Below, piece after piece: positions 1-64,000 of a DNA stretch of 64,000 bases. The notes under the pieces are model-generated. The model saw only the letters and a program-made list of their open reading frames with translations. It was not told the origin of the DNA and did not search any database. The position numbers and the translations under genes were made by a program. The DNA comes from a virus: positions 102,619-166,618 of the IMG/VR virus record IMGVR_UViG_3300027985_000872, one strand, 5' to 3'. Numbering within the stretch: the first letter of the stretch is position 1; each line of letters starts with the position of its first letter.

Positions 1-770
1 TTACTACTAAAAAAAGAGCGTTCTTTTAGTTTACCATATGTAAAACCATCATTTATAATATCTGATAGTTTAGTACTAGAAAAGCCAAAATATGCTTTTA
101 CTTCTTTCGGTATAGTGAAATTATTTTCTGGTTTAACCTCACGTGCTATAAGTTGTTCTACTGATTCTGTTAGTGAATCTGTTGATCCCCATAGTTTTAA
201 TAAAGCCATTATATTTTGACTAGCTGTAGGTAAATTACCAGCTGTGATCTCAGATATCATTTTTTGATACAATAATCTCTGATACGCAATCGGATCGTTC
301 TTTTCCTCTGGTTTTCTTATTGAGGGATCAATATAAAGTATACTATCAAAGATAGAACCCCAATCTCTACCACTAACGATATATTCAGTCATTCGCGCAC
401 CAGTAGCCTGATTAACGCCAACATTTACACGAACACTATCTACACGTCCAAAAAATTTTACTTGTTTAGAGTCTTTCTTACCAGACTTTAAGTTCTCCTT
501 GTTTATTTCTTGACGTGACATTAGAATGGCCAACCAACTACCTGGAGTTATTGCGGTGACCCAATTTTTTGTAGGAGCTAGACGGATTTCAAATTGACCA
601 GCGGGAGAAGCTTTGCTTTTAGATGTATTAATGCTTTTTAAGGATAGAGTGTTTACAATAACTTGATCTACTTCATCAGAGGGCACACCAATACTGCTGG
701 AACCTTTACGATCTCTGTAATTCCATATTATTACTGCAGCATGTGGGGTTACAATTGAATAATCACTCAT
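1..770 (-). CDS. Baseplate hub protein (gp27/late-control-D-like), partial
   Basis: The frame opens at the ATG at 770 and runs off the left edge, so only about 256 N-terminal residues are visible. The N-terminal part has the beta-rich pattern of phage baseplate hub proteins: a segment like FEIRLAPTKNW, then PGSWLAILM, then VKFFGRVDSVRV, which matches the 'limits placed on w, PGD, v.i, f.G.v' layout of late control D/gp27 folds. It lies directly downstream of the tape measure gene, where hub genes normally sit in myovirus tail operons. The hub closes the tube at the baseplate and carries the cell-puncturing device. Family assignment is by pattern and context, not by search. Confidence 0.6.
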   Translation of the reverse strand, partial: MSDYSIVTPHAAVIIWNYRDRKGSSSIGVPSDEVDQVIVNTLSLKSINTSKSKASPAGQFEIRLAPTKNWVTAITPGSWLAILMSRQEINKENLKSGKKDSKQVKFFGRVDSVRVNVGVNQATGARMTEYIVSGRDWGSIFDSILYIDPSIRKPEEKNDPIAYQRLLYQKMISEITAGNLPTASQNIMALLKLWGSTDSLTESVEQLIAREVKPENNFTIPKEVKAYFGFSSTKLSDIINDGFTYGKLKERSFFSS

Positions 771-780
771 ACATTAACCT

Positions 781-3700
781 TTAAAATAATAATCCATCAC
801 CTTTATAATATGATTCATTAACACTAAGATTTTCTTTAGAGCTATCAGTTATCTTATTTCTACTATCAAATTTCTTCATTATATTATTAAACTTCTCTAT
901 TCCTTTAACTAAATCGCTCATACCATTATTAAAAGCTTTAGCGTCTTTTTCAAAAATACTGCCAGCTGGTAAAGTACCTTGAACACCCTCTTGTTGACGC
1001 TTTTGCATTTCACCACTCGTAGGAAAGTGTTCTGTTATCAGTCTAGTAAAACTTTGTAATGCCTCATTAGTTGCTTGACCTTGTGGTATTCCTTCAATAG
1101 CCTCTTTTACTCTCTGTAATTCTATTTTCTTTTGTTCAAGATCAGATGGATCATATAAGGCCGAACCCATGTTTCTCAATGTTGATCCTTGTTCAATTTG
1201 TTGCTGAAGTATGTTTCTTCTTTGCTCTAAACTACCTTTTGTTCTTGCAGTACCAGAATAAAACATATTAAAATTTTCTAAACCTTCATTTATCTGACGC
1301 TTGCGAAATTCAGCATCTGAATAAGGTATAGACATCTCGTATACACCAGGAAGACCATCGGCTTTATTCATTGTATGTCCTCTAGCAGGCCCTGGTCCTA
1401 AAATTTGTTCCAGTTCTACGCCTGGTACATTACGTAAAAAAGCAGCCTGTCTAGCATATCCCTGTAGTTGTTGTGTTGTGTATCCACCGCTAGCTTGACC
1501 AGTTGTTAAAAATTTTTGAATAGCCTGACGTTGTCCACCACCAAAGTAATCAAATCCTACAGTTTCCATAGCAGCCATACTACGTTTGGTTTGTAGTAAT
1601 TCATTGGCTCTACTTTGAACAACACCACCTTGTGCATTCATTATAGATGTAAGACCTAATCTTGTAGCAAGTTGTGCTGCTTCAGCACCACCACCTGCTA
1701 ATGTTTGTGCTTGAGTTAGATCTAGTTTTTTATACGCTAATAATTCAGCATAGTTATTAGAATCAACCCATTTTAATCTTGATGCTAGTTGTGAGTATTG
1801 CACTTGAGAATATATATCGCTATTTAATCCACCAACCATACTGTTTACACCAGCTAATGTACTTGCAGCTACACCTGCTCTCATATTTGCTGGTAGTATA
1901 GAATCTTGAACAGCTTTCTGCATTAATGTATGTACACCCATAGATGTTTGCAACCCCATCTTAGCATCTGCACTAGCTAACTGTACCGTTGCTGCCACCA
2001 TCTGACCAACATTTTTAGAATTATCCATTCCGGCTTCTACAGCTCTACGAAGTATGGTTTCTAAATCAGCGTTTGTTCCACCTACTCCTGCTAAAGCACC
2101 CATATTAGTCATATATTCTGCGCCCTGTAATACTCCGCCACGTTGCCACGCTTCTGCACTCTGTAACATATTCATGGTAAACTGTGCTCCACCTACTCTT
2201 GTTCTAGCCATTCCAGTTAATTCAACGGCTTGTTGCGGGCTTAAGGTTTTCAATGTATCAAGAAAGGCAGCATCCATCAATCCTGTCATTACGCCACCAC
2301 GTGCTCCACCAAATCCACGCGTGTTAGCTCCTGTATTACGAAGATGATCTATATATTTCTGCTGTGTTGTTAAATTTATATTATTCATAGCCATGGTAAA
2401 ATTTTTCTCTATACCATAAGCATCTAACATGGTTTTACCAGCAGTAATTTGTTGATTAATATCTAAGGACTTCATTTGATAATCAGTGAAAGTTTTCATT
2501 CCACCATATCCCATACCAGCTATACCACCGGTTAGCATACCCATACCAGCGACAGTACCAACCGTAGAAGCTCCTGCACTAAATGGAGCCAATGCAAGAC
2601 CACCGGCAGCTAATAATCCACCAGCTGCTACTTTTCCAATATTTCCAACAGTTCCCCAACCTCTTTCACGACTTAATTGTCTTTGCTGATACTGAAACAT
2701 ATCACTAGCAAAATCTCTTGCTCGTTCGTCGGCAGTCAACAACTCGAACATAGATGATACATCACCACCTGCCGCAGCACCCATCATTCCATATTGACGA
2801 TTATATAAGTTTGCGATACCAGTTTGTACCACACGTTTTTGCATTGGTGCCTGAATATCTCTGAACCCGGTCCATCTAGCATACTCTAATCCCATGGCGC
2901 CTGCAGTTGTTAAAGCGGTAGTAGCAGCTTGTCCGATAGCTAATCCTCTCTGTAGTCTCCCCCCTCCAGAACCACCTTCTGAAGTAATAGCCTTTATTAC
3001 TTCACCCAAGTCTTCTAATCTCTGTGCATGCTTTTCATAAAGAGCATTAATTTTACCTAGATTCTTAGATTGCTGTTCCTCAGCACGTTCTCTTAATCTA
3101 TTAGCTTGTTCAAACTTATTTCTAGTGGACTCATATGCTTGAACATTTTCTTCTAAAGTTCCTAATCCACCTGATGCAGCCATTGCAGCTAATTCTCGTT
3201 TACGTAGATAGCTGCCACTACTGGTTAATAATGACTCAGCGCGACGAGATCGTCCTTGCGGATCTTGTCGTAGTCGCCTTTGTTCTTTCATAACCGCTCT
3301 ATCTTCAGCTATTGAGTATTCTAAAGAACTCATTTGACCAGTTAAACCACCAATTCTTTCCATTGTTTCTTCATCAGCAATTCCACCAGGAAGATCTCCT
3401 AACATAGTGCTTATCTGTTCTCTGATGTCACCAATCTGACGCTGTCTTTCACCTATTCTAGATTGTAATATATGTGTTGGTATATGTGTTTGAGATCTGG
3501 CAGACACAAATATATTACTTTGACCTGTCATATGAGAAATACGCTCTTTTGATCTATATGAACCCGCTAGTGTCTCTATATATCCACCGTATCGCTTCGT
3601 GGATCTTTTCATCCTATCAGCTTGAATAGCATCAATAGCTTCTTCTAATAGTAATTTATCCCCAGGATCAGAGATCGTCTCTAGTTTTTCATATAAGTTA

Positions 3701-3831
3701 ATTTCAGGAATGGATAATTGACCTTGATCAACACTCCATTGACGAAGACGTTCCTCGAATTCAGTAACACTATTACCGTTTACTCCAGGAGTACCCTTTG
3801 GTGGTTTGTTCTGTCCGCTGTTTTTTGCCAT
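781..3831 (-). CDS. Tail tape measure protein
   Basis: A 1016-aa protein with long helical, Gln/Arg/Glu-rich stretches in the N-terminal 290 residues, then two Gly/Ala-rich hydrophobic segments (near residues 300-320 and 400-450), then a mixed helical C-terminal half. This architecture (coiled coil plus small hydrophobic membrane-active segments) is typical of tape measure proteins, which set tail length and are ejected at infection. It sits between the frameshifting tail chaperone (upstream) and the baseplate hub (downstream, 10-nt gap), the canonical position. Length is moderate for a myovirus tape measure. Sequence identity is not recognisable, so the call rests on order and composition. 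Confidence 0.75.
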   Translation of the reverse strand: MAKNSGQNKPPKGTPGVNGNSVTEFEERLRQWSVDQGQLSIPEINLYEKLETISDPGDKLLLEEAIDAIQADRMKRSTKRYGGYIETLAGSYRSKERISHMTGQSNIFVSARSQTHIPTHILQSRIGERQRQIGDIREQISTMLGDLPGGIADEETMERIGGLTGQMSSLEYSIAEDRAVMKEQRRLRQDPQGRSRRAESLLTSSGSYLRKRELAAMAASGGLGTLEENVQAYESTRNKFEQANRLRERAEEQQSKNLGKINALYEKHAQRLEDLGEVIKAITSEGGSGGGRLQRGLAIGQAATTALTTAGAMGLEYARWTGFRDIQAPMQKRVVQTGIANLYNRQYGMMGAAAGGDVSSMFELLTADERARDFASDMFQYQQRQLSRERGWGTVGNIGKVAAGGLLAAGGLALAPFSAGASTVGTVAGMGMLTGGIAGMGYGGMKTFTDYQMKSLDINQQITAGKTMLDAYGIEKNFTMAMNNINLTTQQKYIDHLRNTGANTRGFGGARGGVMTGLMDAAFLDTLKTLSPQQAVELTGMARTRVGGAQFTMNMLQSAEAWQRGGVLQGAEYMTNMGALAGVGGTNADLETILRRAVEAGMDNSKNVGQMVAATVQLASADAKMGLQTSMGVHTLMQKAVQDSILPANMRAGVAASTLAGVNSMVGGLNSDIYSQVQYSQLASRLKWVDSNNYAELLAYKKLDLTQAQTLAGGGAEAAQLATRLGLTSIMNAQGGVVQSRANELLQTKRSMAAMETVGFDYFGGGQRQAIQKFLTTGQASGGYTTQQLQGYARQAAFLRNVPGVELEQILGPGPARGHTMNKADGLPGVYEMSIPYSDAEFRKRQINEGLENFNMFYSGTARTKGSLEQRRNILQQQIEQGSTLRNMGSALYDPSDLEQKKIELQRVKEAIEGIPQGQATNEALQSFTRLITEHFPTSGEMQKRQQEGVQGTLPAGSIFEKDAKAFNNGMSDLVKGIEKFNNIMKKFDSRNKITDSSKENLSVNESYYKGDGLLF

Positions 3832-3839
3832 ACTCCGCC

Positions 3840-4178
3840 CTATTCAGAAAAATCAATGCTTAAGTCTTCACCGTAATCTTCACCGTGTTCTTCTTTGCCT
3901 TCTTGTTTAGTAGTTTCAGCTTCTAACCTAAGACGTTCTAATTCTTCAAGTTCTCTAGCTTCTTCTTCAGCGGCCCAGTCAAGATTTGCTTGCATTTGCT
4001 CTTCTTCTATTCTATCAGACTCTAGATCAAGCGACTCTTCAGCTGCTTTTCTGCGCTCTGCACGATCGTAATATTCGTACACTAATTCTTCTAGGGTATA
4101 GGCATCTAATAAAGGATCTTTTAAAGGTCGTCCATATTCTTTGGACCACCAAGATTTTAGATATAGCATTAAGTTCAT
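3840..4178 (-). CDS. Tail assembly chaperone, -1 frameshift extension (GT-like second frame)
   Basis: This 112-aa frame is acidic and helical at its C-terminus and carries a W-S-K-E-Y-G-R-P segment near its start. The ATG at 4178 has no Shine-Dalgarno sequence. The same frame is open with no stop for 30 more codons upstream, back to the slippery site in the preceding gene. It is therefore most likely translated only as the tail of a frameshift fusion of about 265 aa with the 4250-4636 gene. This is the gpG/gpGT arrangement found between tube and tape measure genes in many tailed phages, where the long form binds the tape measure protein during tail assembly. Confidence 0.75.
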   Translation of the reverse strand: MNLMLYLKSWWSKEYGRPLKDPLLDAYTLEELVYEYYDRAERRKAAEESLDLESDRIEEEQMQANLDWAAEEEARELEELERLRLEAETTKQEGKEEHGEDYGEDLSIDFSE

Positions 4179-4237
4179 ATTAGAGTTTAATTCAGCTCTA
4201 GCACGAACTTTAACTATATTATGGATTAGTTCAAATA

Positions 4238-4274
4238 CGGAGAGTTGATCTAACTCTCCGCTTGCGGGTTTCCC
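4238..4274 (-). promoter_or_regulatory. Programmed -1 ribosomal frameshift signal
   Basis: On the minus strand the heptamer G-GGA-AAC lies at 4274-4268, in the correct phase for a simultaneous -1 slip. A 7-nt spacer follows, then a perfect 9-bp hairpin (4260-4252 paired with 4246-4238, 5-nt loop) that contains the zero-frame TAG stop. The -1 frame is open from here into the next gene. Slippery site, spacer and stem match the standard frameshift design. Confidence 0.85.
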
Positions 4275-4636
4275 GAAAGTTCTCCAGTTTGCGCTTTAAG
4301 TTCTTCTTTCCACAATCTCTCTTGTTCCATAACTTTATCATATAAAGCTAAAACCACATCTTCATCAAGAATATCAAAGCCACCTAAGCTTTGTTCCCAC
4401 CAAGAAGGGGCATTAATAATGCGAACTTGTAGAGTTGCAAGAATGTGAGATATAGAGGATAGTAGGTTTGTTGGATTTTGTGAATCTGCTTTTAATTGAG
4501 TCTTTTTTAACTCCAATTCACGCTTATCAAACATACTTAAGATACACTTAACTTTAAATTCACCGTCATATTTTTTACCTGTGATTTCTCCAATATGATC
4601 GAATATAAAGCTTTTTTCATTTTTAGGTAAATCCAT
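4250..4636 (-). CDS. Tail assembly chaperone, short form (G-like)
   Basis: The gene gives a 128-aa helical protein. I place the start at 4636, where AGGAG lies 5 nt upstream; the in-frame ATG at 4654 lies inside an inverted repeat and has no ribosome binding site. It sits between the third tube-like gene and the tape measure gene. Its last codons carry the GGGAAAC slippery heptamer, so a fraction of ribosomes should shift into the 3840-4178 frame. By analogy with lambda gpG/gpGT, both products coat the tape measure protein while the tube polymerises. Sequence similarity to characterised chaperones is not obvious; position and recoding signal carry the call. Confidence 0.75.
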   Translation of the reverse strand: MDLPKNEKSFIFDHIGEITGKKYDGEFKVKCILSMFDKRELELKKTQLKADSQNPTNLLSSISHILATLQVRIINAPSWWEQSLGGFDILDEDVVLALYDKVMEQERLWKEELKAQTGELSGNPQAES

Positions 4637-4649
4637 AAATACTCCTGTT

Positions 4650-4668
4650 AGCATATACCGTATATGCT
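4650..4668. promoter_or_regulatory. Perfect 9-bp inverted repeat, possible operator
   Basis: AGCATATAC and GTATATGCT flank a single C. The palindrome lies just upstream of the chaperone gene and overlaps the start region predicted from the minus-strand TATAAT at 4677-4672. It could be an operator or a 5' UTR hairpin. Confidence 0.4.
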
Positions 4669-4671
4669 CTT

Positions 4672-4677
4672 ATTATA
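4672..4677 (-). promoter_or_regulatory. -10-like box upstream of tail chaperone
   Basis: The minus strand reads GGGTATAATA here, 36 nt before the chaperone start. No good -35 hexamer is visible. It resembles the extended -10 boxes upstream of other operons in this window. Confidence 0.45.
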
Positions 4678-4698
4678 CCCATATTATTTAAAATTATT

Positions 4699-5325
4699 TT
4701 AGAAACCTAAATTTCTACGTTTAGCTGCGTATTTCTCTTCTATAGATTTTAATTTCTCTTGTAAGGCCTGTTGAGCATCTTTAGAACTAGCTCCCCAATC
4801 TTTAGGTGCCACAGGTTCCTTTTCATCTTTCCAACCAACAGCTTGCCATGTTAGAGTTATATCGCCTAATTGTTCCGCTCGTAAATTCTCTACTCTAGAT
4901 GTAACCATAGCCTTATTAGTGAAGAAAAGTAAGTTATCGGTTTGCTGATCTCTTACTTCTATAGTTATATATTTTTGTTGAAGAAAATTTAATACATTTG
5001 ATTGATGTAAAGAAGCTGATGGTCCTTCACCTGGTATATGCAATAAACTTAATGTGCCAGAAACTTTAACATGTTTTGGCGCTAATTCCCAAGCATTATA
5101 CTCATCGATTGTTCTTACTTCTGTTACAGAGGTTTCTACATGCCATGATACACCAAAAGCAAAACCTACTAATTTACCATTTACTTTAATTTTACATCTA
5201 GCTCCACTTGCATATTTAGCAACAGGTAGGGCAGAGAATACTCCCTTAAATTTTTCTAATACGTTAGCACCAACATTCGCTATTGCATCACTAAAACCTG
5301 TATCTTTTAATTTATTATTAGACAT
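4699..5325 (-). CDS. Tail tube-like protein 3
   Basis: A 208-aa protein with a tube-fold signature near residues 40-65 (GARCKIKVNGKLVGFAFGVS) that aligns with the start of the two genes upstream (GANAKI.VN/AGNVTLAYC). Those two begin this motif at residue 11, so this copy has an extra 30-residue N-terminal extension. It ends in a helical, charged C-terminus. Tube proteins of the T4 gp19 kind stack as hexamers inside the sheath. The divergent third copy may be a tube initiator or terminator, or a minor component. It starts 3 nt after the preceding stop and is likely co-translated. Confidence 0.65.
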   Translation of the reverse strand: MSNNKLKDTGFSDAIANVGANVLEKFKGVFSALPVAKYASGARCKIKVNGKLVGFAFGVSWHVETSVTEVRTIDEYNAWELAPKHVKVSGTLSLLHIPGEGPSASLHQSNVLNFLQQKYITIEVRDQQTDNLLFFTNKAMVTSRVENLRAEQLGDITLTWQAVGWKDEKEPVAPKDWGASSKDAQQALQEKLKSIEEKYAAKRRNLGF

Positions 5326-5328
5326 GTA

Positions 5329-5922
5329 TTACGCCCACTGTTGTCCTACACCAGAGAAATCTGCTCTAAATGTATCTTCATCTACGTATAATGCAGTAAA
5401 CTGATAAGTCTCAGTTGCTACATTCTTTTTGCTTAATTGAAAATCTGCTCTTGTTATTCTGCAGTTGCGAATTTTAGCTACTGGAAGTATTCCACTCTGT
5501 GAGATTTTTTGGTGTACTTCTATTTCAAACCCACTAGCACCTTGAAGTTGTTTAGGATTTAAATTGTCGTAGGCTCTACCATCTAATCCATCTTTAAAAT
5601 TGAATCCACCAAGCATATCCTGTAATATGCTGCCGTGCCTCTTCCATGCCCCTATACCGTTTCCGTATTCTGATACACCATTCGGTGATCTACCGGCAAT
5701 ATCAGCAGTAGCATCTGCTGTATATTTTATAATAGTAAAAGAACCTGTCACCCTATAAGATAACGGTTCGACACTGCTTCCCTCATACATCCCAAGAACT
5801 TGAGGAGTTGCATGATTTACGGCAATTGAATAACTTAAATTGGTGCAAAAGGCCAATGTAACACCATTGACCCTTATTTTTGCATTTGCACCAGTTAAGA
5901 AAAAAGGCGTTTGTCCAGCCAT
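5329..5922 (-). CDS. Tail tube protein 2
   Basis: A 197-aa beta-rich protein beginning MAG..PFFLTGANAKIRVNG, closely matching the start of the next gene upstream. Both share the downstream pattern Y-x-V-T-G-S-F-T-I-I-K-Y-T and a GNGIG.W motif. The ATG at 5922 has GGAG 7 nt upstream. It is one of three tube-like paralogs in tandem. Which copy forms the main tube cannot be told from sequence. Confidence 0.7.
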   Translation of the reverse strand: MAGQTPFFLTGANAKIRVNGVTLAFCTNLSYSIAVNHATPQVLGMYEGSSVEPLSYRVTGSFTIIKYTADATADIAGRSPNGVSEYGNGIGAWKRHGSILQDMLGGFNFKDGLDGRAYDNLNPKQLQGASGFEIEVHQKISQSGILPVAKIRNCRITRADFQLSKKNVATETYQFTALYVDEDTFRADFSGVGQQWA

Positions 5923-5941
5923 CTAGTCTCCTGACTTTAGA

Positions 5942-6475
5942 TTATACTAAGTCGATATCACCAGAGCGAGAAACATCAAAGCTATCATCGTCGGCAACAA
6001 TAGCATTAAATGCATATTGTTCAACGAGAACACCACGCTTATTAAGTCCGCCACCTTTTCTAGTAAAGCGACAATCAAATAAGCGAATTACTGCAGGTAC
6101 ATCACCTTCGTCAGTTTTTTGGAAAATTTCAAGATCCCAAGTTGCTGATGATAGTAATTTACCAGGATTTACATGATTTGCACCTTCTCCAGCTTCACCG
6201 TGTAGGTTCCACTTTCCAATTCCGTTACCTTCTCCCGTTGGATTTACTTTATCCATATTTCTAGCAGCAGAAGTATAGCGTATAACGCTCAATGTTCCGT
6301 CTACGAAATATGCTACAGGTTCGTTAGAGACAACCTCATAACGTCCCATGGTTTCGATAGGAATTGTAGTAACAGTTACATTGTAACTACAGTCTTGACA
6401 ATAAGCTAAGGTAACATTACCAGCTTTAATTTTTGCATTCGCGCCCGTTATGAACGCAGGTTTAATTCCAGCCAT
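5942..6475 (-). CDS. Tail tube protein 1
   Basis: A 177-aa beta-rich protein starting MAG.KPAFITGANAKIKAGN, paralogous to the 5329-5922 gene. The shared blocks are an early GANAKI motif, a V-D-G-T-L-S-V-I-R-Y-T strand and GNGIG.W. GGAG lies 6 nt before the ATG. A strong terminator separates it from the gene upstream, so this three-tube unit probably has its own promoter between 6480 and 6560 on the minus strand. It is the first and shortest of the three copies. Confidence 0.7.
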   Translation of the reverse strand: MAGIKPAFITGANAKIKAGNVTLAYCQDCSYNVTVTTIPIETMGRYEVVSNEPVAYFVDGTLSVIRYTSAARNMDKVNPTGEGNGIGKWNLHGEAGEGANHVNPGKLLSSATWDLEIFQKTDEGDVPAVIRLFDCRFTRKGGGLNKRGVLVEQYAFNAIVADDDSFDVSRSGDIDLV

Positions 6476-6569
6476 TTTTTACTCCTTGTGGTTCGGTTCC
6501 ACGTACCATGAATTTTGTGCGACTATTCACACCTACATATATAATAACATACTTTCACTTAAAAATAAA

Positions 6570-6589
6570 AACCCCACTTTCGTGGGGTT
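6570..6589 (-). terminator. Rho-independent terminator after the 6614-7411 gene
   Basis: The hairpin AACCCCAC-GAAA-GTGGGGTT is followed on the minus strand by TTTATTTTT. It separates the tube genes from the upstream transcript. Confidence 0.85.
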
Positions 6590-6613
6590 ATAAAGAATAA
6601 ATGTCTATAAAAA

Positions 6614-7411
6614 TTATTTTTTAGCTTTTGAGTGTTTCTTAATATAAGAATCAATCTCGCGTTTAAGACGGGCGAATTCTTTTTCCATAGCTGCCTTTGC
6701 TTCTGGTGCCTCTTCTTCAATAATCCACCTACAATCCTTAAGCTCCTTAAGTTCTTTTAAAGCATACTTAATATCACGCTGGATGTCTTCTTTAGTTCTT
6801 TCTATGGAGGGTGGTGGTATAGTTTCACTTTTCTCTTTGGGAAATAAAGACTTCTTTAGTTTGCTTTTTTCTTTGAGTTTCTTGTCTTTAGCTGCAGCAG
6901 TTTCCATTTTCTTTTCGCCATACTTTTGTCTACCGATATGTGCTGCTAGACCTGCAGGATCATAAACTCCCTTTTTATGAGCTAATTTACCTTTTAATTT
7001 TTTAAAACCAATATGTTTCTTTTCAAGTTCTTCTTCCATAGCTTTTGCTATATTATCTTTTTCTCCCCAGTTTTTTAATAACAAGGCAGATTCTCTATAG
7101 CCGGCTTCTTCAAGTGCTTTTACAAGTTTTAGATGTGGTTTTTTCTTTTTAGTTTCAGTCTCGAAATTACCTTCTTCAGGCACACCTTCTCTCATTGCAG
7201 TATCAATCTGTCGTTGAATATTGCTTCCCATATCGCGAATTTCTTGATTGAATTTTTGTTCTTTAGCTTTTGCTTTTTTTGCTTTATAGTCTCTTAATGA
7301 AACTACCGCTTTATTTAAAGTTTCAATTTGCTCTTCTGTAAGAGTTTCACTCTTTTGTAATTCAGCGATTGTATTTTTAAGGATTTTTATCTTTTCTATG
7401 AATTTATCCAT
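6614..7411 (-). CDS. Lys-rich structural-operon protein with GKLAHKKGVYDPAGLAA motif
   Basis: The product is 265 aa, very rich in Lys and Glu, with predicted long helices at both ends. A central block (about residues 145-170) reads KGVYDPAGLAAHIGRQKYG. This resembles a short motif seen in many phage proteins that pairs a DPA-LAA turn with IGRKKYG; its function is not established. The gene lies alone between two minus-strand terminators, after the sheath and before the tube genes. It could be a virion-associated or scaffold-like factor, or a DNA-binding protein given its charge. No function is claimed. Confidence 0.6.
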   Translation of the reverse strand: MDKFIEKIKILKNTIAELQKSETLTEEQIETLNKAVVSLRDYKAKKAKAKEQKFNQEIRDMGSNIQRQIDTAMREGVPEEGNFETETKKKKPHLKLVKALEEAGYRESALLLKNWGEKDNIAKAMEEELEKKHIGFKKLKGKLAHKKGVYDPAGLAAHIGRQKYGEKKMETAAAKDKKLKEKSKLKKSLFPKEKSETIPPPSIERTKEDIQRDIKYALKELKELKDCRWIIEEEAPEAKAAMEKEFARLKREIDSYIKKHSKAKK

Positions 7412-7427
7412 AACTACTCCTAAGTTA

Positions 7428-7452
7428 AAAGGGTCAGATTAACTGACCCTTT
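7428..7452 (-). terminator. Hairpin terminator after the sheath gene
   Basis: A perfect 10-bp stem (AAAGGGTCAG with CTGACCCTTT) and 5-nt loop, followed by a short T run on the minus strand. It lies between the sheath stop and the start of the next gene. Confidence 0.75.
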
Positions 7453-7462
7453 ATAAAGTTTA

Positions 7463-9682
7463 TTACGCTTCGCTTATTTTTCTTGAAAGAGTGATATCTG
7501 CAAGAACAAAATCGATACCTTCGACTAACTTAGCAATAACAGAGATATTGATTGTATTACCCTCAATTTTAACAACCAGCGATTTAAATCCATTAGGGGC
7601 ATCATCAGATTGAACTGTAATACCTTGAGATAGGTATGTTGCTAAGATTGATTCACAAGTTGATTTAACCTCTGCGGCATTAACTGTATTTTTAACACCA
7701 ACATAGATTTTCTCTAATTGATCTCTAAAGTCAAATGCGAGAATATCTGCAGCATAAATAACGTTTCCACGATTCCATACCCAGTTTCCGTCTTTACCGT
7801 ATGTAGTGTTATCTACAGTTACTTTAAATCCACCAGATTGTGGAGCTTCTAGGAAAGTGATTCCGTTTTTAATTGCTTGCTCATATTGAGTTCTTGGATC
7901 AAAATCTGTTTCAATATCTACTTCAGCAGTTCTCATAGGTTGAGCTGTATGACGGATACCAGCCACATTCATATACTTGTTAGTTAATGGAGTTCCGATT
8001 GGAGATCCTGCTCTTGCTCCAGCTATATTACAAGCTAATGCCCATGGTTGGAACCACTTGATATTCCCTTGAGAATCAATATTTCTAACATCTTGAATAC
8101 ATAGTTGAACACGTCCGTATGCCAAGTTATTAGCGATATCTAAGCAAGTATCACCACTTGTGTATCCAGAACTAGTAGTAGAGAAGTAACCTTTCCATGA
8201 AAGATAACCCTGTCTTTCAGATCTATTTTTAGTAGTAGCCATTTTACTTAGATGCGTCTTAACACCTTGATGTACGGCATCGATAGTATATGTTGAACTT
8301 GAATCAGTGAGACCGTCAGCAATATCAGCCGTAGCATCTCTTGAGAACAGAGGAACAACAGCATTTAATCTGATGCCTTCAAAAGCTAATAAAGCATTTG
8401 TAACACTAGCACCTGTTGTAGCTCCAAGAGCACCAACTACAGTATTTAAGAACGTTTCTGCTTTAACTTCAGGTAAACCTGTGATAGTTTGTGACGCATC
8501 TAATTCTTGATGATAGATGACTGCTGATTCACTACAGAATTCTACAAACTCATAATAATCTTTCTTAATTCTTACAGGTTTATTTCCAGTAACAAAATTA
8601 AGCGCTGATACAGCTGAAACAGCATCAAGAACTGAAGGAGAAAGTTGATTATACAAGGTAGAAGAAAGTGCAAACACCCAATCTGCTTCTAGATTCAAAT
8701 CATTCACTAACTCAATAAGGGTATCATAAGAGCTAATCTTATAGTCTGTATTAGCAGCATCTACTGTTAATCTTACATAATCGCTATCATGATCTACTGT
8801 CACAGAAGCCGCAGTTCCTGCGCCAATGTATTCGGCAGTAAGAACAATATTTCCACCAATTGTATCAGTTTCTGTAATAAGTTCTTTTCTCTGCTCTATA
8901 GTGATAGTTGCAGCAGATTCAATACTTGAGAATGTAATACCCGCAGCATGACCGATAGCAGCAAGGTCAACACTGGTTTCAATCTCAAAAGATTTACCTA
9001 AACCATTTTGATGTGCTGTAGCATCTGCATCAACAGTGAATACAAGATAATCACTAGCATCAAAACTTGCTGTAACACCTGTTAAATCATTATTTAACTC
9101 AGTTAATAATGTTGCTTGATCAGTTACAGAAGCAGATAATACAGTAATTGCTTGAGTGGCACCACCATTTAATTTAACATTAAAAGCTGTATCAGGTAAT
9201 GCTGCACAGGCCGCATCATTAAGAGCTACAGTACCAGTTACTACAGGAGCAACTTCCGCAGTATGAGAGACACTATAAACAATTCTGTTTCCTTCTTCAC
9301 CTGCAATTATCGATTTGATATACCCCATATTGTTAGCAAGGGTTAATGAAGCTTTAACAGAAGCATTAGTTTTATAGATATAAACCGCTTGAGCTCCATT
9401 AGGAATCGCACCATCTACTGCCGGTGAAAATAAAAAATTACAAGCATCCACAATTGGACCCGAACCATATTTAGCAATAATTTCAGGTACTTGCGCTGCT
9501 GTGTAAACATTATTCCCGATATCTTGTTCTTCACTACCAGGAATACCACGAGTTGATTCTCCAATAATACCTACCAATCCAGCAGGCCCTAATGGAAAAG
9601 CCCCACCTAAGTCAATTGTAGTCTTAGAGTAAGCACCTGGTTTGTAGATTGTGGCACCATTGAAACTTACGTTGATAGCCAT
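7463..9682 (-). CDS. Contractile tail sheath protein
   Basis: A 739-aa protein. The N-terminus has the sheath pattern: beta strand, then P-G-A-Y-S-K-T and G-P-A-G-L-V-G-I-I-G-E-S (residues 17-45). The middle is a large insertion rich in Ala/Thr/Val, typical of variable surface domains. The C-terminal third carries the conserved sheath domain with N-Y-LAYG-RVQL-I-DVRNID, F-EAPQSGGFKV and a final two-strand segment that donates to neighbouring subunits. The sheath contracts to drive the tube through the envelope. AAGGAG lies upstream of the ATG. It is the strongest evidence that this is a myovirus. Confidence 0.9.
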   Translation of the reverse strand: MAINVSFNGATIYKPGAYSKTTIDLGGAFPLGPAGLVGIIGESTRGIPGSEEQDIGNNVYTAAQVPEIIAKYGSGPIVDACNFLFSPAVDGAIPNGAQAVYIYKTNASVKASLTLANNMGYIKSIIAGEEGNRIVYSVSHTAEVAPVVTGTVALNDAACAALPDTAFNVKLNGGATQAITVLSASVTDQATLLTELNNDLTGVTASFDASDYLVFTVDADATAHQNGLGKSFEIETSVDLAAIGHAAGITFSSIESAATITIEQRKELITETDTIGGNIVLTAEYIGAGTAASVTVDHDSDYVRLTVDAANTDYKISSYDTLIELVNDLNLEADWVFALSSTLYNQLSPSVLDAVSAVSALNFVTGNKPVRIKKDYYEFVEFCSESAVIYHQELDASQTITGLPEVKAETFLNTVVGALGATTGASVTNALLAFEGIRLNAVVPLFSRDATADIADGLTDSSSTYTIDAVHQGVKTHLSKMATTKNRSERQGYLSWKGYFSTTSSGYTSGDTCLDIANNLAYGRVQLCIQDVRNIDSQGNIKWFQPWALACNIAGARAGSPIGTPLTNKYMNVAGIRHTAQPMRTAEVDIETDFDPRTQYEQAIKNGITFLEAPQSGGFKVTVDNTTYGKDGNWVWNRGNVIYAADILAFDFRDQLEKIYVGVKNTVNAAEVKSTCESILATYLSQGITVQSDDAPNGFKSLVVKIEGNTINISVIAKLVEGIDFVLADITLSRKISEA

Positions 9683-9773
9683 AATATTCTCCTTTACATG
9701 TTACTATGTCTTACATTCAGTATATAATTATATCAGATATTAATACCTAGTGTCTGTAAGTCATTTTTTTTTA

Positions 9774-10034
9774 TTATAGTTTAACACCATATTTTACTAA
9801 TTCTGCATCGTATTTTTCAATAGATTCTTTCTTAGAAAGTCCTTTAGACTTAAAATAAGACCAAACAATCTCTTTCATGTGATGTTTAGGTATCTTATTC
9901 TTTCTAAGATGAAACCATGAATCAAAAGAAATCTCAGCCTCAATAGGAGTAGTTTCTTTAACTTGTTCCTCGCGCTTCTTTTGCTCCATAGCTTTGATTT
10001 GTTTCTTTAAATCATTACTTTTTTTCTTTGTCAT
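9774..10034 (-). CDS. Small Lys-rich protein upstream of sheath
   Basis: An 86-aa protein with a highly charged helical N-terminal third (KKQIKAMEQKKREEQ) and an aromatic, basic C-terminus containing WSYFKSKG. AGGAG lies before the ATG at 10034. It is in the virion operon between a neck-type protein and the sheath. The family is not recognised; small genes here can encode tail completion or assembly factors. Confidence 0.6.
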   Translation of the reverse strand: MTKKKSNDLKKQIKAMEQKKREEQVKETTPIEAEISFDSWFHLRKNKIPKHHMKEIVWSYFKSKGLSKKESIEKYDAELVKYGVKL

Positions 10035-10045
10035 AAAATCTCCTA

Positions 10046-10711
10046 TTAGTTAGATAACACAGGTGGAACTAACTCTAAATCTTCTGTATCATTCTCTCTA
10101 TCATACTGTATTTGTATATCTACATCATTTATTTCTGTGTAATCATCATCATCAAGATAATTTTGAACTGTACACTTAAATCTAATCCATCTGCTCCATA
10201 TATTTTCTGCCATATATTGACTATCTTTATTATATTCTGAAGCACTAAATGTAGTCAACTGTAAACCTAAGTTTCTCATTGATGATTTTTCTTTATATAA
10301 TAAATAGTTAACTATATAATACATCCACAATACATGATCTTTTGATTTAGAAGCATGAATACCAATATCAAGCATTACACTCATTGGATTAACTAATTCA
10401 TCTGCTTCTTCTCCCATACCGAAATAATCACCAATAGACGCTTTACCCTCATCATCGGTTTCACTTGCTAAATGAATACTAAAACAAGGTACTTTCTGCG
10501 GATCGAAGGAGAAAGATTGTACAGCTGGTAAGCGCGCACCAGTAAACCAGTTCCAAATAGAATCTACGTACTCTGTACCGTAATGATTCATTAACTCATC
10601 GGTTTCATATTGAGCAAATATACCTCTAAATATGGTTTCATTGTTTTTTAATTTAGCAATGCCATTTGCTATTGTTTTTTGAAGAACAACTTCTGGTAAA
10701 ACAAAACTCAT
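10046..10711 (-). CDS. Neck or tail-terminator-type virion protein
   Basis: A 221-aa protein. I use the ATG at 10711, which overlaps the preceding stop as ATGA and has AGGAG 9 nt upstream. A TTG two codons earlier is in frame. It has mixed alpha/beta composition with an acidic C-terminal tail, and no recognised motif. Its position just before the sheath, after another neck-type gene, suits a tail terminator or connector protein. That role is inference from gene order only. Confidence 0.55.
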   Translation of the reverse strand: MSFVLPEVVLQKTIANGIAKLKNNETIFRGIFAQYETDELMNHYGTEYVDSIWNWFTGARLPAVQSFSFDPQKVPCFSIHLASETDDEGKASIGDYFGMGEEADELVNPMSVMLDIGIHASKSKDHVLWMYYIVNYLLYKEKSSMRNLGLQLTTFSASEYNKDSQYMAENIWSRWIRFKCTVQNYLDDDDYTEINDVDIQIQYDRENDTEDLELVPPVLSN

Positions 10712-11313
10712 ACCCAATCACTCCTATGCTTATCCATTATTTCTTGAATAGCATCGTCTATAGCAAGACCCATTCTAGCATTAATATCCATTAATGTTAA
10801 AGTCATATCTAATTTTTTACCAGGATGTACCCATTTTGTACTAGCATCTTGTTTACTAGAGGCTGTTCTAAAATCGACATTCCCAACATCATCCTTTCCA
10901 GTTTTTCTAGTAGCATTAATCTGTCTCATTGCTTCAACAGTCGTTAGTGCTTTCTTTTTTTGTTTAAGAGGTATTACTTTATATAAGGATCCATCTTTTG
11001 CTACTTTAGCATTTTTTAATAACTTTGGTAGCATAGGAAATGGTGGTGTAGAAAAGTCAGTTTTCCCTGAATCTGTGGTTATCTCATAACTAGATCCAAA
11101 TTTTGTCATTCTTAATTGTTCAACAAAATCTTCTATACCTTCCGCAACACCTTCTTTTTTAGCCTCTTGCATATACTGCTCAATTATATTATCGACTCTT
11201 TGTAATATCTCCCTATGAGCTTCCTTACAAATAATAGATATAATGTTCTCAGGTCTACCTCGCAACCTCAGATCTTGTCTGAATTTATCAATTTCCATGG
11301 TTGCATCTAACAT
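10708..11313 (-). CDS. Virion neck/completion-type protein
   Basis: A 201-aa protein with an N-terminal amphipathic helix, a central Lys/Thr-rich region and a helical C-terminus. The family is not recognised. The gene is coupled to both neighbours: it starts 1 nt after the upstream stop and overlaps the next start by 4 nt. In myovirus operons this position normally holds head-completion or tail-joining factors, so that is the working guess. Confidence 0.5.
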   Translation of the reverse strand: MLDATMEIDKFRQDLRLRGRPENIISIICKEAHREILQRVDNIIEQYMQEAKKEGVAEGIEDFVEQLRMTKFGSSYEITTDSGKTDFSTPPFPMLPKLLKNAKVAKDGSLYKVIPLKQKKKALTTVEAMRQINATRKTGKDDVGNVDFRTASSKQDASTKWVHPGKKLDMTLTLMDINARMGLAIDDAIQEIMDKHRSDWV

Positions 11314-12807
11314 TTATTTCTTCTTTTTAACCACTTTTGCTTTTAAGTCATTTAAGAAGTTTTGTTTATCGTAATTATTCCATTCTTGTCCAAAAACAAT
11401 ACGTATTCTTCCGTTTGGCTCTATAATGACCTGTGGTTTTGACATATACATATATTCATTATTGTAGACTGTTTCTGGATTAGCTGGATTAGCTGAATAA
11501 GCCTCTACTACTTCTGGTTCACGGCTCATCGATTCAACTTTATTTTGCAGTTCCAGTAATTTAGCTTCCAACATCTCTAATTCATTACCTGTATCATGAC
11601 ACAACTTATTATGTTGTGCAGCTATCTCATGACTAAATTGCTCTAACTTATCAAATAACTTAATTATTCGACCTTCGACTTCACTGATATCTATGGCATT
11701 ACCATGACGAATTTCAGTTCTCATGTTTTCCATCTCAGTATAAATATTAGCTAGGTTATGACGCTTATAATTATCTACTAGTTGATGTAATCCACCCTCT
11801 ATAGTATTATCTGATAAATGTTCTTCACTTAATACTTGTAGTTCAGGTTCATCTTCTGGCATATACCATTCAAAGACACTCATAATATCAGCGGTTAACA
11901 TAGGAAGTGATTTATGAGAGAATTGATGAATTACTTTTTGACCATCTGATACTCGACCTGAGTACATATCGTTGACATGTTTTCTAATACTTAATATGTA
12001 ACCATCAAGCTTAATATCTCTAAACTCTTCATCTTCCATATCAGATACAGCATCCCTAAGCATTCTGAAAGCACCATTGCCAATCAAACGCAACGCATCA
12101 CCATGACTTATATCAAATACGGCATCACGTCCATCAGGGCCTCTTAGTATATTTTTCTCTAATTTCTCTTTTGCTACTAAATATTTTAATGAACTTTTTT
12201 TGACCATACAGTGATGTGAGTTGAGATAAGCTTCAATACCCTTTAACGAGCAGTGACGTAGACGAGTGTCATCAATTAATATATGAGGTTCAATAAACTT
12301 CCAGTTCTTCATCTCTTTTGTGTTCTTAATCTTCCCCTTATAATCACGACATACGAATGTTTTGGAGTCATTCATCTGCGATCTAAAAGAGCCAACTTCA
12401 AACATCTCACCACACACGATTCCTGCTTCTTCTCTAGTTTCTCTATGTGCTGCCTCTTCAAAAGTTTCTCCCGGATCAACGTGTCCACCTGGTGTACCTA
12501 ATCTTCCACTTTCTGTACACTCTCCAACTAAGATTCTTCCTTTATTATCTACGACTATAACTCCAGCGCCCTGTCCACGATAAAATTGTTCAAAACTTTT
12601 TTTTACATCTTTTTTCTTCTTTTTCTTATCTTTTTTCCATGAACCTCCACGATCGTTGTTTTTGGATTCTGGTGCACCACTATCTGGTGCAGAATATTTA
12701 GCAGCAACACTCTTTGGTGGTCTACCACGAGCATGATCTTTTGACTCTTTACCATGAAGGATAGCCATCATCATTCTGTATTGACGTTTAGATGCAGCTT
12801 TTGGCAT
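11314..12807 (-). CDS. Virion-operon protein with embedded Nudix hydrolase domain
   Basis: About 497 aa from the ATG at 12807, which has GGAG 7 nt upstream; the ATG at 12819 lacks a good site. The N-terminus (SKRQYRMMMAILHG, then RGRPPKSVAA) resembles a short block common in phage structural proteins. A Lys-rich linker follows. A complete Nudix box lies at residues 107-129 (GGHVDPGETFEEAAHRETRE then EAG), with all the Gly/Glu/Arg positions of GX5EX7REUXEEXGU. Nudix enzymes hydrolyse nucleoside diphosphate-X substrates. The C-terminal 250 residues are helical, with a coiled-coil stretch and no recognised fold. A Nudix enzyme fused into a structural-operon protein is unusual. Confidence 0.75.
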   Translation of the reverse strand: MPKAASKRQYRMMMAILHGKESKDHARGRPPKSVAAKYSAPDSGAPESKNNDRGGSWKKDKKKKKKDVKKSFEQFYRGQGAGVIVVDNKGRILVGECTESGRLGTPGGHVDPGETFEEAAHRETREEAGIVCGEMFEVGSFRSQMNDSKTFVCRDYKGKIKNTKEMKNWKFIEPHILIDDTRLRHCSLKGIEAYLNSHHCMVKKSSLKYLVAKEKLEKNILRGPDGRDAVFDISHGDALRLIGNGAFRMLRDAVSDMEDEEFRDIKLDGYILSIRKHVNDMYSGRVSDGQKVIHQFSHKSLPMLTADIMSVFEWYMPEDEPELQVLSEEHLSDNTIEGGLHQLVDNYKRHNLANIYTEMENMRTEIRHGNAIDISEVEGRIIKLFDKLEQFSHEIAAQHNKLCHDTGNELEMLEAKLLELQNKVESMSREPEVVEAYSANPANPETVYNNEYMYMSKPQVIIEPNGRIRIVFGQEWNNYDKQNFLNDLKAKVVKKKK

Positions 12808-12860
12808 ATAAATCTCCATTATTTTAAGTTGTACTCTTATATTGTATCAGTTATAACTAG

Positions 12861-13670
12861 TTAACTCTGTTCTTCTGCTTGCATAAGAAAATCTCTCTTA
12901 ACCAATACTTGCTGTGGAAGTCTTCTAGCTATTTTCTCACCTGTTGCAATATTATATTCTTGAGTAACCCTCATTTCATGCATTACATTTTGCACAGTAT
13001 ATACTGGATTCGTAGTATAAGTTATTGATATTACTTCACCAATATCATTTAATTCATCATATTGAGGTTCAATAAGCCAATGAATATCACCATCTGAAGT
13101 GATCTCATAATCAGTATCTTCTATATATTCATATAACGACCCATTTACAACTGCAGTCATGTAATCTATACAAACAATCGGGTATCTTAATCTAGTGATT
13201 TTATTAGTGCTTGATTTATATTCTATTAGGTCATTCAATCTAACTTCAAAATCAGGACAATAGAGTTGATCGAATGTGCTAAAGTCAGCCTGTTGACCAT
13301 TATTATATTCTGCTGGGAAAGTTATCACTGCTGTACCGATTTCCCACACTCCTTGAACTTCAAACATTTTCTCAAGTGAATTAGAAGTAAATGCACCCCA
13401 AATTTCTCTTTGATCTGACGTTCCGGGGAATGTATCGTGGTATATCATTTGAGAGTTATCACAAAAAGGACAGTCAGGTGTATGATTATTTTCATGTAAA
13501 CCCTTCATATTTGGACATGGAGCAGCCACTCTATGTATGAAGCGAATTCCTCTGTTATTTAATAGTTGATCCCAGGCAGCACCACGTATACTTGGATCAG
13601 CAATCTCATACGGCATAGGTGAAGGTGTCGATCTGCTGGATTTATTATATTGTTGACTAGGTTTCTTCAT
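12861..13670 (-). CDS. Neck/head-tail connector-type protein with Cys cluster
   Basis: A 269-aa protein and the first gene of the minus-strand virion block. It has a possible metal site in the N-terminal third: APCPN, then 14 residues later C-P-F-C. The rest is beta-rich with many acidic residues. TAAGGAG lies upstream of the ATG. The family is not recognised; position before the tail genes suggests a neck component. The promoter for the operon probably lies in the 13671-13756 divergent region. Confidence 0.55.
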   Translation of the reverse strand: MKKPSQQYNKSSRSTPSPMPYEIADPSIRGAAWDQLLNNRGIRFIHRVAAPCPNMKGLHENNHTPDCPFCDNSQMIYHDTFPGTSDQREIWGAFTSNSLEKMFEVQGVWEIGTAVITFPAEYNNGQQADFSTFDQLYCPDFEVRLNDLIEYKSSTNKITRLRYPIVCIDYMTAVVNGSLYEYIEDTDYEITSDGDIHWLIEPQYDELNDIGEVISITYTTNPVYTVQNVMHEMRVTQEYNIATGEKIARRLPQQVLVKRDFLMQAEEQS

Positions 13671-13691
13671 AGTAACTCCTTAATACTATTA

Positions 13692-13697
13692 ATTATA
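13692..13697 (-). promoter_or_regulatory. Extended -10 promoter for the virion operon
   Basis: The minus strand reads TTTGGTATAATTA, about 25 nt before the 13670 start. There is no clear -35. It faces a similar box for the plus-strand array, making this a divergent control region. Confidence 0.55.
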
Positions 13698-13744
13698 CCA
13701 AATTTCAACTTATCATTTATTTAACTATGATCTTTATTTATCGG

Positions 13745-13750
13745 TATAAT
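13745..13750 (+). promoter_or_regulatory. Extended -10 promoter for the plus-strand small-gene array
   Basis: The plus strand reads TCGGTATAATTA. Transcription should start near 13757, on top of the first ATG of the next frame, so the later ATG at 13817 is the better start. Confidence 0.55.
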
Positions 13751-13816
13751 TAGAATATGAATCAGAAAAATGATATAATACATAAAGAAGATGAATCAAC
13801 TCAAGGCGATGAAATC

Positions 13817-14128
13817 ATGACCTGTTCTTTATCAAAAAAAGCAATACTACAGAAAATCATTAAAGAGGAAGGAAGTTGCGAGTGGATAATTGATGAATAT
13901 TCTAATCAAGATATCTGCCACCTATGTCCTTTTAATACCTTAAAGAAAAAAGATAAATTTAATTTCTTCTGCTGTTATGAAGCCGTTAATGGTACAGCTC
14001 AACCAACAGAGGAAGAAGCAAATCGGAAATATAAAGAGACTGCTATACAACTATTAATAGATATGATAGTTGAAGAAGAAGTTTTAGGTAAAGATTCCGA
14101 AGACTTTGAGAGCGTATCGTATGAGTGA
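13817..14128 (+). CDS. B-type Cys-rich small protein
   Basis: A 103-aa protein if started at 13817 (AAGG about 10 nt upstream); an in-frame ATG at 13757 would add 20 residues but coincides with the predicted transcription start. It shows the B-type layout: a helix ending in E-E-G-S-C, then C-x2-C-P-F, then a paired C-C, then a long C-terminal helix. The cysteines suggest a small metal-binding or disulfide knuckle. It is the first gene of the plus-strand array and overlaps the next by 8 nt. Its tail has diverged from the usual ILLEE ending. Confidence 0.65.
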   Translation: MTCSLSKKAILQKIIKEEGSCEWIIDEYSNQDICHLCPFNTLKKKDKFNFFCCYEAVNGTAQPTEEEANRKYKETAIQLLIDMIVEEEVLGKDSEDFESVSYE

Positions 14129-14354
14129 AAAAGACATAGAGTTACTTGAAGAGATCGTTAATAAAAAAGGCGATTGTCTGAATAGACGCCTATGTGAGAG
14201 ATGTCCCTTTAGGCGTAAATGCTTACCAACTTTTCTAGATAGAACAACTAGAGTAACAAAAGCAGAACGCATGATTTTAGCATTAGAAACTATTACGAAC
14301 GCTATGTTGTTTGACGAGGATAGCGATGGTGAATATTTCGACAACAGAAGTTGA
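14121..14354 (+). CDS. B-type Cys-rich small protein
   Basis: A 77-aa protein from the ATG at 14121, inside the end of the preceding gene. The N-terminal pattern E-K-D-I-E-L-L-E-E-I-V, then G-D-C, is the B-type hallmark. C-E-R-C-P-F and a further C follow. The C-terminal helix ends in an acidic, diverged tail rather than ILLEE. It overlaps the first A-type microprotein by 29 nt. Confidence 0.7.
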   Translation: MSEKDIELLEEIVNKKGDCLNRRLCERCPFRRKCLPTFLDRTTRVTKAERMILALETITNAMLFDEDSDGEYFDNRS

Positions 14355-14466
14355 TCCTTGGGCGCCTCATGTTCAAGATATGTGGTTCACAATACAACTG
14401 CTATGTGTTCTTCATAAACTATGCCACATAGAAATGAAAAAACATGGGCCTATTAGTAAGTATTGA
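14326..14466 (+). CDS. A-type microprotein 1
   Basis: A 46-aa frame, the first of 28 tandem microproteins. The A-type core is W-F-T-I-Q-L-L-C-V-L-H-K-L: a short helix ending in K-L followed by a hydrophobic residue. Its start lies inside the upstream B-type gene and its end overlaps the next member by 23 nt. Function unknown. Confidence 0.6.
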   Translation: MVNISTTEVDPWAPHVQDMWFTIQLLCVLHKLCHIEMKKHGPISKY

Positions 14467-14662
14467 TTCTGTATCAGCACATCATATGTATAATATAATG
14501 CGTATACTGATTGTAATAGGTATATCCAACTACAGTAAAAACGATTCTTATTTTTTATCAGAAACATTTAAAATTCGACTCATAGACTTTATAACTACAC
14601 CAAGAGATGAATACTCCAAAGAATTCAGTTGGTATATTAAGTTTAGTAAAATAAATACATGA
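14444..14662 (+). CDS. A-type microprotein 2
   Basis: A 72-aa frame with a core M-Y-N-I-M-R-I-L-I-V-I-G-I, then an aromatic C-terminal half. An internal ATG at 14486 could be an alternative start. The stop overlaps the next start as ATGA. Confidence 0.6.
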   Translation: MGLLVSIDSVSAHHMYNIMRILIVIGISNYSKNDSYFLSETFKIRLIDFITTPRDEYSKEFSWYIKFSKINT

Positions 14663-14835
14663 CGTATTTAATCAATAAAGAAGATATACATATGTTCTTC
14701 AATGATCCGCGATATAGTTGCATTTGTAGATTAATGGATTTCTTATTATATCCACTCGATATCGTCGATGAGTCTTATATAGAGAATACTAGCATAAGAG
14801 ATTTCATAATGCGAGTAGATAACAATGATCTATAA
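14659..14835 (+). CDS. A-type microprotein 3
   Basis: A 58-aa frame coupled to the previous gene by a 4-nt ATGA overlap. Core I-C-R-L-M-D-F-L-L-Y-P-L-D-I, then R-D-F-I-M near the C-terminus, matching the family's C-terminal F-hydrophobic motif. Confidence 0.6.
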   Translation: MTYLINKEDIHMFFNDPRYSCICRLMDFLLYPLDIVDESYIENTSIRDFIMRVDNNDL

Positions 14836-15070
14836 TCCAAATTACTATCTTATAGATGATTTCATAGACATATTATGGCGCTTAAATATAGTTCATTGTA
14901 AATATACATATCACAATGAAGATCAAGAATTGATATGGATTGATGATAATATTTTTTATTTAAAAATTTTGGAATATTATGAAAGAATGGCAATACAGCA
15001 GAGAAAGAAAAAGAGTATCTTTTCAAGATTCGTTAAGAACGTGCAGGGAATTATGGCGCGTATTAGCTAA
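14825..15070 (+). CDS. A-type microprotein 4, extended
   Basis: An 81-aa frame. The N-terminal half has the family core D-D-F-I-D-I-L-W-R-L-N-I. A basic C-terminal extension (QQRKKKSIFSRF) overlaps the next gene by 92 nt, much more than usual. The extension may come from loss of an earlier stop. Confidence 0.5.
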   Translation: MIYNPNYYLIDDFIDILWRLNIVHCKYTYHNEDQELIWIDDNIFYLKILEYYERMAIQQRKKKSIFSRFVKNVQGIMARIS

Positions 15071-15245
15071 ATTAGAAGTCGGCTACGACTGGACACCATC
15101 TAGTTGGAATAATATACCTATACCCGTTGTTCCATTTGATGTGTGGATATATTTAAGCAGGTACACTCGTAGACATTGGTGGAGAGGTAATCAGTATAAT
15201 ATCCCAGATCGTATAATAGAAAAATTTTATAACGGAGAACTTTAA
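14979..15245 (+). CDS. A-type microprotein 5
   Basis: An 88-aa frame, Trp- and Arg-rich. Core C-R-E-L-W-R-V-L-A-K-L-E-V followed by a W, then V-W-I-Y-L near the C-terminal third. It is larger than typical members and shares 92 nt with the previous frame. Confidence 0.6.
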   Translation: MKEWQYSRERKRVSFQDSLRTCRELWRVLAKLEVGYDWTPSSWNNIPIPVVPFDVWIYLSRYTRRHWWRGNQYNIPDRIIEKFYNGEL

Positions 15246-15249
15246 TAAA

Positions 15250-15429
15250 ATGAAGTTTGAAGATCTAAGAGTAGTTAATATGGAAGGATTATTTGCTCTT
15301 GATAGTACTATTCAGTTATTTAGAACCCTATCAAGATTAAACTTATTTCCTATTGGGGCAACTCGCTTTACAAAACATTTTTTAAATTATGTGGTAAAAC
15401 ATGGACACGATAGATTATTTAGAGACTAA
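15250..15429 (+). CDS. A-type microprotein 6
   Basis: A 59-aa frame with core I-Q-L-F-R-T-L-S-R-L-N-L and the C-terminal K-H-F-L-N-Y-V-V-K-H-G motif, which recurs as VRKHG, VSRHG or .EWG in later members. It starts 4 nt after the previous stop and overlaps the next gene by 29 nt. Confidence 0.6.
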   Translation: MKFEDLRVVNMEGLFALDSTIQLFRTLSRLNLFPIGATRFTKHFLNYVVKHGHDRLFRD

Positions 15430-15613
15430 CAGTGATCTCACAGATAGCTTACTTAATTTAAGAATTAAAAGCACAATGAGAAAATTAGGTATATTACCTC
15501 ATAGGTTAACACTGGTAGAGATGCTTGAGGAAATGGATGTCGCGTGGCAGGGATGCGTATCACGGGGATTCACATTTAATAGAACAATAAAAATCGAGAG
15601 CAATAATGAATAG
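15401..15613 (+). CDS. A-type microprotein 7
   Basis: A 70-aa frame with core I-K-S-T-M-R-K-L-G-I-L-P. It overlaps both neighbours (29 nt and 8 nt). The C-terminal half is less conserved. Confidence 0.6.
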   Translation: MDTIDYLETNSDLTDSLLNLRIKSTMRKLGILPHRLTLVEMLEEMDVAWQGCVSRGFTFNRTIKIESNNE

Positions 15614-15779
15614 AAGATCACTTCTTTCACCACGATGGTGTCACACCAAAGACATGACATCGGCATGGAATTCCTGCATAATGTTATTAGATACTTTTAG
15701 ACTTCTAGATGTAGATACTGCACTTATTAATCCCAGCAAGATATACATATATAAATTTTGGGATGCCAATGCTGAGTGA
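15606..15779 (+). CDS. A-type microprotein 8
   Basis: A 57-aa frame with core C-I-M-L-L-D-T-F-R-L-L-D-V and C-terminal Y-I-Y-K-F-W. The start is embedded in the end of the previous gene. Confidence 0.6.
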   Translation: MNRRSLLSPRWCHTKDMTSAWNSCIMLLDTFRLLDVDTALINPSKIYIYKFWDANAE

Positions 15780-15996
15780 GTTTCAGATACAGATTATAAG
15801 AGAACAAATTAAATCTTGCGACGGTTTATATATCGGCGATAGACCACTTTGTTGTTTTTCACACTTATTAGGTGTATTACGTATTCTAGAAGTTGCCGCT
15901 CTTATCTTGTACTTTACCGATGTGATGGCCTTTGTTGATAGATATGCCGATAAGCCTCTTATCCCCGAAAAAAGCCCCCGGGGTAAAAAGAAGTAA
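15763..15996 (+). CDS. A-type microprotein 9
   Basis: A 77-aa frame with core F-S-H-L-L-G-V-L-R-I-L-E-V and M-A-F-V-D-R-Y in the C-terminal half, ending in a basic PRGKKK tail. It overlaps the preceding gene by 17 nt. Confidence 0.6.
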   Translation: MPMLSEFQIQIIREQIKSCDGLYIGDRPLCCFSHLLGVLRILEVAALILYFTDVMAFVDRYADKPLIPEKSPRGKKK

Positions 15997-16010
15997 AAAA
16001 AGAAGTAACC

Positions 16011-16289
16011 ATGAGATCAGTAGCCAGCAAAAACTATAACATAGCAATAAGATTATTCTTAACGTGTGATCTGTTAGATCTAATGCCCGAGTCATGGACT
16101 AACCTAGACGTTGGTGACTACTGTGCCATAGCTTTCAAAGATCATCCATATCAGACTCAATACGTTAAATCGTACAACAGCGTATTTGATCTGATATATA
16201 GCATGAATAAATTAGATATAAGTCTATCAAGTTGCTCATTATTTTACCTATGGAAATTTACGAAGAACCACTGGAGCTATCATGAGTAA
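16011..16289 (+). CDS. A-type microprotein 10, possibly a duplicated core
   Basis: A 92-aa frame that appears to hold two family cores: I-R-L-F-L-T-C-D-L-L-D-L-M near the start and F-D-L-I-Y-S-M-N-K-L-D-I in the second half. It may be a fusion of two adjacent members. It overlaps the next gene by 8 nt. Confidence 0.55.
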   Translation: MRSVASKNYNIAIRLFLTCDLLDLMPESWTNLDVGDYCAIAFKDHPYQTQYVKSYNSVFDLIYSMNKLDISLSSCSLFYLWKFTKNHWSYHE

Positions 16290-16491
16290 CACCACTCCTC
16301 ACGCTAATAAAGTCGATACCTCAAACGTCTATCTAACCTTATTTCTCATGAACATGTTCGACACTATGGCCAAACTAGGTTTGTGCGACGAATGGATGGA
16401 TATCATACTATTCATGCGAATGATAGGTCGATACAGAAAACTTGGACTAGTCTATGACCAACCCAGTAAACAGATAGCTTTTGTAGAATAA
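16282..16491 (+). CDS. A-type microprotein 11
   Basis: A 69-aa frame with core L-M-N-M-F-D-T-M-A-K-L-G-L followed by E-W-M. It overlaps the upstream member by 8 nt and is separated from the next by 16 nt containing a GGAGG ribosome binding site. Confidence 0.6.
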   Translation: MSNTTPHANKVDTSNVYLTLFLMNMFDTMAKLGLCDEWMDIILFMRMIGRYRKLGLVYDQPSKQIAFVE

Positions 16492-16507
16492 TAACACGGA
16501 GGTTATC

Positions 16508-16684
16508 ATGATCACGATCAGAGGCAGCTCGGTAAGATGGTACGACTCATGGTGTATATTAAGAAATCTGCACAGTATGTTGTGTAGACTCGACGTATAT
16601 ATCTACGTACAACCCGGTTATGTATACCGCTGGGATCCCGAGCTGGATACTGATCTGGACGACAGGGAGCACAATGAGAACTGA
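16508..16684 (+). CDS. A-type microprotein 12
   Basis: A 58-aa frame with GGAGG upstream of the ATG. Core W-C-I-L-R-N-L-H-S-M-L-C-R-L-D-V, then Y-R-W, and an acidic C-terminus. It overlaps the next gene by 11 nt. Confidence 0.65.
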   Translation: MITIRGSSVRWYDSWCILRNLHSMLCRLDVYIYVQPGYVYRWDPELDTDLDDREHNEN

Positions 16685-16784
16685 TGATCTAATGTTACAC
16701 ATGTTGAAGTTACTATATAGATTAGAGATTTTGAGTATCAATAACTTAAAGAATATGTGTTGCTGGAGTGAAGAGTGGCTCTAG
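16674..16784 (+). CDS. A-type microprotein 13 (minimal)
   Basis: Only 36 aa, close to the minimal unit: L-M-L-H-M-L-K-L-L-Y-R-L-E-I, then C-C-W-S-E-E-W-L. It overlaps the previous gene by 11 nt and the next GTG start by 10 nt. Confidence 0.55.
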   Translation: MRTDDLMLHMLKLLYRLEILSINNLKNMCCWSEEWL

Positions 16785-16888
16785 TAGATCTATTGAATCA
16801 ACTAACCGAAGAGAAAATACAAGCACTCTGTATAAGATACAAGATGTTTCAGATGCTGGAACGACTGAGGGTAAACGTATGGAGATAA
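16775..16888 (+). CDS. A-type microprotein 14 (GTG start)
   Basis: A 37-aa frame starting at GTG 16775 with GGAG 7 nt upstream. Core I-R-Y-K-M-F-Q-M-L-E-R-L-R-V followed by W. It overlaps the next ATG by 10 nt. A longer frame across the same DNA (from 16768) lacks family features in this stretch and is treated as a shadow. Confidence 0.5.
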   Translation: MALVDLLNQLTEEKIQALCIRYKMFQMLERLRVNVWR

Positions 16889-17046
16889 ACTACCATAGAT
16901 ATCTAGAAAACACATACGTGCTGATGAGAATGCTGTGGAAGTTCGGCATAAACAGCGATGCTATATACTCGTGGGACAACATACCAATGGCCTCAGTCAG
17001 ACTGTACGAGTACGTGGACGAGTGGGGAGAATACTATGATCGATAA
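16879..17046 (+). CDS. A-type microprotein 15
   Basis: A 55-aa frame with a clear family layout: Y-V-L-M-R-M-L-W-K-F-G-I, W-D-N-I-P in the middle, and V-D-E-W-G near the end. I choose the ATG at 16879, which overlaps the previous stop, rather than the upstream ATG at 16768. Confidence 0.65.
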   Translation: MEINYHRYLENTYVLMRMLWKFGINSDAIYSWDNIPMASVRLYEYVDEWGEYYDR

Positions 17047-17218
17047 TCAGTACAAGTCTCTTGAAACAGCAGAGATCATGAAAGTCTACGCGATACTCAT
17101 GACTCTGCGTAAGTTGGAGATATACAGCTGGACGTTCAGTTTAGTAGACGCTCTCAAAGAGAGAAATAAGATCTACGACTTCATTAAAGTGTGGGGGTGG
17201 GATGGAATCGCATATTGA
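17036..17218 (+). CDS. A-type microprotein 16
   Basis: A 60-aa frame with core V-Y-A-I-L-M-T-L-R-K-L-E-I, then W, then Y-D-F-I-K-V-W-G-W. It is one of the best matches to the family pattern. The start at 17036 overlaps the previous gene by 11 nt. Confidence 0.65.
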   Translation: MIDNQYKSLETAEIMKVYAILMTLRKLEIYSWTFSLVDALKERNKIYDFIKVWGWDGIAY

Positions 17219-17342
17219 TAGAAGAGTAAAGACGATCAAGTCCTTCAGGTGGCTTACCATGACATTAGAGAAACTCGGCGTGATGAACTACATGGGATTA
17301 TTGGCCTGCAAGGGATACATGGATAGGCACTATGACATATGA
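17202..17342 (+). CDS. A-type microprotein 17
   Basis: A 46-aa frame with core F-R-W-L-T-M-T-L-E-K-L-G-V. It overlaps both neighbours (17 and 11 nt). Confidence 0.6.
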   Translation: MESHIDRRVKTIKSFRWLTMTLEKLGVMNYMGLLACKGYMDRHYDI

Positions 17343-17502
17343 TTACATGGTAAACTGCATATGCGATATTTTTAAACTGCTGCGACTGATGGGCGTGCCG
17401 ACGGATTACTGGATATGGAATGATGGCGTGGAAACCGTGATAGAGGTATATATCACCGACGTCTACGATTTTATAGATGCGTGGGGTGGTGATGGCGACT
17501 AA
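17332..17502 (+). CDS. A-type microprotein 18
   Basis: A 56-aa frame with core C-D-I-F-K-L-L-R-L-M-G-V, then W-I-W-N, and Y-D-F-I-D-A-W-G near the C-terminus. It is clearly paralogous to members 15 and 16. Confidence 0.65.
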   Translation: MTYDYMVNCICDIFKLLRLMGVPTDYWIWNDGVETVIEVYITDVYDFIDAWGGDGD

Positions 17503-17632
17503 CCCTGTTGTTAATAGAATGTTGAACATAATAAACATAATGTTCATGATGGAAAGGCTATGCAACTGCGACTATCCTGGATTTCGTAGCTGCAGAGATT
17601 ATGCAATGAGGTGGTACGATGAACTCAAATAG
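17492..17632 (+). CDS. A-type microprotein 19
   Basis: A 46-aa frame with core I-I-N-I-M-F-M-M-E-R-L-C-N and C-terminal D-Y-A-M-R-W-Y. The start overlaps the previous gene by 11 nt. Confidence 0.6.
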   Translation: MATNPVVNRMLNIINIMFMMERLCNCDYPGFRSCRDYAMRWYDELK

Positions 17633-17641
17633 AGATAATCA

Positions 17642-17824
17642 ATGATTCTTGCAGCTACGATGTTCGACAGTGACGACTATAAGGCAATAGATAGATTGAT
17701 AACGATGTTGATCAAATTAGATGTGGTTAAGTGGGATTGGGATTACGGTCTACTTGAACCGTGGGAATACGTGCTCAGATGGGGAACAGTGGAGAAGCAA
17801 GAGATTATTTTAGAGCAATTATGA
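17642..17824 (+). CDS. A-type microprotein 20
   Basis: A 60-aa frame with core D-R-L-I-T-M-L-I-K-L-D-V, W-D-W, and W-E-Y-V-L-R-W-G. The stop overlaps the next start as ATGA. Confidence 0.65.
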   Translation: MILAATMFDSDDYKAIDRLITMLIKLDVVKWDWDYGLLEPWEYVLRWGTVEKQEIILEQL

Positions 17825-17964
17825 GAGCAGTATATGTAAACGGACGTGGAACAACGATGTACGAGGATGACGTGATCGAGCACATGATGTGGACAGTGAT
17901 GAAACTGGGATTAGCAGGGACCGAGTGGTGGCTAATGTACCCGATGGCGTACGACGATGAATAG
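17821..17964 (+). CDS. A-type microprotein 21
   Basis: A 47-aa frame from the ATG at 17821, in ATGA overlap with the previous gene. Core I-E-H-M-M-W-T-V-M-K-L-G-L followed by E-W-W. Confidence 0.6.
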   Translation: MRAVYVNGRGTTMYEDDVIEHMMWTVMKLGLAGTEWWLMYPMAYDDE

Positions 17965-18118
17965 CATAGAGAAAGTCATTGATAGCGGGAGTTACAGGAG
18001 TTTGATTGCATTTGTTATGGCGCTGCTGCATCTGGGTATTATCGATATGCATTATGCGGTTAGTATGGCAGACATGGATTTTGTGGTGAACTACGGGTTG
18101 GGAGACACGAGTGAGTAG
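17957..18118 (+). CDS. A-type microprotein 22
   Basis: A 53-aa frame with core L-I-A-F-V-M-A-L-L-H-L-G-I and C-terminal M-D-F-V-V-N-Y-G. It overlaps the previous member by 8 nt and the next by 8 nt. Confidence 0.6.
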   Translation: MNSIEKVIDSGSYRSLIAFVMALLHLGIIDMHYAVSMADMDFVVNYGLGDTSE

Positions 18119-18254
18119 GAAGAATCTGGTGATGATGTATTTCGATATATGGGTGATGATGGATAAGTTGGACATAGCATCTGGGTATTTTAGGAAAAGT
18201 AAGTTGTACATGTATGATTATTACGTGCGAGAGTGGGCGGCTGACGATGATTGA
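18111..18254 (+). CDS. A-type microprotein 23 (GTG start)
   Basis: A 47-aa frame from GTG at 18111. Core Y-F-D-I-W-V-M-M-D-K-L-D-I, then Y-Y-V-R-E-W. The 8-nt overlaps on both sides match neighbouring junctions, which supports the GTG start. Confidence 0.6.
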   Translation: MSRKNLVMMYFDIWVMMDKLDIASGYFRKSKLYMYDYYVREWAADDD

Positions 18255-18396
18255 TGAAAACTCGATTTTTAAAAGTCGTAGTTATAGGGTGCTCGACGCA
18301 ATGATGTTGATGATGTACAGGTTGTACATAGTTGATACTAGATGGTATCTTGATACGTATTCTATGTATTTTGTTAGGCGGTGGGGAAATGAGTGA
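18247..18396 (+). CDS. A-type microprotein 24
   Basis: A 49-aa frame with core M-M-L-M-M-Y-R-L-Y-I, then R-W-Y, and M-Y-F-V-R-R-W-G. The overlap on each side is 8 nt. Confidence 0.65.
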   Translation: MIDENSIFKSRSYRVLDAMMLMMYRLYIVDTRWYLDTYSMYFVRRWGNE

Positions 18397-18550
18397 GGAT
18401 GGTTCATATGTGGTGCTCAAGTTGGTGTGGATGTTAAGCTATTTAGAAATAATTAAGAAGCGCAAGATACAGAAGAGAGCAGGATATTATTATGCGCCGG
18501 GTATTAGTCCGATAGCTGTTATGAGATTTGTGAGAAAGCATGGAAAATAA
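18389..18550 (+). CDS. A-type microprotein 25
   Basis: A 53-aa frame with core L-K-L-V-W-M-L-S-Y-L-E-I, a G-Y-Y-Y-A-P-G-I turn, and M-R-F-V-R-K-H-G. The turn recurs in members 26 and 28. Confidence 0.65.
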   Translation: MSEDGSYVVLKLVWMLSYLEIIKKRKIQKRAGYYYAPGISPIAVMRFVRKHGK

Positions 18551-18689
18551 GGGCAGAGATACAGTGTTTGATTTGGTGTGGACGTTGCATAGGTTGAATA
18601 TAGGGACTGTAAGATGGGTAGAAGCAGGATATTGTTTGCCGAGTATTACGGTTGATATATTGAGAGCATTTGTGAGCAGACATGGGTAG
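18540..18689 (+). CDS. A-type microprotein 26
   Basis: A 49-aa frame, close paralog of member 25: F-D-L-V-W-T-L-H-R-L-N-I, A-G-Y-C-L-P-S-I, and R-A-F-V-S-R-H-G. Confidence 0.65.
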   Translation: MENKGRDTVFDLVWTLHRLNIGTVRWVEAGYCLPSITVDILRAFVSRHG

Positions 18690-18840
18690 TGAGAAAGTTG
18701 ATTCTATTTGGGTGATGATCAAGATGTTGAGTAAGTTGGACTTGGATATGAGTGAGTGGTTCAGTTATCATTGGAATCTCGGTGAATTTGCATCTAGTAA
18801 GTTTTGGAGTTTTGTGAGGAAGATAGATGTGTGCGATTAG
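18682..18840 (+). CDS. A-type microprotein 27
   Basis: A 52-aa frame with core W-V-M-I-K-M-L-S-K-L-D-L followed by W, then W-S-F-V-R-K. It overlaps the previous gene by 8 nt and the next by 14 nt. Confidence 0.65.
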   Translation: MGSEKVDSIWVMIKMLSKLDLDMSEWFSYHWNLGEFASSKFWSFVRKIDVCD

Positions 18841-18988
18841 AAGCGAAGATATAGCATATGAATTGGTGAGAATTCTATGGATGTTAGATATCGATGATAG
18901 ATATTGGGTGAGTCAAAGTGGATATTATGTAGGACATATTCCTACTAGTGTTATAGTAGAGTTCGCTAATAAATATAAAATCAAATAG
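18827..18988 (+). CDS. A-type microprotein 28 (last of first array)
   Basis: A 53-aa frame with core Y-E-L-V-R-I-L-W-M-L-D-I, then Y-W, G-Y-Y-V-G-H-I-P, and V-E-F-A-N-K-Y. It ends the uninterrupted array; the next 230 nt hold no gene. Confidence 0.6.
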   Translation: MCAIRSEDIAYELVRILWMLDIDDRYWVSQSGYYVGHIPTSVIVEFANKYKIK

Positions 18989-19127
18989 TTAGATCAACTA
19001 AAAAACAATGAAAATTCTAGGTATATAAAAAATAGGGTACATGTACATTGTGTTTTCAACTATATAGGTACAAAGGCACTGGGCCCCTTTATATGGTAGG
19101 GCCATAGTTTTTGTGGTACCTGTACCG

Positions 19128-19137
19128 ACCGACTCGA
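19128..19137 (+). promoter_or_regulatory. ACCGACTCGA element
   Basis: A variant of the recurring element, in the leader of the 19218 peptide, followed 40 nt later by a second copy. Confidence 0.55.
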
Positions 19138-19176
19138 AGTAAGGTTCATACTTACCGAGGCTAGCGGGTGCCTTTG

Positions 19177-19186
19177 ACCGACTCGA
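19177..19186 (+). promoter_or_regulatory. ACCGACTCGA element
   Basis: The second copy, 41 nt before the ATG at 19218 and upstream of a GGAGG site. Confidence 0.6.
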
Positions 19187-19217
19187 TAAGAACTCAACAA
19201 CTTAATCGGAGGTCGAT

Positions 19218-19313
19218 ATGATCGCTGTCATCATTACTGTACTGTACCGACTCAGACAAAGACGACAGACTCGATTCCCTCCCTTAACTGGGAAGGATAA
19301 ACAAGGGGGTTAA
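19218..19313 (+). CDS. 31-aa hydrophobic-basic peptide
   Basis: A short frame with a strong GGAGG site 5 nt upstream. The first 10 residues are hydrophobic (MIAVIITVLY), followed by an Arg-rich RLRQRRQTR segment. This suggests a membrane-inserted peptide or a leader peptide for the next gene, which starts 2 nt after its stop. Function unknown. Confidence 0.5.
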   Translation: MIAVIITVLYRLRQRRQTRFPPLTGKDKQGG

Positions 19314-19314
19314 C

Positions 19315-19503
19315 ATGAACGGTAAGACTTTTACCCGGACTCAGTTGATCAACCACGAACAGGGGACGATGGATCTCAACGGTGAAGACGTGGCTCTCGC
19401 CATTCAGGTAATGGATAGGGACGGGGACAACGTCGCCCACTTCGGCGTCAACGGTCATTTCCTGTACAGCGAGTTCAATCCCGCGTACGAGGTGATGCAA
19501 TGA
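19315..19503 (+). CDS. Small hypothetical protein
   Basis: A 62-aa soluble acidic protein with AAGGGGG upstream. Codon choice is GC-richer than the microprotein array, which may mark a strongly expressed region or a different origin. It has no recognised family and overlaps the next gene by 4 nt. Confidence 0.6.
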   Translation: MNGKTFTRTQLINHEQGTMDLNGEDVALAIQVMDRDGDNVAHFGVNGHFLYSEFNPAYEVMQ

Positions 19504-19691
19504 GACGCGAGTGGTTCAGGGAGTATTACTGGGGTCCGATGTTCGTTACATGGATCGCTGTTCCTAGTAACATGCAGAGCAGGGGAGACAGACCCGACAG
19601 GCGAAGGATGAGGACTATGAGTAAGAGAGGGAGACAGGTGTGTCGCAGCATCCGTCAACCCAAGAGAGGAAGGGGGAACAGAATAGATTAA
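19500..19691 (+). CDS. Small Arg-rich protein
   Basis: A 63-aa protein with an aromatic N-terminus (W-F-R-E-Y-Y-W-G) and a strongly basic C-terminal half (RRRMRTMSKRGRQ). The charge suggests nucleic acid binding. ATGA overlap with the preceding gene. Family not recognised. Confidence 0.55.
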   Translation: MRREWFREYYWGPMFVTWIAVPSNMQSRGDRPDRRRMRTMSKRGRQVCRSIRQPKRGRGNRID

Positions 19692-19810
19692 GAACAGTGG
19701 TCTCTAATGGCAGAGCTAAGTTTACCTCACTGAGGGGTAAAACCACTCTATCACTGGCCGTCGCGAGCCATGTGCGATAGTAAGAGCGACCACGTAATAT
19801 TGCCGGTTAG

Positions 19811-19876
19811 ATAGGGGAGTGATGCCACTTTAGTCGTAAGTCCTTCGGGCAAACGGTCTCGCTGCTCTCCTATTTT
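19811..19876 (+). terminator. Long-loop terminator-like hairpin
   Basis: The stem ATAGGGGAG/CTCTCCTAT is followed by TTTT. The 18-mer repeat begins at the end of the T run. Confidence 0.55.
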
Positions 19877-19894
19877 AACTGACACTGCTACGCC
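19877..19894 (+). repeat. 18-mer AACTGACACTGCTACGCC
   Basis: First of six copies. It lies right after a terminator T run and 13 nt before an ACCGATTCGA element. Confidence 0.75.
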
Positions 19895-19907
19895 TAACAG
19901 AGCTACA

Positions 19908-19917
19908 ACCGATTCGA
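19908..19917 (+). promoter_or_regulatory. ACCGATTCGA element
   Basis: No coding gene follows for 345 nt. The downstream sequence holds an inverted repeat (AACATAAC/GTTATGTT) and a terminator, which suggests a small RNA transcript. Confidence 0.6.
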
Positions 19918-20075
19918 TACTATACTATCAACATAACAAATATAAGTTATGTTACTTTAGTCTGTTAAGACAAGAGCGGGCATCTATGACTATGCGTCCG
20001 GTGGATATCTGTGATCACCTAAAATGCCACAGTAGTCGGGTGGTGGGACGAGAAGTCCCACTGCGTGCACCTTTT
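19918..20075 (+). ncRNA. Candidate small RNA
   Basis: A non-coding stretch bracketed by an ACCGATTCGA element and a T-run hairpin (GGGAC/GTCCC stem at 20045-20059). It contains an 8-bp inverted repeat near its 5' end. Untested inference. Confidence 0.4.
20044..20075 (+). terminator. Terminator-like hairpin
   Basis: The 6-bp stem TGGGAC/GTCCCA with loop GAGAA lies inside weaker GGTG/CACC pairing, followed by TTTT. Confidence 0.55.
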
Positions 20076-20093
20076 AACTGACACTGCTACGCC
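20076..20093 (+). repeat. 18-mer AACTGACACTGCTACGCC
   Basis: The second copy, identical to the first and again directly after a terminator T run. Confidence 0.75.
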
Positions 20094-20116
20094 CGCGACC
20101 GACTCTGTGTAACTGA

Positions 20117-20126
20117 ACCGATTCGA
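20117..20126 (+). promoter_or_regulatory. ACCGATTCGA element
   Basis: A perfect copy, 23 nt after the second 18-mer. A degenerate copy (ACCGACTCTG) lies at 20098. Confidence 0.6.
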
Positions 20127-20169
20127 TATAAAGTCAACAACAAAATAAGTTAAATAAAATAACTTATTA

Positions 20170-20179
20170 ACCGACTCGA
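20170..20179 (+). promoter_or_regulatory. ACCGACTCGA element
   Basis: One of three elements stacked within 110 nt ahead of the 20263 gene, next to an AATAAGTT/AACTTATT inverted repeat. Confidence 0.6.
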
Positions 20180-20215
20180 TGAGTCAACAACATTAAAAAA
20201 CATTGGTAGTTAATA

Positions 20216-20225
20216 ACCGACTCGA
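20216..20225 (+). promoter_or_regulatory. ACCGACTCGA element
   Basis: It lies 47 nt before the 20263 start, inside an inverted repeat TTGGTAGT/ACTACCAA that would loop it out. Confidence 0.6.
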
Positions 20226-20262
20226 TTATGTACTACCAACCAAGCAAACGAAGGGGGTTTGT

Positions 20263-20709
20263 ATGATGAATCAAAAGACAGCAGTGTATGAGGCAATTAA
20301 GTCAGTAAGAAGTTTTGAAGATGGTGACAAAGTCGAACTCACCAAAGACGAGAAGGCGACGGTCAGAGGTATCTTAGTGACGGGCTTTGAAGAGAACAAG
20401 ATCGAGCTCAAGTCTGCTCAAGACGACATCGGTAAGTATGTCAATGGACTACTCAACAACTGGTTGCGCAAGGACACTCGTCTGAATGGTAACGTGGTGT
20501 ACGAGATCAAGAACAAGGGGAGTCGTACAGGTCAACAAGACCCATTGATCAAGAACTTGAGACTACTCAAGAAGAAAGACGGGTTAAGTGAGACCGACAT
20601 CGCAGACATCGACGCAGCAATCGCGAAGAGAATCGCAGAGATCAGACCTGAGAAGGCAGTCGAGATCGATGCCTCAGTTCTGCCAGAAGAATTCCAGCAC
20701 TTAGTGTAA
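20263..20709 (+). CDS. Four-copy paralog family, copy 1 (highly expressed type)
   Basis: A 149-aa protein from ATG 20263 (or 20266), with AAGGGGG upstream. Predicted mostly helical and charged. Landmarks shared with the genes at 36420, 41599 and 58357: an early K-x-A-V-Y-x-A helix, L-T-K-D-x-K, a central Y-V-N-x-L-L-N-N-W-L-R-K-D block, N-K-G-S-R-T-G-Q, and a C-terminal P-E-x-x-H-L. The codons (AAG, ATC, AAC) and three stacked promoter-like elements suggest strong expression. A basic, abundant, paralogous protein might be a nucleoid-type or RNA-binding factor, but no family is recognised. Confidence 0.75.
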   Translation: MMNQKTAVYEAIKSVRSFEDGDKVELTKDEKATVRGILVTGFEENKIELKSAQDDIGKYVNGLLNNWLRKDTRLNGNVVYEIKNKGSRTGQQDPLIKNLRLLKKKDGLSETDIADIDAAIAKRIAEIRPEKAVEIDASVLPEEFQHLV

Positions 20710-20716
20710 AACTGGT

Positions 20717-20734
20717 GGGGACCGAGAGGTCCCC
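20717..20734 (+). terminator. Hairpin after the 20263 gene
   Basis: The 7-bp stem GGGGACC/GGTCCCC has a GAGA tetraloop. The T tract is weak. Confidence 0.5.
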
Positions 20735-20782
20735 GCTTATACTACGATGAATATCTGATGGAACCGTAGATATGAAGTAGGT

Positions 20783-20851
20783 CAGAGAGACTAGGTGATC
20801 AGGACGACACGACCAGATGCGAGGTGAGATTCCGCGCTAAGTCTCTCTCCC
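20783..20851 (+). ncRNA. tRNA-sized long-stem fold
   Basis: AGAGAGACT near 20785 can pair with AGTCTCTCT near 20840, closing about 50 nt that include a hairpin with a 7-nt loop (GCGAGG-TGAGATT-CCGCGC). The shape is tRNA-like but lacks the canonical T-loop sequence. It may be a 5' UTR structure for the next gene. Confidence 0.3.
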
Positions 20852-20863
20852 TAACCAGGAGGT

Positions 20864-20995
20864 ATGATGTCAGATGTAGCAGTACTAGCGTTGTGTATTG
20901 TAGGTGTATTAGTCGGAGCTGTGTTGAAGATAAAGTTGAAGTTGATGCTGTTCGACAAGAAAACATGTAACGCTGAAGAGAGTATGGAGGAGTAA
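20864..20995 (+). CDS. Small single-pass membrane protein
   Basis: A 43-aa protein with AGGAGG upstream of two adjacent ATGs. Residues 5-22 form a membrane helix (VAVLALCIVGVLVGAV), followed by KIKLKL and an acidic tail. It probably sits in the inner membrane. The stop overlaps the next start as TAATG. Confidence 0.65.
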   Translation: MMSDVAVLALCIVGVLVGAVLKIKLKLMLFDKKTCNAEESMEE

Positions 20996-21213
20996 TGAGG
21001 GGACAACAAGCAGTAGGTACATTTGTTGTGGGTAGACTATACTTCTCCACTTTAAGAGACTACTTATCGCGACAGATCTTCCTCGGTAAGAAGTTCATGG
21101 TGCAGGAGTCTTCGGGGTTTATTCAGAAGACTTTCACCATCAAGGGCGACGTTAATGATGTTAATGAGGTGTATAAAGCTGTTACCGAGTGGATCAAAAA
21201 ATTAGAAGAGTGA
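20995..21213 (+). CDS. Small hypothetical protein
   Basis: A 72-aa soluble protein translationally coupled to the membrane peptide upstream. Mixed beta/alpha: F-V-V-G-R-L-Y-F near the start and a C-terminal helix V-Y-K-A-V-T-E-W-I-K-K-L. The name of the family is not recognised. Confidence 0.6.
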   Translation: MRGQQAVGTFVVGRLYFSTLRDYLSRQIFLGKKFMVQESSGFIQKTFTIKGDVNDVNEVYKAVTEWIKKLEE

Positions 21214-21256
21214 TGGGGCTTCGGCCCTGCCACTTTCCATCAGTAAAGGAAGAACT

Positions 21257-21403
21257 ATGACTGAATCATTTTTAATCGTGTTCTGTCCCGGCATTCTACT
21301 TCTTTTTACGATGATGTTCGTGGGAAGAAGATCAGCCGTCAAGGCAAGAACTATCAGGTACTTAGAGAAGGCACGTGCCTTCAACGAGTCTTTAAAGAGA
21401 TAA
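21257..21403 (+). CDS. Small single-pass membrane protein
   Basis: A 48-aa protein with AAAGGAAG upstream. A membrane helix spans residues 4-22 (FLIVFCPGILLLFTMMFV), then a basic helical tail. It is similar in plan to the 20864 peptide. Confidence 0.6.
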   Translation: MTESFLIVFCPGILLLFTMMFVGRRSAVKARTIRYLEKARAFNESLKR

Positions 21404-21429
21404 AGGAAGGTGATCACATATCTACCCTT

Positions 21430-21452
21430 AGCCCGGACCTACGGTCTGGGCT
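21430..21452 (+). terminator. Hairpin ahead of the 18-mer
   Basis: A 10-bp stem AGCCCGGACC/GGTCTGGGCT (one G-U) with a 3-nt loop. No T run follows, so it may instead be a processing or stability hairpin. Confidence 0.45.
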
Positions 21453-21466
21453 TCGCGGTATATAAC

Positions 21467-21484
21467 AACTGACACTGCTACGCC
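21467..21484 (+). repeat. 18-mer AACTGACACTGCTACGCC
   Basis: The third copy, 13 nt before an ACCGATTCGA element, the same spacing as the first copy. Confidence 0.75.
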
Positions 21485-21497
21485 ACTGTCCCACTCG

Positions 21498-21507
21498 ACC
21501 GATTCGA
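21498..21507 (+). promoter_or_regulatory. ACCGATTCGA element
   Basis: It lies 35 nt before the ATG at 21533. A TATAAT at 21516 falls only 11 nt from the ATG, too close to serve as the -10 for an mRNA that keeps its ribosome binding site. Confidence 0.65.
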
Positions 21508-21532
21508 TTAGTTATTATAATAAGGGGGAGTT

Positions 21533-21805
21533 ATGAGTAAGCGAGTATTACCAGAAGCTTTTGATGGTCTAGATATAGCATCTATTGTAGATGAAGCTAA
21601 AAGAGAGTTCGATGATGGCGCATCGACTAATCTAGTGTGTTACACGCTCAATCCCTCTCAAGCCGGCATGTCTGGCTGTGATCAGTGTTTAGTCACAGCT
21701 CTCTTACCGGCTAAAATATGCTATAAATACAACCACTATAGAATTATAGGCATGCTTCAAGAGATCATAGCAGAAGAGATCCTACTAGGAGACAGAAATG
21801 AGTGA
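21533..21805 (+). CDS. B-type Cys-rich protein (NPxQxG..CDQC subtype)
   Basis: A 90-aa protein preceded by an 18-mer, an ACCGATTCGA element and AAGGGGG. Subtype hallmarks: an N-terminal helix, C-Y-T-L-N-P-S-Q-x-G, then G-C-D-Q-C, a later lone C, and the tail I-I-A-E-E-I-L-L-G. The 27095 gene is a clear paralog. The C-terminal codons CTAGGAG supply the ribosome binding site of the next gene at 21798. Possibly a small zinc knuckle; function unknown. Confidence 0.7.
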   Translation: MSKRVLPEAFDGLDIASIVDEAKREFDDGASTNLVCYTLNPSQAGMSGCDQCLVTALLPAKICYKYNHYRIIGMLQEIIAEEILLGDRNE

Positions 21806-21893
21806 GCGAATACTGCAATACCTATACAAACAATACTGGTTTAAGAGATACCTAGTAAGAACATGGAAGTATCTTAGAAGGACGGATACATGA
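21798..21893 (+). CDS. 31-aa basic aromatic peptide
   Basis: A short frame coupled on both sides (overlaps of 8 and 4 nt). The sequence is Tyr/Trp/Arg-rich (Y-K-Q-Y-W-F-K-R-Y). No family beyond a loose resemblance to A-type peptides. Confidence 0.5.
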   Translation: MSERILQYLYKQYWFKRYLVRTWKYLRRTDT

Positions 21894-22195
21894 GTCAATA
21901 CCGTCCCACCCAAGAAGAAATAGATAAGCTGATGCACGTGTACAACGAGTACTACGACCCGGACAAGAACGAGTGGTCTGGAGATCAGTGCGAGTTATGC
22001 ATCGTGCTAGATCCCGCAGAAGAGAGTGATGATCTCGACGACTACGACTTCTTCTGTGAACAATGTATTATCACCAAGTTAAAACTAGATAACTTCTGCA
22101 ATAACAGCGATACCTATTCAGCCACTCTAAAGGCCATCGAGGTCGTAGTCCAGCAGGCACTAGAGAAAGAAGTATTCGAGGAGGAAAATGAGTAA
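21890..22195 (+). CDS. B-type Cys-rich protein (EIDKLMHVYNEYY subtype)
   Basis: A 101-aa acidic protein with paired cysteines (C-E-L-C and C-E-Q-C) and a later C, followed by a helical tail ending F-E-E-E-N-E. The 30599 gene is a close paralog (shared Q-I/E-D-x-L, Y-N-E-Y-Y, E-W-S). The GAGGAAAATGAG at its end provides the ribosome binding site and start of the next gene. Confidence 0.7.
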   Translation: MSQYRPTQEEIDKLMHVYNEYYDPDKNEWSGDQCELCIVLDPAEESDDLDDYDFFCEQCIITKLKLDNFCNNSDTYSATLKAIEVVVQQALEKEVFEEENE

Positions 22196-22460
22196 ACCAA
22201 TCATAAAAGAGTTCAACTCGCTCACTGACTCTGAAGTTAAATTCCTGCAGCGTCTGGTCAACAATAAGGGTCATGCTTCAGGTCGCTGTACTTACTCTAG
22301 TTACTTCACCTGCGAAGGATGTGCGGTGTACGAACTCAACGCTGACCCCGATAAATCACCTCCAAGAGATTATGACTGCCTTAGTAAAGAAGCTCTAGCC
22401 ATAGCGAAGGAGATACTCGACATCAACATCACAAACAATATACTACTGGGGGAAGAATGA
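22188..22460 (+). CDS. B-type Cys-rich protein
   Basis: A 90-aa protein in B-type layout: helix L-T-D-S-E-V-K-F-L-Q-R-L-V, then C-T-Y, C-E-G-C, a later C, and the tail N-N-I-L-L-G-E-E. The GGGGGA in its last codons is the ribosome binding site of the next gene (ATGA overlap). Confidence 0.7.
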   Translation: MSKPIIKEFNSLTDSEVKFLQRLVNNKGHASGRCTYSSYFTCEGCAVYELNADPDKSPPRDYDCLSKEALAIAKEILDINITNNILLGEE

Positions 22461-22702
22461 TCGACCTATCTTCCCACGACGTAAATTTCCTAAAGGAACT
22501 AATCCAGAACAACGGCGAATGCCGAGGATATAGATGGGACGGCGATATACACATGTGCTCAAAATTCTGCCCCATCATGAGGAGATACAATAGATGTTAT
22601 AGTTTCCAGGACACCAAGGGGGTAGCTATCTATATCTTATGGGAATACGACGCCCATATAGACTCCATCCTGTTGGACTCTGTCGAGTCCGGTCAGCAGT
22701 AG
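22457..22702 (+). CDS. B-type Cys-rich protein
   Basis: An 81-aa protein: D-V-N-F-L-K-E-L-I, then G-E-C, C-S-K-F-C-P, a later C, and the tail I-D-S-I-L-L-D-S. No gene follows directly, and its tail continues past the usual ending (VESGQQ), in line with no need to encode a downstream ribosome binding site. Confidence 0.7.
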   Translation: MIDLSSHDVNFLKELIQNNGECRGYRWDGDIHMCSKFCPIMRRYNRCYSFQDTKGVAIYILWEYDAHIDSILLDSVESGQQ

Positions 22703-22741
22703 TTATATCGACTGACTCCATGCTGGAGGTCGCGGTTTCGC

Positions 22742-22759
22742 GACTGACACTGCTACGCC
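22742..22759 (+). repeat. 18-mer GACTGACACTGCTACGCC
   Basis: The fourth copy, with G in place of the first A. It overlaps the 3' arm of the hairpin GTCGCG/CGCGAC at 22729-22744. Confidence 0.7.
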
Positions 22760-22764
22760 ACAGC

Positions 22765-22990
22765 CGGTTGCTTGTGGGGCTAGCCCCACAGGTATGCAAA
22801 TAGGCCCTAGAGGAACTCTCGGTCGGACCTGTGGGGCTAATAGTGGGGTCTGTTCAACCGCCTGTGGGGCTAGCCCCACGCCACTGTTAGCCCCACTGTG
22901 GGTCCTGTGGGGTCTCCGACACAGGTAAGTCGAAACTGGAGTGGACTATAGTTGTGGGACTATGGGCGTCGCCCCACCCCATGCCCCACA
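22765..22990 (+). repeat. GTGGGGC/GCCCCAC palindrome cluster
   Basis: A GC-rich gene-free block with two perfect copies of GTGGGGCTAGCCCCAC (22774-22789 and 22864-22879) and several single half-sites in both orientations. The transcript could form many alternative hairpins. It has no coding frame. It could be a regulatory RNA, a DNA-protein binding array, or a replication-related iteron cluster. Confidence 0.6.
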
Positions 22991-23029
22991 GTTTTCGTAC
23001 ACTAAAAATCAATAACTTAATCCACCCAA

Positions 23030-23039
23030 ACCGATACGA
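23030..23039 (+). promoter_or_regulatory. ACCGATACGA element
   Basis: One mismatch to consensus, 33 nt before the ATG at 23063. Confidence 0.6.
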
Positions 23040-23062
23040 TAGCTATCCTGGAGGGGTGTGTG

Positions 23063-23407
23063 ATGAGTGGAAATGAACCAGATACTGTGGGTCCTCAGTG
23101 GGTCCACAGCGTAGATATCAGGTATGAGAGAGGTCTGCCGATAATAAGCCTGTGCATGGACGATATGAGTACTGTTAGGCATGAGTTTTCCCCTAACGAT
23201 AGACTCGTGATTAGATCCGCATACAAGTCCTTAACTCATATGATAGATGTATTGTTTGAATTAGAAGTGATAGACTATATGTCTGTATCAGATGAGTGGA
23301 TGTTCTTGTTGAAGAGTTTATTTAGGAAATATGAGTGGAAAGAAAATATATTGAAGAAGATTGATGGTTTAAGTACATTTATGATTTGGGTGGAAGGATT
23401 AATATGA
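23063..23407 (+). CDS. C-type protein 1
   Basis: A 114-aa protein with GGAGGGG 6 nt before the ATG (an in-frame GTG lies one codon earlier). First of seven C-type paralogs (23063, 23542, 24368, 25510, 26577, 27545, 34008). Layout: Q-W-V-H-x-V-x-I near the start, alternating strands, an H-x-x-x-x-x-D-R motif near residue 45, a helix resembling the A-type core (M-I-D-V-L-F-E-L-E-V), S-L-F-R-K-Y-E-W, and a terminal S-T-F-M-I-W. It looks like a beta-alpha domain. Function unknown. Confidence 0.7.
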   Translation: MSGNEPDTVGPQWVHSVDIRYERGLPIISLCMDDMSTVRHEFSPNDRLVIRSAYKSLTHMIDVLFELEVIDYMSVSDEWMFLLKSLFRKYEWKENILKKIDGLSTFMIWVEGLI

Positions 23408-23445
23408 GTGAGAGATCAATTAGAGAAAAAAGATGTGGAATATAG
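23404..23445 (+). pseudogene. Remnant 5' end of an A-type gene (13 codons)
   Basis: ATG at 23404 opens a 13-codon frame (MSERSIREKRCGI) that stops inside the next A-type gene. Its sequence resembles the N-terminus of the 27925 gene (N-T-E-R-D-L before M-W). A frameshift appears to have separated it from the core that starts at 23433. Confidence 0.45.
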
Positions 23446-23549
23446 TATACGATCTTCGTATGATGCTCAGTAAGATGGGAGTAATGGAAGCAACCTTTAT
23501 ATGGATGAACATATACGACTACATAGACAGGGTAATGAAAGATGAGTGA
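23433..23549 (+). CDS. A-type microprotein, probably N-terminally truncated
   Basis: A 38-aa frame: M-W-N-I-V-Y-D-L-R-M-M-L-S-K-M-G-V, then Y-D-Y-I-D-R-V. Very close to the C-terminal part of the 27925 gene (M-W-D-I-V-Y-N-L-H-I-M-L-L-K-M-D). It overlaps the next gene by 8 nt. Confidence 0.55.
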   Translation: MWNIVYDLRMMLSKMGVMEATFIWMNIYDYIDRVMKDE

Positions 23550-23883
23550 GCAGTGGGTCCACAATGTTGGCATAAGGTACAAGCGCAGAGCACTTATGAT
23601 ATATTTGTATGTAGGTGACGAATGTGCCTCTGTATTGGACTGCGATGTTGTTAAGCATCAGATATCCTCTGGAGATAGCTCTGATATTGAGCTTATATGC
23701 GCGTGTATAGGAAGGATTAGGAAGATATTGTATAGACTTGAGATAGATCAGAATGATTATTCGTCTAATGCACTTATTAAACCAGTGTTGAAGAGATTAT
23801 TTAATAATTATGAGTGGGATAAAACTGGTCTTAATATAGATACAGGAAGTTATTACTTATTATGGGAATGGTTGGATATATGA
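23542..23883 (+). CDS. C-type protein 2
   Basis: A 113-aa paralog of the 23063 gene: Q-W-V-H-N-V-x-I-R-Y near the start, a helix I-R-K-I-L-Y-R-L-E-I, L-K-R-L-F-N-N-Y-E-W, and L-L-W-E-W at the end. It overlaps both neighbours. Confidence 0.7.
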   Translation: MSEQWVHNVGIRYKRRALMIYLYVGDECASVLDCDVVKHQISSGDSSDIELICACIGRIRKILYRLEIDQNDYSSNALIKPVLKRLFNNYEWDKTGLNIDTGSYYLLWEWLDI

Positions 23884-24026
23884 TCAGTGAGGAGAAGAAA
23901 TTCGATATGTGGTCGACCACGAGGAGGTTATTGAAAACTCTCATTCGTTTAGGAGTAAATGCCTCTCATCTTTACATGTATTCCTATGTAGAGAGGGTAA
24001 TAAAGAATAGCGATAGCATAGATTAG
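23880..24026 (+). CDS. A-type microprotein
   Basis: A 48-aa frame in ATGA overlap with the C-type gene. D-M-W-S-T-T-R-R-L-L-K-T-L-I-R-L-G-V, then Y-S-Y-V-E-R-V. Confidence 0.6.
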   Translation: MISEEKKFDMWSTTRRLLKTLIRLGVNASHLYMYSYVERVIKNSDSID

Positions 24027-24047
24027 ATTGAAATAGGGATATACGAT

Positions 24048-24155
24048 ATGTGGTTTATAATGTTTAATCTGAGAAAAACCTTCATGAAGATGAAAGTGAG
24101 TTTTTCCGACATGAGCATACATGACTATATCAAGAGAGTAACTTATGATGAGTGA
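24048..24155 (+). CDS. A-type microprotein (minimal)
   Basis: A 35-aa frame starting M-W-F-I-M-F-N-L-R-K-T-F-M-K-M-K-V, then H-D-Y-I-K-R-V. Same subtype as the 23433 and 27925 genes. No clear ribosome binding site is visible. Confidence 0.5.
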   Translation: MWFIMFNLRKTFMKMKVSFSDMSIHDYIKRVTYDE

Positions 24156-24279
24156 AGAAAAGAGAAGAGCGTATATGATATGGTATACATGGTGTTTATT
24201 GAAGATGCTTTCAAAAATGAACGTAGATGTTTTCGGTTTTCAATTAGAAAATTATGTAAATAGGATAAATAGATTATGA
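24145..24279 (+). CDS. A-type microprotein
   Basis: A 44-aa frame (43 from the second ATG): W-Y-T-W-C-L-L-K-M-L-S-K-M-N-V, then E-N-Y-V-N-R-I. It overlaps both neighbours. Confidence 0.6.
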   Translation: MMSEEKRRAYMIWYTWCLLKMLSKMNVDVFGFQLENYVNRINRL

Positions 24280-24371
24280 TTGTATTAAGATTATTAATAG
24301 CACTTAGAAAATTAGAGATAATTACTTCTTTTTCTGGTGTATGTGAGTATCTATCAAGGATAGGTGAATGA
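24276..24371 (+). CDS. A-type microprotein (minimal)
   Basis: A 31-aa frame, about the smallest complete core: L-R-L-L-I-A-L-R-K-L-E-I, then V-C-E-Y-L-S-R-I-G. It overlaps by 4 nt on each side (ATGA). Confidence 0.5.
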   Translation: MIVLRLLIALRKLEIITSFSGVCEYLSRIGE

Positions 24372-24736
24372 GTAAACAATGGATTCACAAGGTGATAATT
24401 GAACCTGATAATAACTTATTATTAATAAAGTTATTTATAGGTAATAAAGATGCTTTTATGGAAGATTGGAATATCACAAGATACGGTCTTTGTGTTGAAG
24501 ATAGATCGCTTCTAAAATATAGAAGTATGTATTTACTTAAGGTTAGAGACATATTAAATAAATTTGAGCTGATACCCCTATTAGGTATTGGAGATTATAT
24601 CCACGAAATGAGAGCATCTGTGTTAAAGAGTTTATTTGATAACTATAGGTGGGACGAAGAAAGAATATTTGATATAGTAAGTCACAGAGACCTACTTATC
24701 TTTATAAAATGGGTATACGGTGAAGAACGATTATAG
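24368..24736 (+). CDS. C-type protein 3
   Basis: A 122-aa paralog: K-Q-W-I-H-K-V-I-I near the start, E-D-R-S-L-L, helix V-R-D-I-L-N-K-F-E-L, L-K-S-L-F-D-N-Y-R-W, and F-I-K-W-V at the end. Confidence 0.7.
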   Translation: MSKQWIHKVIIEPDNNLLLIKLFIGNKDAFMEDWNITRYGLCVEDRSLLKYRSMYLLKVRDILNKFELIPLLGIGDYIHEMRASVLKSLFDNYRWDEERIFDIVSHRDLLIFIKWVYGEERL

Positions 24737-24866
24737 TGACATTACGACACCCAAGTGGCTTATATTCCTAGATTTAATAGGAATACTAGGGAAACTAAAA
24801 GTCGATCTTGATATTGCAAGTGCTGGCGTGGTATTGGGGAGATTGAGAGATGAAGAAAAGAAATAA
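24720..24866 (+). CDS. A-type microprotein (GTG start)
   Basis: A 48-aa frame from GTG 24720, which overlaps the C-type gene by 17 nt. Core I-F-L-D-L-I-G-I-L-G-K-L-K-V-D, then D-I-A-S-A-G-V-V-L-G-R-L-R-D-E. The same subtype occurs at 25982. It overlaps the next B-type gene by 17 nt. Confidence 0.55.
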   Translation: MKNDYSDITTPKWLIFLDLIGILGKLKVDLDIASAGVVLGRLRDEEKK

Positions 24867-25071
24867 ACTAACTGACAAAGATATAGAGATACTTGAAGAG
24901 CTCAAGAAAGCTAAAGGAGGTTGTTATTGTACTAAACTGAGAGATCTGTCTTGCGACTGTTGTCCTTTAGGAAATTTGACGATGGCAAGAGGATGTAACG
25001 AAGAGATAGCATTTAAACATGCCGTACGTTTGTTGGATGAACATATTAACTCTATATTATTGGGGGAATAA
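24850..25071 (+). CDS. B-type Cys-rich protein
   Basis: A 73-aa typical member: L-T-D-K-D-I-E-I-L-E-E-L, G-G-C-Y-C, S-C-D-C-C-P, a lone C, then a helix and the tail H-I-N-S-I-L-L-G-E. The codons TTGGGGGAA before the stop are the ribosome binding site of the next gene. Confidence 0.75.
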   Translation: MKKRNKLTDKDIEILEELKKAKGGCYCTKLRDLSCDCCPLGNLTMARGCNEEIAFKHAVRLLDEHINSILLGE

Positions 25072-25346
25072 TGAATATATCACTTGAGAGTAGTTATTGT
25101 TTTGAAGAGTATGAGTTTAAGCGTATACCGACCAAGTATTCTTTTCAATGGGTCGTATTTTTAAAGGATAATAAAGTCGGAACTTTATATATCTATAAGG
25201 ATGAAGTTCACGGATATGTACAGCATCCACGATTTAATGGCGGAGATTCTTATTATCGAGAGATACGTGAGTGGAATCGCATACGAAGACTGATGAACGA
25301 GCACGTATATAATCTTATGTTGAACGAAATACTGTTGGATGTGTAA
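25071..25346 (+). CDS. Small beta-rich protein with ILLD tail
   Basis: A 91-aa protein with alternating strands (Q-W-V-V-F-L-K-D, G-T-L-Y-I-Y-K-D) and a C-terminal helix ending N-E-I-L-L-D-V. It lacks the B-type cysteines but carries the same tail. Coupled to both neighbours through TAATG junctions. Confidence 0.65.
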   Translation: MNISLESSYCFEEYEFKRIPTKYSFQWVVFLKDNKVGTLYIYKDEVHGYVQHPRFNGGDSYYREIREWNRIRRLMNEHVYNLMLNEILLDV

Positions 25347-25513
25347 TGGGAAAAACAACAGCGATAATTATTTGTGGTGCTTGCTTTTTATTGATGGTGC
25401 CGTTATTGATGTTTATGGAAGCACGAATGCGCAACGAGAGAGTAAGACGCTCTAATTGTAAACATTATTTAAAGTCAATGCTGTATAATTTAAAACTTTA
25501 TAAATTTAAATGA
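25346..25513 (+). CDS. Membrane-anchored A-type protein
   Basis: A 55-aa protein. A membrane helix (residues 5-24) is followed by a basic stretch and then an A-type core (Y-L-K-S-M-L-Y-N-L-K-L). The plan is shared with genes at 26153, 26924, 27351, 33841 and 45457. Confidence 0.6.
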   Translation: MGKTTAIIICGACFLLMVPLLMFMEARMRNERVRRSNCKHYLKSMLYNLKLYKFK

Positions 25514-25866
25514 AAAAGATAAAAATGAGTAAGCAATTAGTTCATAAAGTAAACATTGAATACATAGATACGAAGCTAATAGTGTTTTTATATGTGAGCG
25601 ATGAGCGTGATACTCGCAGTACAATTCAACACCGCATATTCCCTGAAGATAGACGACAGATTAGACCTATGTGTGTATGTCTGAATAAACTTAGAGGTAT
25701 GTTGTGGCACATCGGAATAACAGATGATATACCTTTCTTATTAAATGCCATAGGTATGTCAGTATTGAAGAACTTATTTAATGATTATGAATGGGAGAAT
25801 GATAGAAATTATTTGATAGAACAATCAAGTCTGAGTACTTTTATATGGTGGATATATAATGAATAG
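25510..25866 (+). CDS. C-type protein 4
   Basis: A 118-aa frame (113 from the ATG at 25525). K-Q-L-V-H-K-V-N-I near the start, P-E-D-R-R-Q-I-R, helix L-R-G-M-L-W-H-I-G-I, L-K-N-L-F-N-D-Y-E-W, and S-T-F-I-W-W at the end. Confidence 0.7.
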   Translation: MKKIKMSKQLVHKVNIEYIDTKLIVFLYVSDERDTRSTIQHRIFPEDRRQIRPMCVCLNKLRGMLWHIGITDDIPFLLNAIGMSVLKNLFNDYEWENDRNYLIEQSSLSTFIWWIYNE

Positions 25867-25875
25867 GAAGAAATA

Positions 25876-26022
25876 ATGCGGTTTATGAATAATTATACGG
25901 CTATTTTTGAACTACAGTACATATTGTATCGTCTTGGTGTAATGCGTGGTACATGTTGCGGCGGTCAATGGACTAAAGACTATGCGAGACGATATGGAGC
26001 AAAAATTGAAACTCAAAAGTGA
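25876..26022 (+). CDS. A-type microprotein
   Basis: A 48-aa frame with core I-F-E-L-Q-Y-I-L-Y-R-L-G-V, then D-Y-A-R-R-Y-G-A. The D-Y-A-R-R-Y motif recurs at 60188 and loosely at 40356. Confidence 0.6.
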   Translation: MRFMNNYTAIFELQYILYRLGVMRGTCCGGQWTKDYARRYGAKIETQK

Positions 26023-26134
26023 TTTACTCATAGAGCTATTGGGGATGTTAGAAGTATTAGGGGTTGATTGGGATATATCTAGCGCTAATATAGTACATCT
26101 TAGACTTCTGAGAGAAGAAAGATTAATAAGTTAA
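25982..26134 (+). CDS. A-type microprotein
   Basis: A 50-aa frame (46 from the second ATG at 25994). Core I-E-L-L-G-M-L-E-V-L-G-V-D-W-D-I-S-S-A. Paralog of the 24720 gene. Confidence 0.55.
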   Translation: MRDDMEQKLKLKSDLLIELLGMLEVLGVDWDISSANIVHLRLLREERLIS

Positions 26135-26152
26135 TTACATAGGATTATTATA

Positions 26153-26329
26153 TTGGAAACTATAGCAATAATTATGAAACTCTTAATGTTAGCATTATGT
26201 CTCTATGCGCTTATAACTTTTACAGTTGAATATGTATTTATAGGCAAAGTGAGAAAACACAATAAGAATTTCTTTATATCTCATGACTTACGACAGACGC
26301 TTTATAAATTAGGAATAAAGTTCGACTAA
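26153..26329 (+). CDS. Membrane-anchored A-type protein (TTG start?)
   Basis: 58 aa from a TTG at 26153 with AGGA upstream, or 51 aa from ATG 26174. Membrane helix M-K-L-L-M-L-A-L-C-L-Y-A-L-I, a basic linker, then S-H-D-L-R-Q-T-L-Y-K-L-G-I. Start choice is uncertain. Confidence 0.5.
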   Translation: METIAIIMKLLMLALCLYALITFTVEYVFIGKVRKHNKNFFISHDLRQTLYKLGIKFD

Positions 26330-26358
26330 TAGGGTATCTAATAATACGTAGGTGAATA

Positions 26359-26580
26359 ATGAAGAAAGCTAATGAATTGACAACAGAAGATATTGAGATT
26401 TTAAATAATATAGTAGAAAATGGAGGAAACTGTCATACACCAAAAGACCTATCATGTGCCAATTGTCCTGTGTTTGTAAAGGGTAGTTTATGTTATCGAA
26501 AAGGAATAAAAGAGCGCGCTTTATACCTATTAAGAGAATACAATAAATATATTGATTCTATTTTATTGGAGCAAGAATGA
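26359..26580 (+). CDS. B-type Cys-rich protein
   Basis: A 73-aa typical member: L-T-T-E-D-I-E-I-L-N-N-I, G-G-N-C, S-C-A-N-C-P, lone C, then the tail Y-I-D-S-I-L-L-E-Q-E. The TTGGAGCAAG in its last codons serves the next gene (ATGA overlap). Confidence 0.75.
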   Translation: MKKANELTTEDIEILNNIVENGGNCHTPKDLSCANCPVFVKGSLCYRKGIKERALYLLREYNKYIDSILLEQE

Positions 26581-26927
26581 CAGATGAGCGATACGTACAG
26601 CATGTTATATTAACACGAGATAGCGGTAGACTCAATGTTTGTTTATTAATTGGCCATAAAGATGCAAATATGTCCTGTCTTAAGTCTACCAGATATATTT
26701 TGAAAGAAGATGATAGACTTCTAGCTGAAGCTAGAGTACCTTCTCTTAGAAGACTAATGATTGTGTTTTCTAGATTAGGCATAGAGGATTTTACTAAGTA
26801 TTATAGTCAGGTATATTCAAAAGTATTAAAAAGTTTATTTCCAGATCATAATTGGAAAGAAGATTTTAAGATGAGCACGTCAAACGCAGTGCAATTCGTT
26901 TATTGGATAGAAAGAGTCACTAAATGA
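26577..26927 (+). CDS. C-type protein 5
   Basis: A 116-aa paralog: Y-V-Q-H-V-I-L near the start, E-D-D-R-L-L-A, helix L-R-R-L-M-I-V-F-S-R-L-G-I, L-K-S-L-F-P-D-H-N-W, and F-V-Y-W at the end. Confidence 0.7.
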   Translation: MTDERYVQHVILTRDSGRLNVCLLIGHKDANMSCLKSTRYILKEDDRLLAEARVPSLRRLMIVFSRLGIEDFTKYYSQVYSKVLKSLFPDHNWKEDFKMSTSNAVQFVYWIERVTK

Positions 26928-27094
26928 TTGGATTTAAAATAAGTATATTAATAGTAGCCGTTATTATCTTATTTGACTTTATTGAAAGTTCATATGAGTT
27001 ATTAATAGAGAAACGAAAGTATAGAAAGCATGATAAGAAACGTGCTATCGAGCGCAGAATGGGATATATGTTAAACAAGCTGGAGATTTATTAG
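26924..27094 (+). CDS. Membrane-anchored A-type protein
   Basis: A 56-aa protein in ATGA overlap with the C-type gene. Membrane helix (residues 5-20), very basic linker (E-K-R-K-Y-R-K-H-D-K-K-R), then M-G-Y-M-L-N-K-L-E-I. It ends 0 nt before the next ATG. Confidence 0.6.
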   Translation: MIGFKISILIVAVIILFDFIESSYELLIEKRKYRKHDKKRAIERRMGYMLNKLEIY

Positions 27095-27364
27095 ATGAGC
27101 ATGAAACTACCAGACGGATTTAAGAATATAAACGATGTTGCAACCACGGTTAGCAAAGCCAGAGAATCATTGGATTATAGAAATGGGTACACATGCGATA
27201 TACTTAACCCAACTCAAATTGGTGGAAACGATTGCGATCAATGTATAGTAACCACACTACTTCCTCCTAATTCATGTGACACTAGTAGTTTTAGTAAACT
27301 TCTTGATATGCTACAAGAAGTAATTGCTGAGTATATTTTATTGGAGCAACATGAAGATAATTAA
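27095..27364 (+). CDS. B-type Cys-rich protein (NPxQxG..CDQC subtype)
   Basis: An 89-aa paralog of the 21533 gene: C-D-I-L-N-P-T-Q-I-G, D-C-D-Q-C, lone C, and tail I-A-E-Y-I-L-L-E-Q. The TTGGAGC codons are the ribosome binding site for the ATG at 27351, in another frame. Confidence 0.75.
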   Translation: MSMKLPDGFKNINDVATTVSKARESLDYRNGYTCDILNPTQIGGNDCDQCIVTTLLPPNSCDTSSFSKLLDMLQEVIAEYILLEQHEDN

Positions 27365-27542
27365 GAACACATTTGATATCATAGCTATAGTTATCATGCT
27401 GATACTACCTGGTTTTGTTGCACTAGGTATACTCCATATTATAGATACCATTGAAAATAAAAGAAGACGTAAACTAGAGAAAGACTATTATATAGTATGC
27501 GATATATTACATGTATGTAATAAATTAGGAATAGGTAGCTAA
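27351..27542 (+). CDS. Membrane-anchored A-type protein
   Basis: A 63-aa frame from ATG 27351 (GGAG 5 nt upstream, inside the B-type gene). Membrane helix I-I-A-I-V-I-M-L-I-L-P-G-F-V-A-L, basic K-R-R-R-K linker, then V-C-D-I-L-H-V-C-N-K-L-G-I. Confidence 0.6.
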   Translation: MKIIKNTFDIIAIVIMLILPGFVALGILHIIDTIENKRRRKLEKDYYIVCDILHVCNKLGIGS

Positions 27543-27544
27543 AT

Positions 27545-27856
27545 ATGAGTGAACAAGTATATGTAGTTGATGTAGATATGAGATTAAAAAACGATTCACT
27601 AATGATAATAGTTCAAACCGAGCGTGGTAGTTATCATATAAAAAAAGGAAAATACGAGATAATTATTCCTCCTCATGATAGGCACATGGTGAGAGACATG
27701 GTATTATCTGCTACTAATTTATTATCTCTGTTTAAGAAACTAGACGTATCTTTAAAAGAACAAAAGTATATGGGGGATACGGCTACAATAATGCTAGTTA
27801 AATATTTATGTAAAGATACAAATTGGACTTGGAAGATACACCAGATATTTTCTTAG
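27545..27856 (+). CDS. C-type protein 6 (diverged)
   Basis: A 103-aa frame: Y-V-V-D-V-D-M near the start, P-P-H-D-R-H-M-V-R, helix L-L-S-L-F-K-K-L-D-V, L-V-K-Y-L-C-K-D-T-N-W. It lacks the final S-T-x-x-x-W segment. A gap of 68 nt to the next gene may hold the lost 3' end. Confidence 0.6.
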   Translation: MSEQVYVVDVDMRLKNDSLMIIVQTERGSYHIKKGKYEIIIPPHDRHMVRDMVLSATNLLSLFKKLDVSLKEQKYMGDTATIMLVKYLCKDTNWTWKIHQIFS

Positions 27857-27924
27857 ACTCGCTGATCTTTGGAGATTGGTTGCGTGGGAAAAGAGATGAT
27901 GACATAGATAAGGTATAGCATAAT

Positions 27925-28077
27925 ATGAGACTCGATATAAGTAATACAGAAAGAGATTTGATGTGGGATATAGTGTACAATCTTCATATTATGCTTCTTA
28001 AGATGGATATAGATGACGGAACTAATTATGGTATGAATTACTTTGATTACATAGATAGACTCGCAGACAATAATTAA
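27925..28077 (+). CDS. A-type microprotein
   Basis: A 50-aa frame: D-L-M-W-D-I-V-Y-N-L-H-I-M-L-L-K-M-D-I, then F-D-Y-I-D-R-L. Reference member for the M-W subtype. It ends just before an ACCGATTCGA element. Confidence 0.6.
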   Translation: MRLDISNTERDLMWDIVYNLHIMLLKMDIDDGTNYGMNYFDYIDRLADNN

Positions 28078-28082
28078 ACATA

Positions 28083-28092
28083 ACCGATTCGA
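28083..28092 (+). promoter_or_regulatory. ACCGATTCGA element
   Basis: A perfect copy, 40 nt before the ATG at 28123. Confidence 0.65.
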
Positions 28093-28122
28093 AAGATTTA
28101 CATGATACAAGGGGAGGATTTC

Positions 28123-28386
28123 ATGTACGAAAGTAATAAGAAAAATATCAAAGTAGAATCAGCTGAAGAAGCAATACAACGAGGCGTCAAGATCGAGAAA
28201 GATGAAGGTGTAATGCCAAACTCCTTTGTGTATCCAAAGGAATACGGAATGCAGAGACGCAGACGAAGAAGTAAATACAAAGACTACTCTAATAAAGTAG
28301 ATGTCAGAGAATTGCTATCTAAATGTAGCCAAGAACAGAAAGAAAAATTGATGGCTATTCTCGAGAAACAAGGCATTAAACTGTAG
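28123..28386 (+). CDS. Small basic protein with KVES.EEA..RG.KI motif
   Basis: An 87-aa frame from ATG 28123 with GGGGAGG upstream (the ATG at 28102 lacks a site). The N-terminal I-K-V-E-S-A-E-E-A-I-Q-R-G-V-K-I block is shared with the 61008 gene, which stands before the AAA ATPase. A run of arginines (QRRRRRS) follows and then a C-terminal helix. Both paralogs follow an ACCGATTCGA element. Function unknown. Confidence 0.65.
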   Translation: MYESNKKNIKVESAEEAIQRGVKIEKDEGVMPNSFVYPKEYGMQRRRRRSKYKDYSNKVDVRELLSKCSQEQKEKLMAILEKQGIKL

Positions 28387-28412
28387 TAATAAACAATATG
28401 GAAGGGGGAAAC

Positions 28413-29033
28413 ATGAAAAAACTTTTTAGCTTATTAATTTTACTGTCGTTAGTATTATTTGCTAGTTGCGGTGGCGAAGACGGAATCAACGGTCGCGACG
28501 GCCTTGATGGTCAAGATGGAATTAGCGGTACTAGTGGAACCGACGGAGTCGACGGTATTAACGGAACCGACGGAGTCGATGGCGTTAACGGCATCAACGG
28601 TGTAGACGGTACTGACGGAACTGATGGAGTTGATGGCATCAACGGCATAGATGGTGCTGACGGTACTGACGGCAAATCAGCTTATGAGATTGCAGTAGAT
28701 AACGGTTTTGTCGGAACAGAAGCAGAATGGCTCGAATCATTAGAGGCAGATGCAGAACTTGAGCAGTTCTGTCAAGACAACATCTCTATCCTAGACTCTA
28801 TCAACGTAGACGATCATGTCAGCGGTGCATATGCAGATCCGCTGGTGGCAAAGTTCTTTCAGAGTTGTCACACCTATGCATCTGCTTCGACTTATACTGT
28901 GCAGAGTTACTCATACTGTTACTACAGCGAGTATTACTTCTACTACTTTGAGTTGGGTTATCTGTACTACGTGAAGGTGGACTTCAACTACGGTAACAAT
29001 AAGATCACAATGTACAAGAACTTCAACGAGTAG
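28413..29033 (+). CDS. Collagen-like lipoprotein
   Basis: A 206-aa protein. I use ATG 28413 because the ATG at 28398 overlaps the ribosome binding site. A signal peptide with lipobox L-F-A-S-C (Cys at residue 18) is followed by about 22 Gly-terminated triplets of the form x-D-G or x-N-G, a collagen-like repeat. Next come K-S-A-Y-E-I-A-V-D-N-G-F-V-G-T and E-W-L-E-S-L, a segment that often follows such repeats in bacterial collagen-like proteins. The C-terminal domain is Tyr/Ser-rich. It would be displayed on the infected cell's membrane, possibly as a superinfection or surface-masking factor; that role is inference. Confidence 0.75.
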   Translation: MKKLFSLLILLSLVLFASCGGEDGINGRDGLDGQDGISGTSGTDGVDGINGTDGVDGVNGINGVDGTDGTDGVDGINGIDGADGTDGKSAYEIAVDNGFVGTEAEWLESLEADAELEQFCQDNISILDSINVDDHVSGAYADPLVAKFFQSCHTYASASTYTVQSYSYCYYSEYYFYYFELGYLYYVKVDFNYGNNKITMYKNFNE

Positions 29034-29040
29034 GCATTGC

Positions 29041-29226
29041 ATGACTAAACAGAAGAAAATGTACATAATATACTGCGGTGAGGTGCACGAGATTGATTCT
29101 TATTACCCGTCCATTAAAGAAGATAATGTATTTACGGTGTGCATTCATAAATTTAGCTACGAGTTCTTTACACTAGGGGTAGACATCTTTTACACGAGAG
29201 AAGAGGCAAAAGATAAACTACCATGA
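29041..29226 (+). CDS. Small hypothetical protein
   Basis: A 61-aa soluble protein, aromatic-rich (I-Y-C-G-E-V-H-E-I, F-S-Y-E-F-F-T-L). It probably shares the transcript of the lipoprotein and ends at a terminator. Family not recognised. Confidence 0.6.
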   Translation: MTKQKKMYIIYCGEVHEIDSYYPSIKEDNVFTVCIHKFSYEFFTLGVDIFYTREEAKDKLP

Positions 29227-29249
29227 GGCGCTCTACGGAGCGTCTTTTT
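29227..29249 (+). terminator. Rho-independent terminator
   Basis: A 7-bp stem GGCGCTC/GAGCGTC, TACG loop, followed by TTTTT. The stop codon TGA lies just before it. Confidence 0.8.
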
Positions 29250-29261
29250 CTATTTCACATA

Positions 29262-29271
29262 ACCGATTCGA
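29262..29271 (+). promoter_or_regulatory. ACCGATTCGA element
   Basis: A perfect copy, 35 nt before the ATG at 29297. Confidence 0.65.
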
Positions 29272-29296
29272 CTAGTTGTTATAATAAGGGGGAAAT

Positions 29297-29602
29297 ATGA
29301 GACCTATACCACGCAAAGGTAGTAAAAGAAAAACTAAAGGATGTGATCTACCATCATCTAGAATTGTAAAAGAACCAAAATGTATTCCTCGCAAACAAGA
29401 AGTTAGTGTAGAAAGTACAGGTATTACTGTAGATTTAAGCAATGATCAGCAAAAACTAATAAGAAAAGCACTAGAACAACTTGCTTATGAATATCGTCAA
29501 CTCCAGTTTGAATTTCCAGACAAATACGATGAATACGATCGAAAACTACAAGACATAGAGACTGTAGAGATCGCTATTGGTTGTGAATTTTTAGAAGATT
29601 AG
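29297..29602 (+). CDS. Hypothetical protein with basic N-terminus
   Basis: A 101-aa protein with AAGGGGG upstream. The first 35 residues are rich in Lys/Arg/Pro, and the C-terminal 60 form a charged helix (L-I-R-K-A-L-E-Q-L-A-Y-E-Y-R). Nucleic acid binding is possible. It is followed by about 80 nt without a gene that can fold (GGGAG/CTCCC). Confidence 0.6.
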   Translation: MRPIPRKGSKRKTKGCDLPSSRIVKEPKCIPRKQEVSVESTGITVDLSNDQQKLIRKALEQLAYEYRQLQFEFPDKYDEYDRKLQDIETVEIAIGCEFLED

Positions 29603-29684
29603 TATTATGTCGGGAGTGCTCCCTGACCGGAGAGTTCGCTACTTGGTTTAGTCACCACACTCCTGGCTCCATAAAAGTGAAGAT

Positions 29685-29930
29685 ATGAAAAAAGTAACTG
29701 AGCTAACCGCTGATGATATAGAGTTTCTCAATGCCTTGATAAAAGCTAAGGGGGATTGCGTAAGTGTTTACTTTGATGATTTCACTTGCAATACCTGTCC
29801 TGTTGCTACAGGTGATGGGGTTAGCTGTTATATATTTCAAATTTTTAATCGAGCAAATTCTCTCTTAAAAGAACACAACAATCATATTAACTCTATACTG
29901 CTGGAGGATGAGTGGACAGAGAAGAAATGA
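29685..29930 (+). CDS. B-type Cys-rich protein
   Basis: An 81-aa member: L-T-A-D-D-I-E-F-L-N-A-L-I, G-D-C, F-T-C-N-T-C-P, lone C, H-I-N-S-I-L-L-E-D-E then W-T-E-K-K. The GGAGG in its last codons may serve a GTG start at 29912. Confidence 0.75.
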   Translation: MKKVTELTADDIEFLNALIKAKGDCVSVYFDDFTCNTCPVATGDGVSCYIFQIFNRANSLLKEHNNHINSILLEDEWTEKK

Positions 29931-30067
29931 AAAAACTTATAAATGAAGTACTAGATGAGAGAGTAATGGCCCATAATAAGCGCGTAGATAAAGATTTCTT
30001 TGCTTATGTATTTATAATATTAGGTGTTTCAGTTACTGCATTTATAGTTTTCGTCATGACTGCGTAA
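29912..30067 (+). CDS. Small C-terminally anchored membrane protein
   Basis: 51 aa from GTG 29912 (GGAGG 4 nt upstream) or 46 aa from ATG 29927. A charged helix is followed by a C-terminal membrane helix (V-F-I-I-L-G-V-S-V-T-A-F-I-V-F-V). Tail-anchored layout. Function unknown. Confidence 0.55.
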   Translation: MDREEMKKLINEVLDERVMAHNKRVDKDFFAYVFIILGVSVTAFIVFVMTA

Positions 30068-30084
30068 TGTATTAAGGAGATAAA

Positions 30085-30384
30085 ATGAGTAAGACTGATG
30101 CAAGAAAAAGTATTGTCCATAGAAACCCCGATCCGACTACAGAAAAACCAACTAAGCCGTTAAGATCAGGACCAGATAAGGGTGGACATAATGAAGCACC
30201 AACAACTCCGCGACCACCTCGTCCTGCACCGCCGACAAAATACGAAGAGAAATATAGAGTCGTGCTCACGACTGTAAATGATACATTGTATGAAGGGACT
30301 TACGATGAGTGCAAGATTGTTATCTCAGCCTTCTATAACTATAATCGCTGCACTAATATTGTCTTAGAGAAAGTAGAAGAATGA
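30085..30384 (+). CDS. Pro-rich small protein
   Basis: A 99-aa protein with AAGGAG upstream. A flexible, Pro/Lys/Gly-rich first half (T-P-R-P-P-R-P-A-P-P) leads into a compact C-terminal beta/alpha domain (Y-R-V-V-L-T-T-V-N-D-T-L-Y-E-G-T). It overlaps the next B-type gene by 4 nt. Confidence 0.6.
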   Translation: MSKTDARKSIVHRNPDPTTEKPTKPLRSGPDKGGHNEAPTTPRPPRPAPPTKYEEKYRVVLTTVNDTLYEGTYDECKIVISAFYNYNRCTNIVLEKVEE

Positions 30385-30602
30385 AGAGAGTAGATGAGTT
30401 AACCGAAAAAGACGTAAATAACCTCAAAAAAATAATTAATAAAGAAGGTTATTGCGGTGGCGTGTGGTGTTGGGTATGTCCGATAAGAAGAGGCGACGGA
30501 CCTTCTTGTAATCGTTTTGCAAACTTAATATTAGCAAAAGATCTATTACATCAGTATAGCGAATACTGTCGCATTGATTCTATATTACTGGAGAATGAAT
30601 GA
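30381..30602 (+). CDS. B-type Cys-rich protein
   Basis: A 73-aa member: L-T-E-K-D-V-N-N-L-K-K-I, G-Y-C, C-W-V-C-P, lone C, and tail R-I-D-S-I-L-L-E-N-E. The ACTGGAGAATGAATGA end gives site and start to the next gene. Confidence 0.75.
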   Translation: MKRVDELTEKDVNNLKKIINKEGYCGGVWCWVCPIRRGDGPSCNRFANLILAKDLLHQYSEYCRIDSILLENE

Positions 30603-30874
30603 GTGACAAACCCACTAAAGAGCAAATAGATCAACTGATAAATCTATACAATGAGTATTATCACCCGGAGACAGGCGAGTGGTCTATATTTGCGGGTAAT
30701 ATCTGTAACATACTAGAACCTTTCGAGATTAATGGTATCTGTGAATACTGTATTATTGCCAAGTTAAACCTAAATCATATGTGTGAGCTTAATAATTACG
30801 ATGCTGTTTTAAAAGCAGTCGACATTGTAACTCAACAAGCTTTAGAAGACGAGGTCTTCGGGCGCGACGACTAA
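30599..30874 (+). CDS. B-type Cys-rich protein (EQIDQLINLYNEYY subtype)
   Basis: A 91-aa paralog of the 21890 gene: Y-N-E-Y-Y, E-W-S, C-N-I-L-E-P, C-E-Y-C-I-I-A-K-L, lone C, helix ending V-F-G-R-D-D. As the last gene of its run, its end lacks the GGAG-encoding tail. Confidence 0.7.
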   Translation: MSDKPTKEQIDQLINLYNEYYHPETGEWSIFAGNICNILEPFEINGICEYCIIAKLNLNHMCELNNYDAVLKAVDIVTQQALEDEVFGRDD

Positions 30875-30877
30875 GTT

Positions 30878-30895
30878 GACTGACACTGCTACGCC
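30878..30895 (+). repeat. 18-mer GACTGACACTGCTACGCC
   Basis: The fifth copy, 12 nt before an ACCGATTCGA element. Confidence 0.75.
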
Positions 30896-30907
30896 ACAGT
30901 GCACTGA

Positions 30908-30917
30908 ACCGATTCGA
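30908..30917 (+). promoter_or_regulatory. ACCGATTCGA element
   Basis: A perfect copy, 35 nt before the ATG at 30943. Confidence 0.65.
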
Positions 30918-30942
30918 TATGTATCTGTACGAGGGGGTGGGT

Positions 30943-31038
30943 ATGCCGTGCAATGAGTGGATTGAGATAAACTATACAGGCACAGAAAAAGTAAATTTCA
31001 ACACTATGAAATGGAAGTATGAGGGTGAACAATTATGA
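30943..31038 (+). CDS. 31-aa peptide
   Basis: A short frame with GAGGGGG upstream, directly behind the promoter-like element, in ATGA overlap with the next gene. It may be a leader peptide or a small functional protein. No family. Confidence 0.5.
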   Translation: MPCNEWIEINYTGTEKVNFNTMKWKYEGEQL

Positions 31039-31421
31039 AAGACTGGTGCGACGACTTATTAAGTGAGATAGAAAGAAGACACGGAACTAAAGTCGCAGCT
31101 GCTATCAATTCCATCGTAGATCACGGTTTAGTAAATGAGGCAAATACTTTAATTGAAGCTCTTACAGCTAAAAATGGTACACTAACTGATATTCAGTTAA
31201 TTAACTTAATGGAATCTAAAAAAAGATTTGAGAACGCAGAGAGCTGGCCGTGCGCGCCGCTAATGAATGAACCATACGGTGGTAAAAATGGTTGCAGTAA
31301 TTGTATATTATTGAGATTATTGGGTTATTTCAACCCAGACAACTGTCACAAAGACAATGTATTATCTAAAATAAATAGATTGTTGGAAGATCATGCAGAA
31401 AGAATTCTGCTGGGGGATTAA
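31035..31421 (+). CDS. B-type Cys-rich protein, N-terminally extended
   Basis: A 128-aa protein. A helical N-terminal extension (about 55 residues) precedes the B-type core: L-M-E-S-K-K-R-F-E, W-P-C-A-P-L, G-C-S-N-C, lone C, and tail H-A-E-R-I-L-L-G-D. It begins a run of ten consecutive B-type genes. The CTGGGGGATTAATG end supplies the next start. Confidence 0.7.
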   Translation: MKDWCDDLLSEIERRHGTKVAAAINSIVDHGLVNEANTLIEALTAKNGTLTDIQLINLMESKKRFENAESWPCAPLMNEPYGGKNGCSNCILLRLLGYFNPDNCHKDNVLSKINRLLEDHAERILLGD

Positions 31422-31653
31422 TGGATCTTACTAAAAAAAAGAGATTGAACTTATATTTCATATACATGATAACCCCGATATGTCTGATGCGGATATATGT
31501 ATGGCGCTGACACCTATTGATATTGATATATGCGACAATCAATGTCCTACATATAGATACAATGCCAATACACGGTGTTCGTGTCGTAGCACACTCAATG
31601 AAATTATCGCTACTATCATAAATCAAGCAGAAGACATTCTATTGGAGGAATGA
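31421..31653 (+). pseudogene. B-type gene with a frameshift in an A8 run
   Basis: The ATG at 31421 enters an A8 run at 31433-31440 and in zero frame stops after 29 codons. A -1 shift at the A run restores a full B-type protein of about 77 residues: K-E-I-E-L-I-F-H-I, C-D-N-Q-C-P, C-S-C, and tail E-D-I-L-L-E-E. Either it is broken by an extra A, or the A-A-A-A-A-A-A-G tract is a programmed or transcriptional slippage site. Everything downstream is intact, including the ribosome binding site for the next gene. Confidence 0.65.
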
Positions 31654-31889
31654 TGGATGTGACTAATAAAGAATACGAAGGTTTAATGAGATGTAAAGAG
31701 AATCTAAAAAATAAAGATCAGATGAATATATGTTGTGGATTGGTATATAATTATCCCTGTACAGATAGTTGTGTGCTTCATAAGTATGATCCAATGGAAG
31801 ATTGCACTGTGGAGAATATACTATCTAGAATAAATGGATTACTTACAGAGCTAGATGCGCGCGTAAGTAATATTCTGTTGGAGGAATGA
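31650..31889 (+). CDS. B-type Cys-rich protein
   Basis: A 79-aa member: K-E-Y-E-G-L-M-R-C-K-E-N, C-C-G-L, C-T-D-S-C-V, lone C, tail S-N-I-L-L-E-E. Of the two adjacent ATGs (31650, 31653) either could be used. GGAGG for the next gene is in its last codons. Confidence 0.7.
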   Translation: MMDVTNKEYEGLMRCKENLKNKDQMNICCGLVYNYPCTDSCVLHKYDPMEDCTVENILSRINGLLTELDARVSNILLEE

Positions 31890-32107
31890 TGAGGGAAACA
31901 ACAGAATTAACAACCGATGATGTAGTTTTATTAAAAGAATTAGTTGCAAAAAGAGGGGTCTGCAATTATACCGATGGTTGCGAAAATTGTCCGATTTATT
32001 GTGAAAATGGACCCTGTTGGAGTAACAGTGCGTTTGCACGAGCATCATCGTTATTGACTAAATATGAAGAATATGTAGATTCTATATTATTGGAGAACGA
32101 ATGCTAA
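31886..32107 (+). CDS. B-type Cys-rich protein
   Basis: A 73-aa member: L-T-T-D-D-V-V-L-L-K-E-L, G-V-C, G-C-E-N-C-P, C in G-P-C-W, tail Y-V-D-S-I-L-L-E-N-E-C. It overlaps the next gene by 7 nt. Confidence 0.75.
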   Translation: MMRETTELTTDDVVLLKELVAKRGVCNYTDGCENCPIYCENGPCWSNSAFARASSLLTKYEEYVDSILLENEC

Positions 32108-32346
32108 CCGATGAACAGTTAGAAATTCTTCAACGCACTAAATTAAGAATAGAGAACCCCAAAATAGGTTTGTCAGTATGTCAGTTCGTTAATCCTACTG
32201 GTAGTAGTTGCTATAAATGCTTATTAAAAGAATTAAGTGGTGGTAAATTAAATTACTGTACTGCTAACAGTATGCTCAAGAAAATAAATGAGTTACTGGA
32301 TAATCATATAGATTCTTTACTACTTGGAGAAGATGATGGATGTTAG
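32101..32346 (+). CDS. B-type Cys-rich protein
   Basis: An 81-aa member: L-T-D-E-Q-L-E-I-L-Q-R-T-K, C-Q-F-V-N-P-T-G, C-Y-K-C, lone C, tail H-I-D-S-L-L-L-G-E-D-D. The TTGGAG in the tail serves the 32333 start. Confidence 0.75.
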   Translation: MLTDEQLEILQRTKLRIENPKIGLSVCQFVNPTGSSCYKCLLKELSGGKLNYCTANSMLKKINELLDNHIDSLLLGEDDGC

Positions 32347-32602
32347 TATATTAACTAAGAAAGAAATAGAAAGAATATGTGAAGCCAAACAAAAGTTACT
32401 AGACGGGGCCGACGTTGATGGTTCTTTCTGTGATTTTATGCATCCAAAAGGCGTGGACAAAGATAAATGCGGTTTATGCCCTCTAAATAGAATTAAGCAA
32501 CAAGAGCACTTTAATTGTTCTTTTAGTAAAACAGCTCTCATAAGTAAACTAAATGAGATATTAGAGCAAGTAGCAGAAAATATACTCTTGGAGCAAGAAT
32601 GA
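32333..32602 (+). CDS. B-type Cys-rich protein
   Basis: An 89-aa frame from ATG 32333 (GGAG 5 nt upstream; another ATG at 32336; an upstream ATG at 32324 overlaps the site). L-T-K-K-E-I-E-R-I-C-E-A-K, C-D-F-M-H-P-K-G, C-G-L-C-P, lone C, tail A-E-N-I-L-L-E-Q-E. Confidence 0.75.
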   Translation: MMDVSILTKKEIERICEAKQKLLDGADVDGSFCDFMHPKGVDKDKCGLCPLNRIKQQEHFNCSFSKTALISKLNEILEQVAENILLEQE

Positions 32603-32877
32603 ACGCAAGTGAAGAAGATATTAAAAAACTCACTGAATCTAAGCGAAGAATCATGCACAGTGAAGATCATCCATGTCATCCGCTGAGTAAATTTGATTGG
32701 CCAAGATGTAAAACTATTTGTCCACTACATAAGTTACGTCCTTGTGATTTTTGCTCAACAAATGAAATGTTGGAGAGAATAGATGAGATACTAACAAAGA
32801 CATATGAAATACTAAATCAATGTATCGATGAGGTTTTATTAGGGGATAATAGTGATCAACAAAATAAGTGTACTTAG
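32599..32877 (+). CDS. B-type Cys-rich protein
   Basis: A 92-aa member: E-E-D-I-K-K-L-T-E-S-K, H-P-C-H-P-L, C-K-T-I-C-P, C-D-F-C, helix, tail C-I-D-E-V-L-L-G-D. The AGGGGATAATAGTG near its end serves a GTG start at 32852. Confidence 0.75.
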   Translation: MNASEEDIKKLTESKRRIMHSEDHPCHPLSKFDWPRCKTICPLHKLRPCDFCSTNEMLERIDEILTKTYEILNQCIDEVLLGDNSDQQNKCT

Positions 32878-33103
32878 AAATAAGTCTCTTAATAATATTA
32901 CGTACTATTCTATATATGTTCGTAAGTGTATTGCAGGAGACTAGAGCAAGGTCTACGAAGAATATCACGGATACGTTGATGTCTATGAAACTCATTTGGA
33001 CTATAGTGTATCAGAAGAGTGTGATAGATGGCATGCTAGATACACAATAAAAGGTTTAATATTATCAGATATAGTTATGCGAGTAGCATTAGGGGTTGAA
33101 TAA
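32852..33103 (+). pseudogene. Small gene interrupted by an in-frame amber codon
   Basis: From GTG 32852 (GGGG upstream) the frame runs 30 codons, meets TAG at 32942-32944, then stays open for 52 more codons to TAA 33103. The ending I-V-M-R-V-A-L-G-V-E resembles the tails of the small beta-rich genes, and the codon AGGGG serves the next ATG. Reading through amber would give an 83-aa protein. It is either a nonsense-mutated gene or an amber readthrough case. Confidence 0.55.
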
Positions 33104-33366
33104 TGAACATAGATGGGATAACAGCAGAAGATATTAATAGACTGCGAGATGCTATTAATGATTTTGGTAAACACTGTGATATATTAAACCCACTTGAGGC
33201 GGAAACTACGAGTTGTCGCAGCTGTACATTCTTAAAGATAAAGAAAAAAAGACCCGACTTACGCTGTGCTGGTATGAGTGAGGAGTATTTGTCTCGTTTA
33301 CTCACAGATATAATGGAAGAAGTTAATAAAAACATTGATGAGCAGTTACTAGGTGATATATGTTAG
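33103..33366 (+). CDS. B-type Cys-rich protein
   Basis: An 87-aa member: I-T-A-E-D-I-N-R-L-R-D-A-I, H-C-D-I-L-N-P, S-C-R-S-C, lone C, tail I-D-E-Q-L-L-G-D. Combines the N-P motif of the 21533 subtype with the common layout. It overlaps the next gene by 7 nt. Confidence 0.75.
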   Translation: MNIDGITAEDINRLRDAINDFGKHCDILNPLEAETTSCRSCTFLKIKKKRPDLRCAGMSEEYLSRLLTDIMEEVNKNIDEQLLGDIC

Positions 33367-33449
33367 ATAAAAATTATGTTGAAACGTATCTTGATTACGC
33401 AAGAAAAGTACAACTGCTCTTTATCCTAGCACGTTTGGGGATACTATGA
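33360..33449 (+). CDS. A-type microprotein (minimal)
   Basis: A 29-aa frame linked to both neighbours (7-nt and 4-nt overlaps). Only the core remains: Y-A-R-K-V-Q-L-L-F-I-L-A-R-L-G-I. Confidence 0.5.
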   Translation: MLDKNYVETYLDYARKVQLLFILARLGIL

Positions 33450-33667
33450 GTAAAGTAACAGAATTAACTAACGAACATATTGCTTTTTTAAAAAATATTG
33501 TTAAATACGGTGGTATGTGTAGTAAGGATTTTTGTCGCGAGTGTACCCCTTTATGTCCTATATTCGACTGTGGATGTACACGAAGTAGTGCTTTTCATAG
33601 GGCAACATATATGTTAAAAAAACATGATGAATATATAGATAGTTTACTATTGGAGAACAATGACTGA
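33446..33667 (+). CDS. B-type Cys-rich protein
   Basis: A 73-aa member: L-T-N-E-H-I-A-F-L-K-N-I-V, G-M-C, F-C-R-E-C-T-P-L-C-P (extra Cys), C-G-C, tail Y-I-D-S-L-L-L-E-N-N-D. It has the most cysteines in the family. Confidence 0.75.
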   Translation: MSKVTELTNEHIAFLKNIVKYGGMCSKDFCRECTPLCPIFDCGCTRSSAFHRATYMLKKHDEYIDSLLLENND

Positions 33668-33848
33668 TTTTCAGATTAAAACTAAGAAAACATATGTTAT
33701 CAGAGATGTATTACGCACGATGTGTAAACTTGACATACTTCCTAAAAGTTATTCCACTCATTCACATACTAATTTAGATTTATCAGTAGTAACTTTTTAT
33801 GTAACATATACTACTGAACAATATTGTTTGGAAATCAATCATGAGTAA
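33660..33848 (+). CDS. A-type microprotein
   Basis: A 62-aa frame with core Y-V-I-R-D-V-L-R-T-M-C-K-L-D-I-L-P and a Thr/Tyr-rich C-terminal half. Overlaps of 8 nt on each side. Confidence 0.6.
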   Translation: MTDFQIKTKKTYVIRDVLRTMCKLDILPKSYSTHSHTNLDLSVVTFYVTYTTEQYCLEINHE

Positions 33849-34011
33849 TGCAGAAAGCGTTTTAACTATATTAATTACTGTTCTTCCAGTAGCATTTCTT
33901 ATTATGTCATACAGAGATCATCGACGTTTTTCAAGAATGGAGGATGCGTTCCACGGTTTAGTTTTAACAAATAACTTAAGAGAAACCCTACTGAAAATGG
34001 ATATAATGTGA
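33841..34011 (+). CDS. Membrane-anchored A-type protein
   Basis: A 56-aa protein: membrane helix V-L-T-I-L-I-T-V-L-P-V-A-F-L-I, basic R-D-H-R-R linker, then N-N-L-R-E-T-L-L-K-M-D-I. It overlaps the next GTG start by 4 nt. Confidence 0.6.
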   Translation: MSNAESVLTILITVLPVAFLIMSYRDHRRFSRMEDAFHGLVLTNNLRETLLKMDIM

Positions 34012-34337
34012 AATACAGAGAAGTTAAAGATGTAGAGATAATCATAATAGGTGGTCAACTACTTATGACGATTGATACGGGTTATTATAAGAACAGTATG
34101 TTGGCCAGATTAGAGCAGAAAGATGATATTAACAATAAGTTTAAATCACTGAGAAAAGTGATAATTATGTTTATTAGAATGGGTATATTTTTTAATGTAA
34201 AAGATCGTTATCCGACAGCAAATACATTGGCGGGTCTACCAATAGTAAAACAATTCTTTCCAGAGCATAAACATTGGAAATTCGCCGATCTAGATCGTAG
34301 AAGTACCAATGCGCTAGTTAAATGGTTAAAAGATTAA
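34008..34337 (+). CDS. C-type protein 7 (GTG start)
   Basis: A 109-aa frame from GTG 34008. Diverged C-type: V-E-I-I-I-I-G near the start, helix L-R-K-V-I-I-M-F-I-R-M-G-I, V-K-Q-F-F-P-E-H-K-H-W, and S-T-N-A-L-V-K-W at the end. Confidence 0.65.
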   Translation: MKYREVKDVEIIIIGGQLLMTIDTGYYKNSMLARLEQKDDINNKFKSLRKVIIMFIRMGIFFNVKDRYPTANTLAGLPIVKQFFPEHKHWKFADLDRRSTNALVKWLKD

Positions 34338-34352
34338 CAAAGGAAGACAATC

Positions 34353-34583
34353 ATGGGAAAAGTCACCACCAAACAACTCATACCTCCTGGTCATCGTGCT
34401 TCTATGAAAGATAAATTGAATTTCGCTGCAAAAAGAACAGAAAAAATAGAATGCTATTGTGGAATTGGAAGTTGTACATATTGTTTCTTAAGTGACGGCG
34501 ATGGACTTCGTTCTTGTTATAATGCGGCTAGTAAATTACTATTAGACAACGTTGTAGATAATATACTACTGGAGAATGAATGA
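34353..34583 (+). CDS. B-type Cys-rich protein (variant)
   Basis: A 76-aa protein with AAGGAAG upstream. The N-terminal third is atypical, but C-Y-C, S-C-T-Y-C, lone C and the tail V-D-N-I-L-L-E-N-E follow family layout. ATGA overlap with the next gene. Confidence 0.7.
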   Translation: MGKVTTKQLIPPGHRASMKDKLNFAAKRTEKIECYCGIGSCTYCFLSDGDGLRSCYNAASKLLLDNVVDNILLENE

Positions 34584-34813
34584 GTTATAAATTAAAGACT
34601 GTAAGGGGTATGGAGTCTATAATTAAATTAAGACAATTTTGTGATAAGCTATTTGACACACGTTGTTTGGATGGAAAAGTTAGTAGTGGCAGAACGCAAT
34701 ATTACTCTTATTGGGAAGCAAAATTTCATCTAATAACAATAGAGAAAACTCACGTAGTAAGAATAACCTGTAGTCGCGGAAAGGCCAGCGAATATCGCAC
34801 TGTTGTGTTCTAA
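34580..34813 (+). CDS. Small hypothetical protein
   Basis: A 77-aa protein, beta-rich second half (F-H-L-I-T-I-E-K-T-H-V-V-R-I-T-C). It gets its ribosome binding site from the B-type tail upstream. Family not recognised. Confidence 0.6.
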   Translation: MSYKLKTVRGMESIIKLRQFCDKLFDTRCLDGKVSSGRTQYYSYWEAKFHLITIEKTHVVRITCSRGKASEYRTVVF

Positions 34814-34827
34814 TACTAGGATTATAA

Positions 34828-34971
34828 ATGGTAGAAATTTTATTTGCATTATATCAACTCGATATACTAACTACGAAAGATTATTTATTAAAACGCAACA
34901 TGATCAGACAACACACCAACCATTGTATTAACCGACACGATATATTAACGTCTCAAGGGAAGGATGTATGA
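34828..34971 (+). CDS. A-type microprotein
   Basis: A 47-aa frame with AGGATTATAA before the ATG. Core V-E-I-L-F-A-L-Y-Q-L-D-I-L. Its 3' part reads through an ACCGACACGA element (N-R-H-D-I in protein), so the C-terminal third may be incidental. Confidence 0.5.
   Translation: MVEILFALYQLDILTTKDYLLKRNMIRQHTNHCINRHDILTSQGKDV
34931..34940 (+). promoter_or_regulatory. ACCGACACGA element
   Basis: Two mismatches to consensus, 33 nt before the ATG at 34964. Confidence 0.55.
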
Positions 34972-35182
34972 AAAAACAGTGCGATTACGGTGTATTCAAG
35001 TGGGGATAGCTATAATTGTTATAGTTATTGCACTATGTTCGTGGTTGTCAGCTGATCATAATAAGCGAAGAAAGCGCAGTAAACTAACAGATGCGGACAT
35101 CAGTAGGTTATTTATATGTAAGTACTCTCTATATAAGCTATTCGAAAGAATAGCAGAAGAACACAGAAAGAACAGAAATTAA
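34964..35182 (+). CDS. Membrane-anchored A-type-like protein
   Basis: A 72-aa protein. Membrane helix (residues 11-28, V-G-I-A-I-I-V-I-V-I-A-L-C), basic K-R-R-K-R linker, a short L-T-D-A-D-I-S-R-L that echoes the B-type start, then K-Y-S-L-Y-K-L-F. A possible mosaic of A- and B-type pieces. Confidence 0.55.
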   Translation: MYEKTVRLRCIQVGIAIIVIVIALCSWLSADHNKRRKRSKLTDADISRLFICKYSLYKLFERIAEEHRKNRN

Positions 35183-35193
35183 ATAGGAGTAAC

Positions 35194-35439
35194 ATGTATC
35201 AACTCAACGCTAAAGATTTAATAATTCGCATGGCTATAATACAGGTTCTAGTAAGACTTAATATAATGCAGCACGACTATAACTATGACGATACCACGAC
35301 ATATATAAGAATTGCTCAGATGTGGTCGTTCAGAGAACTTAAAAGAGAAGAAATGATAAATCAATGGTTAAAAAAGATAACTGAAGAAGAGTGTGATAAA
35401 ACATATACATTAAAAATATGGTGGAGAGATGAAGATTAA
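35194..35439 (+). CDS. A-type microprotein, extended
   Basis: An 81-aa protein with AGGAG upstream. Core R-M-A-I-I-Q-V-L-V-R-L-N-I near the start, then a charged helix. It overlaps the next gene by 11 nt. Confidence 0.6.
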   Translation: MYQLNAKDLIIRMAIIQVLVRLNIMQHDYNYDDTTTYIRIAQMWSFRELKREEMINQWLKKITEEECDKTYTLKIWWRDED

Positions 35440-35698
35440 AAAAGGCAACAGTCACGTATACAAACATGACGAATTAGATATAGTGTTCAACTTCGAGGAG
35501 ATGATTGTCATAAGTCTAAAAAGAAATCCATTCTCTAACCTGAAGGGATTTAAGGTGTACGTAGATAGCGGAACATCCATTGATTTAGAGGTCGATAATG
35601 AAGGCTTTCTAACTATTAAAGGAATGAGATTGGAGTTTGAAGAAGTACAGAAAGCATTTGAAGACTATATAGCTAATACACTGTTGGAGGCACTATGA
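35429..35698 (+). CDS. Small beta-rich protein with LLEAL tail
   Basis: An 89-aa protein: strands (L-D-I-V-F-N-F, I-V-I-S-L-K), then a helix and the tail Y-I-A-N-T-L-L-E-A-L. The TTGGAGG codons form the site for the next gene. Same tail constraint as B-type genes without the cysteines. Confidence 0.65.
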   Translation: MKIKKGNSHVYKHDELDIVFNFEEMIVISLKRNPFSNLKGFKVYVDSGTSIDLEVDNEGFLTIKGMRLEFEEVQKAFEDYIANTLLEAL

Positions 35699-36231
35699 CA
35701 ACCATGGGTGAACTTGAAGAACAAAGAGCAGAACTACTTAAAAGAGCCTTTAATTTCTTCTTTAAGCAACTTGAATTAGAAGAAGAAGAAAACTGCTTAT
35801 GTAAGCTGAAAGTAAATCTAGTGCACTACAGTACATTACCGGTTGGTACAGAAGGAATATGCACTACTGCGATAAATGTGAAGACCAGAGAAATCACTGA
35901 TATTAGCGTTCGCATAAAGAATACCTCCAACAGCTGGGGAATGGTAGAAACGCTAGCACATGAAATGATACATGTAAAACAGAATATTACTGGAGATCTT
36001 AAGCACGGTGTAAGATGGAAAAAACTATTCGGTATTATTCCTTATATGCCATATAGTTATCCAATATACAAAGGGATAGACTGCGACGATGTTCCATATA
36101 AAGATAGATTATTTGAAATAGAGGCTTTTACAGAGCAATCAAATCTAACTAAACTATTTTTAATGGATGAGATGAGGAAGAAAGATGAGCAAGAAGATCA
36201 AAGCGAACAAGATATTGAAGTGGTGGTTTAA
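35695..36231 (+). CDS. SprT-like zinc metalloprotease
   Basis: A 178-aa protein. Residues 86-104 hold L-A-H-E-M-I-H (HExxH, H89/E90/H93) followed by a third His in K-H-G (H104), the zinc site layout of SprT/WLM-type metalloproteases. Upstream strands (T-T-A-I-N-V-K, T-D-I-S-V-R-I) fit the small minigluzincin fold. SprT-like enzymes cleave proteins, often at DNA. The C-terminus is acidic and overlaps the next gene by 47 nt. In a phage it might process a host or virion protein; the substrate is unknown. Confidence 0.75.
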   Translation: MTTMGELEEQRAELLKRAFNFFFKQLELEEEENCLCKLKVNLVHYSTLPVGTEGICTTAINVKTREITDISVRIKNTSNSWGMVETLAHEMIHVKQNITGDLKHGVRWKKLFGIIPYMPYSYPIYKGIDCDDVPYKDRLFEIEAFTEQSNLTKLFLMDEMRKKDEQEDQSEQDIEVVV

Positions 36232-36382
36232 AGAGCAAACTGAGTATAGAGAATTACTATTAAAATTTAAGTTAACACTTTATAAGTTAAGCATACATAG
36301 AGAGCCTTTTTTACTCGGTAAATACTATAAAACTATAAAATCTGCTCACGAACACTACATTGATAAACCGACTCGAAATTAA
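36185..36382 (+). CDS. A-type microprotein with basic N-terminus
   Basis: A 65-aa frame. Basic N-terminus, core L-L-L-K-F-K-L-T-L-Y-K-L-S-I. It overlaps the SprT-like gene by 47 nt, and its final codons read through an ACCGACTCGA element. Confidence 0.5.
   Translation: MSKKIKANKILKWWFKEQTEYRELLLKFKLTLYKLSIHREPFLLGKYYKTIKSAHEHYIDKPTRN
36367..36376 (+). promoter_or_regulatory. ACCGACTCGA element
   Basis: 53 nt before the ATG at 36420. Confidence 0.6.
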
Positions 36383-36419
36383 TTCATAGAGATAGCAAAC
36401 CCAAAAAGAAGGAGTATCT

Positions 36420-36878
36420 ATGAGTAAGCTAAATCAAAAAGAGGCCGTATATAATGCGGTAAAGAAAGTGACCGGTAAGGACCATAACGAGGGCGATGTT
36501 CTTACATTAACAAAAGATCAGAAGAGTGAAGTGCGATCACTCTTGGTAACAAGTTTTGAGAATAACGAAGTTGAATTGAAGTCTGCCCAAGACGACATCA
36601 AGAAGTATGTCAACAGTCTGCTCAATAACTGGTTGAGAAAAGACAAGAGATTCAATGGTGGTGAAACTTATGTCATCAAGAATAAGGGTTCAAGAACTGG
36701 CCAGAGCGATGCTATGGTAAAAAATCTACGTCTTTTATTGAAGAAAGACACTCTGACTGAATCTGAGAGAACAGATATTCAAGAGGCCATCAATACAAGA
36801 CTGGATGAGATTGCCCCAACCAAGAAGATTGAAGTTGATGCAAATGTTATCCCCGCAGAATTACAGCATCTTCTATAA
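36420..36878 (+). CDS. Four-copy paralog family, copy 2
   Basis: A 152-aa protein with AAGGAG upstream. The nearest relative of the 20263 product; shared blocks include L-K-S-A-Q-D-D-I-x-K-Y-V, L-L-N-N-W-L-R-K-D and I-K-N-K-G-S-R-T-G-Q. It is followed by an efficient-looking terminator, so it is probably a single-gene transcript. A basic abundant protein of unknown role. Confidence 0.75.
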   Translation: MSKLNQKEAVYNAVKKVTGKDHNEGDVLTLTKDQKSEVRSLLVTSFENNEVELKSAQDDIKKYVNSLLNNWLRKDKRFNGGETYVIKNKGSRTGQSDAMVKNLRLLLKKDTLTESERTDIQEAINTRLDEIAPTKKIEVDANVIPAELQHLL

Positions 36879-36900
36879 GATCTATTAAAACATTATACAA

Positions 36901-36926
36901 ATGCCTGACTTCGGTCAGGCATTTTT
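36901..36926 (+). terminator. Rho-independent terminator
   Basis: A 9-bp stem ATGCCTGAC/GTCAGGCAT with a TTCG tetraloop, then a T run. Confidence 0.9.
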
Positions 36927-36943
36927 GTATACAGGGGTAGAAA

Positions 36944-37198
36944 ATGATTATTAGAGATGGCGCATTCTGGTATGACTTCGACAAGATGATGATGATGCGG
37001 GGTGGTCCTGCTATGATGGATGTGCGCTACTTAGTCTATATAGAAGAAGGTCCATCATATCAGAAAGAAGGCTTATGCTGGACAAATAACGATCCAAAAT
37101 TATGTAAAATCAATCCTTATCTGTGCTATCGTCTTCCAGAATCTGCACAATTCTTATATAACGAATATCTCGCCGAAAAAGAACTCCTCGGTTACTAA
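36944..37198 (+). CDS. Small hypothetical protein with KELLG tail
   Basis: An 84-aa protein with a Met-rich N-terminal stretch, three cysteines in the middle (L-C-W-T, L-C-K-I, L-C-Y) and a tail Y-L-A-E-K-E-L-L-G-Y. Possibly a distant B-type relative. Its stop merges with an ACCGATACGA element. Confidence 0.6.
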   Translation: MIIRDGAFWYDFDKMMMMRGGPAMMDVRYLVYIEEGPSYQKEGLCWTNNDPKLCKINPYLCYRLPESAQFLYNEYLAEKELLGY

Positions 37199-37208
37199 AC
37201 CGATACGA
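37199..37208 (+). promoter_or_regulatory. ACCGATACGA element
   Basis: 33 nt before the ATG at 37232. Confidence 0.6.
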
Positions 37209-37231
37209 GAATTATATAAAGGGGAGGCAAT

Positions 37232-37519
37232 ATGGTAAATCAACAACATTTAAAAGAAGTAGCAAAAGAATATTTAAAGACAAACAGAGCTAGTTCTTCA
37301 GAAGAAGATGTGCAACGCAATATTAAAGAATGGATTCGCGTCTATGGCTCAGAGGATAGAATTTATAAATTACTATGCATGTGCACAGGAACGACTCCTA
37401 AAACAATAGAAGAGCAATATGAACCATGTTTAAAGAGTCAATGTGAGTGCGGAGCGCAATACACGGACTTTCCAAACTTTCATTCTACTTGGTGCAAGTT
37501 ATATAAACCACATTGTTAA
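37232..37519 (+). CDS. Hypothetical protein with C-terminal Cys cluster
   Basis: A 95-aa protein with GGGGAGG upstream. A helical N-terminal half is followed by M-C-T-G, C-L-K-S-Q-C-E-C-G and two later cysteines, a likely zinc-ribbon-type site. No family recognised. Confidence 0.6.
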   Translation: MVNQQHLKEVAKEYLKTNRASSSEEDVQRNIKEWIRVYGSEDRIYKLLCMCTGTTPKTIEEQYEPCLKSQCECGAQYTDFPNFHSTWCKLYKPHC

Positions 37520-37528
37520 GTAGGATTT

Positions 37529-37954
37529 ATGAGCGAACCAACTAAGAAAGTAGACTACTACAAAAATGGCAATATAAGTTATAAAGAATACTACTTAAAC
37601 AACAAGCTTCATAGAGTAGACGGTCCAGCTCATATAAGCTACAACGAAAACGGTAGTATAAGTTATGAAGAATACTACTTAAACGACAAGCTTCACAGAG
37701 TAGACGGTCCAGCTCATATAAGCTACAACGAAAACGGTAGTATAAGTTATGAAGAATACTACTTAAACGACAAGCTTCACAGAGTAGATGGTCCAGCTTA
37801 CATAAGCTACTACGAAGACGGTAACATAAGATGTGAAGAATACTGGTTAAATAGTAAGGAGTTTACCAAAGAAGAGTTTTTAGTAAGCAAAGAGTATCAA
37901 AACTACTTAGCTGATTTAGAGATTGAAAGGATGTTAGGGAAAAGAGAGGGGTAA
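37529..37954 (+). CDS. MORN/YwqK-like repeat protein 1
   Basis: A 141-aa protein built of about five copies of a 24-26-residue unit (Y-Y-x-N-G-x-I-x-Y-E-E-Y-Y-L-N-x-K-x-H-R-V-D-G-P-A). Two units are almost identical in DNA. The final unit leads to a conserved end (F-T-K-E-E-F-L, then N-Y-L-A-D-L-E-I-E-R-M-L). This repeat resembles MORN-variant proteins annotated as YwqK family antitoxins. Seven such genes lie in the window. They may be decoy, binding or immunity proteins; function is unknown. Confidence 0.75.
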   Translation: MSEPTKKVDYYKNGNISYKEYYLNNKLHRVDGPAHISYNENGSISYEEYYLNDKLHRVDGPAHISYNENGSISYEEYYLNDKLHRVDGPAYISYYEDGNIRCEEYWLNSKEFTKEEFLVSKEYQNYLADLEIERMLGKREG

Positions 37955-37955
37955 T

Positions 37956-38381
37956 ATGCGTATTATAGCAATCAGTATTTTAGTAATTTTCTTATCCACT
38001 TATGGTATTTATCGCTATTTAGATAGTTCTGCCAAACATCGAGCAGTACAGATAAAAAAATGTGATGCTCGTCTAGTGATTAGAAAATTAGAATGTCAGG
38101 CAAGAGGATCAATAGGTTCGGCACGCTATATCATTGACTCTTATCCCCCTATCGCAACTAACAAAAAACATATTATATCAGAGGCAAAGAAACTAGAGAA
38201 ACTTCTATATGAGCAATGTATGGATTCTATAGTTTGGGATTATGTTGATGATAACATCAGTGAATGTAGATATGTGTTCAAGAAGATTAAAGTTGAGTTT
38301 TTAGAGAATAGAGCGGAAGAGTTACTGCGCTCTATAATCAATAGAGAAATAGAAAAATCTCGGGGGAGAAATGACACGTAA
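37956..38381 (+). CDS. N-terminally anchored hypothetical protein
   Basis: A 141-aa protein. A membrane helix or uncleaved signal (residues 3-20, I-I-A-I-S-I-L-V-I-F-L-S) is followed by a helical, Cys-containing (four Cys) periplasmic-type domain. The cysteines could form disulfides outside the cytoplasm. It overlaps the next gene by 11 nt. Confidence 0.6.
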   Translation: MRIIAISILVIFLSTYGIYRYLDSSAKHRAVQIKKCDARLVIRKLECQARGSIGSARYIIDSYPPIATNKKHIISEAKKLEKLLYEQCMDSIVWDYVDDNISECRYVFKKIKVEFLENRAEELLRSIINREIEKSRGRNDT

Positions 38382-38796
38382 TCAACTTATTCTCAAGCGC
38401 AATAGACTTGAAAGAGAGTTAGAGATTCTTGAAGATAACGAACAAGATGGTTCGGCTAACTATTATCTGTTAGATAAAGAACTGAATGAGGTGCTTGATC
38501 AGTTAAATGAAGCAGAAGAACAACAGAAGAAAAGAGACCAAGAACAACTCGAGCAGCATCGTCTTGATCAGTTCAAACTGAAGATCAAGAGTAAGTACGA
38601 CATGGATTTTGATGAGTGGTACGAGAAAGCAAAAGCCATGTATGTAGTAACAGATAACTTCACTGTCATCAGCAATGCCAGCAATTGGAAAGAAGATAAA
38701 ACATGGGAGTTCTCTTCTAAGATAGATGCACTAGAAAAAGTTGAGCAGCTTATTGATTGGAAGTATTATGACCACTTTGTAAGAGAGAAACAATGA
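38371..38796 (+). CDS. Coiled-coil protein
   Basis: A 141-aa protein. Residues 5-70 are a charged coiled coil (L-E-R-E-L-E-I-L-E, Q-L-N-E-A-E-E-Q-Q-K-K), then a small C-terminal domain with aromatic residues. Function unknown. Confidence 0.6.
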   Translation: MTRNQLILKRNRLERELEILEDNEQDGSANYYLLDKELNEVLDQLNEAEEQQKKRDQEQLEQHRLDQFKLKIKSKYDMDFDEWYEKAKAMYVVTDNFTVISNASNWKEDKTWEFSSKIDALEKVEQLIDWKYYDHFVREKQ

Positions 38797-38903
38797 AATC
38801 ATTATTTAAAAAGATTCTGCGTCTTTTAAGACACTTTGATCGCTATTATGACATTCTTGAGGAGCTAAAGAAATATAAGGAAGAACTAAAGAATAAGAGT
38901 TAA
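38793..38903 (+). CDS. 36-aa helical peptide
   Basis: A short, charged helical frame in ATGA overlap with the coiled-coil gene, ending convergently against the minus-strand zinc protein (overlap of 4 nt). Confidence 0.5.
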   Translation: MKSLFKKILRLLRHFDRYYDILEELKKYKEELKNKS

Positions 38904-39181
38904 TCTTCTTTATCGGCAAACTTTCTTAATACGTCTTCTACATCAAGACACTTAATATCGCATAATTTATCTAATGCTCGCTTATATCTTTTTAAATTCT
39001 CTACCTCACGAATGAGTGCAGCGTTGGTCTTCTGTCTTTCTTTTCTCTCTTCTGTTTTCTTATCTGCATCACGACATATTCTGCATGTAGATCTGTACCA
39101 TATCGTACCGTCTTTTTTGATACGACCCTTCTCTCTCTTTCTTTTCCCGCAGACCGGACAAATAAGTGATTCCTCATTCAT
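38900..39181 (-). CDS. Zinc-ribbon protein, isolated minus-strand gene
   Basis: 94 aa from ATG 39181, or 101 aa from ATG 39205. An N-terminal zinc site (I-C-P-V-C-G-K, 19 residues later C-R-I-C-R-D) is followed by a basic helix and coiled-coil. The CPxC...CRxC arrangement matches the zinc ribbon at the start of some phage HNH-type or DNA-binding proteins, but no nuclease motif is present. It is the only minus-strand gene in the small-gene region, which suggests a separate insertion. Confidence 0.6.
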   Translation of the reverse strand: MNEESLICPVCGKRKREKGRIKKDGTIWYRSTCRICRDADKKTEERKERQKTNAALIREVENLKRYKRALDKLCDIKCLDVEDVLRKFADKED

Positions 39182-39235
39182 ATCAATATTAGACCACGAT
39201 AACAAATGGGACTAAGCTGTGGGGTTTAGACTATA

Positions 39236-39245
39236 ACCGAAACGA
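39236..39245 (+). promoter_or_regulatory. ACCGAAACGA element
   Basis: 34 nt before the ATG at 39270. Confidence 0.55.
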
Positions 39246-39269
39246 GTATTTATATGAAGAGGTGTATTT

Positions 39270-39518
39270 ATGAATAAACCAACTAAGAAAGTAGACTACT
39301 ACGAAGACGGTAGCATAAGTTATGAAGCTTACTACTTAAACGACAAGCGTCATAGAATAGACGGTCCAGCTTACATAAGCTACTACGAAAACGGTAGCAT
39401 AAGTTATGAAGCTTACTACTTAAACGACAAGAAGCTTACTAAAGAAGAGTTTTTAGCAAGCAAAGAGCATCAAAACTACTTAGCTGATTTAGAAATAGAG
39501 AGGATGCTAGATGAGTAA
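39270..39518 (+). CDS. MORN/YwqK-like repeat protein 2
   Basis: An 82-aa protein with about 2.5 repeat units of Y-Y-E-x-G-S-I-S-Y-E-A-Y-Y-L-N-D-K and the shared C-terminal end (L-T-K-E-E-F-L-A, N-Y-L-A-D-L). A shortened copy preceded by its own promoter-like element. It overlaps the next gene by 8 nt. Confidence 0.7.
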   Translation: MNKPTKKVDYYEDGSISYEAYYLNDKRHRIDGPAYISYYENGSISYEAYYLNDKKLTKEEFLASKEHQNYLADLEIERMLDE

Positions 39519-39657
39519 GAAAGATTCACCATTATTTAACAGTAGTACTTTTCATATGGCAAACATACTGTATAAATTAAACATGATAAATGATGTAGAA
39601 AGTATAATATTACATATGTTGTTGCGTAATTATTGGATGAAAAATGTCCGATTCTAA
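39511..39657 (+). CDS. A-type microprotein
   Basis: A 48-aa frame: H-M-A-N-I-L-Y-K-L-N-M-I, then L-L-R-N-Y-W. Embedded start in the preceding MORN-like gene. Confidence 0.55.
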   Translation: MSKKDSPLFNSSTFHMANILYKLNMINDVESIILHMLLRNYWMKNVRF

Positions 39658-39793
39658 AATACTTGAAATGTCTTTTATTGTTAGAAATAAGGTAACAGGT
39701 TTAGCAGCAATAATACGCAAACTGAAGATATTAAGTGATATGGAATCTATTTTCTTAGAAGCATATCTATGGAGTTATTGGTTAGATGACTAA
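39644..39793 (+). CDS. A-type microprotein
   Basis: A 49-aa frame: G-L-A-A-I-I-R-K-L-K-I-L, then Y-L-W-S-Y-W. Same subtype as its upstream neighbour (14-nt overlap). Confidence 0.55.
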   Translation: MSDSKILEMSFIVRNKVTGLAAIIRKLKILSDMESIFLEAYLWSYWLDD

Positions 39794-40124
39794 GAAAAAA
39801 AGAAAACTATCAAAATCTGACATTAGAAGACGTGATAAGAACTGGAATCTGACACAGAATATCTATGATGAAGCATGTCTTGAATTAAGATATACAATGC
39901 TAGATATAAAGAAAGAACTACTTCATAATGTAATAAATGAAGACGAGTTTTTAGAGAAGAAAAATAAACTAGATGATTTATACTGTCAGAAGATACGACA
40001 ACTAGAAACTTCACAACTAGAAGAGATAGTCTCTGTCTACAGAGATGGACTCATCAAGCGCACGCAAAAGACTATACAGATGATTCTAGACGAGATAGCA
40101 AATCGTGCCATCTTAGATACTTAA
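39786..40124 (+). CDS. Helical charged protein
   Basis: A 112-aa protein, almost entirely charged helix with a basic start (K-K-K-R-K-L-S-K-S-D-I-R-R-R). Possibly DNA- or RNA-associated. No family recognised. It overlaps the upstream gene by 8 nt. Confidence 0.55.
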   Translation: MTKKKRKLSKSDIRRRDKNWNLTQNIYDEACLELRYTMLDIKKELLHNVINEDEFLEKKNKLDDLYCQKIRQLETSQLEEIVSVYRDGLIKRTQKTIQMILDEIANRAILDT

Positions 40125-40133
40125 CCGATGCGA
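40124..40133 (+). promoter_or_regulatory. ACCGATGCGA element
   Basis: 39 nt before the ATG at 40163. TATAAT lies at 40141-40146. Confidence 0.6.
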
Positions 40134-40162
40134 TATCTAATATAATAAAAAGGGGTTATTAT

Positions 40163-40366
40163 ATGTGCTCAGAGATAATCTACAAAGAAGAACTTACACC
40201 AATAGAAGAACTCAGTGAGATAAACACGGTTTTACGCTCGTTAAGTTCTATTTTAAGTGAGCCTTATCACTGTGACAGAGAGTTGCATGAGTGCGCTTAC
40301 AAACTATTCCTCAAAAGAAAAGAAGAATTAGAGAAGATCTTAGCAGAGACGAAAGATGATACTTAG
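40163..40366 (+). CDS. Small helical protein
   Basis: A 67-aa protein with AAAAGGGG upstream. Two predicted helices with three cysteines (C-D, C-A). Family not recognised. It overlaps the next frame by 11 nt. Confidence 0.55.
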   Translation: MCSEIIYKEELTPIEELSEINTVLRSLSSILSEPYHCDRELHECAYKLFLKRKEELEKILAETKDDT

Positions 40367-40499
40367 AGATATGACGATTGCACTTAATTTAGAACAGACG
40401 CTGTCTCTGCTAATACATGGTAGAAGACATTGTTCTTTATTCAGTTGGATCAAGTTAAATAACTTCTGTGACAGATATGGAGCACAGATTACCATTTAG
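40356..40499 (+). CDS. A-type microprotein
   Basis: A 47-aa frame: L-E-Q-T-L-S-L-L-I, then L-F-S-W-I-K-L-N-N-F-C-D-R-Y-G-A. The ending matches the D-Y-A-R-R-Y-G-A end of the 25876 gene. Confidence 0.5.
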   Translation: MILRDMTIALNLEQTLSLLIHGRRHCSLFSWIKLNNFCDRYGAQITI

Positions 40500-40506
40500 G
40501 AGTATT

Positions 40507-40635
40507 ATGGATGAGTTTGAAGTGTATCTAGAGTCTTCTCAGTTGAGAGAGTTGTTTGAACAAGTAGATAACTATTCAGCAGAGGATTTTTATGAGCGAT
40601 ACGAGTATGACAGGGAAGAGCTTTCCCTATCGTGA
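40507..40635 (+). CDS. Small acidic protein
   Basis: A 42-aa acidic helix (E-S-S-Q-L-R-E-L-F-E-Q-V). AGGAG lies upstream. It overlaps the next gene by 44 nt. Confidence 0.45.
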   Translation: MDEFEVYLESSQLRELFEQVDNYSAEDFYERYEYDREELSLS

Positions 40636-40954
40636 GCATGATTTCGAATGGAAATTGACGGTAGATAGTCGTTATTACAGTATACCTAAGATCTACAACA
40701 TGAGAATATGGATAGAGGAAGATGATGGTCAGTGGAAGATGTTCAAATTCTTGTGCGATAAGCGCGTAGGTAAAGATGGTAAAGAATTACCAGATCATCA
40801 GCCTAGTGAACTAAGATATAGAGAGGCCGGCAACATGTTAGAAGTCAAGCATCCTGGTGGAAGATGGCAAAGACTACGTCCAGATAAAAGAGATGCTTTT
40901 TTAGAGAAATATCACTACTTCTTTACAGCAAATGAGATATTATTGGGGTTATAA
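40592..40954 (+). CDS. Hypothetical beta-rich protein with NEILLGL tail
   Basis: A 120-aa protein: strands around W-K-L-T-V-D-S, M-R-I-W-I-E-E-D, and a C-terminal helix ending T-A-N-E-I-L-L-G-L. Its TATTGGGG codons act as the site for the ATG at 40955. Family not recognised. Confidence 0.6.
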   Translation: MSDTSMTGKSFPYREHDFEWKLTVDSRYYSIPKIYNMRIWIEEDDGQWKMFKFLCDKRVGKDGKELPDHQPSELRYREAGNMLEVKHPGGRWQRLRPDKRDAFLEKYHYFFTANEILLGL

Positions 40955-41386
40955 ATGGATGAGAAGAAACTGAAGAAACTAACACAAGATCTTAAAAAGA
41001 AAGATACGGAATTTCTAGAGAAAGCTCTCAAAGAATTGGAAGACATGAAAGACGAATACTACATCATCTTTCATATTTTAGAACCTAGGCGGAAACAAGC
41101 AGCAGAACAAAAGAAAAGAGATATTCTCAATAAAATGATTAATGAAACTAAATATGTTGAGTGCGAATACCCTAGTATGGGTTTTATGGGTGAAGATGGA
41201 CACTGTACTCTTGAAAATAAAAAACAAGCCGATGCCTTATTAAAAGCATTAAAAGATAATACAACTTATTATTATGCATACATATTAGAGTGGAATGGTA
41301 AAGGAGAATACATAGTTGAACCTAGTTACAACTACGATCATGATAATGAGATTGTATATACAGCAACTATAAAGAAGGTAAAATGA
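40955..41386 (+). CDS. Hypothetical protein
   Basis: A 143-aa protein. N-terminal charged coiled coil (about 60 residues), then a compact domain ending in strands (Y-A-Y-I-L-E-W-N-G-K-G). It overlaps the next gene by 4 nt. Function unknown. Confidence 0.6.
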   Translation: MDEKKLKKLTQDLKKKDTEFLEKALKELEDMKDEYYIIFHILEPRRKQAAEQKKRDILNKMINETKYVECEYPSMGFMGEDGHCTLENKKQADALLKALKDNTTYYYAYILEWNGKGEYIVEPSYNYDHDNEIVYTATIKKVK

Positions 41387-41559
41387 AAAAGAACAGGGGT
41401 AACAAGCGCAGACACAAGATTAGAAAGCGAATGAAATCACTCAAGAAGTGTGCAACAAGAAAACCTATTGCTCCACCAACTATAGTCTTCAAAGACAAAA
41501 AGAAATACTCACGTAAAGAAAACAAAAAGATCATAAGAGACTGTAAAACTGATCAATAA
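41383..41559 (+). CDS. Small highly basic protein
   Basis: A 58-aa protein, about one third Lys/Arg (N-K-R-R-H-K-I-R-K-R-M-K). Likely nucleic acid binding. ATGA overlap with the previous gene; its stop just precedes an ACCGATTCGA element. Confidence 0.6.
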   Translation: MKKNRGNKRRHKIRKRMKSLKKCATRKPIAPPTIVFKDKKKYSRKENKKIIRDCKTDQ

Positions 41560-41563
41560 CATA

Positions 41564-41573
41564 ACCGATTCGA
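41564..41573 (+). promoter_or_regulatory. ACCGATTCGA element
   Basis: A perfect copy, 35 nt before the ATG at 41599. Confidence 0.65.
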
Positions 41574-41598
41574 AAATCATATACAAACGGGGAATCAT

Positions 41599-42087
41599 AT
41601 GAGTAAATTAAGTCAAAAAGATGCAGTCTACAATATTACATGTTCTGTTCTCGATGAGAACAATATTCATTTAGAGGATGGTCAGAGTATCAATGAGGTC
41701 ATGACTAAAGACATGAGGCAATCTATAACATTATGTCTCATTGCGGGTTTCAATTCAGGAGAAGTTCAGATCGATAAAGACTACGAAGAAAAAGAGCTGA
41801 GATCATATACTCAATCGGTGATCAGTAACTGGTTTCGTAAGGACGCTAGATTGAATGGTGGTTCTAAGTACGAGCCAAAAGATAAAGGATCAAAAGTCGG
41901 ATTCAATGATCCTCAAGTAAAAGCCATGCGTCGCATGTTAAAAGAAGTCAAGAAAACTGGAAATATAAAACATATCAAAGCAATTGAGTCTGAGATAGAT
42001 AAGAAATTAAGAGAGATTAGGGACAAGAGGTTAAAAGACAAAGTTGATGCACAAGCCATCCCTGAACATCTAAGACATCTCTTGTAG
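41599..42087 (+). CDS. Four-copy paralog family, copy 3
   Basis: A 162-aa protein. Shares S-Q-K-D-A-V-Y, M-T-K-D-M-R, S-V-I-S-N-W-F-R-K-D, K-D-K-G-S-K-V-G and the C-terminal P-E-H-L-R-H-L-L with the 20263 and 36420 products, but is more diverged. A single-gene unit between an ACCGATTCGA element and a terminator. Confidence 0.75.
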   Translation: MSKLSQKDAVYNITCSVLDENNIHLEDGQSINEVMTKDMRQSITLCLIAGFNSGEVQIDKDYEEKELRSYTQSVISNWFRKDARLNGGSKYEPKDKGSKVGFNDPQVKAMRRMLKEVKKTGNIKHIKAIESEIDKKLREIRDKRLKDKVDAQAIPEHLRHLL

Positions 42088-42103
42088 TCGAATGACTGCA
42101 ACT

Positions 42104-42146
42104 AACCCGAGAGCTAACAAATCCCCCTTATAGCTCTCGGGTTTTC
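42104..42146 (+). terminator. Rho-independent terminator
   Basis: A perfect 13-bp stem AACCCGAGAGCTA/TAGCTCTCGGGTT with a 14-nt loop and T run. Confidence 0.85.
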
Positions 42147-42169
42147 TTATTAGGGGAAAGGGGATTTCT

Positions 42170-42892
42170 ATGAAGAAAGCGTTATTTGCTTTACTCATCT
42201 TTATGTCAATTACTTCTTGTCGAAGTCACACTTGCGACGTCCATCCTGAATATGTCGCGATAGAAGAATCCAGAACAATCATCGCAGTCATAGATACAGG
42301 TGTTACCTTTTCAGAGAAGATTAGACCCTACCTATGCGGTTATCATGTTGATCTAACTGGTAAAGGCATAGAAGACGTAGACGGACACGGAACAATGGTG
42401 ACGAGTATACTTATGACGTATATAGATCCGAGTAAACAATGTATCTTTCCAATAAAGTGGTATCATAACAAAGAAACTAACGAAGAAAACCCTATATCAT
42501 CTTATTCCATGATGGAAGCAGTACATGTATCAGGTGCAAAATACGTCAACATGAGTCTTTCTAGTACAGCACCATCGTTCTATGGAAAGATACCACTTAT
42601 GGTTTTGTTAAATAAAGGTGTAGTATTTGCCGTTGCTGCAGGTAATGACGGTAATGATTTATCCGAGAAGTGCGACTCGTATCCTGCGTGTTATGACTTA
42701 AAGTATGAGAATTTCTATGTTGTGGGTGGACTTCGTAATAATAAAATATATAAGGGTCACAACTACGGTGGACCAGTTAACGCATATGAGAATTCTGTTA
42801 ACGTGATGGTCGACGGCAAGAAATGGAGTGGAACATCAGTATCTACACCTATATTCTTGGGTAAACTAATACAGAAAAGAGAGGGACAATGA
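42170..42892 (+). CDS. Subtilisin-like serine protease lipoprotein (S8)
   Basis: A 240-aa protein. Signal peptide with lipobox I-T-S-C (Cys17). The S8 catalytic triad is complete: Asp42 in A-V-I-D-T-G, His73 in D-G-H-G-T, Ser223 in G-T-S-V-S-T-P, with the oxyanion Asn159 in A-A-G-N-D-G. At 240 residues it is a compact single-domain subtilase without a propeptide. The mature enzyme would be membrane-anchored outside the cytoplasm, where it could cleave surface proteins. It overlaps by 4 nt with a CPBP-type membrane protease, so the two are likely made together. A phage-encoded secreted subtilase is uncommon. Confidence 0.85.
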   Translation: MKKALFALLIFMSITSCRSHTCDVHPEYVAIEESRTIIAVIDTGVTFSEKIRPYLCGYHVDLTGKGIEDVDGHGTMVTSILMTYIDPSKQCIFPIKWYHNKETNEENPISSYSMMEAVHVSGAKYVNMSLSSTAPSFYGKIPLMVLLNKGVVFAVAAGNDGNDLSEKCDSYPACYDLKYENFYVVGGLRNNKIYKGHNYGGPVNAYENSVNVMVDGKKWSGTSVSTPIFLGKLIQKREGQ

Positions 42893-43437
42893 TAACAATA
42901 TTCGGACTTTTATTTTGTCTTGTAGTTTTCTTTGTTTTTAAGCGCAGAGACTTATTTAAGTTTAACTTTAAGAAAGCTTGTAGATATATGTTAGTTGACG
43001 TAATAGTTATATCTATACTATCATCAGGGTTAGATTATGCTGGGATTAATAAAATAGAAGACCCTATGGATGGAGTGACGTACGAGATGCAACAGATGAT
43101 CAAGAATACTTCTATTCTAGGTATATCTTTGGCAGGTTTTGAAGACGCTATTTTTGTACTGCCATTATTGGTTTTACCACAAGTACGCGTCATCAAGTAT
43201 GTGGGTATTGCTGCAATGTCATACCTGTTTATGAGAGGACATGACTATCAGGGAAGACGCGCCATGTTGGTTAAAGTCGGCTGTATACCTATCGCTTACT
43301 ATTTCGCATCGCGCTATGGCATATTAACCACAATGGCATCCCATGCTGCAAAAGACATGATCGCACTTTCTGCCATAAAATTTAAGATATGGTTGTACAA
43401 CAAACAACTTGAAGAAGAACCTAAACCAATTCGATAG
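42889..43437 (+). CDS. CPBP-type intramembrane protease-like protein
   Basis: A 182-aa protein with about five membrane helices. Motifs partly match the CPBP/CAAX-protease family: G-F-E-D (E85/D86, in place of EE), F-M-R-G-H (FxxxH, H118) and S-H-A-A-K-D (HxxxD, H152/D156). The first motif lacks the usual downstream Arg, so activity is uncertain. CPBP members act in prenyl-protein processing or bacteriocin immunity. Co-translated with the subtilase, it may process or protect against it. Confidence 0.6.
   Translation: MITIFGLLFCLVVFFVFKRRDLFKFNFKKACRYMLVDVIVISILSSGLDYAGINKIEDPMDGVTYEMQQMIKNTSILGISLAGFEDAIFVLPLLVLPQVRVIKYVGIAAMSYLFMRGHDYQGRRAMLVKVGCIPIAYYFASRYGILTTMASHAAKDMIALSAIKFKIWLYNKQLEEEPKPIR
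43425..43434 (+). promoter_or_regulatory. ACCAATTCGA element
   Basis: One mismatch; lies at the end of the upstream gene, 38 nt before the ATG at 43463. Confidence 0.5.
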
Positions 43438-43462
43438 ATTCATGTGACCAGGGGAGGATTAT

Positions 43463-43681
43463 ATGAAGGTTAAAGAGTTAATTGAGTTATTAGAGACGTT
43501 TGATAGAGAAGCCACTATCATAACACAAGAATATAACGGTTGTAATGATGCCATTTCTGAAGTAGAGAATGTATTTCAGATAAGGGCAAATAACAAAATT
43601 CCAACATGGGATGACAGTACCTATACTGATATAGTGGGCCATGACGGAGTCACAAAAGAAAACGTTGTTTACATAAGATAA
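43463..43681 (+). CDS. Small hypothetical protein
   Basis: A 72-aa soluble protein with GGGGAGG upstream. K-V-K-E-L-I-E-L-L-E-T-F at the start resembles a short helix-strand protein seen in phages and plasmids (L-I-x-x-L-x-x-x-D-x-x-A-x-I). Function unknown. Confidence 0.6.
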   Translation: MKVKELIELLETFDREATIITQEYNGCNDAISEVENVFQIRANNKIPTWDDSTYTDIVGHDGVTKENVVYIR

Positions 43682-43711
43682 GATTAGAGAAGATATAATA
43701 GGGGGAATTAT

Positions 43712-44155
43712 ATGCGTTATCTAATGGTGTTGTTTTTTCTAGTATTCACTATCAACGAATGCAGTGGTTTCACATCCATAATGGAGGATACCATTGCAAT
43801 GATTATCAGAGAACCAATGATGAAAGCCGGTGCTACAGAAGAGAGCGTGCAGAAGGCAGCAGAAGGTCTAACTGCAACTAAGACGGTTCGTGCAAAGATA
43901 AGAAACTTAAATAAAACTAAGAGAAAACTTGAGAACAGAGTATATATAGCATTTGAAGAGACAACAGGAATCGCTAAAGAACATGTTGCTACTGTGATGG
44001 CCTTAAGTCTGAGTTTAGCTAAGGGAAGCGTAGACACTCATGCTATCAAGTACAGGATAAAGTTAGCCAGAGATGTAAAAATACGCCCTGATGTAAAGTA
44101 TGATTTTAACGCAGGTGATTTATTAAGTAGTATCAGTCTCAATATGGAGTGGTAA
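43712..44155 (+). CDS. Exported helical protein
   Basis: A 147-aa protein with a signal peptide (M-V-L-F-F-L-V-F, cleavage near residue 20) and a mature helical, basic part. GGGGGAA lies upstream. It might act in the periplasm. Family not recognised. Confidence 0.6.
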   Translation: MRYLMVLFFLVFTINECSGFTSIMEDTIAMIIREPMMKAGATEESVQKAAEGLTATKTVRAKIRNLNKTKRKLENRVYIAFEETTGIAKEHVATVMALSLSLAKGSVDTHAIKYRIKLARDVKIRPDVKYDFNAGDLLSSISLNMEW

Positions 44156-44158
44156 ATA

Positions 44159-44380
44159 GTGAAGTCCGCAAAAGATCTAACTACAGAAGATATAGAGATA
44201 CTCAATAAGCTCATAGAGTATGGGGGTGACTGCTATGAACTACCAGAATTGATGTGTTGTAACTGCCCTATAAATCCAGGCACTATATGTCAGGATGGAT
44301 TTGATCTCCAGCGAGCTAAAAAACTACTGCAGGAGTATGAAACATACATAGTAGAGAAAATACTACTGGATAAAGAATGA
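44159..44380 (+). CDS. B-type Cys-rich protein (GTG start)
   Basis: A 73-aa member: L-T-T-E-D-I-E-I-L-N-K-L-I, G-D-C, C-C-N-C-P, lone C, tail V-E-K-I-L-L-D-K-E. It is far from the main B-type cluster, so the family has spread. Confidence 0.75.
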   Translation: MKSAKDLTTEDIEILNKLIEYGGDCYELPELMCCNCPINPGTICQDGFDLQRAKKLLQEYETYIVEKILLDKE

Positions 44381-44619
44381 GAGCATTCATAGATTCTCTA
44401 TCAGAGGAAGATAGAAGATGGATAATGGAAGTAGAAGCAGATGATAGAAGTATCTATTGTCGTTTTTATGATGAGCACTATATGCTTTGCTCTAAATGCC
44501 CCATTAATAAGGCTCTTGAAGAGTTCAGTAATTTTGGTACGTGTCATAAAGCATTAAGTAAACTAAAAGAGGAGATTAACTCTATCGCAGTCGAAAAGAT
44601 CCTATTGGAGGAGCAGTGA
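44377..44619 (+). CDS. B-type Cys-rich protein (short-head variant)
   Basis: An 80-aa member: L-S-E-E-D-R-R-W-I-M-E, Y-C-R-F, C-S-K-C-P, lone C, tail V-E-K-I-L-L-E-E-Q. Closely related to its downstream neighbour. ATGA overlap upstream. Confidence 0.75.
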   Translation: MRAFIDSLSEEDRRWIMEVEADDRSIYCRFYDEHYMLCSKCPINKALEEFSNFGTCHKALSKLKEEINSIAVEKILLEEQ

Positions 44620-44858
44620 GAGAATTCTTGAAGTCTCTATCTGAGGAAGAATTAGAGTGGATCAGCACAGTTGAGACAGATGATTACTGTGTATTATGTG
44701 GATACAGTGGAGATGCACCGCGATGTAAAGCCTGTCCAGTTAGGTTATGTATTTACAGATACACGAGCTCTAATTGTCTCTGTACTCTAAACAAAATGAG
44801 AAAAGAGTTATTCGATATGGTAGATGACTTATTACTAGGAGAAAAATATGAAGAATAA
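44616..44858 (+). CDS. B-type Cys-rich protein (GTG start)
   Basis: An 80-aa member from GTG 44616, served by GGAGG in the tail of the previous gene. L-S-E-E-E-L-E-W-I, C-V-L-C, C-K-A-C-P, tail V-D-D-L-L-L-G-E-K. Tandem duplicate of the 44377 gene. Confidence 0.75.
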   Translation: MREFLKSLSEEELEWISTVETDDYCVLCGYSGDAPRCKACPVRLCIYRYTSSNCLCTLNKMRKELFDMVDDLLLGEKYEE

Positions 44859-45105
44859 GCTAACGACAGCGGAGAAAAGTTACATCATTTGCATGATTTT
44901 CATACTACTTTTAAATACTTTTATAGTGTTTTGTTGCATTCATGATGCTTTTATCTTAGCCGCGCACGATAAGTTCTTAGTGGCCGGCATTAATCTAGGT
45001 ATATCTTTTCTCTGCATGTATAATATTAATGAATGGTTAAAGAAAATTAGGGAGATACGTGAAGGTACTAATAATAGGGAGCAATCCATCTCAGAAAAGC
45101 CCTGA
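44848..45105 (+). CDS. Two-helix membrane protein
   Basis: An 85-aa protein: helices at residues 12-32 (I-C-M-I-F-I-L-L-L-N-T-F-I-V-F) and 43-60, then a charged tail. Its last 47 nt overlap the UDG-fold gene. Function unknown. Confidence 0.6.
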   Translation: MKNKLTTAEKSYIICMIFILLLNTFIVFCCIHDAFILAAHDKFLVAGINLGISFLCMYNINEWLKKIREIREGTNNREQSISEKP

Positions 45106-45457
45106 TGAAACGCCGTTTCATAAGTCAACACAGTCTAGAACCATACTAGATAAATGGTTTGACGGGTGGGACGTCGAGTTTACATTCACTAATGTATCGA
45201 GCACACCGACAGATAACAACAGGCCACTGCGGGTCTCCGAGATAAGAGATAATCTTCCTGCTCTGCGTGAGACAATAGATTCTCACAGAGATCATAAAAT
45301 AGTTACACTTGGAAAGACTGCTGAGCGCGCACTTAACATGCTTGAACTAGATTTCTTCGCCGCACCTCACCCGTCAGGATGTAATCGTCAGTTGAACGAT
45401 CAAGAGTTTGTAGCTGATATGCTATGCAAGTTAAGAAAATATTTAAGTGGGGAATAA
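45059..45457 (+). CDS. Uracil-DNA-glycosylase-superfamily-like protein (GTG start)
   Basis: A 132-aa protein. V-L-I-I-G-S-N-P-S at the start matches the UDG-fold 'G-x-N-P' loop, and A-A-P-H-P-S-G-C-N-R near residue 102 matches the His-Pro-Ser DNA-contact loop. A central V-T-L-G-K-T-A fits the strand-turn between them. Members remove uracil or other bases, but small phage versions can have other roles. It is short for the family and the substrate cannot be told. Confidence 0.65.
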   Translation: MKVLIIGSNPSQKSPDETPFHKSTQSRTILDKWFDGWDVEFTFTNVSSTPTDNNRPLRVSEIRDNLPALRETIDSHRDHKIVTLGKTAERALNMLELDFFAAPHPSGCNRQLNDQEFVADMLCKLRKYLSGE

Positions 45458-45648
45458 TGTATTCTTTTGTGAGAGGTGTAGCTTTTATATTTTATGCTAT
45501 GTATTGTATTTTTACAAACGACATGCAGAGTCTATACAACGTTTCTATCAAGAAATATAAAAGCAGAGTGGTATTATTCAACACCTTAACTAAGTTAGAG
45601 ATCATAGAAGAAGAGATCACATATGAGCCATATGGGGGCCCAAGGTGA
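45457..45648 (+). CDS. Membrane-anchored A-type protein
   Basis: A 63-aa frame from ATG 45457 (GGGG upstream, TAATG junction). Membrane helix V-A-F-I-F-Y-A-M-Y-C-I-F, then R-V-V-L-F-N-T-L-T-K-L-E-I. Confidence 0.6.
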   Translation: MYSFVRGVAFIFYAMYCIFTNDMQSLYNVSIKKYKSRVVLFNTLTKLEIIEEEITYEPYGGPR

Positions 45649-45863
45649 GAAGCATATTAGATACCATACTAATGCTACTAGATATAGTTAGATATGTATT
45701 GTGTATTGATGATGATAACGATTACAGTACACGTGCATTAGATCGCTTAAAGACCAAATTAAACAGTAGAAGAGTGTTATTTAAAACCCTAGTTAAACTA
45801 GAAGTCATAAAAAACACTAAGTTTAATAAGTTGATAACAACCCGAAGAAGACCGCCAAAATAA
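45645..45863 (+). CDS. A-type protein, tandem duplicate (GTG start)
   Basis: A 72-aa frame: hydrophobic first third (I-L-M-L-L-D-I-V), then R-R-V-L-F-K-T-L-V-K-L-E-V-I. Nearly the same core as its neighbour, so a tandem duplication. Confidence 0.6.
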   Translation: MRSILDTILMLLDIVRYVLCIDDDNDYSTRALDRLKTKLNSRRVLFKTLVKLEVIKNTKFNKLITTRRRPPK

Positions 45864-45876
45864 GTTGATCACATGA

Positions 45877-45882
45877 TATAAT
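45877..45882 (+). promoter_or_regulatory. -10-like TATAAT
   Basis: It lies 7 nt before the ATG at 45889, so it would give a leaderless transcript if real. Weak support. Confidence 0.3.
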
Positions 45883-45888
45883 ATAAGG

Positions 45889-46032
45889 ATGGAACCGGAA
45901 CAAATTCAAGCAAACATCCTTCGTATTCTGTATCAACTACGCGTGTTAAACTATAATCAACTGGATACAATCATAGACGTACTACAGATTCGCTTATTCG
46001 AGCGTGAACTATCTCGCAATAGCAATAACTAA
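45889..46032 (+). CDS. A-type microprotein
   Basis: A 47-aa frame: A-N-I-L-R-I-L-Y-Q-L-R-V-L, then a second helix. Its stop merges with an ACCGATTCGA element. Confidence 0.55.
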   Translation: MEPEQIQANILRILYQLRVLNYNQLDTIIDVLQIRLFERELSRNSNN

Positions 46033-46042
46033 ACCGATTCGA
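46033..46042 (+). promoter_or_regulatory. ACCGATTCGA element
   Basis: A perfect copy. No gene follows for over 400 nt; the transcript contains a tRNA-like fold and ends at a strong terminator. Confidence 0.65.
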
Positions 46043-46158
46043 TTAATATATATCAGCGACGGTCACTAGCAGAAAACACTGCAAGATCAACGGTTGTTAT
46101 TATGCTTTGATGGGACTAGGTAAAGAGTTCTAAGTCGACAGTACTCCTATTGCTCTAA

Positions 46159-46191
46159 GAAGTGGAACTGCATTGCAAACGGTTCCACTTC
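46159..46191 (+). terminator. 10-bp hairpin inside the structured RNA
   Basis: The stem GAAGTGGAAC/GTTCCACTTC has a 13-nt loop and is followed by TTCATTTAAG. It may be an attenuator or simply a structural domain. Confidence 0.4.
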
Positions 46192-46241
46192 TTCATTTAA
46201 GAAAATATGTTTATTATTTGTTTAGTATATGAGTTAATTAT

Positions 46242-46299
46242 GAGAGAGGCGTGGTGCAGAGGCGATATCCTCAGGGCCGGTTCGACTCCGGGCTCTCTC
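46242..46299 (+). ncRNA. tRNA-like element with canonical T-loop
   Basis: A perfect 7-bp outer stem (GAGAGAG/CTCTCTC) encloses a T-arm CCGG-TTCGACT-CCGG and a small 4-bp hairpin (GAGG/CCTC, 6-nt loop) in place of normal D and anticodon arms. Only 58 nt, so too short for an ordinary tRNA. It could be a degenerate tRNA, a tRNA mimic or a processing signal. Confidence 0.45.
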
Positions 46300-46417
46300 C
46301 CCGTAGAAAGCCACTGGGACTTTAGCGAGAGAAGTTAAAAGCTAGTTAAGCATCGATTAACCACATCGGATGACACTAGTGTTCCGAAGGACTCGTGCTT
46401 CCCAGACTGACATAACT

Positions 46418-46450
46418 GGGCGGATGGCTTGTCAGCGTCCGCCCCTTTTT
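46418..46450 (+). terminator. Rho-independent terminator
   Basis: The stem GGGCGGA/TCCGCCC has a 13-nt loop and is followed by TTTTT. Confidence 0.8.
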
Positions 46451-46464
46451 ATTTTGGAGGAAAG

Positions 46465-46707
46465 ATGAAATTGCTGAAATTACTTATTCTCGTCGCCTTT
46501 ATCCTGATGTTGTTTCGCAATGTCGATGCGTCTGAAAATAAGTATATATGGAAGATTAATGTACTACACAGCGGTCAATGGACACAGTATTTCTGTAAAG
46601 ACTATAAACAAAGAGATGAATATATTAGACTTGAGAATTGCGATGATAGTTCGTATACTGTTTTAGTACCATACACAAATCTCATTGAGATTAAACCCAA
46701 TAAATAA
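46465..46707 (+). CDS. Small exported protein
   Basis: 80 aa from ATG 46465 (GGAGG upstream). Signal peptide L-L-K-L-L-I-L-V-A-F-I-L-M-L-F with a cleavage region near F-R-N-V-D-A-S, then a soluble domain with two cysteines that could form a disulfide. Upstream in-frame ATG 46429 lies in the terminator and is rejected. Confidence 0.65.
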   Translation: MKLLKLLILVAFILMLFRNVDASENKYIWKINVLHSGQWTQYFCKDYKQRDEYIRLENCDDSSYTVLVPYTNLIEIKPNK

Positions 46708-46718
46708 GTAGGTTAATT

Positions 46719-46979
46719 ATGAGTATACATGCAGAAGAAAGACTAAAATCAATTGATTTATCTGAGTTATCGATAAGTAAAATAAATAAACTAAAAAGAA
46801 GCATCAGGGATAATGATGAACCATGTGGCATACTAAAAATTGGTGGCGACGACGGTGAGTGTTTTTTTAATGTAATAGGTATGAATTGTATCGACATGGC
46901 AAAAAAAATAGTAGAACTATATGAAGATACAATAGATAAGATTATCCTTGGAGAAGATGATGTGGGAGTGGGATATTAA
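46719..46979 (+). CDS. B-type Cys-rich protein (diverged)
   Basis: An 86-aa protein: L-S-I-S-K-I-N-K-L-K-R-S-I, P-C-G-I-L, E-C-F, a later C, and the tail I-D-K-I-I-L-G-E-D-D. The TTGGAG in the tail serves the next gene. Confidence 0.65.
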   Translation: MSIHAEERLKSIDLSELSISKINKLKRSIRDNDEPCGILKIGGDDGECFFNVIGMNCIDMAKKIVELYEDTIDKIILGEDDVGVGY

Positions 46980-47205
46980 AGAGATAATACAACTGGATGA
47001 TGTAAGACTAGAGAAGATGCCGCACGGATATTTAGATAGATTTGATGTCATGCACGATAAAATAAAGCTAGGATACGTTGTTGTTATCGCAGGAGAGATA
47101 CGTGCGTGTCTACCCAATGTGCACGCAGTTGATCACAATAGAATTCACGCTCACGTGATTAACTTAGTTTTACAGACCATTCTAGAAGAGCTGATATTCA
47201 ACTGA
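46957..47205 (+). CDS. Small beta-rich protein
   Basis: 82 aa from ATG 46957 (or 46960), GGAG upstream within the B-type tail. Strands (Y-V-V-V-I-A-G-E-I) and a C-terminal helix ending T-I-L-E-E-L-I. Loosely like the 25071 gene. Last gene of its unit. Confidence 0.6.
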   Translation: MMWEWDIKEIIQLDDVRLEKMPHGYLDRFDVMHDKIKLGYVVVIAGEIRACLPNVHAVDHNRIHAHVINLVLQTILEELIFN

Positions 47206-47217
47206 CACTGCTTCGCG
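47200..47217 (+). repeat. 18-mer variant AACTGACACTGCTTCGCG
   Basis: The sixth copy, with two changes near the 3' end. It overlaps the stop of the upstream gene and lies 24 nt before an ACAGATTCGA element. Confidence 0.65.
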
Positions 47218-47241
47218 AGCGTCGCACTATAAACAGCATCA

Positions 47242-47251
47242 ACAGATTCGA
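47242..47251 (+). promoter_or_regulatory. ACAGATTCGA element
   Basis: One mismatch; 47 nt before the ATG at 47289. Confidence 0.55.
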
Positions 47252-47288
47252 TATTAAACACGTATAAAAGTATCAATTCGGAGAATTA

Positions 47289-47555
47289 ATGAGCGGTGAG
47301 TTAGTAATTATCAATAAAAACCATAAGCGTTTTGAATTAAATTTCAACAATATGGTTTTGACTGTTTATAGTACGCATAAACAATGGAATATATTATTGA
47401 AGGTAGACGAGTGCGGCAATATGCTGTATAGAAATCCAAAAGAAGGGTCATTATATAAACCTGAAAAAGAAGGTAATTTTAGCATATCTATAAAACAAGC
47501 TTATGATAATTGGGCAGCAGAACAAATCCTTCTAGGAGACAATGATGAATCTTGA
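47289..47555 (+). CDS. Small beta-rich protein with EQILLGD tail
   Basis: An 88-aa protein: F-E-L-N-F-N-N-M-V-L-T-V-Y-S near the start, a helix W-A-A-E-Q-I-L-L-G-D at the end. TAGGAG for the next gene lies in the tail. Resembles the 35429 gene (F-N-F-E-E-M-I-V-I-S). Confidence 0.65.
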   Translation: MSGELVIINKNHKRFELNFNNMVLTVYSTHKQWNILLKVDECGNMLYRNPKEGSLYKPEKEGNFSISIKQAYDNWAAEQILLGDNDES

Positions 47556-47961
47556 GATGAGTCTATCATATTACTGCTATCTCATAGTTGAGAAGAACAA
47601 GTTAAATACTATGAGACTTAGGCAATATCAACGCATCAATAGACACAACAACGAGATAACAAAGAAAAAAGGATATTATTCGCGTCCATGTTTGCTTGAT
47701 AGTGATAGATATATAAAAGATCAGTTAATTTTACTGGAGAAAATACAGATAAAAATTAAAGATTGCAAGAAGATCATGTCTGAAGCTCGTAGAGCAACAG
47801 GTTATAGCCCTTACTATAATAGTAGTAACTTTATTAAAAATATACACAAAGATGGAACCTGTATAAGTGAAGATCAGATAAAGCGTCTACACGATGATTA
47901 TCTAGCAGAGGCTGCCATATTTGGAATCGATGTTAAAAACCCCTACGAGATGGGGGTATAA
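47542..47961 (+). CDS. Helical hypothetical protein
   Basis: A 139-aa basic protein with two long helices (residues 20-50 and 60-90). The second ATG at 47545 is an alternative. Family not recognised. TAATG junction with the next gene. Confidence 0.6.
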   Translation: MMNLEMSLSYYCYLIVEKNKLNTMRLRQYQRINRHNNEITKKKGYYSRPCLLDSDRYIKDQLILLEKIQIKIKDCKKIMSEARRATGYSPYYNSSNFIKNIHKDGTCISEDQIKRLHDDYLAEAAIFGIDVKNPYEMGV

Positions 47962-48128
47962 TGGTAGAACCAACTAAGAAAGTAGACTACTACAAAGACG
48001 GTAACATAAGATGTGAAGAATACTGGTTAAATAGTAAGGAGTTTACCAAAGAAGAGTTTTTAGTAAGCAAAGAGTATCAAAACTACTTAGCTGATTTAGA
48101 AATAGAGAGAATCTTAGATGAAGAGTAA
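47961..48128 (+). CDS. MORN/YwqK-like repeat protein 3 (minimal)
   Basis: A 55-aa protein with one repeat unit plus the C-terminal end. From 47975 its DNA matches the last part of the 37529 gene almost base for base, including T-K-E-E-F-L-V-S-K and N-Y-L-A-D-L-E-I-E-R. It looks like a recent partial duplication with internal repeats deleted. Confidence 0.65.
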   Translation: MVEPTKKVDYYKDGNIRCEEYWLNSKEFTKEEFLVSKEYQNYLADLEIERILDEE

Positions 48129-48261
48129 AATATTTCTCATAGTCGTGTGTTACATTACTGTAATCGTAATGGGTTATCAAGTGTATAAGGTGGTTGATAG
48201 TAAAATCAATAACATAAATAAAAACATTGAAACTTTAGTTAAAGAACGATACATAAAATAA
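48118..48261 (+). CDS. Small membrane protein
   Basis: A 47-aa protein with a membrane helix at residues 4-21 (F-L-I-V-V-C-Y-I-T-V-I-V-M) and a helical tail. Its start lies inside the MORN-like gene. Confidence 0.55.
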   Translation: MKSKIFLIVVCYITVIVMGYQVYKVVDSKINNINKNIETLVKERYIK

Positions 48262-48273
48262 TTAGCTTCCTGG

Positions 48274-48279
48274 TATAAT
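48274..48279 (+). promoter_or_regulatory. Extended -10 box TGGTATAAT
   Basis: CCTGGTATAATATTAG, 39 nt before the GTG at 48318. Matches the class seen upstream of the virion operons. Confidence 0.55.
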
Positions 48280-48317
48280 ATTAGTATCTATACAACAAGG
48301 AGTTTGACATAGGTGTC

Positions 48318-48626
48318 GTGAAGTTAGGGGAAGAAGAATATAAACGTTATAAAAAAATACAACAAGAAAACGTAAAGCTTAAAGATGAAGTAAGAAAACT
48401 AAGAAAAATATTACAACACGCCAACTTAGATAACAAGATGGACCCCGATAAGAAAGAAGCGCGCAATCTTCGTCGCGAGAAAGAAGCCATCAACAACAAA
48501 GACATTTGCCCTCACTGCAAGAGTCAACTCAGTAGAGTACGCATACCGCGTCAGAACAAAACATTATTACTTTGTAAACAGTGCCCGCATCGGGAATTCA
48601 TATCCGACCTCGACCAATCCGATTAA
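48318..48626 (+). CDS. Coiled-coil zinc-ribbon protein (GTG start)
   Basis: A 102-aa protein from GTG 48318. A charged N-terminal coiled coil (residues 5-60) leads to a zinc ribbon I-C-P-H-C-K and L-C-K-Q-C-P, 19 residues apart. Possibly a transcription-linked or DNA-binding factor. Has its own extended -10 promoter. Confidence 0.65.
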   Translation: MKLGEEEYKRYKKIQQENVKLKDEVRKLRKILQHANLDNKMDPDKKEARNLRREKEAINNKDICPHCKSQLSRVRIPRQNKTLLLCKQCPHREFISDLDQSD

Positions 48627-48665
48627 TTCTTGTAGAATAACGAGAGTTTATCAAGAGGTGTAACA

Positions 48666-49043
48666 ATGTTTGAACTTTTAAAAAATGAGTTCTGTGGTGG
48701 AAGTCTGCAGGGATATGTATCTATTTCACCTGCTCTATTAGTAAAAATATTTGGAAAACCAGAAGACAGTGATGAGTATAAGGTCAGCGGTGAGTATTGT
48801 TTTCGTCATGTAGATAGCGGTAAAACATACACATTATACGACTGGAAATGCACGTCGCTTTATTATAGTTCTTACCCCTCACCTAAAAAATTCTGGGCCC
48901 AAACTGAGAAATATGAGTTTCATATAGGTGGCGGCGACGACGAACATGTCAAAGAACTAATAAATGCATTGGAGACATTAGATACAAGAATCTTAGAGCA
49001 GATAATGCTATTAGAAGATAAGTCTGAGACTATCAAATTTTAA
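48666..49043 (+). CDS. Hypothetical protein
   Basis: A 125-aa protein. Central strands with E-Y-C-F-R-H-V-D-S-G-K-T-Y, a C-terminal helix with L-E-Q-I-M-L-L-E. GAGGTGTAAC before the ATG. No recognised domain. Confidence 0.6.
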   Translation: MFELLKNEFCGGSLQGYVSISPALLVKIFGKPEDSDEYKVSGEYCFRHVDSGKTYTLYDWKCTSLYYSSYPSPKKFWAQTEKYEFHIGGGDDEHVKELINALETLDTRILEQIMLLEDKSETIKF

Positions 49044-49052
49044 GGAGGGGTT

Positions 49053-49301
49053 ATGCCAAAATTTAAAGCGAAAACTGGTAACTTTAAAAAGCAAGGAAAA
49101 GTATATGAGACTATCTCTATTTACGAGATGGACGATGAAGGTTTTCAAAAGTATCCTAAAGCAACCATCTGTATAGGAGTTAAGAAGGCAAAAGCCTTGT
49201 TGGCCTGTATCGAAGATCTAAAGAAGTTTGTGGAAGATAATATGCCACCTGAAGAACTGAACGCCATGGTAGAGAAAATGTTGGTCGGAGATGGTAAGTA
49301 A
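49053..49301 (+). CDS. Small beta-alpha protein
   Basis: An 82-aa protein with AAGGAGGGG upstream. Strands (Y-E-T-I-S-I-Y-E-M) then a helix (K-A-K-A-L-L-A-C-I-E-D-L) and the tail M-L-V-G-D-G-K. It resembles small phage proteins of the 'T-x-I-x-I-Y-x-x-x-G' type. TAATG junction with the next gene. Confidence 0.6.
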   Translation: MPKFKAKTGNFKKQGKVYETISIYEMDDEGFQKYPKATICIGVKKAKALLACIEDLKKFVEDNMPPEELNAMVEKMLVGDGK

Positions 49302-49582
49302 TGTCTTTGGTCAAGAACACAAAATATAGCAGTAATAGCTCTATTGCTATACGTGCAGAATATAATAATAGTTCTGTATGGTGTGTAATCGATGGTGAAC
49401 CAATGCGAATACAGGTTAGATTAAAGCCATTTGAGACTGGTTATCAGATTGTATTCAGATTGTACGGCACATCTATAGAGCTACCGTTTACACCTGACAT
49501 GGTTCTGTGCAGGACAAAAGCAGACTGCGACCCGATCATCATGAGTCAGAGCATTGACAAGATGTTGAAAGGTGAACTGTGA
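49301..49582 (+). CDS. Hypothetical protein
   Basis: A 93-aa beta-rich protein ending M-L-K-G-E-L; served by the ATG in a TAATG junction. No recognised family. It overlaps the next GTG by 4 nt. Confidence 0.6.
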   Translation: MSLVKNTKYSSNSSIAIRAEYNNSSVWCVIDGEPMRIQVRLKPFETGYQIVFRLYGTSIELPFTPDMVLCRTKADCDPIIMSQSIDKMLKGEL

Positions 49583-49995
49583 GTGAACCAACTAAGAAAG
49601 TAAGATACTATGAAAACGGTAACATAGATCGTGAAGAATACTATCTAAATGGTAAGCGTCATAGAGTAGACAGTCCAGCTTACATAGAATACTACAAAAA
49701 CGGTAAAGTATTTTCTGAAGAATACTACTTAAATGGTAAGTGTCATAGAGTAGACGGTCCAGCTGTCATAAGCTACTATGAAGATGGTAGCATAAACTAT
49801 AAAATTTACTGCTTAAATGGTAAGCGTCATAGAGTAGACGGTCCGGCTATCATAAACTACTATGAAGACGGTAATGTAAAATATGAAGAATACTGGCTAA
49901 ACGGTAATGAATTTACTAAAAAAGAATTTACTAATAGTCCAGAGCATCAAAATTACTTAGCTGACTTAGAGATAGAGAGGATGTTAGATGAGTGA
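49579..49995 (+). CDS. MORN/YwqK-like repeat protein 4 (GTG start)
   Basis: A 138-aa protein with four repeat units (Y-Y-x-N/D-G-x-x-x-x-E-E-Y-Y-L-N-G-K-R-H-R-V-D) and the shared end F-T-K-K-E-F and N-Y-L-A-D-L-E-I-E-R-M-L. Part of a tandem pair with the next gene (8-nt overlap), just upstream of nrdG. Confidence 0.7.
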   Translation: MSEPTKKVRYYENGNIDREEYYLNGKRHRVDSPAYIEYYKNGKVFSEEYYLNGKCHRVDGPAVISYYEDGSINYKIYCLNGKRHRVDGPAIINYYEDGNVKYEEYWLNGNEFTKKEFTNSPEHQNYLADLEIERMLDE

Positions 49996-50407
49996 ACCTA
50001 AGAAGGTAATATCATACTATAGTGACGGTACTATTTGCTATGAAGAGTATTTTTTAAATGGCGAGTATCACAGAGTAGACGGTCCAGCTTATATTTATTA
50101 TTGCGTGAACGGAAACATTAAAGAGGTTCATTATTTGATTAATAGTGACCTTCATAGGATTGATGGACCAGCTATCGCAGAATATTACAAGAATGGTAAA
50201 GTTAAACTCGAACATTATTATATAAATCATGTCTTACATAGAGTTGATGGACCAGCTATCATAAAATATTATGAGAATGGTAAGATTGAATATAAGGAGT
50301 ATTACTTAAACGACAAATACTTAACTAAAGAAGAATTCTTAAGAAGTGAAGAACATCAAAACTACTTAGCTGATAAAGAAATTGAAAAAATATTGAGTAC
50401 GCAATGA
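49988..50407 (+). CDS. MORN/YwqK-like repeat protein 5
   Basis: A 139-aa protein, four units, the most diverged of the group (AT-rich codons, L-H-R-I-D-G-P-A). It ends N-Y-L-A-D-K-E-I-E-K-I-L and overlaps nrdG by 4 nt, so it is translationally coupled to it. Confidence 0.7.
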   Translation: MSEPKKVISYYSDGTICYEEYFLNGEYHRVDGPAYIYYCVNGNIKEVHYLINSDLHRIDGPAIAEYYKNGKVKLEHYYINHVLHRVDGPAIIKYYENGKIEYKEYYLNDKYLTKEEFLRSEEHQNYLADKEIEKILSTQ

Positions 50408-50856
50408 AAGTATTATACATTGATGTAGTAATGCAAGAGGTGCCAGATGAGGTATCTCTAGCACTATCTATAACCGGATGTCCCAACAGATGCGAGGGTT
50501 GCCACACACCAGAGCTGCGCAATCCGAGTTTGGGTGACGAGTTCACAGATAAGATACTCACTGATCTCCTAGATAAGTACGATGGTCTTATTAGTTGTGT
50601 ACTGTTTTTCGGCGGAGACCACCTAGAAGAAGAACTAATACATAAATTAAAAATAGTTAGAAAACGCGGCTACAAAACATGTCTGTATACAGGAAACGAT
50701 GATGCAAGCGACGCTATAAAATCTCACTTGGATTATATAAAAGTTGGTCCATATATTGCTAACAAAGGTTCACTTTTTTCAAAAAAAACTAATCAGCGTA
50801 TGTATAATCTCATTGATGGTAAAATTATAGATATCACATACAAATTCCAACTTTAA
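50404..50856 (+). CDS. nrdG: Anaerobic ribonucleotide reductase activating enzyme
   Basis: A 150-aa radical SAM enzyme. The Fe-S cluster motif C-P-N-R-C-E-G-C (CxxxCxxC) follows L-S-I-T-G, and T-P-E-L-R-N comes next, as in NrdG. A G-G-D-H/P loop is visible near residue 73. It uses S-adenosylmethionine to generate the glycyl radical on NrdD, encoded next (17-nt gap). Length is close to T4 NrdG (156 aa). It works only without oxygen, so the phage must replicate in anaerobic or microaerobic hosts. Confidence 0.9.
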   Translation: MKVLYIDVVMQEVPDEVSLALSITGCPNRCEGCHTPELRNPSLGDEFTDKILTDLLDKYDGLISCVLFFGGDHLEEELIHKLKIVRKRGYKTCLYTGNDDASDAIKSHLDYIKVGPYIANKGSLFSKKTNQRMYNLIDGKIIDITYKFQL

Positions 50857-50873
50857 TTCAATGAGAGGCATTA

Positions 50874-52664
50874 ATGATTAAAATCACTCCGGCTCAGGTC
50901 AGAAAGAAAATTCAATTTATTGAAGATTACAAAAAAGCAGAAAATAATGCTGAGGGCAGTAAACTAGACGCAAACGCAAACGTTTCTTGCAAGAATATCA
51001 GCACACTATCTGCAGAATTAAATAAAGATATTAATATTCAAGTCAATCGTGCTTTAATGAGAGATAAGATAAAAGAACTATTTGGGGAAGAGACAGCGCT
51101 AGAGTATATCAGACAAATCGCAGAGCATGAAATATATGTTCATGACGAGTCTAGTCTAATGCCTTACTGTGCAAGCATCACATTGTATCCTTTGCTATTA
51201 GATGGTTTAACAAAGTTAGGTGGAGAGTGTAAGGCACCGAAACATATTCAGTCGTTCTGTGGTAGTCTCATCAACTTGGTATTTGCAATATCGAGTCAGT
51301 TTGCTGGTGCCGTAGCAACGGTAGAATTCCTGATGTACTTCGATCATTTTGCTCGTAAAGATTGGGGAGACGACTATCTCAACACACATAAGGAGATTGT
51401 TGAAGGGTTGTTTCAACATGTGGTATATAGCATAAATCAACCGGCAGCATCAAGAAATTACCAGTCTTGTTTCTGGAATATATCTCTCTACGACAGAGAA
51501 TATTTTAATTCTATGTTCGGCAATTTTGTGTTTCCAGATGGTAATAAACCAGTATACGAGTCAGTTGACAAGCTTCAACGCTTCTTCATGAAATGGTTTA
51601 ATAAAGAGCGAGAGCGTGCAGTACTTACGTTTCCCGTTATCACTGCTGCCATGTTAGTGGACGACAAGAGCCCCGTAGATAAAGACTTTGCAGATTTTTG
51701 TGCCGAGGAGCTATCTGAAGGTAATAGTTTCTTCATATATCAGAGTAAATCTGCAGATAGTTTAGCTAGTTGCTGCAGATTGAGAAACGAGATGTCGGAT
51801 AATACTTTCTCGTATACGCTCGGAGCAGGCGGTGTCAGTACAGGTTCAATCAATGTAATAACCATCAACATGAATCGTCTAGTTCAAGATAATAGAGATC
51901 TTAAAATAGAAGTTGAGAAGGTACAGAAGTATCAGGTTGCCTATAGATCACTAATGGACGACTATCATAAAGCGGGATTACTTCCAGCATACGATGCCGG
52001 CTTCATTCACCTAGATAAACAATTCTTAACAATTGGTATAAACGGCATGGTAGAAGCGGCAGAGTCCCAAGGGATTCAACCAGGTAACAACAAAAAATAC
52101 AAGAATTGGGTTAAGACGCAGCTGAGAACTATCTACAATGCTAATAAGCGCGCAAAGAATAAGTATGGTTATATGTTTAATACCGAATTTGTTCCCGCTG
52201 AAAACCTTGGAGCAAAAAATGCTGCATGGGATAAGAAGGGCGGATATGAGGTGAACCGCGACCTATACAACTCATACTTCTATCCTGTAGAAGATGAATC
52301 TATTAATGCCCTAGATAAATTCATTCTACACGGCGAAGAGATAGTTCAATATCTTGATGGCGGTAGTGCACTGCACCTTAACCTAGACGATTATCCAACT
52401 AAAGAATCCTATCTTAAACTATTCGATATAAGTGCAAGAGTGGGTTGTAATTACTTCACTACAAACGTTAAAGTAACAGTATGTAATGAGTGCGATAACA
52501 TCGATAAAAAGACTCTACATAAATGTCCCAAATGCGGTTCAGATAACGTAGATTGGGCAACTAGAGTTATTGGTTACCTAAAGCGTGTGGATAGTTTTAG
52601 TAGTGCTAGACAGCAAGAAGAAAAACTACGTCACTACCATAATAAAGATATAAAAACACAATAG
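50874..52664 (+). CDS. nrdD: Anaerobic ribonucleoside-triphosphate reductase
   Basis: A 596-aa protein, close to T4 NrdD in size and lacking the long N-terminal ATP-cone of cellular enzymes. Landmarks: H-D-E-S near residue 88, S-C-C-R-L in the middle (active-site cysteine region), and at the C-terminus a zinc site (C-N-E-C, then C-P-K-C) followed by R-V-I-G-Y-L with the radical Gly567. It reduces NTPs to dNTPs with formate as reductant, feeding phage DNA synthesis. Coupled to nrdG. Confidence 0.92.
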   Translation: MIKITPAQVRKKIQFIEDYKKAENNAEGSKLDANANVSCKNISTLSAELNKDINIQVNRALMRDKIKELFGEETALEYIRQIAEHEIYVHDESSLMPYCASITLYPLLLDGLTKLGGECKAPKHIQSFCGSLINLVFAISSQFAGAVATVEFLMYFDHFARKDWGDDYLNTHKEIVEGLFQHVVYSINQPAASRNYQSCFWNISLYDREYFNSMFGNFVFPDGNKPVYESVDKLQRFFMKWFNKERERAVLTFPVITAAMLVDDKSPVDKDFADFCAEELSEGNSFFIYQSKSADSLASCCRLRNEMSDNTFSYTLGAGGVSTGSINVITINMNRLVQDNRDLKIEVEKVQKYQVAYRSLMDDYHKAGLLPAYDAGFIHLDKQFLTIGINGMVEAAESQGIQPGNNKKYKNWVKTQLRTIYNANKRAKNKYGYMFNTEFVPAENLGAKNAAWDKKGGYEVNRDLYNSYFYPVEDESINALDKFILHGEEIVQYLDGGSALHLNLDDYPTKESYLKLFDISARVGCNYFTTNVKVTVCNECDNIDKKTLHKCPKCGSDNVDWATRVIGYLKRVDSFSSARQQEEKLRHYHNKDIKTQ

Positions 52665-52673
52665 CATCAACAA

Positions 52674-52731
52674 CATCGGTGGTTTTTTTATCTGTCTAAT
52701 AATTAAGAACGAGAAAATAAAACCACCGATG
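52674..52731 (+). terminator. Long inverted repeat after nrdD
   Basis: Perfect 13-bp arms CATCGGTGGTTTT (52674-52686) and AAAACCACCGATG (52719-52731) separated by 32 nt. The left arm ends in a T7 run. It could terminate nrdGD transcripts or shield their 3' end. Confidence 0.5.
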
Positions 52732-52740
52732 GAGTATTCC

Positions 52741-52917
52741 ATGACTAAAGAAGAAATTGATATGATTGATAAATTCTTACTGAAATTAGGTAAGATGAAG
52801 GGTGATGCATTTAGAAATCCAGATACTGGAGCCTTTGAAGTAATGATAAAGAAAGCCGACCTCATACGTGAGATTAATGAGTTTGTAAATAAGATGAAAG
52901 ATATCAAACCTGAATAA
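52741..52917 (+). CDS. Small helical protein
   Basis: A 58-aa frame from ATG 52741 (GGAG upstream, in the right arm of the inverted repeat); an in-frame ATG at 52729 is less likely. Helical with K/D/E. Function unknown. Confidence 0.55.
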   Translation: MTKEEIDMIDKFLLKLGKMKGDAFRNPDTGAFEVMIKKADLIREINEFVNKMKDIKPE

Positions 52918-52927
52918 AGGAAATAGT

Positions 52928-53263
52928 ATGAAGTATATTGATGTGGAACATGAGGTATTATTTAAGGTAGGATCATTTGATGAGAAAGCAGTTGTAACAG
53001 CAAACTGCACACCAACTGAAGAACCAAACATATATGATATACGTGTAACTGTTAAAGCAAAAAATAAAAACCGCCGTAAGATTCACAGGGGTCAGATTGA
53101 GATAAATGATGCGTCGCATGCTATCGAAGATGTCAAAGACTATATGGACTGCAGTGATATAGTGAAAAATATGCTATCAGAGTTATCTGATGCACTAAGA
53201 ATAAGTTATCCAAATATCTATATTGACGTTAAGACTGACGAAGACGAATTATTTCTTCTTTAA
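52928..53263 (+). CDS. Hypothetical beta-rich protein
   Basis: A 111-aa acidic protein with AAGGAAATAG before the ATG. Alternating strands (V-L-F-K-V-G-S, I-R-V-T-V-K-A), helix in the C-terminal third. Converges on the minus-strand gene with a 15-nt 3' overlap. Confidence 0.6.
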   Translation: MKYIDVEHEVLFKVGSFDEKAVVTANCTPTEEPNIYDIRVTVKAKNKNRRKIHRGQIEINDASHAIEDVKDYMDCSDIVKNMLSELSDALRISYPNIYIDVKTDEDELFLL

Positions 53264-54187
53264 TGACTTAATATAACTCTTTAAAGCCTTATTACTAGGA
53301 AATTCCTTAGTTATCATCTCTCCGGTTTCTGGGTGTTTATGTGAATACTTAATAGGATTCTTGGCTGATTTTGCTTTCATTTCTTTGGCTTCTTTAGTGG
53401 CTGCACTTGGACCTGATCCACCATATCTCTTGATGCGAGGCATCGCTTTAACTTCAGTATCGCCAATATTCTTACTCTTTCTTTTAATATTGTCTGTCTC
53501 AGTGTACCCCTGATAACCGGATTTAGCTATTTTCTGCTGTTCTGCTTCGCGTCTTTCGCCAACGCGTCTCTCTTTAATAGGGATAATCTTGGGGTTATTC
53601 TGACGCCTGTCTTTACCACTTCTTAATTCTTTTAGGTCAGCTTTATCTTTTGCTTCTTGAAGCTGCTTCTTCTCACCCTCTGTAGTCATGCGAGATTTAC
53701 CCTGAATATCTTTCACGGTGCGCATAGTGTTTTTCATCTGATTGGTGTACTTCTTATCACCCGTAACTCTGGCCATCATCGCTTGAGTTCTAGCGGCTTT
53801 AATACCTGTATCGATTTTCTCTTCATCTGTTTTATCAACGGCTTCAATATCCCATTGTCCATTATCGAAATAGTTTATCTTCTCGCCCTTTCCAACTGGT
53901 CTATATTGACCACCCCAGTTTATCTGCTCAGCGATACTTGGCTTACTAGATACACTACTCGATGTGTTTACGCTGGTATTAGATGAGGTTGTGCTTGCAG
54001 TTGGTTGTACTGGTAAACCCTTATCTTTTAAAGCGTTTATCATACCCCATTGTTTACTGAGTTCTTCCTTAACCTCTTCAAGTGATTTTATAAGTTCTTC
54101 TAGTTCATTTTCAGTAAGATCATCCTTAACATCTTGTAATTCAATGGTTTTACTTAAAATACACTCTGCAATATCTTTAATATTCAC
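53249..54187 (-). CDS. Large basic, low-complexity protein
   Basis: A 312-aa protein: an N-terminal acidic helix (E-N-E-L-E-E-L-I-K-S-L-E-E-V-K), a Ser/Thr linker (residues 60-85), then a very Lys/Arg-rich part (K-E-R-R-V-G-E-R-R). Ends in K-Y-S-H-K-H-P-E-T-G-E and a basic helix. On the virion-gene strand, so it may be a structural or packaged protein. Family not recognised. Confidence 0.6.
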   Translation of the reverse strand: MNIKDIAECILSKTIELQDVKDDLTENELEELIKSLEEVKEELSKQWGMINALKDKGLPVQPTASTTSSNTSVNTSSSVSSKPSIAEQINWGGQYRPVGKGEKINYFDNGQWDIEAVDKTDEEKIDTGIKAARTQAMMARVTGDKKYTNQMKNTMRTVKDIQGKSRMTTEGEKKQLQEAKDKADLKELRSGKDRRQNNPKIIPIKERRVGERREAEQQKIAKSGYQGYTETDNIKRKSKNIGDTEVKAMPRIKRYGGSGPSAATKEAKEMKAKSAKNPIKYSHKHPETGEMITKEFPSNKALKSYIKSLKKK

Positions 54188-54225
54188 TTAAACCTCTTTA
54201 TAAGTAGTTAAATCTATACTACTTA

Positions 54226-54231
54226 ATTATA
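54226..54231 (-). promoter_or_regulatory. Extended -10 box for the 53249-54187 gene
   Basis: The minus strand reads CATGGTATAATTAAG, 44 nt before the start. Confidence 0.55.
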
Positions 54232-54248
54232 CCATGAACACGACTTTA

Positions 54249-54258
54249 ACAGATTCGA
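54249..54258 (+). promoter_or_regulatory. ACAGATTCGA element
   Basis: One mismatch; 112 nt before the ClpP-like gene, farther than usual. Confidence 0.45.
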
Positions 54259-54328
54259 AATTTTTATCGACATGAAGGATTATATTGTTGAATTCAACTT
54301 ACATTTTATTATTTTGAATTTATTTCAG

Positions 54329-54334
54329 TATAAT
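54329..54334 (+). promoter_or_regulatory. -10 box ahead of the first ClpP-like gene
   Basis: CAGTATAATATTG, 32 nt before the ATG at 54361. Confidence 0.5.
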
Positions 54335-54360
54335 ATTGATATTATAACCAAGGAGATTAC

Positions 54361-55182
54361 ATGGTTCCAAATCCGTTAGATATGTTAGATGATATTGTTG
54401 TTAACGAGTTTTCAGAAAGATCGGCTTTGGACTTTCGTAATAAAGTTATGCGCATTGCCAAACTAGATCCTCAGAGACCGATTACTGTGTATATTGATTC
54501 TTATGGTGGATCAGTGCATGCGTTGGCCAGTATGATTTCTGTTATAGAAGAGGTGCCAAATACATTCATTATGGTGGCGGTTGGTAAAGCTATGAGCTGT
54601 GGGGCAATTTTATTGGCAGCCGGCGATTACAGATTCGCAGATAAGCATAGCATGATGCTAATCCATGAGATTTCAGCTGGCTCGATGGGAGACGTAAACG
54701 ACATCAAAAACAGCACAGAGAACATCATTAAGATGAATGAGTATTGGTTGGACTATCTAGCTAAGAAATGTGGTAAGAGCGGTTTTCAAGACATCAAGGA
54801 TATTATCAGGAATCAAGACGGTCGCGACATCAACCTCAATCCAATGCAGGCGAAAGAATTTGGTTTAGTGGATTATGTTGGTAGTCCAGTTATTACTGCT
54901 ATGTGTGTATATGGTATTGAAAACACTAACAAAGATGACCCCATTAAAAAACAACCAATGCAGATGCAAGAAGAGTTACCACCAGAATTACCCGCGGAGA
55001 TATCGGTTGATGTGAGTTCTCCAGAAAAGCTTGCTGAATTCTTGACTAAACTCAGCGATCAAAATCCTGAGGTAAAACAACCATCAGAGCCAAAGAAAAA
55101 GAAAAAAGTAACAAAAAAGAAAGTGACAAAGAAAAAGGTCACTAGAAAGAAAGCTAATAAAACAGAAGAAACAATGAAATAA
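54361..55182 (+). CDS. ClpP-like serine protease with Lys-rich tail
   Basis: A 273-aa protein. ClpP fold motifs: Y-I-D-S-Y-G-G-S-V (residues 44-52), catalytic Ser79 in K-A-M-S-C-G-A, His102 in M-L-I-H-E, Asp156 in R-D-I-N-L-N-P-M-Q-A-K-E-F-G-L-V-D. The triad is complete. The C-terminal 80 residues are unusual: a Pro/Gln linker, then four K-K-V-T-K-K-K repeats. It could process virion or host proteins; no Clp ATPase is visible in the window. A second, divergent ClpP-like gene lies at 60333. Confidence 0.85.
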   Translation: MVPNPLDMLDDIVVNEFSERSALDFRNKVMRIAKLDPQRPITVYIDSYGGSVHALASMISVIEEVPNTFIMVAVGKAMSCGAILLAAGDYRFADKHSMMLIHEISAGSMGDVNDIKNSTENIIKMNEYWLDYLAKKCGKSGFQDIKDIIRNQDGRDINLNPMQAKEFGLVDYVGSPVITAMCVYGIENTNKDDPIKKQPMQMQEELPPELPAEISVDVSSPEKLAEFLTKLSDQNPEVKQPSEPKKKKKVTKKKVTKKKVTRKKANKTEETMK

Positions 55183-55207
55183 TATCAACAATTCAATTGG
55201 AGGACGA

Positions 55208-55555
55208 ATGAGCGATAATAGTAAAACAGGAGAAGTAGAGAATAAGGTGGTTATCGAGAAGGCAGACGTCGAGAACGTCAAAGAATACAGCAAGCATTTC
55301 AAAGTTCCTCTGCCCGATGAACTGGTTGCAGCACTGGATGCCTTCGCTACAGATGAGACTTTCGAGAATCAACAAGAGGTTAAATTGCAGATGTGTAGAT
55401 GGATTCTAACATGTCCTCATCAGTCTTTTCAAGACGAGATGTGGAATACCCCCAAAGAAGCATCTAAACAAATTGTTTTTGATCTTCAGTTTGAGAAAGA
55501 TCTCAACGACACATTGGATCGCAGTAAAGAGAATTCAGTAGAAGAAACTGAATAG
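55208..55555 (+). CDS. Hypothetical acidic protein
   Basis: A 115-aa acidic protein with GGAGGACG upstream. Helical, with C-R-W-I-L-T-C-P in the middle. Probably co-transcribed with the ClpP-like gene and could be its partner or substrate adaptor. Converges on the sigma-factor gene. Confidence 0.6.
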   Translation: MSDNSKTGEVENKVVIEKADVENVKEYSKHFKVPLPDELVAALDAFATDETFENQQEVKLQMCRWILTCPHQSFQDEMWNTPKEASKQIVFDLQFEKDLNDTLDRSKENSVEETE

Positions 55556-55556
55556 A

Positions 55557-55928
55557 TTATTGAGATTCATCAGGATTAACTGGCTTTATCTCTTTTGTAG
55601 GTATAGCCGGTTTTTCTGTTTTAAACTGCTTTGCTTGCTGGCGTATATGTTTTGGAACAACATCTTGAGAAGCGACGTGATCTAGTATCATACCTCTAAT
55701 TCTCTTGCCAGCATATGTAGAAAATTTATGGCCGCGTTCAGGGTCAAATTTATGGAGAGCATCCATGAGACCGTGAACGCCAGCGAAATGAAGATCTTCA
55801 TCTTCTACGCTAGATGGGATTTTGCCGGCGTTGCGCAGTTGTTTTATATGCAGGTTGATTAACGGAGCGTGCTCCATTATGAAGTGGTTGATTTTACTTT
55901 GGTTTTCGGGGTCGTTTATATCAGACAT
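55557..55928 (-). CDS. Region-2-only sigma factor
   Basis: A 123-aa protein. Residues 42-85 match sigma-70 region 2: D-L-H-F-A-G-V-H-G-L-M-D-A-L, F-D-P-E-R-G, F-S-T-Y-A, I-R-G-M-I-L-D-H. After that only about 38 residues remain, so regions 3 and 4 (which bind the -35 box) are missing. Like T4 gp55 it would direct RNA polymerase to promoters through the -10 element alone. It lies on the virion-gene strand, and the extended -10 boxes without -35 upstream of those genes fit such a late sigma. Confidence 0.8.
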   Translation of the reverse strand: MSDINDPENQSKINHFIMEHAPLINLHIKQLRNAGKIPSSVEDEDLHFAGVHGLMDALHKFDPERGHKFSTYAGKRIRGMILDHVASQDVVPKHIRQQAKQFKTEKPAIPTKEIKPVNPDESQ

Positions 55929-55946
55929 GTTTAACTCCTTAAAACT

Positions 55947-55952
55947 ATTATA
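55947..55952 (-). promoter_or_regulatory. Extended -10 box for the sigma gene
   Basis: The minus strand reads GTAGTATAATAGT, 19 nt before the ATG, with AAGGAG between. Confidence 0.5.
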
Positions 55953-55978
55953 CTACACTTTAATGTTAAGCAGGATTT

Positions 55979-56569
55979 ATGGACAAACCAACTAAGAAAG
56001 TAAACTACTACAAAAACGGTAGTGTAAGATGTGAAGCTTACTACTTAAACAACAAGCGTCACAGAGTAGACGGTCCAGCTATAATAGACTACTACGAAAA
56101 CGGTAGCATATACCGTGAAGTTTACTACTTAAATGACAAATATCACAGAGTAGACGGTCCAGCTCACATAGGCTACTACGAAAACGGTAGTACACTCTGT
56201 GAAGCTTACTACTTAAACGGCAAATATCACAGAGTAGACGGTCCAGCTCATATAAGCTATAACGAAGACGGTAGTGTAAGTTGTGAAGTTTACTACTTAA
56301 ACGACAGGCGTCACAGAGTAAACGGTCCAGCTTACATAGAATACTACGAAAACGATAGTGTAAGATATGAAGTTTACTACTTAAACGGTGAGTACCATAG
56401 AATAGACGGTCCAGCTTACATAGACTACTACGAAGACGGTAGTGTAAGTTGTGAAGCTTACTGGTTAAACAACAAGAAACTTACCAAAGAAGAGTTCTTA
56501 GTAAGCAAAGAGCATCAAAACTACTTAGCTGATTTAGAGATTGAAAGGATGTTAGATGAACGAACTTGA
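55979..56569 (+). CDS. MORN/YwqK-like repeat protein 6 (longest)
   Basis: A 196-aa protein with seven repeat units of about 24 residues (Y-Y-E-N-G-S-x-x-x-E-x-Y-Y-L-N-x-K/R-x-H-R-V-D-G-P-A). Ends with L-T-K-E-E-F-L-V-S-K-E-H-Q and N-Y-L-A-D-L-E-I-E-R-M-L. It overlaps the ligase start by 14 nt. Confidence 0.75.
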   Translation: MDKPTKKVNYYKNGSVRCEAYYLNNKRHRVDGPAIIDYYENGSIYREVYYLNDKYHRVDGPAHIGYYENGSTLCEAYYLNGKYHRVDGPAHISYNEDGSVSCEVYYLNDRRHRVNGPAYIEYYENDSVRYEVYYLNGEYHRIDGPAYIDYYEDGSVSCEAYWLNNKKLTKEEFLVSKEHQNYLADLEIERMLDERT

Positions 56570-57830
56570 TATATTAGACTCCATAAACGAAGCAAGCGGT
56601 AAGAACGATAAATTTAATATCTTATCAGCTGCAAAGCAAGATAAGAAGCTTGCACAGCTACTTGATGCAGTTTTTAACTATAAACGTAAATTCTTTATTA
56701 AGAAATGGGATGTAGGTAATGCTGTGTTCTGCAATGATGATAAACATTATGAGTTTATTGAGTTGTTAGAGTATCTCGAATCAGGTCAGGGACGAGGTGA
56801 TGTAGCTAAAATAAAAGTAGAAGAATTCTTTGCTACACTAAATGCGCAACAGAAATACTGGTACGAGAGAGTTCTAAAGAAAGATTTCAAGATGGGGGTT
56901 TCAGTTAATACGGCTGTAAAATGCGGGTTTGATATTCCGATATTCGATGTGCAGTTAGCAAAAGACGGCAAGAAATCAAAGAATTTAAAGACTTTTGTAA
57001 ATAAGGGCGGTTATGCCTCTAGAAAATACGACGGATATCGCTGTCTAGCTGTTATAAAAGACGGTGATGTTACCTTATATTCTCGCAACGGAACTGTATA
57101 CGAGAATTTTCCAAGTGTGGAACAGAGTTTATCAGAGATGTTCCCTGTTGGATATAGGGTTCTAGACGGTGAGATCATGAGCGATGACTTTCAAGCTATG
57201 CAGAGTACTGCTTTCGCTAACAAGCGTGGAACCACCGTTGGGGATGTTAGTTATCACGTATTCGATATGATTCCGTGGGAAGAGTGGGAGAGCAAAGAAT
57301 TCTGTACTAAGAAAAGCGAGAGATTATGCATGTTGAAGTATGGGATATCGTTGGATCAGTTGCTGCTAAATCAAGACGATGCGGAAGAATTGACATATCC
57401 CGATAACATTAAGTTAGTAGAGCATACATACGTCAGCGATCTAAATGAACTACTAGAGATGGAGAAGACCTATATTGAAGAGGGTTATGAGGGAGTTATG
57501 TTTGTACCAGATATCCCATATTATCTTGGTAAAAAAACTAATAAGATGATAAAATTAAAAACGTTCAAATCTCAGGACGTAGAGATCGTGGGATTCAATC
57601 CAGGTAAATCAGATGGTAAATACGCTGATACGTTAGGTTCTTTCATTGTAAAACAAGAAGATGGACAAATATGTAATTGTAATGTTAGAGGTGATAAATT
57701 TCGCGATGATATTTGGAAAAATAAAGAGTTATTTATAGGGCGAATTTTTGAAGCCGCATATCAAGAAGAAACCAATGACGGAATAATGCGCTTTCCTGTT
57801 TTTAAAAGATGGCGAAACGATAAGGAGTAA
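56556..57830 (+). CDS. ATP-dependent DNA ligase
   Basis: A 424-aa protein. Motif I (active-site Lys157) is R-K-Y-D-G-Y-R, motif III Y-H-V-F-D-M-I-P, motif IV E-G-Y-E-G-V-M, motif V I-K-L-K-T-F-K. An N-terminal helical DNA-binding region (residues 1-150) and a C-terminal OB fold complete the usual plan. It seals nicks during phage DNA replication and repair. Its start overlaps the MORN-like gene. Confidence 0.9.
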   Translation: MNELDILDSINEASGKNDKFNILSAAKQDKKLAQLLDAVFNYKRKFFIKKWDVGNAVFCNDDKHYEFIELLEYLESGQGRGDVAKIKVEEFFATLNAQQKYWYERVLKKDFKMGVSVNTAVKCGFDIPIFDVQLAKDGKKSKNLKTFVNKGGYASRKYDGYRCLAVIKDGDVTLYSRNGTVYENFPSVEQSLSEMFPVGYRVLDGEIMSDDFQAMQSTAFANKRGTTVGDVSYHVFDMIPWEEWESKEFCTKKSERLCMLKYGISLDQLLLNQDDAEELTYPDNIKLVEHTYVSDLNELLEMEKTYIEEGYEGVMFVPDIPYYLGKKTNKMIKLKTFKSQDVEIVGFNPGKSDGKYADTLGSFIVKQEDGQICNCNVRGDKFRDDIWKNKELFIGRIFEAAYQEETNDGIMRFPVFKRWRNDKE

Positions 57831-57832
57831 CA

Positions 57833-58015
57833 ATGTTTGTTAAGATGATAGACCATAAAGATGGTGCAACTATTCTCATAAACAGAGATCGCATTATTAA
57901 GGTTAAGGCAGCGTTTAATCATGTTCGCCTATATTACGGTAATAACGAGTACTACTCAGTTAAACACACTCTACATGAGGCTTTAAGGATTTTAAACGGT
58001 GAAGAAAGAATATAA
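57833..58015 (+). CDS. Small hypothetical protein
   Basis: A 60-aa protein: M-I-D-H-K-D-G-A-T-I-L-I-N, then K-V-K-A-A, and V-R-L-Y-Y-G-N-N. It resembles small beta-alpha phage proteins. AAGGAG lies in the ligase stop region. Confidence 0.6.
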   Translation: MFVKMIDHKDGATILINRDRIIKVKAAFNHVRLYYGNNEYYSVKHTLHEALRILNGEERI

Positions 58016-58286
58016 TTGCATTCTGCGATTCATGGAAAAAGACGAGATGTTCTTTGAGAATATCACTTCATTCTTATTAGATGAGAGATTGATCTCCAAG
58101 AGTGAGTTAGTGAATCTCAGTAGGGCAAATGAGAAAGCTAAATATCTTTTAGCTACTTTAAAAAAGATTCTTAATGAAGAACAGGTAATGTTAGTCGATT
58201 GGGAATGGGTATTATTACCAGCAGAAAGATTGAAGCTAACCATCGTAACAGATAACTCACAGAAGGAGTTCGCTCACGGACATTGA
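57999..58286 (+). CDS. Hypothetical helical protein (GTG start)
   Basis: A 95-aa protein from GTG 57999. Helical with L-L-A-T-L-K-K-I-L, then V-D-W-E-W-V-L-L-P; ends in A-H-G-H. No family recognised. Confidence 0.6.
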   Translation: MKKEYNCILRFMEKDEMFFENITSFLLDERLISKSELVNLSRANEKAKYLLATLKKILNEEQVMLVDWEWVLLPAERLKLTIVTDNSQKEFAHGH

Positions 58287-58300
58287 TATTAATTGATCTG

Positions 58301-58306
58301 TATAAT
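58301..58306 (+). promoter_or_regulatory. -10-like box TGTATAATATT
   Basis: 51 nt before the 58357 gene, which unlike its paralogs lacks an ACCGATTCGA element. Confidence 0.45.
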
Positions 58307-58356
58307 ATTAATATATTAGAAAAAAGGGGTAGCAAACGTTTTAGAGGAGGACTTTT

Positions 58357-58845
58357 ATGTCTCAAAAGAGTCAAAAAGATGCTGTAGTGGAAGCAGTTAA
58401 AAAGACCCTTGGCAGTTCGTACGATCCGGCAGTTCCGGTGAGTACATTATTAACCAAAGAACAAAAAAAGGAGATGGCAGAGCAGATTATTAAACAGATC
58501 ATGGACGGTGATGTAGCTTACAGTAAGGATATCACCGATGAAGAGGCAGTCAAAAAATACGTACCCGGTATGATATCGAATCATATACGAAAAGCAAAGG
58601 AATTGAACGGCGGAACGTATACAACGCAAGCATCTGGGCGCGGACATCGCGATCAGAAATTATCAACATTAAACAGGTTACGCGATACGTACGAAGAAGA
58701 CAGCGAAGAATATAACACTATTACAGAAGCTATCATCGAACGTCAGAGCGAACTAGCAGAACAGAAAATGAAGGCATCAAAGAGGCAACTAATAGACATC
58801 AGTTTACTGCCAGAAGACCTGCATGATCTAGCTCTACATCTTTAA
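58357..58845 (+). CDS. Four-copy paralog family, copy 4 (diverged)
   Basis: A 162-aa protein with AGGAGG upstream. S-Q-K-D-A-V, L-L-T-K-E-Q-K, a V-P-G-M-I-S-N-H-I-R-K-A block and a final L-P-E-D-L-H-D-L align with copies 1-3. It has its own promoter and terminator, as the other copies do. Confidence 0.7.
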   Translation: MSQKSQKDAVVEAVKKTLGSSYDPAVPVSTLLTKEQKKEMAEQIIKQIMDGDVAYSKDITDEEAVKKYVPGMISNHIRKAKELNGGTYTTQASGRGHRDQKLSTLNRLRDTYEEDSEEYNTITEAIIERQSELAEQKMKASKRQLIDISLLPEDLHDLALHL

Positions 58846-58850
58846 CACTA

Positions 58851-58877
58851 ATGCGGTGAACTTGTATCACCGCATTT
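58851..58877 (+). terminator. Rho-independent terminator
   Basis: A 9-bp stem ATGCGGTGA/TCACCGCAT with a 7-nt loop; the T tract is short. Confidence 0.7.
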
Positions 58878-58885
58878 ATCACATG

Positions 58886-58895
58886 ACCGATTCGA
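58886..58895 (+). promoter_or_regulatory. ACCGATTCGA element
   Basis: A perfect copy, 50 nt before the ATG at 58936. Confidence 0.65.
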
Positions 58896-58935
58896 AAATC
58901 ACATAGGTTAATGGAACTTCAGTAAAGGAGAAGTA

Positions 58936-59655
58936 ATGAGAATTAAAAACATGTTGGCGGGTTTTATCATAGGTTTAATATTTATGATGTTGTTTTTAAC
59001 TATCACCATTGCTTTCTCAGATGCAAAAGCCAGTGAGGTAGATTGCAACAAGCATCCTATTTATTGTCAGATTATCAAGAACAAGACCCTTAAAAATGGT
59101 AAGATTATTATTGATAAAAAATATGCTATGGAGTTATCTGACATAATCTATAATGTCTCACACAAACACGATATACCAGCAAATCTCTACACAGCAATCC
59201 TAATGCAAGAATCTGGATATAAACTCCACACCAAAGGATGTCATGAGGGGATAAGGTACGAGACACAAGGAGAAGCAAATTTTCGTCGTTTAAGAGAAAA
59301 ATACGAGAAATACTGGGCTCATCCTGAGAAATGTACTTTACCGTGTGATGCCCCACCTGTAGATATGATCTTTGAATATGATTATTTTAAAAGCGTAGAA
59401 CCTAAATTAATTAAGTCGAAGGTATGTGCAGATTTCGGTATTGGACAGATATGGTTCAAGACCGCAAATACATATAAGTTCGATATGGAAAGATTACTAA
59501 CCGATCTAGAGTATTCAGTAGAAGCTGGGGCTATTGTATTAAAAGACTTCATGAAGAGATATTCTAAACGCGAAGAGTTCTGGTGGACGCGCTATAATGC
59601 CAGTTCTATCAATAAACGTAAGAAATATCAGAGACTTGTAGAGAGATATCTATGA
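58936..59655 (+). CDS. Lytic transglycosylase (SLT/goose-lysozyme type) with signal anchor
   Basis: A 239-aa protein. N-terminal signal or membrane anchor (residues 7-27, A-G-F-I-I-G-L-I-F-M-M-L-F). Lysozyme-like domain with catalytic Glu92 in L-M-Q-E-S-G-Y, then D-F-G-I-G-Q-I and Y-N-A-S near the end, the SLT signature. A Cys-rich insertion lies between (H-T-K-G-C, C-T-L-P-C). It cleaves peptidoglycan glycan strands and could serve as an exported endolysin (SAR-like) or in envelope remodelling. No holin is evident nearby. Confidence 0.8.
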   Translation: MRIKNMLAGFIIGLIFMMLFLTITIAFSDAKASEVDCNKHPIYCQIIKNKTLKNGKIIIDKKYAMELSDIIYNVSHKHDIPANLYTAILMQESGYKLHTKGCHEGIRYETQGEANFRRLREKYEKYWAHPEKCTLPCDAPPVDMIFEYDYFKSVEPKLIKSKVCADFGIGQIWFKTANTYKFDMERLLTDLEYSVEAGAIVLKDFMKRYSKREEFWWTRYNASSINKRKKYQRLVERYL

Positions 59656-59816
59656 GTGAACTAACTAAGAAAGTAACATATCACAAAAATGGTAGCATAA
59701 GATATGAAGCTTATTTATTAAACGACAAGAAGCTTACCAAAGAAGAGTTTTTAGTAAGCAAAGAGTATCAGCTGTATTTAGCTGATTTAGAGATTGAAAG
59801 GATGTTAGATGAGTAA
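59652..59816 (+). CDS. MORN/YwqK-like repeat protein 7 (minimal)
   Basis: A 54-aa protein, one repeat unit (Y-H-K-N-G-S-I-R-Y-E-A-Y) plus the family C-terminal end L-T-K-E-E-F-L-V. ATGA overlap with the transglycosylase and an 8-nt overlap with the next gene. Confidence 0.65.
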   Translation: MSELTKKVTYHKNGSIRYEAYLLNDKKLTKEEFLVSKEYQLYLADLEIERMLDE

Positions 59817-60198
59817 GAAAGATTATGTGCCATCAAGCTTACGCGATATCGTAGAAGAGTATTTACCGAATGAAATACTAACAATGAGATATGTTGATTA
59901 TAGAATCATATACGATTACGACATATGGTCAACTATGGTAGATAAGTTATCTGATAAGCTACTAGATGAGATACTATCATACGAGCAAGGTGGTAACTGG
60001 AATAAGATGATGTATAGGGTGTGCTTAGAAGAGCGCGCTAGACGCATGTATGATATGCCTAAAGAAGCTGTTGCATCTGTAGGCGAAGTGTTATCCTTGG
60101 TAAATAAATTATTGAGAGAAACAAACTGTTACATGTACGAAGCAGAAAATGTAGAGGAATATATTGATCTTTATAAACGGTGCGTGTATGACAACTAG
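59809..60198 (+). CDS. Hypothetical helical protein
   Basis: A 129-aa protein, mostly helical and Tyr-rich (R-Y-V-D-Y-R-I-I-Y-D-Y). No family recognised. It overlaps both neighbours. Confidence 0.6.
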   Translation: MSKKDYVPSSLRDIVEEYLPNEILTMRYVDYRIIYDYDIWSTMVDKLSDKLLDEILSYEQGGNWNKMMYRVCLEERARRMYDMPKEAVASVGEVLSLVNKLLRETNCYMYEAENVEEYIDLYKRCVYDN

Positions 60199-60340
60199 AA
60201 CTAGAGAAGATTACACGACAGCGTCAGCAAGTTTCTTTAATCTAAGGACAATGATGTGTAAGTTAATAATAGATAAGAAAAACATAATGCTCGTGTATTC
60301 TATGAAGTACGGCGATTATGCGAGAAGATTTTTTAGATAA
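60188..60340 (+). CDS. A-type microprotein
   Basis: A 50-aa frame: F-N-L-R-T-M-M-C-K-L-I-I, then G-D-Y-A-R-R-F. Converges on the second ClpP-like gene with an 8-nt overlap. Confidence 0.55.
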   Translation: MTTRTREDYTTASASFFNLRTMMCKLIIDKKNIMLVYSMKYGDYARRFFR

Positions 60341-60890
60341 TCTCGTCGATGAGTCCTAGTTTGAGTGCTTCTTTAGCTGTATAGTATCGATCAAACATTA
60401 TATCTTCTTCAAACTGTTGACGAGAGTAACGAGGTTTTTTCTGTCTTATCTTTTTTACAAACAGGTCTATCATCCACTCTCCCTGACGCTCGTTTTCCTC
60501 AACTGCTCTCTTGACGTTTTTAGAGTGATCGTGTAATGATATCTCACCGAAGTGAATCATGACAACAGCATCTTCATCCATCTGTATAATATCGCCGGCC
60601 TGCATTATGATAGAACCCATACTCATAGCACAACCCTCAACTATAATCTTAACCGTATTGCGACATCTTCTTATGGCACCGTATATACCAAATCCATCTG
60701 TTACACTACCACCAGGACAATTGAGGACAATAGTTATCTGGCCGTCTGTGCGATCTAACATCTTGAGACAGCGAGTGACTCGTCGATATAGTTTCTCATC
60801 AACCTCGTCATCGATATACACTATTCTAGCACGTGTATCAACACCATGTTCCATGATCTTTTCTAATAAATCGTTTTTATTTTCGGCCAT
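60333..60890 (-). CDS. ClpP-like serine protease, second copy
   Basis: A 185-aa protein of ordinary ClpP size. Y-I-D-D-E-V early, N-C-P-G-G-S-V, catalytic Ser90 in C-A-M-S-M-G-S, His113 in V-M-I-H-F, Asp167 in F-D-R-Y-Y-T-A-K-E-A-L-K-L-G-L-I-D. The triad is complete. It differs strongly from the 54361 copy and lies on the virion-gene strand, so it may be a late prohead or assembly protease, while the other acts earlier. That division is inference. Confidence 0.85.
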   Translation of the reverse strand: MAENKNDLLEKIMEHGVDTRARIVYIDDEVDEKLYRRVTRCLKMLDRTDGQITIVLNCPGGSVTDGFGIYGAIRRCRNTVKIIVEGCAMSMGSIIMQAGDIIQMDEDAVVMIHFGEISLHDHSKNVKRAVEENERQGEWMIDLFVKKIRQKKPRYSRQQFEEDIMFDRYYTAKEALKLGLIDEII

Positions 60891-60910
60891 AGGGTTCTCC
60901 CTTATTAACT

Positions 60911-60916
60911 ATTATA
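60911..60916 (-). promoter_or_regulatory. Extended -10 box for the second ClpP-like gene
   Basis: The minus strand reads TTATGGTATAATAG, 26 nt before the ATG with AAGGGAG between. Confidence 0.6.
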
Positions 60917-60969
60917 CCATAAGATACATTATTTATGTTTTATATCTATTATCAACTACTTATACACAA

Positions 60970-60979
60970 ACCGATTCGA
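60970..60979 (+). promoter_or_regulatory. ACCGATTCGA element
   Basis: A perfect copy, 38 nt before the ATG at 61008. Confidence 0.65.
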
Positions 60980-61007
60980 AATAATCTCGAACATGAAAAG
61001 GATTATA

Positions 61008-61355
61008 ATGAAAAAACAAACAGATAAAGAAATCAAAGTAGAGTCAGTCGAAGAAGCACTGGAGAGAGGTATTAAAATAACTAAACTACCCTCTTCTGAG
61101 GAGATTGACGAGCAAAAAAAAGTTGATGGAGAATCAATTAGCAAACCAACTCCTAATGTAAGAGGGGTTAGTTCTAGTACTGTTGAACTTAGAAGTCTAA
61201 GTGAAGCAGCAGATTTCTTTGGTGAGAAGTCAAAGCGAACAAAGAAAAAGAAAAAGGCTGACTTCTCTAACATCGATAAGACACAGATACCAGAATCATT
61301 GCATTATATACTTGATCAAAATAGCAATGATTCGACCGATACGACAGATGATTAG
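61008..61355 (+). CDS. Charged protein with KVES.EEA..RG.KI motif
   Basis: 115 aa from ATG 61008 (AAGGATT upstream). The N-terminal I-K-V-E-S-V-E-E-A-L-E-R-G-I-K-I block matches the 28123 product. A disordered middle and a basic K-R-T-K-K-K-K-K stretch follow. Its end contains an ACCGATACGA element for the AAA gene. It may be a partner of the AAA ATPase. Confidence 0.65.
   Translation: MKKQTDKEIKVESVEEALERGIKITKLPSSEEIDEQKKVDGESISKPTPNVRGVSSSTVELRSLSEAADFFGEKSKRTKKKKKADFSNIDKTQIPESLHYILDQNSNDSTDTTDD
61335..61344 (+). promoter_or_regulatory. ACCGATACGA element
   Basis: Inside the end of the upstream gene, 41 nt before the ATG at 61376. Confidence 0.5.
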
Positions 61356-61375
61356 CCGAAAAAGAAGGAGGGCAA

Positions 61376-62527
61376 ATGAAACCTATCGCAATTAAAGAAG
61401 TGTTGGATCTTGCTGTAGTAGCAAGAACTAATGGAGACGTATTCAATCCGTTATTTACGGGTGATGCTGGTCTCGGAAAATCAGAAATTTGTCAACAATG
61501 GGTTGCAGAGCAGCAACAGAGAAATCCGAAGTTCTTTTTCTTAGATCTTCGTATCGCGTATATGGAAGCGCCAGATATGATTGGTTTTCCAAAAGAGATT
61601 GAGATCGGCAGAGATGACAAAGATCGTCCAGTATATATGACGAGTCACTGCGTACCAGAATTCTGGATGTTTGAGGAAGATGCAGAGGGTCTGATCTTGT
61701 TTGAAGAACCAAATCGTGGTACTACTGGTGTTATGAACTGTCTTATGCAAGTTCTCACCGATCGCAAGATTCACAAAGTCAAAATTCCGCCAAAGGTTAT
61801 CTTCGCATCATGTATTAACCCAGATTCAGCTGAGTACGATGTTAACTCAATGGATGCTGCGTTGAGAAACAGATTTGAAGAATATGAGATCGAGTACGAT
61901 CACAACTCATTCGTCGACTATATCGAGAGCAAAGAATGGCATGAGAATGTTGTGAGATTCGTAAAGTCTGGTGCATGGATCTACAGAGATACCAAGGCTA
62001 TTGGTAGAGATGGTAAGTATATCTCTCCAAGAACGTGGTCAAAGGTCAATGCTGCTGAAAGAGCTGGTCTTGATAATAAAAGACAACTCCACTTCATCAC
62101 GATGTGTTCTATTCTTGGTAGAGATATCGGGAAAGAATATCATAAGTTTTGCTTCGATGAAGCACCAGTGACGCACAAAGATCTTCTGACAAACAAGAAG
62201 AAAGCACTAGGAAAATTAAGGAAACAATCAGAGCCAAGTAATTATAAAGGCGATATGATTCAAGTCACAGTCGAGTCTATCATCAAGAACTATTCTTGTA
62301 CAGCAGACGACGACAAAGAGAAAGAGTTGATTGGTGAAAATACGATGGCAGAGGTTGCTAAGACAATCCCATCAGACCAAGCGATCAATCTCATCAAGAT
62401 GTGCGGATTCAAGCAGTCTAAGGGCCAGATCACTGACTTCTTCAGAGATTTCGTCAAAAGACATCCAGAACTTGTTCAAGTCTTGAAATCCAACATCGTT
62501 GTAAACCGTGGCTTGAAAGACAAGTAA
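61376..62527 (+). CDS. MoxR-type AAA+ ATPase
   Basis: A 383-aa protein. Walker A G-D-A-G-L-G-K-S (residues 29-36), Walker B L-I-L-F-E-E-P-N-R near residue 105, sensor-like F-A-S-C-I-N-P near 142, and A-L-R-N-R-F-E near the arginine-finger position. The insertion pattern fits the MoxR branch. MoxR proteins pair with VWA-domain partners to remodel or activate complexes. The next gene encodes exactly such a partner. Codon use is GC-richer than the microprotein genes and suggests strong expression. Confidence 0.85.
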   Translation: MKPIAIKEVLDLAVVARTNGDVFNPLFTGDAGLGKSEICQQWVAEQQQRNPKFFFLDLRIAYMEAPDMIGFPKEIEIGRDDKDRPVYMTSHCVPEFWMFEEDAEGLILFEEPNRGTTGVMNCLMQVLTDRKIHKVKIPPKVIFASCINPDSAEYDVNSMDAALRNRFEEYEIEYDHNSFVDYIESKEWHENVVRFVKSGAWIYRDTKAIGRDGKYISPRTWSKVNAAERAGLDNKRQLHFITMCSILGRDIGKEYHKFCFDEAPVTHKDLLTNKKKALGKLRKQSEPSNYKGDMIQVTVESIIKNYSCTADDDKEKELIGENTMAEVAKTIPSDQAINLIKMCGFKQSKGQITDFFRDFVKRHPELVQVLKSNIVVNRGLKDK

Positions 62528-62546
62528 ACCGCGCAAGCGGTAACAC

Positions 62547-62585
62547 AGGTAGGCGCTGGTTCCCCCTTCTTTCCAGCGTCTACCT
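62547..62585 (+). terminator. Hairpin between AAA and VWA genes
   Basis: A 13-bp stem AGGTAGGCGCTGG/CCAGCGTCTACCT with one G-U pair and a 13-nt loop, then a pyrimidine-rich tract with T runs. A smaller ACCGC-GCAA-GCGGT hairpin precedes it. Confidence 0.6.
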
Positions 62586-62606
62586 CTCTTCTTAATTTAA
62601 ACTACA

Positions 62607-62616
62607 ACAGATTCGA
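62607..62616 (+). promoter_or_regulatory. ACAGATTCGA element
   Basis: 43 nt before the ATG at 62650. Confidence 0.55.
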
Positions 62617-62649
62617 TCATACATCATAGGATGGAAATAAGGAGTAGGT

Positions 62650-64000
62650 ATGAGCGACGAGAAAATAAAAGCAAAGACCAAAATGAGGTCAACAGAAGAC
62701 ATCAAGAAATTACTTGATGCAGAGAACGTGACAAATGAATTGAAGAAACAAGCGCTGCAGACGGCGATCTTCAATACAACAAAGACGCATGCCTTTCTTG
62801 GTTCCGTGCTTCAGTGTATGAATATCATGTATTCTCATGCATTGCCGACGGCAGGTGTTATGTTCAACAACGATTGCAAACGATGGGATTTATTGATTAA
62901 TCCTAAGTTCTTTTGCCTTGATATGGATGACGATAAGAGAAAAGCAATCTTATTGCATGAACTGTATCATATCACTCACAAGCACCCACTCAGGGTTCCA
63001 TTCATGAAACTGAATCCGCATAAGAGACAACTCATGAATGTTGCTATGGATATGGCTATCAATCAGTTTATCAAGAATCTACCAGAAGAAGGTATTCATC
63101 TAAAAGACTTCTATGATGAAGACGAGAAAACCGGCAAGAAAACTCAGTGGCCTGAGAATCAAACTGCAGAATATTATTATGAGAAATTGTTGCAGAGATT
63201 TGACGATCCAGATGAAGATGAGAATGGTCAGGGTCAACAAGGACAAGGCCAATGTCAGACCTGCGGCGGAACTGGAAAAGATCCAAATAGCGAAGACGGC
63301 GACGGTGAAGGCGAAGGTCAAGGACAAGGACAACAACCGTGTCCAGATTGTGGCGGAACCGGCAAGCAAAAAGGTAATGCTGGTGGAGGTGCTCAATCTG
63401 GAGATATTCCAGACACAATGGATGCTCACGAATGGGATGGTTCAGCAGAAGAGAAAGATATGCTTGATGCAACAGAAGATCTTGTAAAAAGAGCTATGAT
63501 CAAGCAAAGATTCAGCTATGACGATCTTCCTGGTCATGTAAGAGAGTTGTTAGATCATATTAAAGGAAGAACAGCTGAATTGAATTATAAGGCATTGATT
63601 CTTCAAGCTATGAAGGCAAGTCTTCCCGCTAATGTGAGAAAACACAGTTGGACTCGTAAATCGAGACGATTCGGCAATAAAGCTCCGGGTACTAAGAATG
63701 GCTCTCAACCTCAGTTAGAGATCTTCATCGATACATCTGGTTCTATTAGTATCGAAGAAGCAAATGAGTTTCTTGATATCGTCGATGAGTTCTTGAAAGT
63801 TGGTGCTAGAAAATGTCATATCAATATGTTTCATACTGAGAACTATTACTCAGAGCCGTACAAACTCGGACAAAGAATCAAAAGAGAGGAGTTTCAATCT
63901 GGCGGTACTTGTCTAGAATCTTCTATGAAGGTTATCGCGAAGAAGAGACCAGATCTAAGTATCTTCTTGACCGATGGATATTTCGGTGATGTGAATGTGG
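62650..64000 (+). CDS. VWA-domain protein with HExxH site and DnaJ-like zinc motifs, partial
   Basis: At least 450 residues; it runs off the right edge. Order: an N-terminal helical domain with L-L-H-E-L-Y-H-I-T-H (H103/E104/H107, a zinc-protease motif as in DUF2201-type VWA proteins); a Gly/Gln/Glu-rich linker with two CxxCGGTGK motifs (about residues 202 and 231) that mimic DnaJ zinc fingers; then a VWA domain with metal site D-T-S-G-S-I-S (Asp361) and L-T-D-G-Y. AGGAG-type site upstream. It probably works with the MoxR-type ATPase. Confidence 0.85.
   Translation, partial: MSDEKIKAKTKMRSTEDIKKLLDAENVTNELKKQALQTAIFNTTKTHAFLGSVLQCMNIMYSHALPTAGVMFNNDCKRWDLLINPKFFCLDMDDDKRKAILLHELYHITHKHPLRVPFMKLNPHKRQLMNVAMDMAINQFIKNLPEEGIHLKDFYDEDEKTGKKTQWPENQTAEYYYEKLLQRFDDPDEDENGQGQQGQGQCQTCGGTGKDPNSEDGDGEGEGQGQGQQPCPDCGGTGKQKGNAGGGAQSGDIPDTMDAHEWDGSAEEKDMLDATEDLVKRAMIKQRFSYDDLPGHVRELLDHIKGRTAELNYKALILQAMKASLPANVRKHSWTRKSRRFGNKAPGTKNGSQPQLEIFIDTSGSISIEEANEFLDIVDEFLKVGARKCHINMFHTENYYSEPYKLGQRIKREEFQSGGTCLESSMKVIAKKRPDLSIFLTDGYFGDVNV

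Follow-up and report, generated by a model that had tools for sequence, protein, structure and literature searches.

The stretch of DNA analysed here (hereafter the window) comprises 64,000 nt, positions 102,619 to 166,618 of the 166.6-kb record IMGVR_UViG_3300027985_000872, and belongs to an uncultured phage. On its plus strand, from 14326 to 18988, the best chain of ORFs consists of 28 ORFs of 36-92 aa that cover 98.8% of the region; neighbours overlap at 22 junctions, and the widest gap is 16 nt. In 200 first-order Markov shuffles the mean was 9 ORFs and 27% coverage, at most 6 junctions overlapped and the largest gap was always at least 401 nt. The opposite strand of the same region has 14 ORFs with 51% coverage. 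Chance ORFs were rejected as a reading of the array, since its tiling is far beyond that of shuffled sequence. This comparison confirmed the coordinates, strand, number and sizes of the frames given in the original prediction and the uninterrupted character of the array. That nearly all of them overlap by 4-29 nt, as had also been stated, holds for most junctions and fails at four with gaps of 4-16 nt and at one overlap of 92 nt.

Codon usage was only weakly phage-like, the own frame being the best one in 13 of the 28 genes, and is by itself no proof of coding, so that the case for these genes rests on the tiling, the motifs found at the protein level and the relatives. Shine-Dalgarno matches of at least 4 nt precede 34% of the array starts, versus 59% for the other genes and 21% for all ATGs of the region (in the tiling used for this count 86% of the array starts were overlapping).

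The operon is headed by a promoter-like site (TTAACT-18-TATAAT, 13721..13750, plus strand, 10 of 12 consensus positions) located in the divergent intergenic region that faces the structural genes. Overall, the sites retrieved by the promoter scan were no more frequent than in shuffles. A -10-like element, (C/G)GTATAAT, was found at the same position in most of the nine relatives inspected, opposed on the other strand by TGGTAWAAT. Two Cys-rich genes with the CxxCP motif open the operon on the plus strand, the first at 13757..14128 (with a likelier start at 13817; Cys-rich-family HMM E 2.5e-13), with an orthologue at the same place in relatives, and the second at 14121..14354 (HMM E 2.6e-19), also with orthologues in relatives (52% identity in L010) and with a sub-threshold match to WhiB. 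They form a second paralogous family, separate from that of the array. Beyond the array, comparison with relatives identified at 20263..20709 (plus strand) the conserved gene that closes the locus in them, where it is present in 1-3 copies, and which belongs to no known family. The order of the locus in the clade is portal, a gene similar to SPO1 gp6.4, divergent promoter, two Cys-rich genes, array and closing gene. Judged from the sequences, this setting of the array, behind the conserved divergent promoter element and flanked by the Cys-rich pair on one side and the closing gene on the other, belongs to a large clade of uncultured myoviruses that resemble SPO1; their distant kinship to SPO1-type phages was apparent from sheath and gp6.4 homologues.

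One family with two linked motifs

An iterated HMM built from the array frames recovered 26 of them with E-values from 2e-5 to 2e-16. The core motif, hxxLxxhLx[KR]Lx[IV], corresponds to a capped amphipathic helix and was enriched with a z of about 19 against shuffles, with none on the opposite strand. A C-terminal helix motif, [FY][VI]x[RK][WHY]G, was tested separately and gave z values of 16-20. Both linked motifs are kept in most array members. The shared family and core motif that had been predicted were borne out by the HMM and by both motif tests, and at the level of sequence we consider it confirmed that nearly all array products are paralogues of one another, joined in a single family by the two linked motifs. 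The reading as a paralogous expansion was also right.

All the genes are on the plus strand (HMM E-values are given in brackets). Gene 1 (14326..14466, 46 aa) belongs weakly to the family and can be aligned with the gene that opens the array of the relative L058 (phmmer E 7e-4). It is followed by gene 2 (14444..14662, 72 aa, 3e-15), gene 3 (14659..14835, 58 aa, 8e-11), gene 4 (14825..15070, 81 aa, 6e-14), gene 5 (14979..15245, 88 aa, 9e-9), to which the 92-nt overlap with gene 4 belongs, gene 6 (15250..15429, 59 aa, 8e-8) and gene 7 (15401..15613, 70 aa, 3e-7), with its start codon within the His-Gly codons of gene 6. Gene 8 (15606..15779, 57 aa, 3e-7) and gene 9 (15763..15996, 77 aa, 6e-8) precede gene 10 (16011..16289, 92 aa, 2e-16), which contains the core twice and matched as two domains. 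Next are gene 11 (16282..16491, 69 aa, 5e-11), gene 12 (16508..16684, 58 aa, 5e-12), with the best Shine-Dalgarno site of the array, gene 13 (16674..16784, 36 aa), where the core is present by alignment, and the weakest member, gene 14 (16775..16888, 37 aa, GTG start, 0.013). The series continues with gene 15 (16879..17046, 55 aa, 4e-14), gene 16 (17036..17218, 60 aa, 2e-12), gene 17 (17202..17342, 46 aa, 8e-9), gene 18 (17332..17502, 56 aa, 1e-12), gene 19 (17492..17632, 46 aa, 1e-9) and gene 20 (17642..17824, 60 aa, 3e-15), for which AlphaFold2 gave an all-helical model (pLDDT 82, pTM 0.49). The last genes are gene 21 (17821..17964, 47 aa, 2e-5), gene 22 (17957..18118, 53 aa, 6e-12), gene 23 (18111..18254, 47 aa, GTG start, 2e-8), gene 24 (18247..18396, 49 aa, 2e-12), gene 25 (18389..18550, 53 aa, 1e-10), genes 26 (18540..18689, 49 aa, 3e-12) and 27 (18682..18840, 52 aa, 3e-12), both with the start codon within the His-Gly codons of the preceding gene, and gene 28 (18827..18988, 53 aa, 6e-12). 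The median identity among these paralogues is 17% (mostly 12-36%), with no similarity at the DNA level and no recent copies, and this saturation precludes a dN/dS test between them.

Outside the array, the HMM at E<0.01 matched at nine places in the window (23.0, 23.4, 23.8, 25.9, 27.9, 33.6, 45.4, 45.6 and 60.2 kb), and a matrix of the core at p<=0.01 retrieved 11 of 144 genes against about 1.4 expected (3 of 181 on the opposite strand). These 9-11 members are far from the about 27 originally predicted elsewhere, which was too many; a few more are located at 12-19 kb of the complete record. Six detached members are found on the plus strand at 23433..23549 (core and a YDYIDR tail; HMM E 2e-11, core p 0.0025), 23862..24026 (HMM E 2e-9), 25876..26022 (HMM E 2e-9), 27925..28077 (HMM E 1e-9, core p 0.0025), 33660..33848 (HMM E 1e-7, core p 0.0025) and 60188..60340 (HMM E 6e-8, core p 0.0075). 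Three other plus-strand genes code for a hydrophobic N-terminal segment, with the core at the end of the protein in 27351..27542 (core p 0.01) and near the C-terminus in 45457..45648 (HMM E 4e-5, core p 0.0025) and 45645..45863 (HMM E 3e-5, core p 0.0075). In addition, alignment revealed seven paralogues of 103-122 aa with a beta part (MSxQxVHxVxI), the core and a VLKxLFxxYxW stretch, one at 26577..26927 (plus strand, core p 0.005) and the others starting at 23063, 23542, 24368, 25510, 27545 and 34008. Their alignment varied too much to serve as a search query; the structure model of the one starting at 23542 reached a pTM of 0.70. Thus, the core occurs in at least three contexts: in hairpins that stand alone, in proteins that begin with a hydrophobic segment and in the beta-domain proteins of 103-122 aa.

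Conservation and turnover in related phages

Relatives carry their own arrays at the same locus, with differing gene sets and a copy number that varies widely between phages. A single profile derived from the window array (E<0.003) did not reach most of them, so the comparison was made by shuffle tests and by searching for motifs de novo. When array genes were picked only by position, the de novo search retrieved forms of the core in L066 (.LldTLkRLGL), L103 (L..L..LLrrLgV) and L071 (LfKTL.rfg) and no core in many other loci (e.g. L060, L062 and L083), so a paralogous array is not claimed for every relative. Across relatives the core test at p<=0.05 was positive for 19.5% on the array strand, with the opposite-strand control also raised (12.6%), and we therefore relied on the per-locus and de novo results. 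The core may reflect a generic well-capped amphipathic helix, homology between clades being likely and not proved.

Array genes of relatives at this locus have open frames and dN/dS values of about 0.08-0.31, obtained from pairs of relatives of this phage and not from the array of the window itself. Codon-level conservation, the absence of which would have counted against the frames, was therefore found, with the relatives as its scope. The diversifying selection proposed originally was unsupported, the alignable orthologues in relatives being under purifying selection and the divergence lying between paralogues and in gain and loss of genes. Between the window and L058, identity is 68-74% for structural proteins and about 50% for the Cys-rich pair beside the array, yet the array members showed no orthology beyond the family level, except perhaps gene 1. 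Furthermore, two contigs with practically the same sequence along some 6 kb are set apart by an 84-nt deletion, through which one array gene loses its core and the gene after it loses its start. The array genes are real, individually dispensable and turn over fast.

The DNA of the array had no match in named phages, and a single array protein and a Cys-rich protein used as queries retrieved no relative from viral contigs and no close relative of the array of the window. By tail sheath (31%) and the gene adjoining the array (25%), Myxococcus phage Mx1 is a cultured relative; it has no comparable array in the annotated region around the sheath. As a weak hint of the host, two relatives were present in Saprospiraceae and Cytophagales bins.

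Possible roles of the array products

Sequence searches in PHROGs, Pfam, NCBIfam, PADLOC and PDB gave scattered sub-threshold matches that differed for each member. PHROGs, Pfam and NCBIfam revealed no family common to the members and no homology to takeover proteins, the PADLOC profiles assigned no family to 33 members and the best E-value in PDB was 0.2. Foldseek with two models gave no significant match either (best E 9.3 in PDB and 2.0 in BFVD); a glucokinase/ParM-type fold for the larger modelled protein was set aside, the matches being many and weak with a TM of about 0.3. Among the papers searched for precedents, none described a phage array like this one or a single-fold microprotein repertoire in phages. 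The nearest likeness is to the early host-takeover module of SPO1 (genes 37-60), where 26 genes, most of them small, are clustered (PMC6873191), and to similar early clusters of Herelleviridae; like the array, these are blocks of numerous genes, small for the most part, and they occur in a myovirus lineage distantly related to this phage. However, the SPO1 genes are of varied sizes, mostly spaced, with good ribosome-binding sites and on both strands (SPO1 map; PMC6873191), whereas the array is on one strand, overlapping, made of one family and located beside structural genes, and its function is inferred. A precedent exists in T4-like phages, for which tandem amplification of anti-defence genes is reported, e.g. 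promoted by SegB (PMC13096335), as is escape from toxIN by the same means (PMC9391042). These amplifications resemble the array in being tandem copies of counter-defence genes that arise as an adaptive response, but they are recent, in contrast to array members mostly 12-36% identical and without DNA similarity.

The best explanation, to which we give a little less than even confidence, is that the array is an early repertoire of effectors aimed at the host, coupled in translation and built on one helical-hairpin scaffold. It would form one early-type operon, a polycistronic unit of about 28 genes that probably encode minimal helical microproteins, in each of which a C-capped amphipathic helix is linked through a variable loop to another short helix. 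Stop-start coupling of translation is probable, given the overlaps, the absence of a Shine-Dalgarno site from most genes and the starts that in some cases lie inside the last codons of the preceding gene. With a scaffold common to all members, surfaces and ends would be free to vary, and each member or subset might bind a different host protein, acting early in host takeover and/or counter-defence. The set would be kept as a whole and single members gained, lost or replaced according to the hosts met. We infer that the genes are expressed early, translated in a coupled way and code for effectors with targets in the host; a role directed at the host is favoured by the position of the operon, the small size of its genes, the promoter and the turnover. 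Also in favour of this explanation are the tiling, the family with its two motifs, the locus shared across a broad clade, the purifying selection in relatives, the distant kinship to SPO1-type phages and the precedent in T4-like phages. On the other side, the products resemble no known family of takeover or anti-defence proteins and match no fold, and the core recurs in proteins with a hydrophobic N-terminus or a beta domain, which fits a shared binding partner as well. Takeover factors, decoys and subunits of an assembly, the three roles originally suggested, cannot be told apart by sequence.

Such a partner is central to a reading that we consider unlikely, in which the core helix serves for docking or oligomerisation and microproteins, hydrophobic-N-terminus and beta-domain proteins assemble mutually or on one host or phage complex, the variable parts tuning the interaction. 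The same core in at least three protein contexts, the conservation of core and tail motif next to variable tails and loops, and the even stoichiometry that coupled translation would yield are all in its favour; yet the conserved positions are those needed by a stable capped helix, for which a partner is unnecessary, and neither a copy number that varies at the same locus nor the loss of members in a strain pair is expected of a defined multi-subunit machine. Regulators or structural accessories serving the phage itself (its transcription, replication or virion) would agree with an operon that adjoins and diverges from the structural module and with two leading Cys-rich genes that could be regulators, given their sub-threshold WhiB matches. 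This role seems quite unlikely in view of a turnover fast relative to structural genes and the absence of any sequence tie to virion proteins.

Decoys or antigenic variants that saturate or mislead a host defence sensor or inhibitor, where only number and diversity matter, would also agree with the many copies, the deep divergence of the paralogues and the turnover. Purifying selection on orthologues in close relatives shows that individual sequences matter, and there is no resemblance to known defence proteins, which makes this improbable. Nearly functionless duplicates that drift, or the frameshifted remains of what used to be a long repetitive protein, could account for the lack of DNA-level similarity and of recent copies and for the weakly phage-like codon usage, but this idea is largely refuted and hardly credible: all 28 frames are open and overlapping with start codons in place, most members keep both motifs, the frames of relatives are open with a dN/dS far below 1, and several phages carry similar arrays at this position.

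Beyond the effector repertoire preferred here, a broader interpretation, possible and on balance doubtful, is that of a modular combinatorial arsenal in which one helical module occurs by itself as a hairpin, attached to proteins with a hydrophobic anchor and joined to a beta domain, with dense coupled arrays reshuffled between phages like the effector or surface-antigen repertoires of pathogens. If the repertoire is as proposed, phages would keep single-family, fast-turning sets of microproteins, largely missed by annotation, beside a conserved promoter. Synteny identifies the locus, so dozens more arrays could be mined without sequence similarity. They would provide a ready library of natural mini-binders to screen against host and defence proteins, and a test case for the expansion and turnover of effector repertoires and for the stop-start coupled translation of nearly 30 genes.

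Tiling and family of the array

The best chain of ORFs of at least 36 codons across 14326-18988 (+ strand) contained 28 ORFs, covering 98.8% of the region with 22 overlapping junctions and a largest gap of at most 16 nt, whereas shuffled sequence gave a mean of 9 ORFs and 27% coverage, with a largest gap always of at least 401 nt. The array of small frames put forward in the original prediction is real in that the frames exist and are beyond chance. Overlaps were mostly of 4, 8, 10, 11, 14, 17, 23 or 29 nt; one reached 92 nt, and four junctions had short gaps instead. An HMM made from these frames and run iteratively on the six-frame ORFs of the whole virus record matched 26 of them (E below 3e-5), and nine further matches (E<0.01) were found in the window outside the array. 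De novo searches, in which each motif was evaluated separately against shuffled sequences, recovered a core helix whose last residues are (K/R)-L-x-(I/V) (z about 19), absent from the opposite strand, and after it a tail motif (Y/M)-x-(F/Y)-(V/I)-x-(R/K)-(W/H/Y)-G (z 16-20). From what is known of helix capping, we read the core as an amphipathic helix whose C-terminal turn is basic and whose cap is D/G/E plus I/V. Pairwise identity among members was mostly 12-36% (median 17%) and no DNA-level similarity was found between them inside the array, so the array did not arise by recent amplification. For gene 20 (17642..17824, +; 33-member alignment) AlphaFold2 gave an all-helical model (pLDDT 82, pTM 0.49), which had no match in a fold search.

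The core is also part of other proteins. Some small proteins whose N-terminal segment is hydrophobic carry it at the C-terminal end or close to it (starts at 27351, 45457 and 45645); comparable proteins with such a segment, judged by eye, start at 25346, 26174, 26924 and 33841. The core also appears mid-protein in a seven-member family of 103-122 aa with a beta-rich N-terminus (MSxQxVHxVxI...VLKxLFxxYxW), found at 23063-28077, interspersed with free core microproteins and Cys-rich genes, with the seventh member at 34008. The model of the member at 23542 (beta hairpin plus helices, pTM 0.70) gave no match in the fold search.

The phage and its other small-gene families

The window corresponds to bases 102619-166618 of a virus record of 166,618 bases. 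Its left part carries contractile-tail phage structural genes on the - strand, including the sheath (7463-9682, -) and a portal-like protein with a Nudix hydrolase-like N-terminal domain (11314-12819, -), and a distant homologue of SPO1 gp6.4 is located at 12861-13670. From 13757 rightward almost all genes are on the + strand and the majority are small. Among named phages, the sheath has its closest relatives in Myxococcus phage Mx1 and in SPO1-like Bacillus phages. A NUDIX hydrolase is likewise annotated in the structural region of Mx1. Many uncultured contigs encode a sheath of 38-73% identity, and the bins of two relatives are Saprospiraceae and Cytophagales. A phage-type, NrdD-like anaerobic ribonucleotide reductase (50874-52664) shows at most 62% identity to Vibrio phage proteins.

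A second paralogous family, of Cys-rich (CxxCP) proteins of 57-128 aa, is spread over 13757-46979 with 26 members (HMM, E<0.01), for example at 22188, 24850, 29685, 31653, 31889 and 44377; the two genes that open the array operon are among them. These proteins could possibly bind metal or Fe-S; matches to WhiB were all sub-threshold. Their conserved C-terminus ILLE(E/N/Q)E corresponds to TTGGAG(GAA)... at the expected Shine-Dalgarno position of the next gene (e.g. 31642-31653, 31878-31889 and 26569-26580), and this ending may double as a ribosome-binding site. The Leu preceding it was TTG in 9/18 cases against 140/1134 Leu codons elsewhere, and the Glu was GAG in 10/10 against 347/820. Duplicated repeat proteins (YxxGSIxYEAYxLNDK; 39270-39518 and 59652-59816) have the common ending LADLEIERMLDE, each gene overlapping by 8 nt the next one, whose product begins MSKKD.

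Expression, conservation and turnover of the locus

Shine-Dalgarno matches of at least 4 nt accompanied 34% of array starts, compared with 59% for other genes and 21% for all array ATGs. In the tiling used for this count 86% of array starts overlapped the preceding gene, and in genes 6 (15250..15429), 25 (18389..18550) and 26 (18540..18689), all on the + strand, the His-Gly codons (CATGG) of the tail motif hold the ATG of the next gene. The sparse Shine-Dalgarno sites, the overlapping starts and these ATGs within CATGG suggest one long message translated by stop-start coupling. An exact intergenic 9-mer, ACCGA(C/T)TCG, was found only on the + strand, usually just upstream of a start codon and often preceded by TAA or CATA (19128, 19177, 19908, 20117, 20170, 20216, 21498, 28083, 29262, 30908, 36367, 41564, 46033, 58886 and 60970, with five more in the remaining record). 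Near-matches in the window numbered 21 against 4.5 expected, and the 9-mer probably serves this phage in regulation or RNA processing.

The gene order recurs in the clade: sheath, ..., portal, gp6.4-like gene, divergent promoter region, one or two Cys-rich genes, variable small genes and a 20263-like gene. Both here and in most of the nine relatives inspected, the array operon is headed by a -10-like (C/G)GTATAAT, with TGGTAWAAT opposite, directed at the structural genes. The 20263-like gene (20263-20709 here, downstream of the array; also in L018, L022, L030 and others, at one to three copies per phage) encodes a conserved protein of 148-171 aa (YVxGLxNNWLRK...NPGSR) for which no known family was found. 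The closest relative having the locus, L058 (same contig as L010), has flanking structural proteins 68-74% identical to those of the window and an array of 11 genes. When array genes of relatives were picked by position only and then searched de novo, motifs appeared in L066 ('.LldTLkRLGL', z 22), L103 ('L..L..LLrrLgV', z 7), L071 ('LfKTL.rfg', z 5.6) and L058 ('L.Lv.KW..K', z 3.8, resembling the tail motif of the window); no significant motif emerged from many other loci. A similar core was seen in L077 with a broader gene set, and was not recovered by position only.

The diversifying selection first proposed for the array was not demonstrated: where selection could be measured it was purifying, and divergence among the paralogues is too great for a test. 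Array ORFs at the same place gave dN/dS of 0.14, 0.22, 0.31 and 0.16 between L065 and L073, and of 0.08 and 0.16 between L091 and L116, values that are approximate because dS was high in several of them. Between the window and L058 the members could not be paired as orthologues, with gene 1 as a possible exception. An 84-nt deletion, possibly an assembly artefact, distinguishes the contigs L065 and L020, which are nearly the same over most of 6 kb; one array gene loses its core through it, and the gene that follows loses its start. The low dN/dS, the lost orthology and this deletion indicate sequences that are conserved while present, in an array whose membership changes quickly.

Possible role of the array

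The array lies behind a conserved promoter element, its genes are small, densely packed and quick to turn over, and the phage is kin to SPO1; together this makes host-directed effectors on one common scaffold the best reading of the array, one that we hold tentatively. In SPO1, host processes are turned off by clustered early genes, most of them small (PMC6873191), and the likeness consists of the distant kinship of the phage and of the cluster of mostly small genes. The array proteins might instead share a common partner or form an assembly, which we consider rather unlikely, or act as phage-internal regulators, to which we give slightly less credit still. No known family was found for the array, nor was a phage array of this kind found described in the literature search. 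An early cluster of small genes is a known idea; its variant made up of one hypervariable family of microproteins is, to the extent of our searches, new.
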